The translations under genes and the position numbers were made by a program. Below, piece after piece: positions 1 to 41,989 of a stretch of DNA of 41,989 nt (position 1 is its first letter; every line of letters starts with the position of its first letter). This stretch comes from Acidobacteriaceae bacterium (GTDB lineage: Bacteria; Acidobacteriota; Terriglobia; Terriglobales; Acidobacteriaceae). Under the pieces are notes generated by a model that made no database searches, had not been told where the DNA came from, and saw only the letters and a program-made list of their open reading frames with translations. Location of the stretch: positions 59,344 to 101,332 of the forward strand of contig PKUV01000041.1 of the NCBI GenBank assembly GCA_003131315.1, read 5' to 3'.

Positions 1-20
1 CGCCCGGCTCTCCACCAGCA
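1..20. repeat. Truncated copy of GGTGGAG/CTCCACC palindromic repeat
   Basis: The window opens inside a short intergenic repeat. The sequence CGCCCGGCTCTCCACCAGCA matches the right end of the element at 22745-22801 and the reverse complement of the one at 12886-12953. The rest lies outside the window. It sits just beyond the 3' end of the AsnB-like gene. Confidence 0.7.
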
Positions 21-52
21 AAAAAAGATTTGTTTTAAGTGGAGGCTGCGCG

Positions 53-1888
53 TCATTTTGAGTCCAGAAACAACCGGTGAATCAGTTCCAGAGTCAGCAC
101 TTTATGGATCGCACTGGTGTAATTGCGATTTCCTTTGAGATGGCCCGCCACGATTTGTTCGACACCCTTGCGCTCCAGGTAAGGCCGGGACAATGTCCGG
201 GAGTCGAGCAACATTTCCCGAATGTAGTCGGCCACCGCATCCCGGTACCAGACTCGAAAATGGTAAAACTTGTGTCTTCCGAGAAACAGCCGCTCCAGGT
301 GAAGCGGTGAAAACGCGTGGTCGATTCGAGCCACCCACTGCGGCATCCCATAATCGTAGGCGTATTCGGCTTTGAATGTGAACTCCAGGTACTCGTGCAG
401 CAACCGCCCTGAGAGCGTGTTCTGGTTCGCACCGAGACCTCGATCCGACCGAAGTTGGCCCAGATCCCTGTTCCCTTCTGCTATCAGCCTCAGGCAAACG
501 TCGGTGTTCGCCGGGCCACGTCGCGCAAGCTCAGGTTTCGGTGCACGAAACGCAGTGCGAACGAAATCGTTGTCGAGAAATGGACTTCGCACCGTCAACT
601 GGGTCTGTTCCAGTCCCAGCAAGCCGTAGTGATACCAAGGAGCCTGGCGAAAGACGGCGAACGAAACCGGATGTCCGGTCGCCACCGTCGCGTACGTATC
701 GCGCGCTGCTCGAACCTGCGGCAGGAAATCCTTGTGAAACAGGCCCTCCGTAGGCTCGCCGGGCTTAAAGGCCGGGACCCACCGCAGCACTTCGCTCCCG
801 TAATTGCCGGTCATTCGCACCGGAGCGATCTCCCGCGCACGCTCGTTGACGAACAGATCCGAGGCTCGACTGACCTCGACGGTCCCGTCCGTCAGATACA
901 CAGCTCGCTCCGCGTAATGAGAAAAGCGTGACAGAAAATCCTGGCCTACCGGAATCACCTCGTGCGGCTGCCCACATATGGACGCCACCCGTCGCGCCAG
1001 GATGACATCCTGACAGTCACGGTAAGGACCACCAAACGAGTAGCAAGGCAACGAGCCTGGAGCGAATTTCCGCCAGGCCATAATCATCCTTGTATCCAGG
1101 CCCCCGGTGAGGGACATTCCGATCTTCTGGTGACCGTTGAAGTAACGTTCGAGGTTGCGCGAGAACACGTTCCGCAACTCGTTGTAGAACTCGTCCGGAC
1201 TCAGCCGTTCCTGCGCTTCCCACTCTTGCGCGTCAAAGTAGCGTCTTCGCTCGACGTCTCCGTGTCGCAAGCCCAATGCCGATGCCGCGGGAAGCACCTC
1301 GATGCCTTCAAATAACGTACGGTTTTCGAGCACGCAGCCGCACGAGACAAACTCACCCATGCTGCGAAGATTAAGCTTCTTCAGTTCCGGGCAGACCGAC
1401 AGGATGGCCTTCGCTTCCGGGGCAAAATAGAAGGCGTCTTTCGATTGGTGGTAATAGACGCGGTTCATCGAGAAGCGGTCGTTAAACAGCATGGCTGTGC
1501 CGCGCCGACGATCGTGAACAAATCCATGGAACCGCCCATTGAGTGTGGCGGGAAAGTCGGATCGTTCTTCGTAGACGTGAACGAGATAGTCCGGGCCATG
1601 ATCGTTCACCGCGTGCCCGCGTTCGCTTAGCTCCTTCCTTGTGCCCGGATCGGGGTATTCCTCTCCAGCGAAGAAGAGAGAGACGTCGCCGGTCTCATTT
1701 TCTAGTGGCATCGCGTCGCAGAAAGAACCTTTGCGAGCCGCCCACCCGATGTAGGCTCCGGAATCTTCGTCGATCCAGGTCCCCGTCACATACGACGCAT
1801 CATGACGGAGTGAAGCCACCATCTGTTGAAGTTTGTACTCGGCCCATGCGCGGGGCCTCGCCGTTATAATTCCTACGATTCCTGGCAT
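53..1888 (-). CDS. Asparagine synthetase-like protein lacking the glutaminase cysteine
   Basis: 611 residues, the two-domain layout of AsnB-type asparagine synthetases: an N-terminal Ntn-hydrolase-like domain (about 1-200) and a C-terminal ATP-pyrophosphatase domain (about 240-600). The PP-loop reads SLTGGLDTRM near residue 260, so adenylation chemistry looks possible. The N-terminus reads MPGIVGI where active glutaminases read MCGI; the Cys nucleophile at position 2 is replaced by Pro, so glutamine hydrolysis is unlikely. Ammonia or another amine would have to be the nucleophile. It is last in the minus-strand polysaccharide cluster, after the degenerate tRNA. AsnB-like enzymes in O-antigen loci (the WbpS type) make sugar uronamides; that role here is inference. 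No clear ribosome binding site precedes the start. Confidence 0.85.
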   Translation of the reverse strand: MPGIVGIITARPRAWAEYKLQQMVASLRHDASYVTGTWIDEDSGAYIGWAARKGSFCDAMPLENETGDVSLFFAGEEYPDPGTRKELSERGHAVNDHGPDYLVHVYEERSDFPATLNGRFHGFVHDRRRGTAMLFNDRFSMNRVYYHQSKDAFYFAPEAKAILSVCPELKKLNLRSMGEFVSCGCVLENRTLFEGIEVLPAASALGLRHGDVERRRYFDAQEWEAQERLSPDEFYNELRNVFSRNLERYFNGHQKIGMSLTGGLDTRMIMAWRKFAPGSLPCYSFGGPYRDCQDVILARRVASICGQPHEVIPVGQDFLSRFSHYAERAVYLTDGTVEVSRASDLFVNERAREIAPVRMTGNYGSEVLRWVPAFKPGEPTEGLFHKDFLPQVRAARDTYATVATGHPVSFAVFRQAPWYHYGLLGLEQTQLTVRSPFLDNDFVRTAFRAPKPELARRGPANTDVCLRLIAEGNRDLGQLRSDRGLGANQNTLSGRLLHEYLEFTFKAEYAYDYGMPQWVARIDHAFSPLHLERLFLGRHKFYHFRVWYRDAVADYIREMLLDSRTLSRPYLERKGVEQIVAGHLKGNRNYTSAIHKVLTLELIHRLFLDSK

Positions 1889-1945
1889 GTCGGATCAGGT
1901 CAACGAGAATTTCGAAAAGAAAATAAGGAGACAGCGAGCTGCATG

Positions 1946-2971
1946 TTAGAGATTGGAGCCGGCGGGAGGATTTGAACGCCCCATCTGCCGATTACGGTTC
2001 GACCGCTCTATCATTGAGCTACACCGGCTCATCCGCTGCTTCAGAGTGTACCATCGCGCTCGCGCACCCAGTGCCGCTGTAATCACGCTGTGCGGCAGTA
2101 CCCCGAGCAAGCCACGATGAGCTTTCAACTTGAAGCAGATTTTTCCCCAAAGGTTCAAGGGCACATAAAAACGTGGTACCACAATCTCCTCGAATCCATT
2201 GCGGATCTTAAATTCGCGGAGCGGACTATCCTTCTTATTACCGTAGTTAAACAGACCATAGGTCAGATAGCGCACACCCTTCGCTTCACAAAGCTCGACC
2301 GCCTTCGCAATCAGAGCGTTGCCGGGCCTCTTGTCATAGTGACTGAGCTTGGTCGTCAGGTTCAGGATAGACGCTACCTCTCCCCGATACACGAGTTTCA
2401 GAAAGCCAATCATTTCCTCGCCAACGTTGGTCACGATGAAGTCACTGCGGTCCACAAACGCGGAGTAGTCCTTGCGCACACGCTCCAGGCTCTTTCCATA
2501 ATGCACGTTGCGGATCCGCTGTCGTATCGGCGAGTCGTTGTTGACATCACTGATACCCTTGATCAAGTTGTCATCAAACGGCTTCACCCCGACGGTAACT
2601 CCCCTCTTCTGGGACCTTCGCACATTCTTGCGGGTTTCCTGGGGAAGTTTCTCCCACCACTGCTTGAAGCTTGTCAGTTCCACCGCAGCCACGCTCTCCC
2701 ACTCCATCGGATACTGGTACTTGGGAGTTTTGTTGGGTAGTTTTTGAGCGAAGGTGAAGATGTCTGCACGGACGCCTCCCCACTTCTGATGCTTGAGAGT
2801 GTGAGCGCATAGTTCCGGTTGGCTCGTTTCCTCCACCATCCACTCCTCATCGTGCACCGAGGCGATCTTCAACCATCGTCCGTGCATGATCAGGGTTTGT
2901 CCGTCCACTTCAACTGCGGGAACCCGGACCCACTCACTCTTGACGCTTGCTTCGATCGAATTTCCTGTCAT
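1946..2971 (-). CDS. FemAB/GNAT-like acyltransferase of polysaccharide cluster
   Basis: 341 residues from the ATG at 2969-2971, chosen because GGGAAG lies about 8 nt upstream. A TTG at 3013, with GGAG 10 nt upstream and 8 nt after the preceding gene, would add 14 residues. The middle (about 85-290) has the look of the GNAT/FemAB superfamily used in cell-surface assembly: a VNNDSPIRQR segment, YSAFVDRSDFIVTNVGEEMIG, and a late KGVRYLTYGLFNYG segment. Such enzymes transfer acyl or aminoacyl groups to sugars or peptides; the substrate is not readable here. The natural C-terminus seems to lie near WYTLKQRM. The last 27 residues are encoded by the tRNA-Thr-like sequence before the TAA at 1946-1948, so the tail is probably not conserved. 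Confidence 0.7.
   Translation of the reverse strand: MTGNSIEASVKSEWVRVPAVEVDGQTLIMHGRWLKIASVHDEEWMVEETSQPELCAHTLKHQKWGGVRADIFTFAQKLPNKTPKYQYPMEWESVAAVELTSFKQWWEKLPQETRKNVRRSQKRGVTVGVKPFDDNLIKGISDVNNDSPIRQRIRNVHYGKSLERVRKDYSAFVDRSDFIVTNVGEEMIGFLKLVYRGEVASILNLTTKLSHYDKRPGNALIAKAVELCEAKGVRYLTYGLFNYGNKKDSPLREFKIRNGFEEIVVPRFYVPLNLWGKICFKLKAHRGLLGVLPHSVITAALGARARWYTLKQRMSRCSSMIERSNRNRQMGRSNPPAGSNL
1954..2028 (-). tRNA. tRNA-Thr (CGT)-like gene, probably degenerate
   Basis: A complete cloverleaf can be drawn on the minus strand: acceptor GCCGGTG/CGCCGGC (2022-2028 with 1958-1964), D-stem GCTC/GAGC, anticodon stem GTCGA/TCGGC, loop ACCGTAA (1992-1998) giving anticodon CGT, T-loop TTCAAAT, discriminator T and an encoded CCA (1954-1956). 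Three positions break conserved rules: C in place of U33, a D-loop AATGATA in which the second G of the conserved GG (G19) is A, and a C-C mismatch in the T-stem (GGGCG/CCTCC). The gene lies wholly inside the 3' end of the same-strand acyltransferase reading frame. It may be a pseudo-tRNA or a diverged functional one. Confidence 0.65.
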
Positions 2972-3020
2972 TCCTATCGCTTCCCTTTGCCCGCAGGCGT
3001 CCCTCTTAGTCAAACGTCGG

Positions 3021-4853
3021 TTACTCCGTTACGTACTGTTCTCGAATCGGATTGATTCCGAGCAGCGCCAGCAACTTGCCGAGGTGATCGCAGAGCTTTA
3101 CTAATAGCGCCATGAAGCGGTGATGCCCGAGGATCATCGCGAACGGCAAAGCCAGTGTGTAGGCCGGAACCGCAATGACCGACTTCAAAATGTCGGCAGC
3201 CCCAAGCGTCGGGTGCAACGCGGCGGTCGCCCCGCGCAGCAACGCCTTCTTCAGCATGAACCTACGTTTCCATCGAACCGGAGGAACCACCTCATAGGCG
3301 ATCGCGTCACTGCACCAGACGAAGCGGCACCCGTTTTCGATCGTTCTCCGGAAAAAATCCTGATCTTCTCCATGGCGAAATTCCGGGCGGAACGGCGGCT
3401 CGCCCGGCGTGAAAACACTTTTCCGCAGCAGCACATTTCCGGTGCGCCCCAGGCTCCACCGGACCGGTAATCCGGTGGGATGAATCGGGCGTTCATAAAA
3501 GTCGCCTTTGACGATCCATTTGGGCGGCGTCTCGTCGAAGTGCCTCCGAACCGGCCCGAGCACGCCGTCCACCTGGTATTGCTCGCAAGTACGAAACAGA
3601 TTGATGAGCCAGTTCTCCGCCGGGAATTCGTCGTCGTCGATGAACGCGACGAACTCTCCTTCGGCGTTCTCGATCGCCTTGTTCCGCGCCAACGCAATAT
3701 TCTGACGAGGCTCCACACAATATCGAATGGAAACCGAGTGTGAAACAGAGTTCGATTTCCTAAACTCCTCAACCGCCGCTTCACCCGATTGCAACCGGTC
3801 GTTGTCGGCCACCACGATCGAATACGTGAACAACCCGCCCATCTCCTGCCCGCCCAGAGCTTTCAGCAATCGCTTCAGAAAATCCGGGCGTTTGTAGGTG
3901 CACACACAGACGCTGATGTGTTTGACTTCGGCACTCACGTTTCCGGTGGGAAGCGGCCATGCCGGCGCGGTGAAATTCGGGGAGATCGCCAGATCGCCCA
4001 ACTGACCGAGCATCTCGCCCGAGGTAAGGAACCGGTGCTCCTCCGGATTGATGGGATGGGTCTCCAGTTCCACGACCGAATTGCGGGCCAGAGAAAATAT
4101 GCGCTGCAGCCGGTCGGCGGGTTCAAGCGGCGACAGATTGTACAGAAAGTCGACGAGACGATGACGACGGGCCAGCCGGCGGTCCACCGCTTTGCGATAC
4201 AGACGGTTCACCAGGCTCTTCTCTCCCGGCAGAAAGGAGAAGTTTCGCCGGACGAGTACGCCCTCAGGCAGCAATCTATCAAGCAGCACGTTCGTGCACA
4301 GATGGAGGTGATGATGACCATCGATTCGTTGCGGATCTGCTCCGTAAAGCCGGCGGTATTCGTCAATTTGAGCTGCCACCACGTACTCAAACGAGGGGGC
4401 GAGACCGGGATAGTACAAAATCCGGGCCAGTGGATGCCGTAACAGATACCGCTTGAGTTCACGCTGACGCTCGATCAGTGGCGCGGGGCAGTTCGACGCC
4501 GAAAACGGCTCCGTGAAGTTGAGGTGGAGACCGGCATCGATTCCCGATCTTAGGGCAATTGCCGCAGCTCGTTCCGAGTCTGCCATGAACACCATGGCGC
4601 TCACCGAAGAAACGGTTCGGAGTTCTGTGCACTCGAAAGTGCGGTCGGTAGTCGCTTGATCCCTTCCCCAGTCGTCGGCATTTACGATCAGGCGCCCCGG
4701 CGTTCCCGCAGTGCCAGGGCTATAATCCGCGGATGGAGATGGCAAAGCGCGAGTTTGCGCGGATGCTGAAACCGCCGCACTATTGGACAGGGTCATGATC
4801 GGATCCGCTTCGAGTTTCATCGGCTGATGTAGTTTCAGCGAGGTCCCGGTCAT
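3021..4853 (-). CDS. YdjC/ChbG-type carbohydrate deacetylase fused to GT2 glycosyltransferase
   Basis: 610 residues from the ATG at 4853, which follows the upstream stop (4861) by 7 nt; an ATG at 4907 would overlap that gene by 47 nt. Residues about 35-270 form a YdjC/HpnK-like deacetylase domain: RLIVNADDWG with the metal-binding DD, GLHLNFTEP, and DGHHHLHL. Residues about 310-530 form a GT2 (GT-A) domain: ISVCVCTYKRPDFLKRLL, VVADND, RNKAIENAEGEFVAFIDDDEFP (the DDD being the nucleotide/metal site) and a W-rich acceptor region. Hydrophobic stretches near the end suggest membrane association. The fusion couples removal of an acyl group from a sugar to transfer of a sugar. Gene order and spacing place it in the polysaccharide operon. 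Substrates are unknown. Confidence 0.88.
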   Translation of the reverse strand: MTGTSLKLHQPMKLEADPIMTLSNSAAVSASAQTRALPSPSADYSPGTAGTPGRLIVNADDWGRDQATTDRTFECTELRTVSSVSAMVFMADSERAAAIALRSGIDAGLHLNFTEPFSASNCPAPLIERQRELKRYLLRHPLARILYYPGLAPSFEYVVAAQIDEYRRLYGADPQRIDGHHHLHLCTNVLLDRLLPEGVLVRRNFSFLPGEKSLVNRLYRKAVDRRLARRHRLVDFLYNLSPLEPADRLQRIFSLARNSVVELETHPINPEEHRFLTSGEMLGQLGDLAISPNFTAPAWPLPTGNVSAEVKHISVCVCTYKRPDFLKRLLKALGGQEMGGLFTYSIVVADNDRLQSGEAAVEEFRKSNSVSHSVSIRYCVEPRQNIALARNKAIENAEGEFVAFIDDDEFPAENWLINLFRTCEQYQVDGVLGPVRRHFDETPPKWIVKGDFYERPIHPTGLPVRWSLGRTGNVLLRKSVFTPGEPPFRPEFRHGEDQDFFRRTIENGCRFVWCSDAIAYEVVPPVRWKRRFMLKKALLRGATAALHPTLGAADILKSVIAVPAYTLALPFAMILGHHRFMALLVKLCDHLGKLLALLGINPIREQYVTE

Positions 4854-4860
4854 TTCTGAC

Positions 4861-5778
4861 TTAGGCCCGCCCCTCAGGAGCCGCGAGCTGCGACTTTGCA
4901 TGGCCACGATTCCCCGTCAAGAACTTCTTCAATCGCTGCATCTGCTCGCGTCTGCGAAAAGCGATCAATTCATCGGATACCGGCCTCGGCGCGCGCCGGA
5001 TCATCGCCCAGAAATATCCGCATCCGACCATCATCCCGCCGAGAACGTAAGGCCGGTTGGTCATCTGGTAAAACGTTCTAAAGATTTCCCACAGCGGATG
5101 GCCACCGAGAGCGTAGTCCTGCATTCCGAATTTGAATCTCGCCATCACGCTGCCGCGCTGGGCCGTCCCCATATCGCGGTGGTGGGTACAAGCTTTCTCG
5201 GGAAACGTTCTCGTTTTCCAACCCTTCATCCGGGCGGTGATCACGGCAATATGATCGATGCCGCCACCCTTCACCGGCACATAGCCGCCGATTTCCTCAA
5301 AACACTCGCGCCGAAAAACCTGGCACGCGCCGGAGACATGCTCGATGCTCACAAAACGATAGTCGTAAGTTTCATTCTGCGAGTCACGGAACGGCGTTCC
5401 GACCAACCCCAGCGCCGGATCATCCGCCAGCTTGCCCAGCAGGAATTCGAAGTAGCCTTCGTCAAACGAAATATCGCCATCCAGGCTGGCGATCGCTTCG
5501 TAAGGCACATCTTTGACCCGGGCATAGCCGGCATTGAACGCGAGGACTTTGCCGGCAAAATGCCGCTCCTGCCGTTCGGGCATGCGAAGCAACTCAATCC
5601 AGGGATACTCGACCGCGTATTTGTTAACGATATCGTCGGTTCCGTCGGTCGACCCGTCGCTGACGATGACCCATTTGAGGGGCCGGACCGTCTGCGCCAC
5701 AACCGACTTGAGCGTCAGGTCGATGAACTGGGCTTCGTTCCGCGCCGGAGTAACAAGAACGTAAGAAGGTAGCGTCAT
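4861..5778 (-). CDS. GT2 family glycosyltransferase
   Basis: 305 residues. The ATG at 5776-5778 overlaps the TGA of the upstream gene in an ATGA junction; the reading frame stays open to 5910, but MTLPSYVLVTPARNEAQF is the normal start of a GT2 fold. Visible motifs are VTPARNE (nucleotide site), VSDGSTDGTDDIV, ASLDGDISFDEGYF (DGD as the DXD-type metal site) and a later GGGIDHIAVITARMKGWKT acceptor region. The C-terminus has a hydrophobic patch (RPYVLGGMMVGCGYFWAMI), so membrane attachment is likely. It resembles glycosyltransferases of exopolysaccharide assembly; donor and acceptor are not identifiable. Confidence 0.9.
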   Translation of the reverse strand: MTLPSYVLVTPARNEAQFIDLTLKSVVAQTVRPLKWVIVSDGSTDGTDDIVNKYAVEYPWIELLRMPERQERHFAGKVLAFNAGYARVKDVPYEAIASLDGDISFDEGYFEFLLGKLADDPALGLVGTPFRDSQNETYDYRFVSIEHVSGACQVFRRECFEEIGGYVPVKGGGIDHIAVITARMKGWKTRTFPEKACTHHRDMGTAQRGSVMARFKFGMQDYALGGHPLWEIFRTFYQMTNRPYVLGGMMVGCGYFWAMIRRAPRPVSDELIAFRRREQMQRLKKFLTGNRGHAKSQLAAPEGRA

Positions 5779-7076
5779 ACCTGCACCAAAGCTGTCAATT
5801 TGTGCCTGGGCGTGCCGTTGGGCGACTGCTGCGGCCCGCTGACTAATGCGGACAGGGCCAGAAGCATCCAGGCCTGCGACCACCGCATATAAGAGGTGCG
5901 GATGGTGCACACACGAAGCACTCGATAGTAGAAAAAGCCGCGCTCATCCCACATATGCTTCATCGCCCAGTCGAATACGGAATGCGCGAGCTGCACATTG
6001 CCCGGATCAAGATCCCGGAATTCAAGAAGCGTGAGGATGCTCTGCGCCACACAGTGGATATCCAGCGGGTAGACACGGTCGTGGAAGTACTTTGGAGCCG
6101 CGTCCTCACGGAAAAAATGAGCCCGATAGAACTCGAAACCTCGTCGCATACTGGAGTCGAATTCTGACGTTTCGAGAGACCGCCCAATCGACTGCAGCGC
6201 TTCCAGGTTGTATCCGGTGTGAAAGTTGTCGATCCAGCGCTGCGAGGGGTGCTCGCCGTAAAACCACGACCCATCCGGCTGCTGCTTCCCTACCGCCTGG
6301 CGCGCTACTCGTAGAGCGGGCTCCAGGAACTTCTTCTCGCCGGTGTGCTTGTACACGCGGCAGAACAAGGCCGCTGCCAGCAGGTTGGCGTTGTGGGTTT
6401 CGCCACGCAGTCCGGGCATCGGATAACTGAAGCCGGCCTTGGCACCGTCAGTCCAGTACAGCTCATTCAGGATGTATTCAGCCGCACCCACTGCCATGGT
6501 GAAACAACGTTGGTCGTGATGCTGCTCATACGCATCGAGCAGTGTGCCGGCAATGAAGGTTGTGCAGACCAGATTCGGCGCGCCGACCGGCACCAGAATG
6601 CTGCGTCCCTGCCACGGAAAGCTATAGCCCCAAGCCCAGTAGGAAATTCCCGACGAGCGAAGCGCTACCAGGCGGTCGATCATGTAGAGGATGAGATCTT
6701 CCCGGCTATCCACAACCGTGTTCGGAAACTTGAGCAGGGCCGAGAGAAACAGAGCCATCGCTTTCGGGTTCTGGGTTTTCGGAACCAGCGCCAGGGTGCG
6801 AACATTAATCGGACTGCGTTTCAAAACCTGGGTCAGGGCGAGGCGGGGAAATCTGGAGTCCAGGAAAGGAAGCGCTCTAAACAGCCCACTGTTCAAGGCG
6901 TCGTACGGGTCGTGTCCCGCCCAGTCATTCTGCCGGCAGTACGCCAGAAGCTTCCGGGCTGTCCGTTCAACGTCCGGGTTCATGGTGGATGTAGAATTTT
7001 GCATCGTCGTTGTAGTTTTCGTTGTTCCAGCTTTCGTTCCGGTTGAAACTCCCATGAAAGCCGCGGTGGAGGTCAT
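5775..7076 (-). CDS. Alpha/alpha-toroid (six-hairpin-like) protein of polysaccharide cluster
   Basis: 433 residues. Its ATG (7074-7076) overlaps the TGA of the DUF354 gene by 4 nt and its own stop overlaps the next start the same way, so the three genes are translationally coupled. After a Ser/Thr-rich N-terminal stretch of about 30 residues, the protein is made of repeated helix-loop segments with aromatic-rich motifs (SYWAWGYSFPWQGR, DGSWFYGE, RWIDNFHTGYNLEAL, YPLDIHCVAQSI), the pattern of (alpha/alpha)6-barrel glycosidases, lyases and epimerases. I cannot name the family with certainty. Glycan trimming or sugar epimerisation would suit the locus, but a pure scaffold role is possible. No signal peptide is seen, so action in the cytoplasm is likely. 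Confidence 0.7.
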   Translation of the reverse strand: MTSTAAFMGVSTGTKAGTTKTTTTMQNSTSTMNPDVERTARKLLAYCRQNDWAGHDPYDALNSGLFRALPFLDSRFPRLALTQVLKRSPINVRTLALVPKTQNPKAMALFLSALLKFPNTVVDSREDLILYMIDRLVALRSSGISYWAWGYSFPWQGRSILVPVGAPNLVCTTFIAGTLLDAYEQHHDQRCFTMAVGAAEYILNELYWTDGAKAGFSYPMPGLRGETHNANLLAAALFCRVYKHTGEKKFLEPALRVARQAVGKQQPDGSWFYGEHPSQRWIDNFHTGYNLEALQSIGRSLETSEFDSSMRRGFEFYRAHFFREDAAPKYFHDRVYPLDIHCVAQSILTLLEFRDLDPGNVQLAHSVFDWAMKHMWDERGFFYYRVLRVCTIRTSYMRWSQAWMLLALSALVSGPQQSPNGTPRHKLTALVQV

Positions 7077-8200
7077 CGGCTCCGCTTCTCTACGCTCGAA
7101 GGCATGCTGGCGAGAATGGTTTCGATATGTTGAACGATCGTCTCCAGCGCGGGGACATAGTTCTCCGTCAGTGCTTTCAGAGTTTTCTGCCTGCGCACCG
7201 CGACAATCTTGGTGCGAACATCTTCCACGCTCTCCAGCAGCACCAGGCGGCCTTCGTCGGCCAGATAGCGATCGACGGCGCCAATTTTTCCTCGGAAGAT
7301 GCTGTAGACCGGAACTCGCATGGCGGCAGCTTCACGGTTCATGGTGCCGCCTCCGCTGATCACCAAGTCGGAATTCCAGATCAGATTCATACCGTCTTCA
7401 ACGTGGTCGGGAATCAGAATTTTGCCCGAGGCAATTGCGTCCCGCCACTCCCCGCGCAGTTCCGCATCCTGTCTTTTGTTTCTGGGAAGAAGAATGATCC
7501 GCACCTCGGCATTCTCGACAAACCGATCGAGCGCCGCTTTCAACAATATCTCGGCTTCCGGGTTGTGATAGTGAGCTTCGGTGGCCGGGGGACGAACCAT
7601 AATCACCAACGCTTCAGGTGGGATCCCCAGGCGCGTTTTCAAATCCTGATCGGGCGTAAATCGCGACAGATATACGTCTTCTTTAATGCCCGGATACTTC
7701 ATGATGATCGGGCCATCGGCGCCCAGGTGGTCGTCGGGAACCACGCTCGGCACCATAAGCCAGGTCGGTCTCATGGAGGGCACAGCCGCAGTGAACTCGT
7801 AGTCGGTGAGAGTAAGGTTAGGGATTTTCAGCACCTTCGACGTGATCAGGCAACCACGCGATCCGTGGCAAACCGAAATATCCGGCTTCTCCTTGCGAAC
7901 CATCGCCGTCAGGACCACGGCTCGCCAGCAGGTTCCGAGCGCCTTGAAGAGTTTGTGCTTGCCGTAGTGCCTTCCTATGACCTTGCCATCGACTCCGTAA
8001 TATTCCAGAAGTTCGCGAACCTGGTACGCATCCCGCGCGGTAAGGAACACTTCATAACCTTTCTTTCTGAGCTCATCGATAATGGGACGAAAGAAAGGAA
8101 CATGTGGGGAATTGTCCAGGTCGATCCAAATCTTTCTATGGACGGATGGGGAAGGTATTTTCGGAGCTTCGGGGATAGCTACGCTAGTGTTGGACATCAT
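7073..8200 (-). CDS. DUF354 family (GT-B-like) polysaccharide biosynthesis protein
   Basis: 375 residues from the ATG at 8200; the upstream GAGG with a 5-nt gap supports this start over the in-frame ATG at 8275. The N-terminus KIWIDLDNSPHVPFFRPII is the hallmark of DUF354 proteins, which share the two-Rossmann-domain fold of UDP-GlcNAc 2-epimerases and GT-B glycosyltransferases. Other conserved spots are HGSRGCLITSK, LTLTDYEFTA, MVRPPATEAHYH and VISGGGTMNREAAA, the last being the nucleotide-sugar phosphate loop. The family occurs in exopolysaccharide loci of archaea and bacteria but has no settled reaction. Its place between the aminotransferase and the toroid protein agrees with a role in making or transferring the modified sugar. 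Confidence 0.87.
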   Translation of the reverse strand: MMSNTSVAIPEAPKIPSPSVHRKIWIDLDNSPHVPFFRPIIDELRKKGYEVFLTARDAYQVRELLEYYGVDGKVIGRHYGKHKLFKALGTCWRAVVLTAMVRKEKPDISVCHGSRGCLITSKVLKIPNLTLTDYEFTAAVPSMRPTWLMVPSVVPDDHLGADGPIIMKYPGIKEDVYLSRFTPDQDLKTRLGIPPEALVIMVRPPATEAHYHNPEAEILLKAALDRFVENAEVRIILLPRNKRQDAELRGEWRDAIASGKILIPDHVEDGMNLIWNSDLVISGGGTMNREAAAMRVPVYSIFRGKIGAVDRYLADEGRLVLLESVEDVRTKIVAVRRQKTLKALTENYVPALETIVQHIETILASMPSSVEKRSR

Positions 8201-8334
8201 CTTTTCCTCTATTACATTTGGAGCGCTGGCTGGCACAGCACGGCCTGAAATGGCGGTGTTTAGCGCGAGAGCCATACGGCGGAAACTGCGGGGAGGGCTT
8301 TCTGGTTTCTTCCAATCCAGACCGGCCTGAACGT

Positions 8335-9543
8335 TTACTTGGTGGTGGCCAGGGCAGTCTGCAGGAAGCGCGCGACTTCATTCACGACCCGCCCCTGTTG
8401 ATCGGCGGTGAGATTCGGAAACATGGGTAGAGAAACAATTTCGCTCGCGACTTTCTCCGTCACTGGGAAGTCTCCCACTTTATATCCCAGGGATTCATAA
8501 GCCCGTTGACGGTGCAACGGAATCGGATAGTGAATACCGGTGCCGATTCCGGATTTCCCCAGATGCGCCATCATGCCTTCGCGATCCTCGGTCCGCACGA
8601 CATACAGATGATAGACGGCGCGGGACCATGAGGGTTCATAAGGCGTCCGGACTCCTCCTTCGGAAGCCGCAAACAGACGGTTGTACTCCGCCGCCCTTTC
8701 CCGCCGTTTCGCATTCCACCCGGCCAGGTGTTTCAATTTCACGCTCAGGATTCCGGCCTGGATCGAATCGAGACGGCCGTTGTATCCCTCGATATCGTGG
8801 TAATACTTTTTCGCCTGGCCATGATCCCGGATCATTTTGCAGGTATCCGCCAGCCGCGCGTCATTCGTGGTGATCGCGCCACCTTCGCCACAAGCTCCCA
8901 GATTTTTCCCGGGATAAAAGCTGAAGGCGCCCGCGCGTCCCATCGAACCCGCCTGAAACCAGCGGTTCTGTTTGCGCGAGAAATATTCGGCTCCGTGCGC
9001 CTGGCACGCGTCTTCCACCACCAGCAGCCGATACTGCTCTGCCAGTTCCAGAATCGCATCCATATCCGCCATCTGGCCATAGAGGTGCACCGGAACAATG
9101 GCCGTTACCGGCCGCTTGCTCCTCTTGCTGATGAGCTTGCCTTCCTCTGACACCGTGCAATGCGATTCCAGATACTCGCGCAGCTTCGTGGCATCCATAT
9201 TGTAGGTGCGCTCGTCGATGTCGACGAACTCCGGCAGTGCTCCCGCCTGCGAGATGGCTTCGGTCGTGGCAATGAACGTGTTCGGAACCGTTACCACCAC
9301 GTCGCCCTTTTTCACACCGGCTGCCATCAGCGCGAAACGGAGAGCATCCGTACCGCTGTTGACTGCGACCGCACGTTCGGTGTGGCAAAACGCGGCAAAC
9401 TCTTTTTCAAAAGTCTCTACCATCGGACCGCCAATGAAGCCCGCGGTACGAATTACCTGCTGAAAAACCGCAGTCAGCTCCTGTTCGAGCTCGACATGCG
9501 GTGTGACCAGATCAAGAAAAGGAATATTTTGCGAATGATTCAC
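8335..9543 (-). CDS. DegT/DnrJ/EryC1/StrS sugar-nucleotide aminotransferase (WbpE-like)
   Basis: 402 residues, normal length. It starts at a GTG (9541-9543) whose GTGA overlaps the TGA of the acetyltransferase gene. PLP-dependent fold type I: NSGTDALRFAL (cofactor phosphate), VVEDACQAHGA (Asp contacting the pyridine nitrogen), and SFYPGKNLGACGEGG, with Lys forming the internal aldimine. These enzymes aminate keto-sugars on nucleotide carriers using glutamate. Flanked by an acetyltransferase and, further upstream, a Gfo/Idh/MocA dehydrogenase, it fits the WbpB-WbpE-WbpD route to UDP-2,3-diacetamido-2,3-dideoxy-glucuronic acid: oxidation at C3, amination, acetylation. The exact sugar is inferred from context. 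Confidence 0.92.
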   Translation of the reverse strand: MNHSQNIPFLDLVTPHVELEQELTAVFQQVIRTAGFIGGPMVETFEKEFAAFCHTERAVAVNSGTDALRFALMAAGVKKGDVVVTVPNTFIATTEAISQAGALPEFVDIDERTYNMDATKLREYLESHCTVSEEGKLISKRSKRPVTAIVPVHLYGQMADMDAILELAEQYRLLVVEDACQAHGAEYFSRKQNRWFQAGSMGRAGAFSFYPGKNLGACGEGGAITTNDARLADTCKMIRDHGQAKKYYHDIEGYNGRLDSIQAGILSVKLKHLAGWNAKRRERAAEYNRLFAASEGGVRTPYEPSWSRAVYHLYVVRTEDREGMMAHLGKSGIGTGIHYPIPLHRQRAYESLGYKVGDFPVTEKVASEIVSLPMFPNLTADQQGRVVNEVARFLQTALATTK

Positions 9544-10052
9544 TGAGCGACCTCCGTTCCAATTTGACGCAGAATTCTTGCTGGATTGCCGGCCACAACG
9601 GTGTTGGCCGGAACATCTTTGGTGACCACGGCGCCCGCCCCCACAATGGCGTTCTCTCCGATGCAGGTATTGGCGAGGATGGTCGCGCCGGAGCCGATCG
9701 AGGCTCCCTTTTTCACTACCGTCCGTTCCACATGCCAGTCGGCTTCGGTCTGCAATCCACCCGTGGCCGTCGTCGCGCGCGGATACAAGTCGTTGATGAA
9801 CATCACGCCGTGACCGATGAACACGTTGTCTTCAATCGTCACCCCTTCGCAAATGAAGGTGTGGCTCGAGATCTTGCAGCGCTTGCCGACCGAAGCGTTC
9901 TTCTGAATTTCGACGAACGCGCCGATTTTTGTTTCATCGCCAATCTCACAGCCATAGAGATTGATGAACTTCGACAGTTTGACTCCTTCCCCGAGCTTTA
10001 CATCCGGGGCGATACTGAGAAATTGATCCATTTTCGGCAGACTCCTCTTCAT
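9540..10052 (-). CDS. Left-handed beta-helix sugar N-acetyltransferase (WbpD-like)
   Basis: 170 residues made mostly of hexapeptide repeats (IGDETKIGAFVEI, KISSHTFICEGVTIEDNVFIGHGVMFINDLYPRA, IGENAIVGAGAVVTKDVPANTVVAGNPARI), which fold as a left-handed beta-helix. The HGVMFINDLYPRA segment carries the catalytic-region His/Asn typical of WbpD/WlbB acetyltransferases that acetylate the 3-amino group of UDP-GlcNAc3NA. An internal ATG six codons in (MDQFLSIAPD) has a better-spaced AGGAG and may be the true start. The gene follows aceA by 55 nt and is coupled to the aminotransferase by a 4-nt overlap, which supports sequential action. Confidence 0.88.
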   Translation of the reverse strand: MKRSLPKMDQFLSIAPDVKLGEGVKLSKFINLYGCEIGDETKIGAFVEIQKNASVGKRCKISSHTFICEGVTIEDNVFIGHGVMFINDLYPRATTATGGLQTEADWHVERTVVKKGASIGSGATILANTCIGENAIVGAGAVVTKDVPANTVVAGNPARILRQIGTEVAQ

Positions 10053-10107
10053 CCTTTCGGCAGGTGTGGACTTACGCTGAGGGTGAATTTACCAGGCGAG
10101 AATTTCG

Positions 10108-11601
10108 CTATGCGGAGTGCGAAACGCGGTCGGCGGTGGGCCGAGTGGACGGTTCGGGTGCCTTCGAGTCGGGAGCGCCGGCGTCAGACAAGGCGTTTGC
10201 GGGCATAGACTTCGCGTGACCATTGCCATTCCCGTTGCCGTGCCCGTTCGCTTTCCCGTTCACTCTCTGAGTCGCGGTTGGACGGCCGGTGGTTGGACGG
10301 TCAGTGGTCGAACTCCCATTGGTGAACTGCTCGGCTTCGGTCGAGCCCCGCAAAGCGAGCGACGAACCCATGCCACCGACGATCGTCTGCTGCACCGCGT
10401 CGAAGTATCCTGTGCCCGCGAAGCGCTGATGCTTGACCGCCTCGTAGCCGAAATCCCGCTCGCGGCCGAATTCTTTTTCCTGCAGCCGGGAGTAAGCAGC
10501 CATGCCCTGTTCTTTGTAGCCTCGCGCCAGATCGAACATGGAGAGATTCAAGGCATGGAAACCGGCCAGGGTCACAAACTGAAACTTGTATCCCATCGCA
10601 CCCAGTTCGTTCTGGAACTTCGCGACCGCGCTCTCATCCAGATGTTTTCTCCAGTTAAAAGAGGGCGAGCAGTTGTACGCCATGATTTTGTTGGGATAGT
10701 GAGCCAGGACGGCTTCGGCAAACTTGCGCGCATCTTCAAGGTCCGGGGTCGACGTCTCACACCACACCAGATCGGCATAAGGAGCGTAGGCCAGGGCGCG
10801 CGCGATGGCCGATTCCAGGCCCTTGCGGATTACAAACAGTCCTTCTTCGTTGCGTTCTCCGGTCATGAATTCGTGGTCGTAAGAATCGGCATCGCTGGTC
10901 AGCAGACCCGCACTTTCGGCATCGGTACGAGCCATGATCAGGGTCGGAACACCCATGACATCCGCAGCCAACCGGGCCGCGACCAGTCTCTGCACAGCTT
11001 CCTTGGTGGGAACCAGAACCTTTCCGCCCAGGTGACCGCATTTCTTTGCCGATGACGACTGATCCTCAAAATGGACACAGGCGACGCCCGCCTCAATCAT
11101 TGCTTTCATGAGTTCGAACGAATTCAGGGTTCCGCCGAATCCGGTATCGCCGTCGGCGACCAGCGGAGCAAACCAGTGAATCTGTTTCTTTCCCTGCTCG
11201 TGGTCGATCTGGTCCGCACGAACCAGCGCCTGGTTGAGCCGCCCCGCAAGTTTCGGAACCGAATCCGACGGGTAGAGATTCAGGTCGGGATACATCTGGC
11301 CCGCTTCGTTCGCATCCGCCGCCGCTTGCCAACCGCTCACATAAATGGCTTGCAATCCCGCCTTCACCTGCTGCACCGCCTGGTTGCCGGTCATCGCCCC
11401 GAGGGCGGGCACATACGACTCGGAATGAAGCAGGTTCCAGAGCCGTTCCGCACCGAGGCGCGCCAGCGTGTGTTCGATCTGGATGGAGCCCTGCAGACGA
11501 ACCACATCTTGCGCGAGGTAGGGACGAACGACGTCGCTCCAGCGCGAGTCTGATTGCCATTCCAGTGTCATTTTTGAAGGGTCATTTGTCATCGTCATCA
11601 T
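10108..11601 (-). CDS. aceA: Isocitrate lyase
   Basis: 497 residues from the ATG at 11601, preceded by AGGAG at 7 nt; an ATG at 11622 is also in frame. It splits isocitrate to glyoxylate and succinate, the first step of the glyoxylate shunt. The active-site signature KKCGH with its catalytic Cys is present (about residue 190), as are FEDQ, a DGDTGFGG metal region and NCSPSFNW. The catalytic core ends near EAEQF; the last 70 or so residues are a low-complexity Thr/Pro/Gly/Asn/His-rich tail ([15 protein letters not shown]) that I do not expect in the family. No malate synthase lies in the window. The gene sits between the dehydrogenase and acetyltransferase of the polysaccharide cluster, on the same strand, which is unexpected. 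Confidence 0.95.
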
Positions 11602-11694
11602 TGCCATTCTCCTGATTGCCAATCTCGCAACCCAGTCACTGCGGCAGTGCTGGCGCGATGGACCGTTGGTCTCGGCGTCCTTGATTTTGCCCTG

Positions 11695-11722
11695 AACGTT
11701 TTCCTAAACGTTTTCCTAAACG
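11695..11722. repeat. 12-nt tandem repeat over the stop of the dehydrogenase gene
   Basis: AACGTTTTCCTA occurs twice in tandem (11695-11706, 11707-11718) followed by a third partial AACG. The TAG of the dehydrogenase gene (minus strand, 11716-11718) lies in the second unit. The unit is four codons long, so slippage would move the stop without shifting the frame. Confidence 0.75.
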
Positions 11723-12723
11723 TAGACGAGCTCGCCGCGCTTGGCGAGCGATTTGGTCGCGGCTTCCAGCATGCGGACAACCTTCAGTCCCGTGCGGCCG
11801 TCGTTGAATGGCGCCTCGCTCTTCTTGATGCATTCCACGAAGTATCCGAGTTCCAGCTTGAGCGCCTCCACCTGTTCGACTTGCGGCGCCCACATGTCGC
11901 CCGAGCGGTAACTTACCAGCAGGTTGTACACACCTTCCTGGCTCTTCACATCCACACCCTTGTCGTAAATCTTCAGCTTCTCGTCGGCCTCAAGATCGTT
12001 CCAGACCAGCATTTTCTTTTCGCCGCCGATCAGCGTGGTTCGAACTTTGACCGGCGAAATCCAGTTCACGTTGACGTGCGCGATCATCTTGTCCGGATAA
12101 TAAGCGGTAATGAACGCAATATCCTCGTGCGCGTTGAGGTGCGCCTGCCCGGTGGCCGAGATGGCCTCCGCGTCTTTGTCCAGCAGGTGGTTCATGATCG
12201 AGAGGTCGTGCGGCGCGAGATCCCAAATCACGTTGCAATCATGCTGAAAAATCCCCAGGTTCACTCGGGTCGAATCGTAGTAATAGAGATTGCCGAGCGT
12301 CCCCTCCTTCAGCAGCTTCTGTATTTTGCGGACCGCGCCGGTAAACAGGAACGTATGGTCCACCATGATCTGGAGGTTTTTCTGCTCCGCGAGGTTGATC
12401 AGTTCTTCCGCTTGCGCTGCGTTGCTGGTAAACGGCTTCTCCACGAACACATGCTTGCCGTTTTCAAGCGCGGCCTTGGCCAGTTCATAGTGCGTCCACA
12501 CCGGGGTAATCACCGCGATGGCATCCACATCGGGCGACTTTACCAGTTCGTGGAAGTCGCTATGGACCGGGATCCCGGGATGCGCCGCCTGTATGCGCTT
12601 GCGGGCAGCGGGAGTCTGATCGCAGATCCCGGCGACCTGGCAACCTTCCAGGGCGCGCAGATTGCGCACGATATTCGGCCCCCAATAGCCGTAACCGATA
12701 ACACCAAACCTAAGCATAGACAT
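11716..12723 (-). CDS. Gfo/Idh/MocA oxidoreductase (WbpB-like UDP-sugar 3-dehydrogenase)
   Basis: 335 residues. Rossmann NAD(P) loop at the N-terminus (FGVIGYGYWGPNIVRNL), the family's EKPF motif near residue 95 (GKHVFVEKPFTSN) and a C-terminal alpha/beta domain with DLAPHDLSIMNHLL, whose His/Asp region is the usual catalytic site. The start is either of two ATGs two codons apart (12723 or 12717); AAGGTG is better spaced for the second. In WbpB systems this enzyme oxidises C3 of UDP-GlcNAcA. The matching aminotransferase and acetyltransferase are downstream beyond aceA, which suggests an original contiguous set. It is the first gene of the cluster in the direction of transcription. Confidence 0.87.
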   Translation of the reverse strand: MSMLRFGVIGYGYWGPNIVRNLRALEGCQVAGICDQTPAARKRIQAAHPGIPVHSDFHELVKSPDVDAIAVITPVWTHYELAKAALENGKHVFVEKPFTSNAAQAEELINLAEQKNLQIMVDHTFLFTGAVRKIQKLLKEGTLGNLYYYDSTRVNLGIFQHDCNVIWDLAPHDLSIMNHLLDKDAEAISATGQAHLNAHEDIAFITAYYPDKMIAHVNVNWISPVKVRTTLIGGEKKMLVWNDLEADEKLKIYDKGVDVKSQEGVYNLLVSYRSGDMWAPQVEQVEALKLELGYFVECIKKSEAPFNDGRTGLKVVRMLEAATKSLAKRGELVYV

Positions 12724-12885
12724 TCACCTTATAAGACTGCTGGTTATGCGACTGTTTGTCGTTGGCAGAGAATTTCGCATGGTCTAAGGAACTGCCTACA
12801 GCAACGACGATCGAGAAAGAGCACCGATAAATTGGGCCTAGTGCCGCGACCGCGTGATTGTTACTGCTGTCGATCCAAGCTTGCT

Positions 12886-12953
12886 GGTGGAGAGCCGGGC
12901 GTCCCCGCCCGGCCGCCATACTGCTGGACGGGCGAGGCGCCCGTCGCTCCACC
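12886..12953. repeat. Palindromic intergenic repeat, GGTGGAG...CTCCACC family
   Basis: A 68-bp imperfect palindrome bounded by GGTGGAG and CTCCACC, with inner arms GCCGGGCG and GGACGGGCGAGGCGCCCGTCG. A second copy in the opposite orientation lies at 22745-22801 and a truncated one at the window start. Flanking GCTTGCT is shared with the 22.7-kb copy. It fills part of the 243-nt gap between aroB and the dehydrogenase gene; I see no gene in that gap. Confidence 0.85.
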
Positions 12954-12966
12954 GGATGTCACGGTA

Positions 12967-14061
12967 CTAATTTCGCGCCAGCTTCCGAATCTCATCCACT
13001 GCCGAGCGGACGATTGCTTCCGGCACGTCGCTCGTGATCTCAACCTTACCGATCTCCCGCGGCAGAATGAAGTGCACCACTCCTTGCCGCGTCTTTTTGT
13101 CGGTACGCAACCGCTTCAGGATGCTCGCGGTCTGCAACTGCATGCGTGGCAGCCTGCCAAAGCCAAGAACCGAGTTCGTAATGCGTCCCGCCGTCACACT
13201 ATCCAATTTGCCCGTGGAGAGTGCGATGTGCGTAGCCGCGATCATGCCCCACGCCACGGCCTCTCCGTGGAGCAACTGCGTATAGCGGGTCTCCGCCTCA
13301 AGCGCGTGTCCGATCGTGTGGCCGAGGTTGAGCACTTGCCGCAAACCGCCTTCGCGCTCGTCGGCACTCACCACCGACGCCTTCAAGCGCACGGAATCGG
13401 CAATCACTTTCTCAACCACAACTGGGTCGCGATCCAGAATCTCGCGGCGCCGGTCTTCAAACAGCTTGAACAGTCCCGGGTCTCCGATGATGCCGCACTT
13501 CAGCGACTCGTACAGGCCAGCGCAGTATTCGCGCGAAGGAAGCGTCTCCAGAACGGCGGGATCGACCAGCACCGCGCGTGGCTGGTGGAACGTCCCCAGC
13601 AGATTCTTCCCCGACACGAGGTTCACGCCCGTTTTCCCACCGATCGCCGCATCCACCTGCGCCAAGACGGTCGTCGGCACCTGGATGACATCCACTCCCC
13701 GCATATAGATCGAGGCCAGGAACCCAGTCACGTCGCCGACTACGCCGCCGCCGAGCGCAATCAGCGTTACCCCGCGATCTGCTCCCTGCTTTACGAGCTT
13801 CTCCGCTAGCTTCTCCAGTGTCGTAAGACGTTTCGAGCGTTCGCCATCGGGCATTTCGAGGAGGTCTGTTTCGACCCCCGAGGCCGACAGCGATTTCAGC
13901 AGGACTTTTGCCCAGCGCCGCCGTACGGGCGGGACGGTGACCACAAACGCGCGGCGGTTCTCAAGAATTTTGCCGAGGCATTCTCCGGCCCTGGTAAGCA
14001 GGCCGCTTCCGATGAGCACTTCATAGGAGCGCGACGGCGTGGCGACTGGAATGCTAATCAT
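12967..14061 (-). CDS. aroB: 3-dehydroquinate synthase
   Basis: 364 residues, normal for the family. The enzyme turns DAHP into 3-dehydroquinate, the second step of the shikimate pathway, using NAD and a divalent metal, in the cytoplasm. Visible signatures: DGERSKRLTTLEKL, ALGGGVVGDVTGFLAS (NAD-binding glycine loop), QVPTTVLAQVDAAIGGKTGVN, the metal ligands in YESLKCGII, NLGHTIGHALE and HGEAVAWGM. The ATG at 14059-14061 abuts a 12-bp palindrome (ATGAATATTCAT, 14060-14071); no strong ribosome binding site is seen. The upstream MITE-like repeat separates it from the TerC gene. Confidence 0.97.
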   Translation of the reverse strand: MISIPVATPSRSYEVLIGSGLLTRAGECLGKILENRRAFVVTVPPVRRRWAKVLLKSLSASGVETDLLEMPDGERSKRLTTLEKLAEKLVKQGADRGVTLIALGGGVVGDVTGFLASIYMRGVDVIQVPTTVLAQVDAAIGGKTGVNLVSGKNLLGTFHQPRAVLVDPAVLETLPSREYCAGLYESLKCGIIGDPGLFKLFEDRRREILDRDPVVVEKVIADSVRLKASVVSADEREGGLRQVLNLGHTIGHALEAETRYTQLLHGEAVAWGMIAATHIALSTGKLDSVTAGRITNSVLGFGRLPRMQLQTASILKRLRTDKKTRQGVVHFILPREIGKVEITSDVPEAIVRSAVDEIRKLARN

Positions 14062-14081
14062 GAATATTCATCATAGCGCAC

Positions 14082-14265
14082 GTGTAGCGCGGACACTCTT
14101 GTCCGCGAAAAGCGTGCACTATACAGAACGTCCGGCTTGCCTGAAGTGGCGGAGCGGCCTTCGACCCCTGGCGCTGAATGGCGGCGTGGGAATGGGCAAG
14201 ACGCACCCGATGCAGGCGACGGACACCGCAGGAACCGTCCGCGGACAAGAGTGTCCGCGCCACAC
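14082..14265. repeat. 184-bp MITE-like element with 26-bp inverted repeats
   Basis: The arms 14082-14107 and 14240-14265 are reverse complements with a single mismatch in 26 bp. Each arm is itself palindromic around CGCGGACA-AGAG-TGTCCGCG. The 130-bp centre has no convincing gene. No clear target-site duplication flanks the arms. The element fills the gap between terC and aroB, ending 5 nt from the terC stop. Confidence 0.85.
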
Positions 14266-14270
14266 GCCCG

Positions 14271-15182
14271 CTAATCGAGCGCTTTCTTCTGTGGATTCAG
14301 CAGCGAGGCAAAGATGGAAGCTCCCAAAACAAAGAGCACGATCGTCAGTGCCCATCCGGTTGGAATGTACACGTAGTGCGACCCCAGCATTTTGAGCCCG
14401 ATAAAAATCAGCACCACCGACAGTCCGTAATGCAGGTAGTGAAACAGGTCCATCATTCCCGCCAGCGCAAAGTACATCGAGCGCAGGCCGAGAATGGCGA
14501 ACACATTCGACGTATAGACAATAAAGGCGTTCAGCGTGATGGCGAGCACCGCCGGGATCGAATCCACCGCAAAAAGAATGTCGCTGGTCTCGACGACCAG
14601 TAGCACCACCAGCAACGGAGTAGCGTAAAGCCCGTTCCTTCGCGTAAAGAACTGCCCCCCCACATATTCTTTCGTGACCGGGAAAGCTCGGCGGAAGAGG
14701 CGAAGAACAAAGTTTTTCTCGGGATAGATTTCCGTTTCGCCCTGCCGTAGCAGCTTGAGTCCCGAATAAACGAGCAAAGCGCCGAATGCGTAAGTGATCC
14801 AACTGAAGCGGCGGATCAGGCCCACGCCCGCCAAGATGAATGCACCCCGCATGAGCAGCGCCCCGAGAATTCCCCAGAACAGCACCTTGTGCTGGTACTG
14901 GTCGGGCACCTTGAAATAGCGGAAGATGACCAGAAATACGAACAGGTTGTCGACGCTGAGCGACAGTTCGATGACATAGCCGGTCACGAACTGGAGCGCC
15001 TGCGCCCGTCCGTGCCAGAACAACACCAGCACCGCAAACGCGGCCGCCAGCGCGATCCAGACTCCCGACCAGGCAAGCGCTTCGCGAAAGCCGACGCGGT
15101 GGGAGCGGCGATTCAGCACGCCCAGGTCGAGCGTCAGCATCGCCACCACAAAAAGGTTGAAAAGAATCCAGAAGACGAGCAC
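14271..15182 (-). CDS. TerC/Alx family integral membrane protein
   Basis: 303 residues with about eight hydrophobic segments spread along the chain. The family's two acidic membrane motifs are present: ELSLSVDNLFVF (about 73-84) and VETSDILFAVDSIPA (about 200-214), in which the Asp residues are thought to form the metal pathway. TerC/Alx/YkoY proteins export Mn2+ or work with secretion of metalloenzymes and tellurite resistance. The start is a GTG at 15182 without an obvious ribosome binding site. No yybP-ykoY riboswitch is visible upstream; that gap is instead taken by the heptad-repeat hairpin. Confidence 0.92.
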   Translation of the reverse strand: MLVFWILFNLFVVAMLTLDLGVLNRRSHRVGFREALAWSGVWIALAAAFAVLVLFWHGRAQALQFVTGYVIELSLSVDNLFVFLVIFRYFKVPDQYQHKVLFWGILGALLMRGAFILAGVGLIRRFSWITYAFGALLVYSGLKLLRQGETEIYPEKNFVLRLFRRAFPVTKEYVGGQFFTRRNGLYATPLLVVLLVVETSDILFAVDSIPAVLAITLNAFIVYTSNVFAILGLRSMYFALAGMMDLFHYLHYGLSVVLIFIGLKMLGSHYVYIPTGWALTIVLFVLGASIFASLLNPQKKALD

Positions 15183-15199
15183 AGGGAATCTTACGACGG

Positions 15200-15309
15200 C
15201 AGGTCTCAGGTGTCAGGTCTCAGGTCTCAGGAAAACCTGCTTTCTCTCTTGGCGGTGGGTGGTCTGCCGACAAGTAAGGTTTTCCTAAGACCTAAGACCT
15301 GACACCTGC
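15200..15309. repeat. Heptad-repeat inverted-repeat element A
   Basis: The left arm (15200-15237) is built from tandem CAGGTCT/CAGGTGT heptads ending in AGGAAAACC, and the right arm (15278-15308) is its near reverse complement (GGTTTTCCTAAGACCTAAGAC and on). It would form a hairpin of about 30 bp with a 40-nt loop. It fills the space between the M28 peptidase stop and the terC start. A sister copy is at 16874-16990. Confidence 0.85.
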
Positions 15310-15310
15310 T

Positions 15311-16810
15311 CTACTGCTCTCTCCCTCGCTTTCCATTCGCCCATTCATCCCACATGCCCATGTCCTTCAACTCCTGGTCGAGATGGGTTTCATGCAAGGT
15401 CTGCTCGATCTGGGCGCGGTTCAGGCGCGAGCCGATGCGGTCGGCTGCATTCGCCAGCGCAAAGGTGAGTTCCGCCGCTTCGGCAACATTCTTCTTGAGC
15501 TGCGGGAAATCTACTTTGTCGAACGTGTCGGTGGTCGCGTGATAATTCTCCAGATAATTCGCTTCCGCCTGGTCGGCGACAAACGTAGGCACGCCTTCGA
15601 GCATGAAGTCGAAGTGATCCGTGCCTGACTCGGCCGTCGCAACCGCTTTGGCAGCGCCGAATTGCTCCAAAGGCGCCAATATCGACTGCGCCGCCGGAAT
15701 GACGTCTTTGCGCCCGCCGGTTGAGAACGCGGTAGTTTTTCCGGTGCCGGAATCAAAGATGACTACGCCCACCGCCTTGTCGAGCTCGTTGCGATGCGCC
15801 GTCGCGTACGCCCGCGAACCGATCAATCCTTCCTCCTCGCCCGAAAACAGGACGAAGCGTATCGATCGCCGCGGCTTCAGACCCGACGCCTTGATCGCAC
15901 GCAGCGCATCAATCACCAATGCGGCATTGCACCCGTTGTCAAGGGCGCCCGTTCCCAGTTCCCAGGAATCCAGGTGCGCGCCAAGCACGACGAACTCGTC
16001 GGGCTTCTCGCTGCCTCGAATTTCCGCCACCACGTTCCGCGTCTTGATCGTGGGGCCAATTTTGTTGGGAATCGAAAGATTGGCCCACACAGGATTTGCC
16101 GATGCCAGCAGGCGGGCGATCCGCTCCCCATCTTCGCGCGCCACCACCAACTGCGGCACCGCATCAATCTCGCCCGCTACGGAATTCGTATGACGGTAAA
16201 GGATCCCGTGCTCGCGCGTTGCCATAAACGCGATGGCCGCGGCCTTCCCTTTCACCGCCAGCGCAATCACCGCGGGCGCCCGCTCGTATTCACCGAATAG
16301 ATCGTCCCAGCTCGCCAGCACCTTGGTGTGCACCAGCACGATTCTTCCCGCAACATCCCCCACCTTGGCAAACTCGGCAGCCGAACCCTCTCCCACATCC
16401 ACGATGGGCACATGCTTCGCAGCAGCCAGCGCCGGAGCCCACGCGACGGATACGGCGTGGACAGGAAAAGTAGTTCCGGAATACAGCGACGCCATCATCT
16501 CGGTCGCGCCTTCCGCCCACGAATGCTGGATCGTGAACTCTTCGGTGTGCACGCCTTCGGCGCCGGCCTCTTTGAACGCCGCCACGCCCCAGTCCACTGC
16601 GCGCTGGAAGGCCGGGGTGCCGGGAACACGTCCGCCAATCTCATCGCTCAATCGGCGAAGATTCGTTTCAAGGGAAGAAGGCTTGAGCGCTTCCGCAATC
16701 AGACGATCCGCGATTTCTCGATCCGAATCACGATCGGCCGCAAAAGCTGTTACGCAAAAAGCTGCAAGAAAAAAGAGACTGAACCCCAACCACCCGAATC
16801 TGCTGGTCAT
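15311..16810 (-). CDS. Secreted M28 family metallopeptidase
   Basis: 499 residues. A signal peptide is visible (basic MTSR, hydrophobic core, cleavage near AFAAD at 24-26), so export is expected. The catalytic zinc-binding pattern of M28 aminopeptidases is complete: H279 and D281 in GAHLDSW, bridging D291 in GALDNG, the EEE at about 325-327 in SGEEEGLIGS, D353 in IFDSG and a His in NYHATTDT near 436. A PA domain-like insert lies at about 110-230. The family removes N-terminal residues from peptides (aminopeptidase or carboxypeptidase Q-like), here probably for periplasmic peptide use. It stands between two heptad-repeat elements and is probably transcribed alone. Confidence 0.93.
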   Translation of the reverse strand: MTSRFGWLGFSLFFLAAFCVTAFAADRDSDREIADRLIAEALKPSSLETNLRRLSDEIGGRVPGTPAFQRAVDWGVAAFKEAGAEGVHTEEFTIQHSWAEGATEMMASLYSGTTFPVHAVSVAWAPALAAAKHVPIVDVGEGSAAEFAKVGDVAGRIVLVHTKVLASWDDLFGEYERAPAVIALAVKGKAAAIAFMATREHGILYRHTNSVAGEIDAVPQLVVAREDGERIARLLASANPVWANLSIPNKIGPTIKTRNVVAEIRGSEKPDEFVVLGAHLDSWELGTGALDNGCNAALVIDALRAIKASGLKPRRSIRFVLFSGEEEGLIGSRAYATAHRNELDKAVGVVIFDSGTGKTTAFSTGGRKDVIPAAQSILAPLEQFGAAKAVATAESGTDHFDFMLEGVPTFVADQAEANYLENYHATTDTFDKVDFPQLKKNVAEAAELTFALANAADRIGSRLNRAQIEQTLHETHLDQELKDMGMWDEWANGKRGREQ

Positions 16811-16873
16811 AGCGGAGCATTAGAAATGAATTTGCGGAAAAACGAAAGAGGGCAAGTCGCAAACGTCGAGAAT

Positions 16874-16990
16874 CAGGTGTCAGGTGTCAGGTCTCAGGTC
16901 TCAGGAAAACCCAAGCCATCGGCAGCCAACTCACAGCCAAGAGCGACAGCAGGTTTTCCTGAGACCTGAGACCTGACAACTGAGACCTGC
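16874..16990. repeat. Heptad-repeat inverted-repeat element B
   Basis: The left arm (16874-16910) consists of CAGGTGT, CAGGTGT, CAGGTCT, CAGGTCT and CAGGAAAAC; the right arm (16951-16989) carries GGTTTTCCTGAGACCTGAGA with further heptads. The arms pair over roughly 30 bp. It ends 4 nt from the permease stop, so it could act as a terminator or mRNA 3' end hairpin for the ABC operon. Same family as 15200-15309. Confidence 0.85.
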
Positions 16991-16994
16991 TGCC

Positions 16995-17753
16995 CTACGC
17001 CGGCGTCAGCCCATATTTCGCTTGCAGACGCCGCTCCATGGTGCGGAAGATCAGGCCGTCCACCATGTAGCCGAGGATGATGATTAGGATCATCACCGCC
17101 ATGACCTGATTCATATCGCTCAGGTCGCGACCCATCATCAGCAACTGGCCCAGTCCGAGACTGAGAAAAATCATTTCGGCTTGAATCAGCGAGCGCCATG
17201 CAAACGCCCACCCTTGCTTCATCCCATTCACGATGAACGGCAAGCTCGCCGGCAACAGCACCGACCAGAAAAGGCGGAAACCGCTTGCTCCCAGGTTGCG
17301 CCCAGCCATGCCGTAGATTTTTGGCATCTGCTTGCGCCCGTCCTCCATCGCGATGGTCACCGAGAGCAGCGAGCCCATAAGCACGACAAACAGAATCGCT
17401 TTTTCCGTCAATCCAAACCAAAGAACGGCCAGCGGAATCCAGCAGATGCTCGGCAGCGATTGCAAACTCACCAGCAAACCGCCCAGAGTTTCTTCCAGGA
17501 ACTTATTGCTCGACACGGCCAGACCCAGGATCATCCCAAGCACAACCGACAAGCTGTAGCCGATGAGCATGCGCTTCATGGTGACGGCGATGCCAATCCA
17601 GAAGCTGTGGTCGGCAAAGCCGTCCCACAAAGCGTGTCCAACTCCCCACGGCGGAGGAAAAAGGTACGGCGGCCAGATACGCAGTTTCGCTAAAAGGGCC
17701 CAGATGCCGAGAAGGGCGGAATAGAAGATTACCTGCTTAGCGAACTTTTTCAT
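16995..17753 (-). CDS. ABC transporter permease (SsuC/TauC/NrtB type)
   Basis: 252 residues from the ATG at 17753, chosen for the AGGAG 7 nt upstream; it overlaps the ATPase stop by 17 nt. Five to six hydrophobic helices are visible, with the BPD_transp_1 coupling loop around GRNLGASGFRLFWSVLLPASLPFIVNGMK (the EAA-like motif of importers of sulfonates, taurine and nitrate). It forms the membrane channel of the importer whose ATPase and binding protein are encoded just upstream. The substrate class is inferred from family resemblance. Confidence 0.93.
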   Translation of the reverse strand: MKKFAKQVIFYSALLGIWALLAKLRIWPPYLFPPPWGVGHALWDGFADHSFWIGIAVTMKRMLIGYSLSVVLGMILGLAVSSNKFLEETLGGLLVSLQSLPSICWIPLAVLWFGLTEKAILFVVLMGSLLSVTIAMEDGRKQMPKIYGMAGRNLGASGFRLFWSVLLPASLPFIVNGMKQGWAFAWRSLIQAEMIFLSLGLGQLLMMGRDLSDMNQVMAVMILIIILGYMVDGLIFRTMERRLQAKYGLTPA

Positions 17754-18669
17754 CGGCGTACTCCTCTTCCAGGGACTTGTTGATCTCGTCGCGCAGGCAA
17801 TCCAGAATGTCCCCCGCCGTACGCGCGACATCGGTTTGTTCCATGTGACGTGGCCGCGGCAGGTTCACCGAAAATTCCTGCTTCACCCGCCCCGGCCGAA
17901 ACGTCATCAACGCCACACGATCTCCCAGCCTTACCGCTTCGCGCACATTGTGCGTAACGAAAATGATGGTGCGGCCGGTTTCGGCCCAGATGCGCTCCAA
18001 CTCGTCGTGCAGCAAATCGCGAGTCTGGGCGTCCAGCGCCGCGAACGGCTCGTCCATCAGCAGGACGTCGGGCTCGGTGGCCAGCGCTCGCGCCAACGCC
18101 ACTCGTTGCCGCATGCCGCCCGAGAGTTGATGGATGTAGCTGTCCCTGAACTTCAAAAGATGGACCAGACGCAAATAGTACTGCACCTTCTCCTCGCGCT
18201 CGGCTTTGCTGACGTTCTTCATCTTCAGGCCGAACTCGACGTTCCCGCCGACCGTCAGCCAGGGAAACAGGCCGAGTTCCTGGAAGATCAGGATGCGATC
18301 GGTCCCCGGCCCACTCACCGGCGTGCCATCCACCAGAACCTTACCCGAGGTCTGCGGCTGCACACCGGCGATCAGGTGCAACAGCGTGGACTTGCCGCAT
18401 CCCGAAGGACCGACGATGCAAAGAAACTCTCCCGGCTTTACTTCAAGATTAATTTTGTCGAGCGCCAGTAAACGCTCCCCCGAAGTCGTCTTGTAACTCA
18501 GCGAGATTGCATCCAGCGCGACTTTCGGGACCACCACTTCGCAAACCGGGCGCCCCGGAAACGTGGTTACCGAGGAAGCCAGCTTCCCGTGAAACACATT
18601 CGCGCGCACTCCGGTGCGAGGTCCAACTGGGACTGCCGAGGGATACGCGTTTTGAGGACTCGTGCTCAT
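17737..18669 (-). CDS. ABC transporter ATP-binding protein (SsuB/TauB/NrtD type)
   Basis: 310 residues. All nucleotide-binding motifs are present: Walker A GPSGCGKST, Q-loop FQELGLFPW, signature LSGGMRQRVALARAL, Walker B VLLMDEPFAALD and the His switch THNVREA. About 45 extra residues precede the ATPase domain, longer than usual; a start further in is possible but no better site is seen. The ATG overlaps the TGA of the binding-protein gene by 4 nt. It powers the importer with the adjacent permease. Confidence 0.95.
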   Translation of the reverse strand: MSTSPQNAYPSAVPVGPRTGVRANVFHGKLASSVTTFPGRPVCEVVVPKVALDAISLSYKTTSGERLLALDKINLEVKPGEFLCIVGPSGCGKSTLLHLIAGVQPQTSGKVLVDGTPVSGPGTDRILIFQELGLFPWLTVGGNVEFGLKMKNVSKAEREEKVQYYLRLVHLLKFRDSYIHQLSGGMRQRVALARALATEPDVLLMDEPFAALDAQTRDLLHDELERIWAETGRTIIFVTHNVREAVRLGDRVALMTFRPGRVKQEFSVNLPRPRHMEQTDVARTAGDILDCLRDEINKSLEEEYADEKVR

Positions 18670-19679
18670 TGGATTGCCTTCTTCCCTTTTTCCGCTAAGA
18701 CCTGGTTCAAGAGCGAAAGATCGTACAGACTCGACAGATCCGGCATCTGACGCCCCAGAAAACCCGCGTCAAATGCGGACTTGGCGGCATTCATCAGCGA
18801 CCCGCGCAGCGGGTCATACGTCGCTGTCATGCGCCCAAAAGCTTCATCCAGCACTGCGTCAGGCAGCGCTTTCCCCGTCTCTTTTGCGATCTGCTGGTTG
18901 AGAAGTTTTTTTGCTTCGGGCAAATGTCCGTTGATCCAGTCCGTCAATTCCACATGCGCGCGGATCCAATTCTTCACCAGATCGGGATGTTCCTTCAGAA
19001 ATTGCGTCCGGACGATCAGATGAGCGGTAATGAACTCACCGTTGGGCCAGAGCGTCCGCTCGTCCAGGAACAAGCGGCCATTCCCTTGCTTGATCAAGCG
19101 CGTCGCCCAGGGCTCGGGCGCCCACGCGCCATCCAACTCTTTCTTGAGGAACAGCGTCAGTTGGTCGGGATTCGCCAGCGGAATTACCTGCACATCCCCG
19201 CCCTTGTCCGTGGATTTCATGCCGTGCGCTTTCAACCACGCGCGCAGCGCCACGTCCTGCGTGTTGCCCATCTGCGGGGAAGCGATCTTCTTGCCGTGAA
19301 AATCTTCCGGCTTCTGAATGCCGGAATCGCTGCGCACCACCAGCGCCGCTCCGCCACTGGTCGCACCCGCCACAATTCGCAGTGCTTCTCCATTGGAGCG
19401 AACATAGCCGGAGATGGCCGGGTTCGGGCCGATATACGTCATGTCAATCGCCCCGGCAAATAAGGCTTCAATCGCCGAAGGCCCGGCATTGAAGCTCTTC
19501 CACTCAATCTTGACTTGGGGCCCCATCGCCTTCTCGAACCACCCGTTGTTCTTGCCAACCATGGCCTGCGGGTGCGTGATATTGGGAAATGCGCCCACAC
19601 GAATAACGGTCTGCGCCCCGGCCAATGCGCCCAGTAAAAGAAACCAACAAGCGGAAGCGAAGAAACTTCGCTTAGTCAT
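18666..19679 (-). CDS. ABC transporter substrate-binding protein (SsuA/TauA/NrtA family)
   Basis: 337 residues from the ATG at 19679, which starts at a signal peptide (MTKRSFFASACWFLLLGALAGAQ). The frame stays open upstream to 19784 but that part overlaps the Rrf2 gene. The mature protein has the periplasmic binding fold of aliphatic-sulfonate/nitrate binders: IRVGAFPNITHPQAMVGKN, IDMTYIGPNPAI, GKKIASPQMGNTQDVALR and DGAWAPEPWATRLI. It overlaps the Rrf2 stop by 8 nt, so the regulator and the importer are one operon. A sulfur compound is the best guess given the Rrf2 partner. Confidence 0.92.
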   Translation of the reverse strand: MTKRSFFASACWFLLLGALAGAQTVIRVGAFPNITHPQAMVGKNNGWFEKAMGPQVKIEWKSFNAGPSAIEALFAGAIDMTYIGPNPAISGYVRSNGEALRIVAGATSGGAALVVRSDSGIQKPEDFHGKKIASPQMGNTQDVALRAWLKAHGMKSTDKGGDVQVIPLANPDQLTLFLKKELDGAWAPEPWATRLIKQGNGRLFLDERTLWPNGEFITAHLIVRTQFLKEHPDLVKNWIRAHVELTDWINGHLPEAKKLLNQQIAKETGKALPDAVLDEAFGRMTATYDPLRGSLMNAAKSAFDAGFLGRQMPDLSSLYDLSLLNQVLAEKGKKAIQ

Positions 19680-20187
19680 GGCCCTCGCCTCGCGCCAACA
19701 TCGGCAGCACACTGGGCTCAGCTTTCTTCTTCTTGCTGGCCTTCCTGTTAATGCTCTTCGGACGGGAACCAGCAGCAGGCCCACGGCTGATCAGGTCGGC
19801 CAGCGTCGTGTTCTCCAGAATCCTGGCGGCCGCATCTCGTACTTCGAGAAACACCTTGTACAAGGCGCTATGGTCCGCATCGCGATCGATCAGAACGCGC
19901 AACTGATCCGCATCCCCAAACGGCGCGAGCGGCCCGTCGATCAAACGGATAATTTCGCTCAATCGAATCTGCGATGGCGCCCGGCGCAACCGGTATCCGC
20001 CCTTGGCGCCGCGCACGCTCTCCACAATGCGCGCGTTCTTCAGCTCCAGGAGAATCAGCTCCAGAAATTTTTCCGGCAGATTTTCTTCGTACGCGATGTC
20101 GCGAATCCGGATCGCACCCTGGGTATAGCGCCGGGTCAGCACCATCAGCGCCAGCAACGCATACAGCCCTTTTTGGGAAACCTTCAT
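19672..20187 (-). CDS. Rrf2 family transcriptional regulator (CymR-like)
   Basis: 171 residues. The N-terminal winged-helix domain (KVSQKGLYALLALMVL, IRIRDIAYEENLPEKFLELILLEL, VRGAKGGYRL) is typical of Rrf2 proteins. No cysteines are visible, so the Fe-S cluster of IscR/NsrR is absent; this resembles CymR, which controls cysteine metabolism. It is first in the operon with the sulfonate-type importer. A palindrome CCTAT-N7-ATAGG lies between its -10 box and its start codon, which predicts autoregulation. The C-terminal ~35 residues are basic and look disordered. Confidence 0.93.
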   Translation of the reverse strand: MKVSQKGLYALLALMVLTRRYTQGAIRIRDIAYEENLPEKFLELILLELKNARIVESVRGAKGGYRLRRAPSQIRLSEIIRLIDGPLAPFGDADQLRVLIDRDADHSALYKVFLEVRDAAARILENTTLADLISRGPAAGSRPKSINRKASKKKKAEPSVLPMLARGEGHD

Positions 20188-20208
20188 AATGCCTTACCCC
20201 CGACTATC

Positions 20209-20254
20209 CCTATGTCACTAATAGGCATTATAGAAAATGCAAGCGCACTGCCAA
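20209..20254 (-). promoter_or_regulatory. Sigma70 promoter and Rrf2 operator of the ABC operon
   Basis: On the minus strand: -35 TTGGCA (20249-20254), 16-nt spacer, perfect -10 TATAAT (20227-20232). Just downstream, covering the expected start of transcription, is the palindrome CCTAT-gtcacta-ATAGG (20209-20225, plus-strand reading). A repressor bound there would block the polymerase. Confidence 0.8.
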
Positions 20255-20405
20255 AGCACTAAATTTCCCGGCCTGGGCCGGTCCTGTGATTTCAGCAAGT
20301 TACCGCTGGAAGAGGGCCTCGAAGAGAAGGCTACTGTGCAAGGCTTTGCACTTTCGGAAGGCGGGACTTCCCTTGCCGGACGCTGCTTTCAGAACCGCAA
20401 CCGCC

Positions 20406-21164
20406 TCACCGCAAGCGCAGAATCTCGACCGTGATGTTATCCGGGCCGCCGCGCTCCCGAGCCAGTTTGATCAGCTCGCGGCCCGCTTGTTCCGCGCTTT
20501 TGTTTTCCACGGCGTCAAGAATTTCCGAGTCGCGCACCTGCCCCCACAATCCGTCGCTGCAGATTAGGAGCACGTCCTCCGGGCGCAGAGGCTCCGGTCG
20601 TCCGGGCGAGTCCATGATGAGATCGGGGTTCGTGCCTAAAGCTGCGGTCAGAATATTCCGTTGCGGATGCGTCTCCGCTTGTTCCGGGCTGATCATTCCC
20701 GACTCTAGCAGCCGTCCCACATAGGAGTGGTCGCGCGTTACCCTCGTAATCTGGCCGTCGCGAATCAGGTAGAGCCGGGTGTCGCCAACATGCACGTAAT
20801 AGAGCGCGTCCTGAACAATCGCCGCCGCCGTGCAGGTCGTTCCCATGCCCCTCAGTTCCGGATGCGCAAAGCTGTATTGCCGTATCTGCTGGTGGGCCGC
20901 CTGCAAAGCCTCGACCAGCGCTTTCTGCGGGTCGTGGCCGTCAAAGTCGCGATAGACCGCCACTAGCGTTTCCACCGCCAGCCGGCTCGCTTCCTGACCG
21001 CCTTCGTAGCCGCCCATGCCGTCCGCCACCACCGCCAGCCGCCCCTTGCGCAGGAACTGCTGGTCGTTCTCCGCCTCCCAATAACCAAAAGAATCCTCGT
21101 TATTGGTGCGCTGGCAGCCGATGTCGGACTGGCTCGATACCTCCATTCCGGCGCGCACCTTCAT
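20406..21164 (-). CDS. PP2C-type Ser/Thr protein phosphatase (PrpC/Stp1-like)
   Basis: 252 residues, the usual size for bacterial PP2C. Metal-binding and catalytic motifs are in place: SDIGCQRTNNEDSFG, VVADGMGGYEGGQEAS, GMGTTCTAA, HVGDTRLYLIRDG, LLICSDGLWG and GGPDNITVEILR. It removes phosphate from Ser/Thr of proteins, usually opposing a Hanks-type kinase; none is encoded in the window. An internal ATG (seventh codon, MEVSSQSDIG) is an alternative start. A good promoter lies about 70 nt upstream. The 218 nt between it and the Rrf2 promoter hold no other feature I can support. Confidence 0.95.
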   Translation of the reverse strand: MKVRAGMEVSSQSDIGCQRTNNEDSFGYWEAENDQQFLRKGRLAVVADGMGGYEGGQEASRLAVETLVAVYRDFDGHDPQKALVEALQAAHQQIRQYSFAHPELRGMGTTCTAAAIVQDALYYVHVGDTRLYLIRDGQITRVTRDHSYVGRLLESGMISPEQAETHPQRNILTAALGTNPDLIMDSPGRPEPLRPEDVLLICSDGLWGQVRDSEILDAVENKSAEQAGRELIKLARERGGPDNITVEILRLR

Positions 21165-21231
21165 CCGGGCACGACTTCAATTGTGGGAATGACCAGCATG
21201 GGCAACGATCGCATTCAGGCGCAAACTTAGG

Positions 21232-21260
21232 ATTATAAGGGCTGCGGGCGGCACGCTCAA
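21232..21260 (-). promoter_or_regulatory. Sigma70-type promoter for the PP2C gene
   Basis: Minus strand: -35 TTGAGC (21255-21260), 17-nt spacer, -10 TATAAT (21232-21237). Transcription would start near 21225, giving a leader of about 60 nt. Confidence 0.65.
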
Positions 21261-21330
21261 ACGGGGTGCTGAAATAGGAGCGGATAATGTTCGGCTTCGA
21301 CAGCGCAGAAGATCTTTAGGAAGGAGACGA

Positions 21331-21352
21331 GGACGGCGCCGATATGCCGTCC
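21331..21352. terminator. Hairpin downstream of the lipoprotein gene
   Basis: GGACGGC and GCCGTCC (21331-21337 and 21346-21352) pair around an 8-nt loop, 30 nt beyond the lipoprotein stop. There is no T-run after it on the minus strand, so termination would be weak or Rho-dependent. Confidence 0.35.
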
Positions 21353-21382
21353 CCGCGGATCAAAGAATCAAATGCCAGAGTA

Positions 21383-21955
21383 CTAAGACGTCGGCGTCGG
21401 ACCGCACAGCTGGCTTGGGTTGTTACCCGTCTGCGTGGGTGGAAAAATATCGTCAGGATTGCCGGCCGACGACGCAACCGGGATATACATTGGCTGGGAT
21501 GTAATCCCCTGATACATAGCTGTCACCTTGTAAGCACCCACATAGAACCAAGCAGGCTTTGTCGGATCCGGTGAGACGTCCACCCACGTGCACGTGGCGG
21601 GATCAATTGCGGTGACCAAACCAGTGACGCCGATTTGAACGGTCTGGCCCGGAGCGGGCAGCGGGTTGTCGTATGCATCCACATTGTTGACCGGATCAAC
21701 GACCATGGTAAACGTAACCGCGCTCGTGACATCTTTAGGCTTTACACCGCTGCTGTAGTTGGCTATCGCCTGTAACTGGATCGTGCCCCCGTTACCTTCC
21801 AAGGTGAAAAAGCCAGTCTGACTCGTAGGGGGCTTGCCGTTTACCAAGCTCGCGCCAAGCGTGATGGACTGCAGGTGGTTGGTTGTTCCGCAGCCCAGCA
21901 TGCTGAACACCAGCAGCGCGCAAGCCAATGCGGTAAAGAGAGTTTTACGATTCAC
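21383..21955 (-). CDS. Lipoprotein with Ig-like (BIG2-type) domain
   Basis: 190 residues starting with GTG at 21955; GGAGGT 8 nt upstream fixes the start. The N-terminus is a lipoprotein signal (MNRKTLFTALACALLVFSMLGC) with a lipobox ending at Cys22. The remainder looks like a beta-sandwich: FTLEGNGGTIQLQAIANYSSG, DVTSAVTFTMV, VTGLVTAIDPATCTWVDVSPD, a bacterial Ig-like pattern. It is probably anchored in the outer or inner membrane facing outward. Function unknown. Confidence 0.8.
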   Translation of the reverse strand: MNRKTLFTALACALLVFSMLGCGTTNHLQSITLGASLVNGKPPTSQTGFFTLEGNGGTIQLQAIANYSSGVKPKDVTSAVTFTMVVDPVNNVDAYDNPLPAPGQTVQIGVTGLVTAIDPATCTWVDVSPDPTKPAWFYVGAYKVTAMYQGITSQPMYIPVASSAGNPDDIFPPTQTGNNPSQLCGPTPTS

Positions 21956-22136
21956 CGCTTAGTACCTCCAAAAGGAAATCTTCCGCATCGTCGCAGCATC
22001 CGTCACACGAGGCAAGGTAACCAAAGTCACGGCACCGTACGGACGTAAACGAGTGCCCCGTCGCGTAACCATGACCGGAGCCGCATGGCAGAAGGCATCC
22101 AACGGCCCGAGGTCAGTGCTCGTCTACAATCACCTC

Positions 22137-22739
22137 ATGGCTGATCAAATGCCTGGTCCAACGTCCAACCAACCCAAACCGCCGCCGCAGCCCCCACCTC
22201 CACCCGAGCCGATCGCCGAGTTTCACATCGGAGAAGAATTCGGAACCGCCAAGCGCAATCTTCCGCCTGTCGGCATTGTCCTGATCTGCCTCGCTGCCGT
22301 CGCTGTCGTTGTGGGAATCTTCGCTTTCAGGGAAAGGCAGAAACCGCAGGGCGCGGGTTCGATCGACTTCGTGGCTGCGACCGAAGTACCCGGCCAGAAC
22401 ATGATCCTGGCCGCCATCACCTTCACGCTCCGGAATACGGCGGGCAAACCGTTGTGGATTCACACGCTCAAAGCGCAGCTCACCACCGCCGACGACAAAA
22501 CCTTCGACGATGAAGCCGCTTCCGCCGTGGATCTCGACCGCTATTTCCAGGCGTTCCCGAGTTTGAAAGAAAGTTCCGAGCCGCCGCTTTCGCCCGAAAC
22601 CAAGCTGCTCGCCGGAACCGAACAGAGAGGAACCATCATTGTCAGTTTCAAGGTCGCCAGGGAAGCCTTCGATCGGCGCAAATCCCTGACCGTCACGATT
22701 CAACCCTATGACCAGGTGTTGCCCGTAGTCCTGAAATGA
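22137..22739 (+). CDS. Membrane-anchored hypothetical protein with proline-rich N-terminus
   Basis: 200 residues from the ATG at 22137; the frame is open from 22053 but MADQMPGP is the more natural start, though no clear ribosome binding site is seen. Layout: a proline-rich cytoplasmic segment (PPPQPPPPPEP, 15-25), one transmembrane helix (VGIVLICLAAVAVVVGIFAF, about 46-65), then an extracytoplasmic domain of beta character (MILAAITFTLRNTAGKPLWI, GTIIVSFKVAREAF). This resembles single-span anchors with a small beta domain common in Acidobacteriota. Function not recognised. It is divergent from the lipoprotein gene (182-nt gap). Confidence 0.75.
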   Translation: MADQMPGPTSNQPKPPPQPPPPPEPIAEFHIGEEFGTAKRNLPPVGIVLICLAAVAVVVGIFAFRERQKPQGAGSIDFVAATEVPGQNMILAAITFTLRNTAGKPLWIHTLKAQLTTADDKTFDDEAASAVDLDRYFQAFPSLKESSEPPLSPETKLLAGTEQRGTIIVSFKVAREAFDRRKSLTVTIQPYDQVLPVVLK

Positions 22740-22744
22740 TGCAC

Positions 22745-22801
22745 GGTGGAGCGACGGGCGTCTCGCCCGTCCAACCGGGCCGGGACGCCCGGCTCTCCAC
22801 C
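22745..22801. repeat. Palindromic intergenic repeat, second full copy
   Basis: 57 bp bounded by GGTGGAG and CTCCACC; its reverse complement matches the element at 12886-12953, including the flanking GCTTGCT. It lies between convergent genes (stop at 22739, stop at 22823), where a hairpin could end both transcripts. Confidence 0.85.
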
Positions 22802-22822
22802 AGCAAGCACTAGCCCCACGCC

Positions 22823-23704
22823 TCACTCATTCTCGAGTTGTTGACGGGCTTGCGCCAGCGCAGCCTTCTCGGCGCCGCTCACCTTCGGATACTTCAAATT
22901 CATGCCCTTCAACGCATCCACCACAGCCTGCGCGACCACCAGCCGCGTGAACCACTTGTTATCCGCCGGCACAACGTACCAGGGCGCGTGCTCCTTCGCG
23001 GTGTGCCGGATCATATCCTCATACGCTTCCTGATATGCCTCCCAGAATTGGCGTTCCTTCACATCCGACGAAGAATACTTCCAGTTCTTGTCCGGATTGT
23101 CGAGCCGTTCCATGAACCGGCGCTTCTGCTCTTTCCTTGAAAGATGCAGGAAGAACTTAACCACCGCAATGCCATTCCGCGTAAGGTGGCGCTCGAAATT
23201 ATTGATATCTTCAAAGCGCTCCTGCCAGATATGTTTCGTGACCAGCGGCTTCGGCAGCTTCTCGTTTTCCAGAATCTGAGGGTGGATGCGCACCACCAGC
23301 GCCTCTTCGTAATACGAACGGTTGAAAATGCCGATGTGGCCTCTCTCCGGCAGGCACTTCGTCGTTCGCCAAAGGTAGTCGTGGTTCAGTTCTTCCGCCG
23401 ACGGCCCCTTGAACGACCACACGTCCACGCCCTGCGGATTCACCCCCGACATGACGTGCTTGATCGTTCCGTCTTTCCCGGCCGCGTCCATGGCCTGAAT
23501 AATCAGCAGCAGGCCCCAACGGTCCTGCGCCGCGAGAATGTCCTGCAGGCGGCTCAGTTCTTTGACGCCGTCCGCCAGCAGTTCCTTCGCCTGCGGCTTC
23601 AGTTCTGAGTCCAGCCCGTGCGTGTCTGCGGGGTCGTGATCCTTGAGGCTGAAGTGTTTCCCGTGTTCGATGCGGTAGCGCTTGAGCAGTTTTTCGATTT
23701 TCAT
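22823..23704 (-). CDS. Polyphosphate kinase 2 (PPK2) family phosphotransferase
   Basis: 293 residues. Kinase loop QAMDAAGKDGTIKH (Walker A GxDxxGKxG form), then VDVWSFKGPSAEELNHDYLWR and the Walker B region GIFNRSYYEEALVVRIHP, followed by a lid module with FFLHLSRKEQKRRFMERL. All match PPK2, which moves phosphate between polyphosphate and nucleotides (ATP or GTP synthesis, or AMP phosphorylation). The single-domain length points to class I or III; the class cannot be settled by eye. It is monocistronic and probably used in energy or phosphate storage under stress. Confidence 0.93.
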   Translation of the reverse strand: MKIEKLLKRYRIEHGKHFSLKDHDPADTHGLDSELKPQAKELLADGVKELSRLQDILAAQDRWGLLLIIQAMDAAGKDGTIKHVMSGVNPQGVDVWSFKGPSAEELNHDYLWRTTKCLPERGHIGIFNRSYYEEALVVRIHPQILENEKLPKPLVTKHIWQERFEDINNFERHLTRNGIAVVKFFLHLSRKEQKRRFMERLDNPDKNWKYSSSDVKERQFWEAYQEAYEDMIRHTAKEHAPWYVVPADNKWFTRLVVAQAVVDALKGMNLKYPKVSGAEKAALAQARQQLENE

Positions 23705-23754
23705 AGCGTCAGTTTATGTGACTTTCCTAAAGCATGTTTCAAAAATCGGTTTTG

Positions 23755-23830
23755 GGTAGGGGACGGCTTCAGCCGTGCCGTTTAGGGCCTGGAAAAATGC
23801 GGGCTTTAGCCCCTGAGGGACGAGCCGTCC
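23755..23830. repeat. GGCTTCAGCC palindromic repeat, copy 1
   Basis: Contains ACGGCTTCAGCCGTGCCG followed 25 nt later by GGGCTTTAGCCCCTGAGGGA. The same pair of motifs in the same order is at 26905-26971. It starts the 414-nt gene-free stretch 23705-24118. Confidence 0.8.
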
Positions 23831-23860
23831 GAGCTGAAAGGCATTTATGAAATACACCCT

Positions 23861-24052
23861 AGCCGCCCGTGGTGCAAGTACGGTTCGTATCAGGGCACGC
23901 CTTCAGGCGTGCCGTAAGTGCTGCGTTATGAAAGCGCCTTTAGGCGCTGAGGCCGGAGATTGGAGTTTCACCACGGGCTGCTAGTGTTGTGTCCCATTAA
24001 ATTCGCGGCATAAGTAGAAATGCTTTGAAGGGGCGCGGGCTTCAGCCGCGCT
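23861..24052. repeat. Cluster of palindromic repeats
   Basis: A palindromic element runs from AGCCGCCCGTGGTG (23861) to CACCACGGGCTGCT (to 23984), with inner CGTATCAGGGCACGCCTTCA and GCGCCTTTAGGCGC. CGCGGGCTTCAGCCGCG follows near 24036-24050. The CGTATCAGGGCACGCC phrase recurs inverted at 39045-39100. No gene is supported in 23705-24118. Confidence 0.75.
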
Positions 24053-24118
24053 GCAATCTCCTTGACCTCGTTGGCTGTCTCAAGAGTCGCGAACGAACCT
24101 TTGACATTGAGAGCTCAT

Positions 24119-24607
24119 TCAGAGCGGATCGTGGACTCGAATCTCGGGCGGACCGCCGAGGTCCATGAACCGCGAATCGCGTGCCTCGTTGCGCACCGAA
24201 CTCAGCGCCACGGTAACTTCGCGGATGTAGTACAAGGTTCCCGCCAGCAAGCAGATCATTGCTAGAACAAAAAGGACGACGGCCGCCACTGCGGCCTCTT
24301 TCCAGTAGAGGCCGAACCCCAGCAGCAGACAGGATGTGATCGTCCCCGCAAGAGAAATAAGAACCAGAAGGAAGCAGCGCCGGATCATTTCCGCTCGCTG
24401 CTCGATCAAGCCGATCTGCGCCGTGTAGGCCTCGGCTTCTTGCACACGGTCATTCTTGGCGGCGTCATGCTTCGCGTGTACATACTGCCGCAATCGGCTG
24501 ACGATACCCATAAGCCGGACGTTGATCGAGAGGATCAGCAAGGCGGTTGCGGAAACAAAGATAGCGGGAGCAAGGAATGCTTGAAACAAGCGAGCGATGT
24601 CGGTCAT
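24119..24607 (-). CDS. DUF2721 family membrane protein
   Basis: 162 residues from the ATG at 24607 (GGAAGG 4 nt upstream); the frame runs open to 24763 but MTDIARLFQAFLAPAIFVSA is the family's usual start. Three hydrophobic helices are visible (about 10-30, 75-95, 100-125) with a charged segment between the first two (RLRQYVHAKHDAAKND). DUF2721 proteins have no assigned role. It is divergent from the lipoprotein at 24763, with 155 nt between. Confidence 0.87.
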   Translation of the reverse strand: MTDIARLFQAFLAPAIFVSATALLILSINVRLMGIVSRLRQYVHAKHDAAKNDRVQEAEAYTAQIGLIEQRAEMIRRCFLLVLISLAGTITSCLLLGFGLYWKEAAVAAVVLFVLAMICLLAGTLYYIREVTVALSSVRNEARDSRFMDLGGPPEIRVHDPL

Positions 24608-24762
24608 GGAGCCTTCCGAAGTGGAAGCGCGTTCTCCTGTGCCCGATTCTAACCCAATACTCATGACCTGCTGAAAACCTGGGAAACTGAGCGGTGGGAG
24701 TCGCCTCGCGAGTGCGTCTTCCATGCTAGACTCCCCTGTTGCCGCTTGAATGAAACCACCCA

Positions 24763-25191
24763 ATGCCCCTTCGCCAATCGACTCTCCGATTGATCGCCAA
24801 AGCGGTGATTGCCACGGCCATGATCGCCGCGCTCGTAGCCTGCGGCGATCCCAAATACCAGCCTCCCGCGATTGTGGTTACGTTTGACCCTAATTTTCCG
24901 CCTCCCGCGTCGATCAACGCCGGTGCCTATGCGGGTATCGCAGCCGACGTGGCCAACGACACCAAGAACGCTGGCGTGACTTTCTCCTGCACCCCCGCCG
25001 GGGATTGTGGCTCCTTCAACCCAACGGGGGGAGGCAGTGCTGGTCCAGTCTGTTACCAGGCTCCTGGCACGGCTCCGACCGGCGGCACCGTGACCGTAAC
25101 GGCAACCTCTGTAACCGATCCCACGAAGTCCATCGCGTCGGCCCCGATCACAATAACGAGTGGTCCCCCTGGGCAATCATGCGAGCCGTGA
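24763..25191 (+). CDS. Small lipoprotein with Ig-like fold
   Basis: 142 residues. Lipoprotein signal with lipobox (IAALVAC, Cys27). The mature part is short and beta-rich, with INAGAYAGIAADVAND, GVTFSCTPAGDCGSF, YQAPGTAPTGGTVTVTATSVTDPTKS, as in single bacterial Ig-like domains that Acidobacteriota use in surface lipoproteins; the four Cys could form disulfides. Function not recognised. Confidence 0.8.
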   Translation: MPLRQSTLRLIAKAVIATAMIAALVACGDPKYQPPAIVVTFDPNFPPPASINAGAYAGIAADVANDTKNAGVTFSCTPAGDCGSFNPTGGGSAGPVCYQAPGTAPTGGTVTVTATSVTDPTKSIASAPITITSGPPGQSCEP

Positions 25192-25207
25192 TCGTGCCAG
25201 TCGTCAT

Positions 25208-25236
25208 TTGACTTCCCGTCACTTCCCGCCCAGAAT
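25208..25236 (+). promoter_or_regulatory. Promoter of ssrA
   Basis: -35 TTGACT (25208-25213), 17-nt spacer, -10 CAGAAT (25231-25236). Transcription would begin near 25243, leaving a short leader that RNase P removes to give the mature 5' end at 25270. Confidence 0.55.
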
Positions 25237-25269
25237 AGAAGTAGTTCTTTAAAGGCCTATCCCACCAGT

Positions 25270-25637
25270 GGGGGCGTCACGGCTTCGACGGAGATGCTTG
25301 CGGCCAGGAGGCATGCCGGGGTGCACACACCCGTAATCGCGTGCAAAATGATAATTGCCAATCAACAGCTGGCATACGCAGCCTAATTAGTTAGGCCGCC
25401 GTTCTCCGCAGCTTTGCCCGTGGGCTGCGAGCGAACGTCACACAGCGGGCTGCTCTTCTCTGCTACGTCTGGGCAGAGAGGTTAAGACTTCAGGCTAGCG
25501 CCGACTGTTTCTTGTCCGTTCTGAGCAGCTGTCGCGAACGTCCTGGGGTAATGCCCAGGGCATGAACCGGAATAAGCATGTAGTCTCTTGACCAGTAACA
25601 TTTTCGGACGCGGGTTCGACTCCCGCCGCCTCCACCA
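25270..25637 (+). ncRNA. ssrA: Transfer-messenger RNA (tmRNA)
   Basis: 368 nt. The 5' end GGGGGCG (25270-25276) pairs with CGCCTCC (25627-25633), followed by A and an encoded CCA (25635-25637), forming the alanine-type acceptor arm; CGTCACGGCTTCGACGG follows the 5' end and GCGGGTTCGACTCCCGC makes the T-arm, as in bacterial tmRNAs. The tag reading frame is GCC AAT CAA CAG CTG GCA TAC GCA GCC TAA (25357-25386), giving ANQQLAYAA, with the usual hydrophobic YAA end recognised by ClpXP. It releases stalled ribosomes and marks the products for proteolysis. It runs towards ackA, 19 nt from that gene's stop. Confidence 0.97.
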
Positions 25638-25656
25638 ATTACAAGAAGTGGATATG

Positions 25657-26886
25657 TCAGCGGCTCACGCGTGTTGTAGCGGTTTGCACAAGATTCCAGC
25701 ACTCCCGTGCGATCATCCAGTCTTCCTGTGCGTGAATAACTAAAACGCGGACGGTCGCATCCGGAGCGGAGATATCCGCGTTCAAGGGCGATTGTGCATT
25801 CTTCCCCTGGTCGAGCCTCAAGCCAAGGAACCCAAAATTGTCACACACCGCAGCGCGAAGTTCGGGGGAGTTTTCGCCGACTCCTGCGGTGAATACGAGA
25901 GCATCGACTCCGCCCAGCACGCCGATCATGGCGCCGATTCCCGATTGCAGACGATGGACATAAATTTCAAACGCCAGTTTTGCGCGTTCATGGCCGTTCT
26001 TGCTGGCGGCAAGAATCTGCCGCATATCGCTGGAAATTCCCGATATCCCGAGCAGTCCCGACTTCTTATTAAGGACCTCGTCAAGTTGCTGGCCCGAGAA
26101 CTGTCTCTGTCGCATCAGATAGGTAAGGACCCCAGGATCCACGGAGCCCGAGCGCGTGCCCATCATGAGACCCTCCGATGGAGTAAAACCCATGGTCGTA
26201 TCCACGCTTCGACCTTCGCGAATCGCCGCCAATGAGCAGCCATTCCCCAGGTGGCAAGTCACCAGTTTCAGGGAATCCATTTTCTTGCCCAGCAGTTGCG
26301 GAGCGCGCTCCGCGCAATATTGGTGATTGATCCCGTGGAATCCGTAGCGGCGAATTCCCTGCTCGAACCAATCGTAAGGGCCGGGATACGTGGCCGCCGA
26401 TAAAGGCATGGTGCGATGAAAGCCGGTGTCGAAGACGGCGATCTGCGGCACTGAACCTAGCAATTTCGCGACAATCTCCATGCCTTGCAGTTCGGCGCGA
26501 TTGTGGAGTGGCGCAAAAACGGAAACGCTTTCGATCGCCGACTTGACCTCAGCGGTAACGACCGCGGGCTCGAAATGTTGCGGACCGCCGTGGACCACCC
26601 GGTGTCCCACAACATCGATATCGGAAGGGCCGGAAATCGCCTGCGTCTCGCCGCTCCACAAGCTATGGAGCAGGCGCTCGATGGCTTCAGCACGAGACGC
26701 CGCCGGTATCAGGTCCTTTCGGGAAACTCCGCGGGAATTCTTTATCGAGTATTCAGCCTTGTCATCTGCCCACTCGATCTTACCCTCCCAAATGCAACCC
26801 GGTGGTTCGTCGGGGAGCGTATCTCCAATTTCGTAGAGACAGCTCTTCTGGCTGCTGGAGCCGGAGTTGAGAACAAGTACTTTCAT
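25657..26886 (-). CDS. ackA: Acetate kinase
   Basis: 409 residues, normal length. It converts acetyl phosphate and ADP to acetate and ATP. Family motifs: VLVLNSGSSSQK at the N-terminus, VGHRVVHGG, the catalytic-region FDTGFHRTMP, YGFHGINHQY, THLGNG-type TCHLGNGCSLAAI, and VFTAGVGENSPELR. It follows the phosphoketolase gene on the same strand (123 nt away, separated by a palindromic repeat), so the pair would turn sugar phosphates to acetyl phosphate and then ATP. No strong ribosome binding site precedes its ATG. It converges on ssrA. Confidence 0.96.
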   Translation of the reverse strand: MKVLVLNSGSSSQKSCLYEIGDTLPDEPPGCIWEGKIEWADDKAEYSIKNSRGVSRKDLIPAASRAEAIERLLHSLWSGETQAISGPSDIDVVGHRVVHGGPQHFEPAVVTAEVKSAIESVSVFAPLHNRAELQGMEIVAKLLGSVPQIAVFDTGFHRTMPLSAATYPGPYDWFEQGIRRYGFHGINHQYCAERAPQLLGKKMDSLKLVTCHLGNGCSLAAIREGRSVDTTMGFTPSEGLMMGTRSGSVDPGVLTYLMRQRQFSGQQLDEVLNKKSGLLGISGISSDMRQILAASKNGHERAKLAFEIYVHRLQSGIGAMIGVLGGVDALVFTAGVGENSPELRAAVCDNFGFLGLRLDQGKNAQSPLNADISAPDATVRVLVIHAQEDWMIARECWNLVQTATTRVSR

Positions 26887-26904
26887 TAGAAGCTATCTCG
26901 TTTC

Positions 26905-26971
26905 GGGTAGGGCACGGCTTCAGCCGTGCCGCCCAGAGCCAACAACGATGAGGGCTTTAGCCCCTGAGGGA
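26905..26971. repeat. GGCTTCAGCC palindromic repeat, copy 2
   Basis: CACGGCTTCAGCCGTGCCG followed by AGGGCTTTAGCCCCTGAGGGA, the same arrangement as 23755-23830. It lies between xfp and ackA, where it may set the relative amounts of the two products by ending or protecting transcripts. Confidence 0.8.
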
Positions 26972-27009
26972 TATGCAGTTTACTCCTTCGGTTCATTGTG
27001 GGATGGCTT

Positions 27010-29412
27010 CTAGTAAGGCCAAGTCCAGTCCCGGATTTCCGGCAAATCGTCGCCGCGTTCGTAAATGTATTGTTTATGCTCGACCAGCTTGTTGCGCAGC
27101 AACTGCTTGAAGTGGCCTCCGACTTTCTGCAGTCTGGGAACACGGTCCACCACATCCCCAGCCAGGTGGAAGCGATCAAGATCGTTCAGGACCGCCATAT
27201 CGAACGGCGTTGTGGTCGTGCCCTCTTCTTTGTAGCCCCGCACATGGAGATTGTCATGATTGTGGCGGCGATACGTGAGGCGGTGAATCAGCCACGGATA
27301 ACCGTGATAGGCGAAGATAACCGGCTTATCCACCGTGAACATGGAATCGAAATCAACATCGGAGAGACCGTGCGGATGCTCGCTCGAGGGCTGAATAGTC
27401 ATCAGATCGACAACATTCACCACGCGAATCCTGACGTCGGGAAAATGCTGCCGCAAAAGATCGACCGCCGCCAATGTTTCGAGCGTGGGGACGTCACCCG
27501 CGCAGGCCATCACCACATCGGGTTCGGCCCCCTTGTCTGTGCTTGCCCACTCCCAAATGCCAATACCGGTAGTGCAGTGTTCGATGGCCGACTCCATGTC
27601 GAGAAACTGCAATGCGGGCTGCTTGCCGGCGACGATCACATTGACATAATGGCGGCTCCGCAGACAATGATCGGCGACCGAAAGCAGGCAATTGGCGTCG
27701 GGCGGAAGGTAAACGCGGACAATGTCGGATTTCTTATTCACCACATGATCGATGAAGCCGGGATCCTGATGAGTGAATCCGTTGTGATCCTGCCGCCACA
27801 CGTGAGAAGTCAATAAGTAGTTGAGCGATGCGATCGGACGCCGCCACTCGATTTCGCGGGTAACCTTCAGCCACTTGGCGTGCTGATTGAACATGGAATC
27901 AATAATGTGGATAAACGCTTCGTAGCACGAGAAGAAGCCATGACGCCCGGTGAGCAAGTAACCTTCCAGCCAGCCTTGACACATGTGCTCACTGAGCATC
28001 TCCACCACACGACCGCGCTGCGAGAGATGTTCGTCCACCGGGAGAGTTGGCTCCATCCATTGCTTGTCGGTAACCTCATAGAGAGCCTCCAGCCGGTTCG
28101 AGGCGGTCTCATCCGGGCCGAAGACGCGGAAGTTTTTTGAGTCCGCGTTGAGCTTCATCACGTCGCGCAAGAATCCACCGAGCACGCGCGTGGCTTCCGC
28201 ATTCTGCGTGCCGGGCTTGGAAACGCTGACTGCGTAATTGCGAAAGTCAGGCATGACCAAATCGCGCAACAGCAAGCCGCCATTTGCGTGGGGATTCGCT
28301 CCCATCCTGCGCTCGCCCTTGGGAGCCAATTCCGCGAGTTCGGAAATGAACTTGCCTTTCTCGTCAAACAATTCCTCGGGCCGATAACTTCTCATCCAGT
28401 CTTCAAGGATCTTCAGGTGTTCCGGCTTCGACTGCAGATCAGCCACCGGCACTTGATGCGCGCGCCATGTGCCCTCGACGGGTTTTCCATCGACCACTTT
28501 CGGTCCCGTCCAACCCTTCGGGCTGCGCAAGATGATCATCGGCCAGGCTGGCAGGCTCGAATCTTCGCCACTCCGAGCCTTGTCTTGGATCGATCGAATC
28601 TCTTTGACTATCGTGTCCAAAGTTGCGGCCATGAGTTGATGCATCGCTTCGGGCTCGTGTCCCTCGACGAAAAACGGTTTCCAGCCGTAACCGGTGAAGA
28701 GATGGGTGAGCTCCTCATCGTTCATCCGGGCAAGCACGGTTGGATTCGCGATCTTGTAGCCATTGAGATGGAGAATGGGCAACACTGCACCGTCACGTAC
28801 CGGATTCAGAAACTTATTGCCATGCCAGCTGGTAGCTAGCGGTCCCGTTTCCGCCTCGCCGTCTCCCACCACGCAACATGCGAGCAGGTCTGGGTTGTCG
28901 AACACCGCGCCGCAAGCGTGCATGATCGAATAACCCAGTTCTCCACCTTCGTGGATCGAGCCAGGAGTTTCGGGCGCCGCATGGCTCGGAATTCCTCCGG
29001 GAAAGGAAAACTGTTTGAACAGCCTTTGTATGCCCTCTTCGTTTTGAGTGATGTTCGGATAAAACTCGCTGTACGTGCCCTCCAAGTAGGTATTCGCGAC
29101 CAGTCCGGGGCCGCCGTGCCCGGGGCCAGCAATGTAGATGGCATTCAGATCGTAGTTCTTAATCAGGCGATTGAAATGGACGTAGATGAAATTCAGACCG
29201 GGCGTGGTCCCCCAGTGTCCGAGTAGTCGCGGCTTGATGTGCTCGATTTTCAGCGGTTCGCGGAGAAGCGGATTTGCGTACAGATAAATCTGGCCTATGG
29301 AAAGATAGTTGGCCGCGCGCCAGTAGGCGTCGATCTTGCGCACATCTTCGGGCGTGAGCGGCTGGATGGAAACGCAATGCGGCGCGGAGTTTACCAAGGC
29401 TAGGGGAGTCAT
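27010..29412 (-). CDS. xfp: Xylulose-5-phosphate/fructose-6-phosphate phosphoketolase
   Basis: 800 residues, typical. The enzyme uses thiamine diphosphate to cleave xylulose-5-P or fructose-6-P with phosphate, giving acetyl phosphate and a shorter sugar phosphate. Motifs: [40 protein letters not shown], and the ThDP/Mg motif [18 protein letters not shown] (with H). The second half has [17 protein letters not shown] and [21 protein letters not shown] 4 nt upstream of the ATG marks the start. It is divergent from the RsbRD-like gene with 437 nt between, including a Crp-type box, and precedes ackA on the same strand. Confidence 0.97.
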
Positions 29413-29849
29413 CGAATCCTGCCTTTCTATTTCATGCTGTTTCCTATCTTAATTTCTTGGAGTCACCTCCGCCAGCAGCCGAAAAGGCGTAGCTCGGCAG
29501 GAAACGACTTTCGTGAGCTGGAGGATTCGACCCGTTGCGGACAAGCCGGAATCCCGGGGAAACTCATGTGCTTTCGGCTCTTTCAAAAAGAGCCCAAGCC
29601 GAGCGATGGTGTATTTGGAATCACAGCGTGGTGTACGTCGAGTCACTGATTTTCATCTGTCACGGCCTATTCTGGCATTGTTTAACGCAAACGGTTCCCA
29701 CAGGACATTGCCAACGGGGAACGGCAGGAAGCCGCTGGGCGGCAGGCATTCCCTTTGTGACCCTTATCACACACAACCGTACCGCCCGTCATGGCTGCAG
29801 ATACCGTGAGCCTTGAGACTGGAAGGTAAGCTGAGGAGGAGCGAACGTC
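29413..29849. other. 437-nt divergent intergenic region between xfp and RsbRD-like gene
   Basis: Holds no gene I can support. It contains a short hairpin GGCTCTTT-CAAA-AAGAGCC (about 29576-29594) and the Crp-type box at 29756-29771. A stretch near 29485-29545 has tRNA-like phrases (GTAGCTC, GGATTCGACCC) but no anticodon arm. Promoters for both flanking genes must lie here; I cannot point to convincing -10/-35 pairs. Confidence 0.6.
29756..29771 (+). promoter_or_regulatory. Crp/Fnr-type box upstream of RsbRD-like gene
   Basis: TGTGA-CCCTTA-TCACA, a perfect TGTGA-N6-TCACA palindrome. Its centre is about 86 nt before the ATG at 29850. It could serve that gene and perhaps xfp. Confidence 0.75.
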
Positions 29850-30326
29850 ATGATGATGTTATATCGTCTCGTTCGGCTGATCGAGACCCACTCCCAGGAG
29901 CTGGCCACCTGCCTTCTCGATCGAGTCCAGAAATCCGAGTTGACCCAAAACTACCAAAACGTTCCACGTGAAGAACTGCAAGAACGGGTGTACGAGATCT
30001 ACCGTCATCTGGGGGAGTGGCTCATGGGCAAGGATGAACTTCACCTTGAGCAACGCTATTTGCAGATTGGGGCGCGGCGGTCCTGCCAGCGGGTGCCTCT
30101 GAGCGAGGTGATTTGGGTGATCGTTTTGACAAAGGAGAACCTGTGGGAGTTCATCAAGAAGGAATCGGTTTTGGAACGTCCGGTGGAAGTGTTCGGTGAA
30201 CTGGAAATGCTGCAGTTACTGGAGCAGTTCTTCGATCGAGCCATTTACTATGCCTCGGTCGGTTACGAACTGGCGGTCGCGGACCAAGCTCCCAGGGAAA
30301 TTAGCGCACCAGCCAAGAAGGAATAG
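29850..30326 (+). CDS. RsbRD N-terminal-like helical sensor protein
   Basis: 158 residues, start at ATGATGATG with AGGAGGAG 8 nt upstream. It is all-helical and without signal or membrane segment: LYRLVRLIETHSQELATCLLDRVQKS, then HLGEWLMGKDELHLEQRYLQIGARRS and LLEQFFDRAIYYASVGYE. This pattern resembles the RsbRD N-terminal (four-helix, globin-like) domain of stress-signalling proteins, here without the STAS domain. It may sense or bind a partner in stress signalling; this is inference. A Crp-type box lies upstream. Confidence 0.7.
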   Translation: MMMLYRLVRLIETHSQELATCLLDRVQKSELTQNYQNVPREELQERVYEIYRHLGEWLMGKDELHLEQRYLQIGARRSCQRVPLSEVIWVIVLTKENLWEFIKKESVLERPVEVFGELEMLQLLEQFFDRAIYYASVGYELAVADQAPREISAPAKKE

Positions 30327-30348
30327 TTAATCAAGGGGACCGCAAGAG

Positions 30349-30435
30349 ATGTCATGGGAGATCGAATACTCAAGAAAGGTGCGAACACCGGACGAAGCCT
30401 TGCGCTGCGTCGAGTCGGGAATGCGGGTGTCCTGA
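30349..30435 (+). pseudogene. Remnant of acetyl-CoA hydrolase/CoA-transferase gene
   Basis: A 28-codon frame, MSWEIEYSRKVRTPDEALRC then VESGMRVS and TGA. This is the usual N-terminus of acetyl-CoA hydrolase/4-hydroxybutyrate CoA-transferase proteins (family of about 430 residues), cut after the first helix. Nothing in any frame downstream continues the family. The rest of the gap to 30698 carries the hydrogenase promoter. Either a deletion left this head, or it is now a short leader ORF. Confidence 0.6.
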
Positions 30436-30618
30436 CGGCGATGGGTTTGCGGTCGAAGGCATTACTCGTACGTCCGGCAACATGAGACGAATGCGGATTC
30501 CGCTATCGCTTCTACATACCCTGAGGAAGGAACTGGCTTTCGACAAGCAACCTGATATTGCCGAGGACCGATCCTTTTTTTCAAATTTGCGGGCTGTACC
30601 CTTTTGTCACGGTTGCCT

Positions 30619-30659
30619 TGTGACCGGAATCACACTAACTCGATGCAATCTGCTCTAAT
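30619..30659 (+). promoter_or_regulatory. Crp/Fnr-type box and -10 of the hydrogenase operon
   Basis: TGTGA-CCGGAA-TCACA (30619-30634), a perfect palindrome. A -10 TCTAAT (30654-30659, one mismatch from TATAAT) places the start near 30667, so the box is centred close to -41, the class II activator position. No good -35 is seen, as expected for activated promoters. Confidence 0.75.
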
Positions 30660-30698
30660 CTAGGTCCGTGAAAGAGGCCCTGGCCCAGGGGGACGAAG

Positions 30699-31901
30699 TT
30701 GCGCGATCAGTCCAAGGTCTCAACCCGTGTTCACTCACGAGCCAAGGTGATGACAGAGAGAGTCAACCAATACGTGCTCGAAAGCAGAGATTTCCAGCAA
30801 CTCCTGGACGCCTTGATCAAGAGGGGTTACCAGGTACTGGGACCGGCGGTGCGCGATGGAGCCATCGTCTATGACGTCGTGGAGAGCCTGTCTGATCTCC
30901 CGATAGGCTGGACGGATGAACAGGAAACCGGACGCTACCGCTTGCGGCGCCGCAACGATGAGGCGCTGTTCGGCTATGTCGTCGGTCCTCAAAGCTGGAA
31001 GAAATACCTGCACCCCGCCGAAGTCCGTCTGCTAACCGCGGAGCGTAGCGGCCGGACCTTTCGCATCTTGAACAATGAACCGGCTCCGCCCCGGCGGGCG
31101 TTCTTGGGGGTTCGAGCATGCGAACTGGCCGCCATCGCCGTGCAGGATCGTGTGCTGGAGGGCGATCGCTATCGAGACCCCATCTATGCAGCACGCCGCG
31201 AGGGAATCTTCATCGTGGCTGTTAATTGCACGCAAGCGGCCCCAACTTGCTTTTGTACCTCCATGGGCACCGGACCGCGCGTGCGGGGAGCCTACGATTT
31301 AGCTCTCACGGAACTGGTCGGGCCGGGCAAGCATGAATTTGTAATCGAGGCCGGTAGCGACGCAGGCGCTGAGGTATTGGCGGAATTGGCGCCATCCGCA
31401 GCATCTGAAGCACTGTGTCGGGAAGCAGAAGCGGCGGTAGAGCGCGCCGCCTCCCAGATTCAGCGCCGCTTGGACACAACCGGCATTCGGGACTTACTCT
31501 ATACCAACTTCGATCATCTCCGCTGGGACAACGTCGCCCAGCGTTGCCTCGCTTGCGCCAATTGCACCATGGTCTGTCCGACCTGCTTCTGCACGACCGT
31601 GGAGGATGTTAGCGATGTGACCGGCACGCACGCCGAGCGCTGGCGCAAATGGGACTCCTGTTTTTCGCAGAATTTCTCGTACATTCACGGCGGCAGTGTC
31701 CGCAGCTCCGCCAAGTCGCGGTACCGGCAGTGGATGACCCACAAACTGGCCTCCTGGATTGATCAGTTCGGCAACTCGGGCTGCGTGGGTTGCGGCCGTT
31801 GCATCACCTGGTGCCCGGTGGGCATTGATATCACAGAGGAGGTCCGCGCCATCCGGGAATCGCCGGCCTCTTCGAAGGAAAGCAGCCATGGAAAACCTTG
31901 A
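30699..31901 (+). CDS. hydB: [NiFe]-hydrogenase beta (iron-sulfur) subunit, group 3b type
   Basis: 400 residues, start TTG at 30699 with AGGGGG 6 nt upstream; an ATG at 30750 is a possible internal start. Two ferredoxin-type [4Fe-4S] motifs are in the C-terminal third: [16 protein letters not shown] (about 284-299) and [16 protein letters not shown] (about 360-375). The N-terminal part ([23 protein letters not shown]) matches the HydB/AsrA family. It carries electrons between the hydrogenase core and the flavoprotein gamma subunit. Operon order beta, cNMP, gamma, delta, alpha follows cytoplasmic bidirectional NADP-linked hydrogenases. A Crp-type box precedes it. Confidence 0.9.
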
Positions 31902-32349
31902 GCACATCATCGCCGAACACCCCTTCTTCGCCGGTCTCGAGTCGCATTACACAAACCTGCTAACGGGGTGCGCCTCCAACGTGCGGTTTGACGCGGGCAC
32001 CTACATCTTCAAGGAGGGCGAGGAAGCCAACGAGTTCTACCTGATCCGGACGGGCAAGGTGGCAGTGGAGATCTTTGCGCCTCAACGCAAGCCGATCATG
32101 CTGGAAACCCTGGGCGAAGGAGAGGTTCTGGGTTGGTCGTGGTTGCTGCCGCCCTACCAGTGGAGGTTTCACGCGCACACCGTCGAAACCGTGCGCGCGA
32201 TTGCCCTTGACGGCAAGTGTTTGCGTACGAAGTGCGAGCAGGACCACGATCTCGGTTATGAGATATTGAAACGCTTTGCCCACATTATGGAGCAGCGGTT
32301 GGAGGCGACGCGTTTCCAGTTGCTCGACGTTTACAGGGTTGGGCGATGA
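31888..32349 (+). CDS. Single-domain cyclic-nucleotide-binding-like protein
   Basis: 153 residues from the ATG at 31888 (AAGGA 8 nt upstream), overlapping hydB by 14 nt. The whole chain is one Crp-like cNMP-binding domain: [62 protein letters not shown]. No helix-turn-helix follows, so it cannot bind DNA in the Crp way. The phosphate-binding cassette has GE but the usual Arg-Ala pair is altered (WRFHAHT), so cAMP binding is doubtful. Placed inside the operon, it probably acts on the hydrogenase directly, as a regulator or assembly partner (inference). Confidence 0.88.
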
Positions 32350-33194
32350 CGATGGCCACAGCAGCCACGACCGATCCCATGCTCCCGCAGCCGTATTCCG
32401 TGCGGCAAGTGGTCAAGGAGACTGCCGATACTTTTACCCTGACGTTGGAACCGTCGAACGGAGCCGGCGGGAACCGGTTCCAGCCGGGACAGTTCAGCAT
32501 GCTGTGGGTCTTTGGCGTCGGCGAGTTGCCAATTTCTATCAGCGGCGACCCGGCTGAGCGCGACCGGCTGGTGTACACCGTGCGCTCCGTCGGTCAGGCC
32601 ACCCACGCGCTGGTGAGTCGCGAAGTGGGCGAAGCCGTTGGGGTCCGAGGTCCATTTGGGACCGGCTGGCCGGTGGAGAAAACCGAGGGCCGGGACGTTC
32701 TTGTTGTAGCGGGTGGAATCGGTTTGGCCCCGCTCCGCCCGGTGATCTACGAGGTTCTACATAACCGCGAAAAGTATGGGCGGCTGGTGGTTCTCTATGG
32801 CGCGCGCAGTCCCCGCGACCTGCTCTATCGCAAGGAACTGGCCGCCTGGGCCCGGCAACGCGAGACGCAAGTGTTGGTGACCGTTGACTATGGCGGGTTG
32901 AGCTGGCGCGGTCATGTGGGCGTGGTTACGACGCTGTTCAAGTATGCGCGGCTGCAACCTGCGCGTTCGCTGGCCTTCGCCTGCGGACCCGAGATCATGA
33001 TGCGGTTTGTCGCCCGCGATCTGGAAACTCACGGATTCGCCCAGGAAAATATTTACCTTTCCATGGAACGAAACATGAAGTGCGGGGTCGGTTTCTGCGG
33101 ACACTGCCAGTATGGCCCGCACTTCATTTGCAAGGACGGCCCCATCTTTGCCTATGACCGGATGCGGCCGCTACTGGAGAAATATGAGCTCTAA
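32346..33194 (+). CDS. hydG: [NiFe]-hydrogenase gamma (FAD/NAD(P)-binding) subunit
   Basis: 282 residues, ATG overlapping the preceding TGA by 4 nt. FAD-binding front end ([23 protein letters not shown]), NAD(P) domain ([51 protein letters not shown]) and a C-terminal [2Fe-2S] motif [17 protein letters not shown] (about 251-266). This is the ferredoxin-NADP-reductase-like module of group 3b enzymes, passing electrons between beta and NAD(P). Start and end overlap both neighbours. Confidence 0.93.
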
Positions 33195-33972
33195 GGTCAG
33201 ACGCAAGCCACGGATCGCAGTCTTCAAGTTTGCTTCCTGCGACGGCTGTCAGTTGAGTTTGCTCGACGCTGAAGATGAACTGCTGGGCGTAGCGGCAGCC
33301 CTTGACATTGCGTATTTTCCCGAGGCCTCCCGTGCCATGGTCAAGGGGCCTTATGACATCGGATTGGTGGAAGGATCGATTACCACCCACCACGATGCCG
33401 AACGCATCCAGGAAGTTCGGCGGCAGTGCAAGACGCTGATCGCCATTGGGGCCTGTGCTACCGCCGGTGGCATCCAGGCCCTGCGAAACTGGAAGGATGT
33501 GGACGAATTTATTCGGATCGTGTACGCCACCCCGAAATACATCAATACGCTGAAACTCTCCACACCCGTCGCCGAACATGTGCCCGTGGATTTCGAACTG
33601 CGCGGCTGCCCCATCAACAAGCACCAGCTTATCGAGCTGATCACGGCCACGCTGGCCGGGCGCAAACCGAATGTCCCGACGTACAGCGTCTGCGTGGAGT
33701 GCAAGCGCAAGGGCAACGTCTGCATCGCGGTAGCGCAAGGCGTCGCGTGCCTGGGCCCTGCTACCCAAACGGGTTGCGGCGCGCTGTGCCCGAGCTTCGA
33801 CCGGGGGTGTTACGGCTGCTACGGCCCCATGGAGAGCCCCAACACAGAATCGCTCAGCAATCAGTTCCGCATTCTGGGCCAGAACAACGCGGAGATCACA
33901 CGCGCCTTCCGCGGCTTCAATGCCTGGGCCTGGCAGTTCCGAAAGGCGAGCGAGGAGAGTGAGCGGACGTGA
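33184..33972 (+). CDS. hydD: [NiFe]-hydrogenase delta (small) subunit
   Basis: 262 residues from the ATG at 33184 (GGAG 5 nt upstream), overlapping hydG by 11 nt. Proximal cluster ligands: SCDGCQ (about 19-22), GACATAGG and GCPINKHQL; further clusters in [11 protein letters not shown] and [27 protein letters not shown]. No twin-arginine signal, so the enzyme is cytoplasmic. It wires the NiFe site to the beta subunit. Confidence 0.95.
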
Positions 33973-35267
33973 GCAAGCAAGCGACTAGAACGATCAAGGT
34001 TGACACTTTGGCGCGAGTCGAAGGCGAAGGTGGGCTTTACATCAAGCTCAAGGGCGATCAGGTTCAGGACGTAAAGCTAAAGATCTACGAGCCCCCTCGC
34101 TTTTTCGAGGCCTTGTTGCGCGGGCGAAATTTCGCGGAAGCTCCGGATATCACTGCCCGAATCTGCGGCATCTGCCCGGTCGCTTACCAGATGAGCGCCG
34201 TGCACGCGATGGAAGACGCGTTCGGCGTGAAGGTTGACGGGCAACTACGGGCATTGCGGCGGCTCCTCTACTGCGGGGAGTGGATCGAGAGTCACACGCT
34301 CCATGTTTACATGCTGCATGCGCCCGATTTTCTTGGCTATCAGGACGTGATCCAATTGGCCAAGGACCATCCCGCCGTGGTCCAGCGCGGCCTGCAATTG
34401 AAGAAAGCCGGAAACGAGATCGTCACTTTGCTGGGTGGGAGAGAAATCCATCCCATTAATGTTCGCGTCGGAGGTTTCTACAAACTGCCGGCGCGGAGCG
34501 AATTGGCCGGCCTGACGGAACGCCTGAAATGGGCGCGGGACGCAGCCCTTGAAACCGTGCGTTGGGTGGCCGGGATGCCCTTTCCGGACTTTGAGCAGAA
34601 TTACACTTTTGTCGCTCTGCGTCATCCCGATGAATATCCCTTCAACGACGGCCGGCTAGTCTCAAATGGCGGGCTGGATATCCCGATCAGCGAGTACGAC
34701 GCCAACTTCGCTGAGGAACATGTTCAGCACTCCAATGCCCTGCACTCCGTGCTCCGGCAGCACGGCGCGTACTTCGTTGGGCCGCTGGCCCGCTACAGCC
34801 TGAACTTTGACCGGCTCTCTCCCCTTGCCCAGGAGGCCGCGCGGGAAGCCGGGCTCGCGCCGGTCTGCCGGAACCCTTTCAAGAGCATCATCGTCCGCAG
34901 CGTGGAAATCCTTTACGCCTGCGATGAAGCTCTGCGGATTATCGAGCAGTACGAGCCGCCGGAGAAACCAGCCATCGACATTCATCCGCGCGCCGCGACT
35001 GGTTATGGCTGTACCGAAGCACCTCGAGGCATTCTGTATCATCGCTACCGCCTTGACGAGGAGGGGTCCATCCTCGACGCAAAGATCGTTCCTCCGACCT
35101 CACAAAACCAGAAAACCATCGAGCAAGATCTGGGGCAGTTTGTCCCCAAGTTCTTGAACCTCCCAGAAGAGGATCTCCTTTGGCAATGCGAGCAGGCAGT
35201 ACGAAACTATGATCCGTGCATCTCGTGTGCTACCCATTTTCTCCGGCTAGAGATCGATCGGGGTTAA
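33969..35267 (+). CDS. hydA: [NiFe]-hydrogenase alpha (large, catalytic) subunit
   Basis: 432 residues, GTG start whose GTGA overlaps the preceding stop. The NiFe ligands are intact: [20 protein letters not shown] (L1, about 59-78) and [18 protein letters not shown] at the C-terminus (L2). The sequence after the L2 His would be clipped by the maturation protease encoded next. It catalyses reversible H2 oxidation. RVGGFYKLP and the overall length fit group 3b rather than membrane group 1 enzymes. Confidence 0.96.
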
Positions 35268-35306
35268 ATTTCAGCCTTGGTCAATTCCGATTCTGCTGGT
35301 GAACTC

Positions 35307-35801
35307 ATGGGGAATGAACCGCCTCGAAAGCCGAACATTCTGGTGATCGGAATTGGCAATGCCTATCGCAGCGATGATGCTGCAGGGCTGATTGCGGCTC
35401 GGCGAGTCAAAGAGCGAGTGTCCGGGCACTGTTCGGTCATTGAGCACACGGGGGAAGGCGCCGCCCTGATGGAATTGTGGAAGGACGCTGACACAATCAT
35501 TGTGATTGACGCTGTGCGCTCCGGCGCCGCGCCAGGAACCGTAAGCCGCTTCGATGCCAGCCTCCGTCCACTGCCCGTATCGATGTTTCGAAATTCAACT
35601 CACGCCTTCAGTGTTCCAGAGGCAGTCGAGCTGAGCCGCGCTTTGAAACAGTTGCCACGTCAATTGATCGTCTACGGGGTCGAAGCGCAAAACTTCGAGG
35701 CGGGGACCAATCTTTCACCAGCAATCGACTTCGCGATGCAGACCGTCGTGCAACGTGTGCTGCAGGAACTTTCGCAGAACACACCTGATTCACAGACATG
35801 A
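35307..35801 (+). CDS. Hydrogenase maturation protease
   Basis: 164 residues from the ATG at 35307; a TTG at 35277 is less likely. Family pattern: ILVIGIGNAYRSDDAAGLIAA (G-x-G-N and the acidic Ni-sensing site), TIIVIDAVRSG (Asp) and NSTHAFSVPEA (His), the three Ni-contact regions of HyaD/HycI proteases. It cuts the C-terminal extension of the large subunit once Ni is inserted. It lies 39 nt after hydA and overlaps the next small frame by 4 nt. Confidence 0.92.
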   Translation: MGNEPPRKPNILVIGIGNAYRSDDAAGLIAARRVKERVSGHCSVIEHTGEGAALMELWKDADTIIVIDAVRSGAAPGTVSRFDASLRPLPVSMFRNSTHAFSVPEAVELSRALKQLPRQLIVYGVEAQNFEAGTNLSPAIDFAMQTVVQRVLQELSQNTPDSQT

Positions 35802-35959
35802 CCTTGTATTCCCGATTGCCGCTACAGGCCCCGCTTGTTCCTCAGCTCGACCCTGTGCCGGGAATCACAGTCAACCGTGCTCCAGATCACTTCACCTTCC
35901 AGGATCGAATAGTAGGGTCGTTACTTGGCGCGTGGGCCAATTTGCATGTCCCGTTTTGA
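35798..35959 (+). CDS. Putative small protein coupled to hydrogenase protease
   Basis: 53 residues, MTLYSRLPLQAPLVPQLDPV to LLGAWANLHVPF. Its ATG overlaps the protease TGA (ATGA), the same junction as elsewhere in the operon, which argues for translation. No domain is recognised. It may instead be the decayed start of a larger gene. Between 35960 and 36008 the phrase ACGGTC(A/G)GTAAC occurs twice in tandem. Confidence 0.4.
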   Translation: MTLYSRLPLQAPLVPQLDPVPGITVNRAPDHFTFQDRIVGSLLGAWANLHVPF

Positions 35960-36008
35960 CGGTCAGTAACGGTCGGTAACTGAGGGATGGCCTCGAGGAG
36001 GTCAGGCC

Positions 36009-36380
36009 ACGTCACATAAAAATCGCGACATTCTTGAAATCCTGCGGTTCGAGTTGAAACTCGTGGAAGGCGGCGGGTATGGTCGCTCGCCACATGCGCT
36101 ATGGCGCGCCCGGTACATTTTTGAAGATTCTCCGAGCTGCCTGAATTTTAACGATCCCGCCCGGCCGCATCCTTGCAGCGAATGCCTGCTGACGCAGCTT
36201 GTTCCCGCCGAACTTCGCGAGCAAGATGTGCCGTGCCGATTCATTCCGCTGAACGACAAAGGTCACACCGTCGACTCCCTCTACCGCACCGGCACACAAG
36301 TAGAGATGGAAGAGGCCCTTCGCGACTGGTTATGCCGGGAAATCGGCCGGATCGAAACGGAACAAACACAAGGGCGATAG
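36009..36380 (+). CDS. Conserved-looking small protein with apparent ACG start
   Basis: 123 residues if begun at the ACG at 36009, which lies 7 nt after a perfect AGGAGG (35996-36001); no ATG, GTG or TTG lies in the open frame between the upstream stop (35967-35969) and a TTG at 36054. Reading from ACG gives xSHKNRDILEILRFELKLVE then GGGYGRSPHALWRARYIFED, continuous with the rest, so the true start seems to be here. A CxxC-like cluster (SCLNF, HPCSEC) could bind metal. It is the last gene of the hydrogenase operon; function not recognised. Confidence 0.7.
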   Translation, partial: TSHKNRDILEILRFELKLVEGGGYGRSPHALWRARYIFEDSPSCLNFNDPARPHPCSECLLTQLVPAELREQDVPCRFIPLNDKGHTVDSLYRTGTQVEMEEALRDWLCREIGRIETEQTQGR

Positions 36381-36439
36381 TGGGTGCAGGCTGGCGGCGT
36401 TCTGGAATCGCGCAAACACGGAACCGAAAGTCCCGGTGG

Positions 36440-37153
36440 TCAGGAGCTGGCCATTTTTTCCAGCGCGGCTTTGTTGCGGATGATCAGGGTCGCGCCCTTT
36501 AATTGCAGGAGTTGTTTCTTCTTAAACTGCGAGAACAAGCGGCTGACGGTCTCACGGGTCGTGCCGATCATTTCGGCGATTTCCTCATGCGTCAGCTTCA
36601 GCTTCACCTGCAGCGGATCGCCATTGCCCGGTGAATTGGACCATCCCAGCAGTAATTTTGCGAATCTCTCGGAAGGGGAGTTGGTGAGTCCCAGGGTGCG
36701 GATCCCTTCGTACGCCGTGTAGTAATTGCGGCTTAGCTGCTCCGCCACGCGCACAGCCACTTCTCCATGTTCACGCAAGAAGTGTAGCAAAGCATCCCGG
36801 GTAATGAAATTTGCCTGGCCCGGCTCGATCATCTCGGCGGTCACTTCGTAAGGCCGATTGGAAATCGTGGCGCTGAGCCCAAGAACATCTCCCGCTTCCG
36901 AGATTTTGGTGATGACGGTTTTGCCCTCCGCCGATGACGTCGAAAGCTTCGCTTTCCCCGTGCAAAGCACAAATACCCCACGTGGCTGCTGTCCCTCGAT
37001 AAACAACATCGCGGATTTTGGGTAGACCGCGGTGGATTTGATCTCATTCAACCTCTGCAACGCGGCCACCGGCAGATTGCAGAACAAATGTTCCTCCCGC
37101 ATCGGGCAGGCGAGACAGTTGTCGAGGATATTCAGCCCGTAGGGAGCGCGCAT
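36440..37153 (-). CDS. Crp/Fnr family transcriptional regulator
   Basis: 237 residues. N-terminal Cys motif CLAC-x8-C (C13, C16, C25), a cNMP-type beta-roll (about 35-130) and a C-terminal winged helix. The recognition helix GTTRETVSRLFSQF has Arg-Glu-x-x-x-Arg in the positions that read TGTGA in Escherichia coli Crp. A fourth Cys (FVLC) exists but the spacing differs from Fnr, so an oxygen-sensing cluster is only a possibility. It is convergent with the hydrogenase operon and divergent from osmC; a matching box lies in that gap. Confidence 0.93.
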   Translation of the reverse strand: MRAPYGLNILDNCLACPMREEHLFCNLPVAALQRLNEIKSTAVYPKSAMLFIEGQQPRGVFVLCTGKAKLSTSSAEGKTVITKISEAGDVLGLSATISNRPYEVTAEMIEPGQANFITRDALLHFLREHGEVAVRVAEQLSRNYYTAYEGIRTLGLTNSPSERFAKLLLGWSNSPGNGDPLQVKLKLTHEEIAEMIGTTRETVSRLFSQFKKKQLLQLKGATLIIRNKAALEKMASS

Positions 37154-37193
37154 TCACCACCGCTTTCAGCAAAAATTGTATCACTGATCGCCC

Positions 37194-37209
37194 CGTGATC
37201 AGGATCACA
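37194..37209. promoter_or_regulatory. Crp/Fnr-type box in the crp/osmC divergent gap
   Basis: CGTGA-TCAGGA-TCACA, one base off TGTGA-N6-TCACA. It sits 41 nt before the regulator's own ATG and 128 nt before osmC, suggesting autoregulation and control of osmC. Confidence 0.65.
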
Positions 37210-37336
37210 AATAGCCGTGACTTCAAGCATGGTCTCCAAAGCCCTCTGCGAGGAGAATCTAGACGCACGGGGGTTCTGGGAGCCGTGTAGATGGAGGTCT
37301 CCATGAGCACCGCAAGCGAAGGAAGGGGATAACACC

Positions 37337-37849
37337 ATGGAAGAAGCACATCGGTTTCAAGTAGTTGCCTGGTGGGCCTCTGGCCGGACTGGCATTGCAA
37401 AATCCAGTTCCGCGCCCAACGCGATCCATTTCACTTCGCCGCCTGCTTTTGGCGGCTTGGAAGGCAGGTGGACACCTGAGGACTTGCTGCTCTGCGCGGT
37501 CGCCAGTTGCTATACGACCACGTTTCGGACACTCGCGGAATACTCCAAGTTCCAGTACACCGACCTGCAGGTGGAAGTGGAAAGCGCGATAAGCAAGGCT
37601 GACACAGGCTATAACTTCGGCGAAGTGTTCATTCGCGCCAATCTATTGATTCCGCAAGAAGAGGAACGGGCACGGGCCATCAAGCTCTTGCACAAAGCCA
37701 AGGGGCTATGCCTGGTGTCTCGCGCTCTCGCGATCGAACAGCGATTTGAACCACGCGTGCAGGTGGGTGAACCACGAGTGGAAGTTGACCAACCTTTGTC
37801 GGTTTCTGGCCGAGGGGACGGTTATAGATCAAACCCGAAAGCGCAATGA
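37337..37849 (+). CDS. OsmC family peroxiredoxin-like protein
   Basis: 170 residues; AAGGGGA 7 nt upstream of the ATG. Two active-site Cys are in the expected places: CAVASCYTTTFRTLAEY (Cys near 57) and KGLCLVSRAL (Cys near 123), which reduce organic hydroperoxides in OsmC/Ohr proteins. GGLEGRWTPEDLLLCAVASC is the family core. The C-terminal tail after about 140 is extra and hydrophilic. Grouping with UspA and the Crp regulator marks it as a stress gene. Confidence 0.92.
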   Translation: MEEAHRFQVVAWWASGRTGIAKSSSAPNAIHFTSPPAFGGLEGRWTPEDLLLCAVASCYTTTFRTLAEYSKFQYTDLQVEVESAISKADTGYNFGEVFIRANLLIPQEEERARAIKLLHKAKGLCLVSRALAIEQRFEPRVQVGEPRVEVDQPLSVSGRGDGYRSNPKAQ

Positions 37850-37924
37850 TTGTCGTGCTTGCCAGAGCTGCTGCATGACCTAGCCACCACGGAGGGGTGA
37901 CAGCCCCAAGGATGCGGTCACCTT

Positions 37925-37949
37925 CTCCAGCAGAAACGTTTCTCTGGAG
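37925..37949 (+). promoter_or_regulatory. Inverted repeat covering the uspA ribosome binding site
   Basis: CTCCAG (37925-37930) and CTGGAG (37944-37949) flank the palindrome AGAAACGTTTCT. In mRNA this forms a hairpin whose 3' arm contains most of the GGAGG used by the GTG at 37957, so it could hide the site. As DNA it could be an operator. Confidence 0.5.
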
Positions 37950-37956
37950 GTGTCTT

Positions 37957-38871
37957 GTGCACACAGTGGAAGCGGGTAGGCGGATCGCCCTCAAAAACAT
38001 CTTGTTTGCCACTGACTTTTCACCATGCTCGAATGCAGCGCTACCCTATGCCTTGTCTGTCGCGCGCCGGTATGGGGCAACGTTACATGCGGCCCATGTC
38101 ATGCCCACCAAGGCCGAGATGGTACTCATGTCGCCGGAAAGCTGGCCGACGGTGGCCGAGGAAGAAGACAAGAGGATACAAGCGTATATCGACCAGCTTG
38201 AGACGCAGTTCCAGGGACTCCCTCACCACGTGCTGACGCCGAGAGGCAAGGTCGCGGATGCACTCGCCCAGATCGTCGAAGAACGTGAGATTGATTTGCT
38301 CGTGCTCGGCACTCACGGCCGCTCGGGCGTTGGCAAACTATTCCTGGGTTCTGTCGCCGAGGAAGTTTTCCGGCGCACTGCTTGTCCGGTTCTGAGCGTA
38401 GGACCGAATGTGTCCTCGAAACCGGACGGCGAGATTCAATTTCAGCATATTGTGTTCGCAACAGATTTTAGTGAAGACTCCTTGGCCGCGTTACCCTATG
38501 CCGTCTCCCTAGCCGAGGAAGATCAGGCACAACTAGCCTTGCTCCACGTGGTCGAGCAACCCGCCGCAGGCATCGCGGACCTGGAGAAAGTCAAGGCATC
38601 CCTAATGCGCCGTCTTAAAGGACTCGTGCCACCTGAAGCTGAGCCATGGTGCCATGCGCAATGCTTGCTCGAGTTCGGCCGGCAGTTCGCCCCGCCGGCG
38701 GAGCGGATTCTGGAAATCGCAGGAGATCAGGCAGCGGATTTGATTGTTCTCGGTGTGCGCCCCGTGCATAGCAAGCTGGGGCTTGTCACACACCTGGCTA
38801 GCACCACGGCCCATATCTTGACTCGGGCTGCGTGCCCGGTACTGACCGTGCGTGGCGGATACGCCAACTGA
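37957..38871 (+). CDS. Tandem universal stress protein (UspA)
   Basis: 304 residues from the GTG at 37957, set by GGAGGT 5 nt upstream; the frame is open from 37897. Two Usp domains: first about 10-140 (KNILFATDFSPCSNAALPYA, then LVLGTHGRSGVGKLFLGSVAEEV with ATP-binding G-x2-G-x9-G), second about 160-300 (HIVFATDFSEDSLAALPYA, then LIVLGVRPVHSKLGLVTHLASTTAHILTRA, in which the ATP loop is altered). Such proteins aid survival under starvation or low oxygen. It follows osmC by 107 nt and may be cotranscribed. Confidence 0.94.
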   Translation: MHTVEAGRRIALKNILFATDFSPCSNAALPYALSVARRYGATLHAAHVMPTKAEMVLMSPESWPTVAEEEDKRIQAYIDQLETQFQGLPHHVLTPRGKVADALAQIVEEREIDLLVLGTHGRSGVGKLFLGSVAEEVFRRTACPVLSVGPNVSSKPDGEIQFQHIVFATDFSEDSLAALPYAVSLAEEDQAQLALLHVVEQPAAGIADLEKVKASLMRRLKGLVPPEAEPWCHAQCLLEFGRQFAPPAERILEIAGDQAADLIVLGVRPVHSKLGLVTHLASTTAHILTRAACPVLTVRGGYAN

Positions 38872-38885
38872 GCCAGCGGTAGCAG

Positions 38886-39125
38886 CCTATGGTGCAGCTT
38901 GAATCCCGTGGTCCAGCGCCTGAAGGCGGATTCATTACTAATGCGCTTTCGGCACGCCTGAAGAGGCTGCGGAAAAAGTCGATTTTCGATGCCCGGCCCC
39001 TAAAGGGGCATCTGGTTTCTAAGAACTTTTGGCCTCGCTAAAGCGATGCCCTGATACGAAACCGGAGTTTTTCCGCCGCCTGTAAAGGCGTGCCCTGATA
39101 CGAAATCCAACTCGCGCCACGGACT
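38886..39125. repeat. Array of short palindromic repeats before the acetyl-CoA synthetase gene
   Basis: Includes GCGCCTGAAGGCG (about 38917), GCCCCTAAAGGGGC (about 38997), CGCTAAAGCG, and two inverted CGTATCAGGGC phrases (read CCCTGATACGAAA, about 39048 and 39092). Related to 23861-23984. No gene is supported in 38872-39200. Confidence 0.65.
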
Positions 39126-39200
39126 GCTAACCATTCGCCGATAGTCTATCCTTGAGATGGCGGTCTCCGCCGCGGCAAGATTGAGGGACGAGGAGCTTTT

Positions 39201-41954
39201 ATGAGTTCGACCGAGGCTGGTCTCGTGGGACGACCGCCGAATGAAGAGAAACAGACAGCACCAGAGAGATACGGCCTGGACGCAGTGTTTGCTCCAAACT
39301 CGGTGGCCGTCATTGGCGCGACCAGTCGTCCCGGCACCGTAGGCCGCGCCGTTCTGGAGAACCTGCTGCGCGGGAAATTTCAAGGAAAAGTGTATGCCGT
39401 CAACGCGAAGCATCCGGAAGTGCTGGGGCTCAAAACCTACGGGAGCATTCGCGACATCCGTGGGCCTGTGGATTTGGCTATAGTTGCCACCCCGGCGGCG
39501 ACGGTCCCGCAGCTCATTGGAGAGTGCGTGGATGCCGGCGCCAAGTCCGCGGTTGTGATTTCTGCTGGATTCAGGGAACACGGTTCGGACGGCGCTGCAC
39601 TCGAACAGCAAATTCAAGAACAGTTGCGGCGCGGTTCCATGCCCTTGATTGGCCCAAACTGCCTGGGCATTATGAACCCGACGATCGGGTTGAATGCCAC
39701 TTTCGTCAAAGATGCGCCCAGGGCGGGCAACGTCGCGTTCCTGAGTCAAAGTGGAGCGCTTTTGGTCGCGATTCTCGACTGGAGCGACCACGAACAAGTT
39801 GGCTTCAGCGCGATCGTCTCTACCGGTTCGATGCTGGATGTTGATTGGGGCGATTTGATCTACTACTTTGGCGACGACCCGCACACCAAGGCCATCCTGA
39901 TCTACATGGAATCCGTGGGAGATGCGCGGTCGTTCTTGTCCGCAGCGCGTGAAGTCGCACTCACCAAGCCGATCATCGTAATCAAGGCCGGTCGATCGCA
40001 AGAGGCTTCGCGCGCTGCGGCTTCACATACCGGGGCGCTCACGGGCAGCGACGAAGTGTTGGAGGCGGCCTTCCGCCGGTCGGGAGTTTTGCGGGTGCAT
40101 AATATCGCGGATCTTTTCTATATGGCGGAAGTGCTCGGCAGACAACCCCGCCCCAAGGGCCCGCGGCTTACGATCCTGACCAATGCGGGCGGCCCTGCGG
40201 TTTTAGCCACGGACTCGCTGGTGGCCAATGGTGGAGAACTGGCCGAGCTTTCTCCAGAGAGCCTGCGGCGCCTGGATGAGTTCCTCCCTGCCCACTGGAG
40301 TCATAACAATCCCATTGACGTTCTCGCCGATACTGATTCCGAGCGCTATGCTCGCGCCCTCGAAATTGCTTCGAAAGACCCGAACAGCGATGGGCTCCTG
40401 GTCATCCTTGTCCCGCAAGCAATGGCCGATCCTTTGCAGGTTGCAGAACGCTTGAAACCTTACGCCAAACAATATGGCAAGCCCCTGCTCGCCAGCTGGA
40501 TGGGAGGAAACAGTGTTGCCGCCGGCGAAGCTGCCCTGAATTCGGCGGGCATTCCAACCTTTCCTTTTCCCGATACAGCGGCGCGGGCTTTCACGTACAT
40601 GTGGCGCTACACGTACAACCTCCGCGGACTCTACGAGACTCCCACACTGGCTGACCAATCTGAGCTGGAGGGCGCATCCCGCAATCGGGTCGAGCAAATC
40701 ATTCAGAATGCGCGAAAGCAGGGCCGCGTTCTGCTCACCGAGTTGGAATCGAAGCAGTTGTTGTCGCTTTACGGCATCCCCACGGTGGAGACGCGCGCTG
40801 CGGCCAGCGAGGACGAGGCGGCCACGATTGCTTCGGAGCTGGGCTTTCCGGTGGTGCTGAAAGTCTTTTCCGAAACCATCACGCACAAGACGGATGTTGG
40901 CGGAGTCAAACTGAACTTGCAAGATGAAGCGGCGGTCCGCTCTGCCTATCGCGCCATCCAGTCTTCCGTGGCGGAGAAAGCTGGCCCTGACCAATTTTCG
41001 GGCGTCACGGTGCAGCCGATGGTGAAGCTCGATGGCTATGAATTAATCCTCGGCAGCAGCGTGGACTCACAGTTTGGGCCCGTCATCCTGTTCGGTTCTG
41101 GTGGCCAGCTGGTCGAAGTGTATCGCGACCGCGCCCTGGCGCTTCCACCACTGAACACGACGCTGGCACATAGGATGATGGAGCAAACACGAATCTTCAC
41201 CGCGCTCCAGGGAGTCCGCGGACGCAAGCCGGTCAACATGGCGGCCCTGGAGACCCTGTTAGTCCGCTTCAGTCAGCTCGTGCTCGAACAGCGATGGATT
41301 GCGGAAATTGACATCAATCCTCTGCTGGCTTCACCGGAGCGCCTGCTGGCCCTCGATGCCAGAATCGTGTTGCACGGGCCCGCCGTAACCCTCGACCAGT
41401 TGCCCAAGCCCGCAATCCGTCCCTATCCCTTACAGTATGTCTCGTCCTGGACAATGAAGGATGGAAATCAGGTTACTATCCGCCCAATCCGCCCCGAAGA
41501 CGAACCGCTGATGGTTAAGTTTCACGAGACGCTTTCCGATCGCAGCGTTTATTTGCGCTACTTCTGCTCCCTCAGCCTGAGTAGGCGTGTGGCGCATGAG
41601 CGACTGTTGCGTATCTGTTTCGGCGATTACGACCGCGAAATAGCGCTGGTCGCCGAGCGCACCGATCCCGGCACGGGAGAGCGCCGGATCATGGCCGTTG
41701 GGCGTATGAACAAGCTTCACGCCAGGAATGAAGCGGAAGTCGCGGTGCTGGTTTCAGATCAGTATCAAAATCTGGGCTTGGGTAATGAATTACTCCGCCG
41801 TGTCGTCCAGATTGCTCGAGATGAAAAGTTAAGCCAGGTGTCCGCGGAAATGTTGCCTGACAACATAGCGATGCAGGCCATCATGAGGCACCTTGGCTTT
41901 CGTGTTCGCGCGGGTGAAGATCTAACTTCGCTCCAGGCCTTCTTGGACCTCTAA
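39201..41954 (+). CDS. ADP-forming acetate-CoA ligase fused to GNAT acetyltransferase
   Basis: 917 residues, ATG with GAGGAG 5 nt upstream. Order of domains: CoA-binding Rossmann (about 30-160, [27 protein letters not shown]), ligase-CoA (about 170-470) with the phospho-His loop [11 protein letters not shown] (H276), ATP-grasp beta part (about 500-720) with the second His in [12 protein letters not shown] (H562), and a C-terminal GNAT domain (about 745-917, [42 protein letters not shown]). It resembles Pat/PatZ-type protein acetyltransferases, but unlike E. coli PatZ the catalytic His is retained, so it may also make ATP from acetyl-CoA. Fits acetate metabolism beside ackA and xfp. Confidence 0.93.
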
Positions 41955-41989
41955 ACGATTTAGGAGCTAGGGAATCTCTGATTAAGTTC

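What the first reader, a model, noticed from the sequence alone, without database searches (positions are those of the whole stretch)
30349..41954. Candidate low-oxygen survival regulon: hydrogenase, acetyl-phosphate energy genes, stress proteins and one Crp
Phosphoketolase, acetate kinase, a group 3b-type hydrogenase, RsbRD-like, OsmC, tandem UspA, the ADP-forming ligase-GNAT fusion and a Crp/Fnr regulator lie together (with 25657-30326). Acetyl phosphate and acetyl-CoA both yield ATP here without respiration, and H2 cycling can balance NAD(P)H. The grouping recalls hypoxia regulons such as DosR in Mycobacterium but is held under a Crp-type protein. As a whole unit it may be undescribed in this phylum.
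Basis: partly seen in the sequence, partly recalled or inferred. Interest (0 to 1): 0.75.

Follow-up and report, generated by a model that had tools for sequence, protein, structure and literature searches.

The report
Conserved Crp-marked fermentation and hydrogenase island
A bacterium carries a conserved block of genes for making energy and disposing of electrons when respiration fails, with matching regulator-binding sites before several of its parts, and unrelated hydrogenases sit in the same slot in different relatives.

Summary
The genes are real and the grouping is conserved. Twelve genomes of the genus, own included, share a chassis: RsbRD-like protein, reversed Crp, OsmC, ADP-forming acetyl-CoA synthetase-GNAT and, just past the window, pyruvate:ferredoxin oxidoreductase (PFOR) (some contigs are cut). 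The acetate module varies (phosphoketolase-acetate kinase or a CoA-transferase type). So does the hydrogenase slot: 3b Hyh in 2 of 12, a Hox/HydABCSL type in 1, an orphan-protease scar in 1, nothing in 8.

Palindromes TGTGA-N6-TCACA mark the island. G000 has 28 perfect sites against 1 for a reversed control. A PFOR site is kept in 20 of 20 readable same-family genomes and 0 of 6 others. The two unrelated hydrogenases of G000 and G016 share a promoter, 35 of 43 bases, though they face opposite ways in the slot.

Not shown: that oxygen is the signal, that this Crp binds the sites (8 of 16 Crp/Fnr paralogs have a similar helix), or that phosphoketolase-acetate kinase is controlled. G003's hydrogenase lacks the site. 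It resembles the mycobacterial dos/Hyh response but without DosR: a new variant of a known kind.

The parts
25657..26886 (-). acetate kinase (ackA), variable acetate module
   Evidence: PF00871 E=1.6e-134, TIGR00016 455 bits
27010..29412 (-). phosphoketolase (xfp), variable acetate module
   Evidence: XFP_N, XFP and XFP_C
29756..29771 (.). perfect Crp-type palindrome TGTGACCCTTATCACA, 86 bp before the RsbRD-like gene
   Evidence: GTGA-N6-TCAC core in 8 of 10 genomes aligned, own included
29850..30326 (+). small protein called RsbRD-like (label weak)
   Evidence: no Pfam match at E<=0.001; ortholog RsbRD_N E=0.08, below cut-off; 75-92% identical in the six relatives aligned
30619..30634 (.). 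perfect Crp-type palindrome TGTGACCGGAATCACA before the hydrogenase operon
   Evidence: promoter 35 of 43 bases like that of the G016 hydrogenase; no site with at most one mismatch before G003 hyhB
30699..31901 (+). hyhB, Fe-S subunit (start may be about 30750)
   Evidence: Fer4_22; ShyB/HydB matches below equivalog cut-off; caller start 30750
31888..32349 (+). HoxI-like cyclic-nucleotide-binding-fold protein of the hydrogenase operon, no HTH
   Evidence: PF00027 only; six-gene order in 63 of 80 loci; a CNB protein of a 3b cluster is called HoxI in PMC12319191 (passage)
32346..33194 (+). hyhG, NAD(P)/flavin subunit
   Evidence: PF00175, PF10418
33184..33972 (+). hyhS, small subunit
   Evidence: PF01058; HydD/ShyD 174 and 172 bits, below equivalog cut-off
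33969..35267 (+). hyhL, [NiFe] large subunit, group 3b type
   Evidence: PF00374; best PDB hit cytosolic NiFe-hydrogenase alpha subunit 5yxy, E=1.2e-69, then sulfhydrogenase 1 alpha; C66, C69, C417, C420 invariant in seven
35277..35801 (+). hydrogenase maturation protease
   Evidence: PF01750, TIGR00072 over cut-off
35854..35869 (.). one-mismatch palindrome TGTGCCGGGAATCACA
   Evidence: two mismatches in G003
36054..36380 (+). small conserved open frame of unknown function
   Evidence: 69-76% identical in G003, G011, G014 of the 12 islands; 0 of 80 3b loci
36440..37153 (-). Crp/Fnr-family regulator (island Crp)
   Evidence: HTH_Crp_2, cNMP_binding; 83-92% identity in the 11 other islands
37194..37209 (.). 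one-mismatch palindrome CGTGATCAGGATCACA, centre 48.5 bp before the crp start; likely autoregulation
   Evidence: GTGA-N6-TCAC core in 11 of 11 aligned, and a perfect site in G014
37337..37849 (+). OsmC/Ohr-like protein
   Evidence: PF02566
37897..38871 (+). universal stress protein, two Usp stretches in one protein
   Evidence: PF00582
39201..41954 (+). acetyl-CoA synthetase (ADP-forming type) fused to GNAT; beyond the window end follow a perfect site (129 bp on) and PFOR (255 bp on)
   Evidence: site C14:101461-101476, PFOR C14:101587-105183

Best explanation
The window holds most of a conserved, Crp/Fnr-marked island for energy and redox balance when respiration is limited. Proposed working: when the respiratory acceptor fails, a Crp/Fnr-family activator binds TGTGA-N6-TCACA sites before PFOR, the RsbRD-like gene, the crp gene itself and, in G000 and G016, the hydrogenase. 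PFOR turns pyruvate into acetyl-CoA and reduced ferredoxin. The ADP-forming acetyl-CoA synthetase (with a CoA-transferase type enzyme, or phosphoketolase-acetate kinase, by genome) yields acetate and ATP. An NAD(P)H-linked hydrogenase, where present, disposes of reductant as H2. OsmC and Usp protect the cell. Shown here: gene content, conservation of the grouping, the sites and their conservation, a shared promoter before two unrelated hydrogenases. Inferred: activator action, which Crp binds, oxygen or redox as signal, flux direction.
For: Chassis in 12 of 22 Crp neighbourhoods examined. 28 perfect sites vs 1 for the reversed control in G000; 2-28 per genome vs controls 0-5 in the 37 genomes of family f1, 0-4 in the 14 of family f2. 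96 of 98 perfect sites of four genomes lie outside predicted genes (home-made caller, coding fraction 0.80). PFOR site with at most one mismatch in 20 of 20 readable f1 genomes, 0 of 6 others; palindrome aligned in 11 of 11 island genomes while the DNA upstream differs. crp-promoter core in 11 of 11 aligned. The hydrogenase promoters of G000 and G016 agree in 35 of 43 bases, incl. an 11-base block that none of the other 194 site directions of four genomes has with fewer than 5 mismatches. Site-linked genes found in all four genomes compared are PFOR, a 4Fe-4S ferredoxin, a crp gene (mostly the L063-type paralog; the island crp in G009) and a glycyl-tRNA synthetase. About 11 of the 30 proteins scanned are redox or energy proteins: PFOR, DHOD-like, molybdopterin oxidoreductase, iron permease/FtrD, radical SAM, cytochromes c and b, malic enzyme-phosphotransacetylase fusion, 2-oxoacid:ferredoxin oxidoreductase, ferredoxin, Zn-dehydrogenase.
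Against: No expression data. G003's 3b operon has no site with at most one mismatch before it. No conserved site before phosphoketolase in the 4 genomes compared. Six f1 genomes (G005, G008, G013, G025, G031, G035) have 2-13 perfect sites without a close Crp, and same-class G058 has 12. Of the 30 site-linked proteins scanned, about 17 are neither redox/energy proteins nor Crp (two class II tRNA synthetases, DnaB at 486 bp, secretion ATPase, TPR proteins, outer membrane barrel, transposase, histidine kinase, sigma factor, four without a family), so the site set is broader than an oxygen response. In the window, matches with up to two mismatches are no more than chance (11 vs 13.9). Scan P for the island's three perfect sites is 0.038. 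The slot has no hydrogenase in 9 of 12.
Confidence: 0.65

Rival explanations
1. The sites report carbon or energy status (a catabolite or starvation regulon with a small-molecule ligand), not oxygen; the fermentation genes are part of a wider overflow and starvation response.
For: The sites look like the E. coli CRP consensus rather than the FNR one (recalled); TTGA-N6-TCAA with up to one mismatch is not enriched in the window (11 found, 14.9 expected). Site-linked genes include tRNA synthetases and a secretion ATPase.
Against: In the printed alignments with the best-matching Crp/Fnr chains (4cyd, 4byy) the Glu and Arg of the ligand pocket are not kept in the window Crp (that these contact cAMP is recalled), while C-x2-C-x8-C plus a fourth Cys is kept in 12 of 12 orthologs aligned. 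PFOR and ferredoxin are among the most widely shared targets.
Confidence: 0.25
2. Several Crp paralogs share the site; the island's own Crp regulates only itself or answers another signal, and the genes are neighbours for other reasons rather than as one regulon.
For: 8 of 16 Crp/Fnr proteins have R-E-x-x-S/T-R; two other paralogs also lie beside perfect sites (L059, L063); six f1 genomes have sites without a close Crp.
Against: Family f2 has 0 of 14 close Crp matches and 0-4 sites per genome; the crp promoter core is kept in 11 of 11 aligned islands.
Confidence: 0.3
3. The hydrogenase is an independent NADPH-linked uptake or sulfhydrogenase enzyme that landed here by transfer, with no functional tie to the island.
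For: The operon occurs in many phyla with other flanks: among the 80 loci kept (3.5-21 kb long), phosphoketolase 0, acetate kinase 0, Crp 0, OsmC 0, Usp 4, synthetase 7, PFOR 4. In the genus it also lies elsewhere in G004, G009, G017 and G021. G003's copy has no site, and G016's enzyme faces the other way.
Against: Two unrelated hydrogenases occupy the slot with promoters alike in 35 of 43 bases, and G012 keeps an orphan protease there.
Confidence: 0.15

Closest known systems
Mycobacterium smegmatis dos regulon with hydrogenase Hyh
   Same: [quoted passage not shown] a DosR-type cluster and a pyruvate or 2-oxoglutarate:ferredoxin oxidoreductase rise at low oxygen (PMC2799521, passages). That Hyh is group 3b is recalled.
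   Different: The regulator there is the DosR response regulator; here Crp/Fnr-type sites and a Crp. No response-regulator domain among the island proteins scanned. Here PFOR and the ADP-forming synthetase are joined to the hydrogenase locus.
E. coli-type CRP and FNR regulons
   Same: Crp/Fnr family protein, near-consensus CRP palindrome, spacing that fits class I and II promoters (inference).
   Different: Ligand-pocket residues of Crp-type chains not kept; cysteine spacing unlike that recalled for FNR; signal unknown.
Soluble 3b hydrogenase / sulfhydrogenase I and II of archaea
   Same: Same four subunit types; best solved-structure matches.
   Different: Extra HoxI-like gene in the operon; scores far below the archaeal equivalog cut-offs.
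HoxEFUYH / HydABCSL hydrogenases
   Same: G016 slot enzyme: NuoE-, NuoF- and HoxU-like subunits plus small and large subunit; large subunit best hit 7t2r, E=7.5e-150, then 5xf9.
   Different: In G016, not in the window; bifurcating versus bidirectional type not resolved.
PatZ/Pka-type protein acetyltransferase (9it0; the PatZ name is recalled)
   Same: Aligns over nearly the whole synthetase-GNAT protein, E=3.1e-146.
   Different: The window protein keeps the SHTG loop of ADP-forming synthetases, which 9it0 lacks.

Membership tests
Group 3b [NiFe]-hydrogenase | Large subunit with both CxxC nickel motifs | tested here: met
   C66, C69, C417, C420 invariant in seven sequences
Group 3b [NiFe]-hydrogenase | hyhB-G-S-L composition and closest relation to sulfhydrogenases I/II | tested here: met
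Group 3b [NiFe]-hydrogenase | HydDB classification and NAD(P)H-linked activity | not testable with these tools
   no HydDB, no assay
DosR regulon | DosR response regulator controls the genes | tested here: not met
   no response-regulator domain in the island proteins scanned; the genome elsewhere was not searched for DosR
CRP (cAMP receptor) | Ligand-pocket Glu and Arg | tested here: not met
   alignments with 4cyd and 4byy; the role of these residues is recalled
FNR (4Fe-4S oxygen sensor) | Four cluster cysteines | tested here: inconclusive
   C-x2-C-x8-C plus one Cys in 12 of 12 aligned orthologs; spacing unlike recalled E. coli FNR, and no Cys at the later position where paralogs L073, L075, L076 and L078 have one
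Crp/Fnr regulon | Conserved binding sites before the genes | tested here: met
   PFOR, crp and RsbRD-like promoters; not met for phosphoketolase and for G003 hyhB
Crp/Fnr regulon | Transcripts depend on the regulator | not testable with these tools
   no expression data
ADP-forming acetyl-CoA synthetase | Phospho-histidine loop | tested here: met
   SHTG aligned with 2csu, 4xyl and 8wzu, missing in 9it0 and 9isq; that this His is phosphorylated is recalled

The most novel reading that the evidence does not exclude
A regulatory 'socket': a Crp-marked fermentation chassis whose electron-sink and acetate modules are exchanged as cassettes, with one hydrogenase promoter serving evolutionarily separate [NiFe] types (carried across by recombination or inversion, since the enzymes of G000 and G016 face opposite ways), and with the island Crp being a four-cysteine redox sensor distinct from both CRP and FNR. 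Odds lowered from 0.3 in my draft because of the opposite orientation, which the draft had missed.
Probability: 0.25. Interest if true: 0.75.

Novelty: new variant of a known kind. Interest (0 to 1): 0.55.

Why it matters
How mostly uncultured soil and peat bacteria of this sort get through loss of oxygen is poorly known (general knowledge). The conserved sites give a testable site-defined gene set: PFOR, ferredoxin, acetate-forming enzymes and, in some genomes, a hydrogenase. A shared promoter before two unrelated hydrogenases in one slot would be a clear case of cassette exchange under one control, and predicts H2 release by such organisms under anoxia. Judged from titles and abstract openings, the listings (20 of 324 listed) show no paper on this unit; the library holds only open-licence papers.

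Tried and rejected
Rejected: (1) an FNR-type site set: TTGA-N6-TCAA not enriched in the window. (3) A purely PatZ-like, synthetase-dead reading of the synthetase-GNAT fusion. (4) The CNB protein as a DNA-binding regulator: no HTH, such a protein is called HoxI in print (passage). (5) General Crp control of 3b operons: of 63 with readable upstream, 7 have a Crp-type site with at most one mismatch (0.65 expected from shuffles) and 5 an FNR-type one (TTGAT-N4-ATCAA, 1.2 expected), so recurrent but a minority. (6) Fold of the RsbRD-like protein: single-sequence model, mean pLDDT 43, not used. (7) Three perfect sites within 12.4 kb as sole proof: scan P=0.038. (8) In-place exchange of hydrogenases behind a fixed promoter: my draft said so, but in G016 the operon faces the other way and its promoter is at the Crp end of the slot.

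Rows dropped: the 20 neighbourhoods were picked from the matches (34 genomes); same-genus G019, G021 and G023 had a match but were not examined. One search examined 27 of the 34 genomes with a PFOR match; G010 was unreadable upstream; G007, G059, G019, G021, G048 and G050 had only fragments, and G014 was read. In one search G006 and G016 had no readable RsbRD-like promoter, and the G014 slice missed the crp site, read. One search aligned G028 but not G014. In one search Crp, synthetase, PFOR and phosphoketolase hits of 150 residues or less were left out. In one search a site counted as inside a gene only if more than 30 bases from its ends. The gene caller is home-made; starts are approximate.


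Full report
WHAT IS THERE. The window is G000:C14:59344-101332 of a 6.0 Mb genome in 194 contigs. The Usp is one protein with two Usp stretches; the RsbRD label is weak. The phylum is not given: a named Terriglobia record (L157) has a 3b operon 86% identical in DNA to that of same-genus G017, which fits Acidobacteriota but does not prove it.

BEYOND THE WINDOW. A perfect palindrome at C14:101461-101476 and PFOR at C14:101587 follow the synthetase-GNAT gene, then a DHOD-like protein. PFOR matches TIGR02176 with 1872 bits (cut-off 911).

CONSERVATION. Of 22 Crp neighbourhoods examined (G000, G003 and the 20), 12 have the island: G000, G003, G004, G006, G007, G009, G011, G012, G014, G016, G017, G018. 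Within these 12: synthetase-GNAT 12; Crp 12 (83-92% identical to the window's in the 11 relatives); OsmC 11; PFOR beside it 11 (G007's contig ends first); RsbRD-like 10 (G006 and G016 are cut by contig ends); DHOD-like 9 (G007, G014 and G018 are cut); Usp 7. The acetate module is phosphoketolase-acetate kinase in 4 (G000, G009, G011, G014), only an acetate kinase fragment in G004, and an acetyl-CoA hydrolase/transferase-family protein in 7 (G003's has butyryl-CoA:acetate CoA-transferase as best NCBIfam match, below cut-off). The other 10 neighbourhoods (G001, G002, G010, G015, G020, G022, G026, G028, G033, G034) lack the synthetase-PFOR block beside Crp; G022 and G028 keep OsmC, G028 also the transferase type. 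G020 has synthetase, site, PFOR and the transferase type elsewhere, its best Crp being 55% identical.

HYDROGENASE SLOT. G000 has the 3b operon between the RsbRD-like gene and Crp, G003 between the transferase type and Crp. G016 has, between the transferase type and Crp, an enzyme with NuoE-, NuoF- and HoxU-like parts whose large subunit is nearest 7t2r and 5xf9 and 29% identical to the window's. It faces the other way: with the synthetase on the plus strand, hyh reads plus and G016's operon minus, its promoter being next to crp. G012 keeps an orphan protease there, 68% identical to G016's. The other 8 have no hydrogenase match in the slot; G004, G009 and G017 carry 3b operons elsewhere. Outside the genus, in the 80 loci kept, hyhB-CNB-hyhG-hyhS-hyhL-protease in this order is found in 63, with other flanks.

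SITES. In the window, sites with at most one mismatch number four, none inside a predicted gene, all between 29.7 and 37.3 kb. With two mismatches allowed the count is no higher than chance (11 vs 13.9). Genome-wide, 28 perfect sites vs 1 for the reversed pattern. In family f1 (37 genomes) 2-28 per genome, controls 0-5; in f2 (14 genomes) 0-4; in 10 other same-class genomes 0-12, the 12 being G058. Crp matches at E<=1e-60: 31 of 37 in f1, 0 of 14 in f2, 3 of 10 others, G058 not among them. So sites and close Crp go together only roughly. In four genomes 2 of 98 perfect sites fall inside predicted genes.

FOOTPRINTS. Before PFOR the palindrome aligns in 11 of 11 island genomes (10 perfect) while upstream DNA differs, followed by conserved CCGACA and CATnCT blocks about 17 bp apart, which would put the site about 60-65 bp before the start of transcription, a class I position (inference). 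Across f1, 20 of 20 readable PFOR genes have a site with at most one mismatch in the 300 bp upstream (17 perfect); 0 of 6 genomes outside f1 do. Before crp the core GTGA-N6-TCAC stands in 11 of 11 aligned; before the RsbRD-like gene in 8 of 10. The hydrogenase promoters of G000 and G016 agree in 35 of 43 bases: palindrome 15 of 16, spacer 9 of 16, and TGCTCTAATCT 11 of 11 at the same distance, which fits a class II position near -41 (inference). Among 195 site directions in four genomes, only G000's hydrogenase promoter has this block there; the next best has 5 mismatches. Common descent of the two promoters is thus likely, though their ends of the slot differ. G003's 3b operon has no site with at most one mismatch before it; it may be read from the RsbRD-like promoter (guess). 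Phosphoketolase has no conserved site.

REGULATOR. The genome has 16 Crp/Fnr proteins over the PF13545 cut-off; 8, the island one included, have R-E-x-x-S/T-R in the recognition helix. Twelve orthologs of the island Crp (11 island genomes and G028) keep C-x2-C-x8-C, a fourth Cys and RETVSR. A redox or cluster sensor is plausible but unproven, and which paralog binds is open.

ENERGY LOGIC. From known pathways: PFOR gives acetyl-CoA and reduced ferredoxin; the synthetase, whose SHTG loop is kept, gives ATP; phosphoketolase-acetate kinase gives ATP from sugar phosphates; hydrogenase removes reductant. A HypD maturation gene is in the genome. How ferredoxin electrons reach the NAD(P)-linked 3b enzyme is unknown.

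COMPARISON. In M. smegmatis the dos regulon includes Hyh and Usp proteins (PMC8125079, passages); low oxygen raises a DosR-type cluster and a ferredoxin-linked oxidoreductase (PMC2799521, passages). Peat Terracidiphilus MAGs are reported to encode 3b and 3d hydrogenases (PMC9599518, passages). So the parts are known; the joined, site-marked island was not seen in the listings (titles and abstract openings only; two searches listed 20 of 324 and 12 of 22).

VERDICT. Grouping and Crp-type marking are well supported within one genus; oxygen control and the single Crp remain hypotheses.

Noticed in passing
window 36054-36380: Small open frame with an HPCSECLL motif between the protease and crp; also in the islands of G003, G011 and G014 (69-76%), absent from 80 3b loci.
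   Followed up: partly
L063 (G000:C141:79001-97000), 5828-12811: Another Crp paralog divergent from a malic enzyme-phosphotransacetylase fusion, with two perfect palindromes between them, and a 2-oxoacid:ferredoxin oxidoreductase alpha subunit with its own site nearby.
   Followed up: partly
L180 (G002), 4956-18022: Two Crp-like genes with one perfect and two one-mismatch sites, next to multihaem cytochromes c, one with a cytochrome b561 domain, and near a second type of [NiFe] hydrogenase; L181 (G001) looks similar.
   Followed up: partly
L068 (G000:C184), 70-1412: Two perfect palindromes before a dehydrogenase over the cut-off of 6-hydroxycyclohex-1-ene-1-carbonyl-CoA dehydrogenase, which hints at anaerobic aromatic degradation.
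   Followed up: no
L058 (G000:C126), 3881-6101: Perfect palindrome about 50 bp before a glycyl-tRNA synthetase beta gene, kept at 50-53 bp in G003, G009 and G015; reason unknown.
   Followed up: no
window 25270-25637: tmRNA gene with tag ANQQLAYAA beside the acetate kinase gene.
   Followed up: no
L109, L154: 3b loci with PFOR and DHOD-like genes in the fetched stretch, in an unnamed bacterium (L109, also a malic enzyme-phosphotransacetylase relative) and an Acidimicrobiia record (L154).
   Followed up: no
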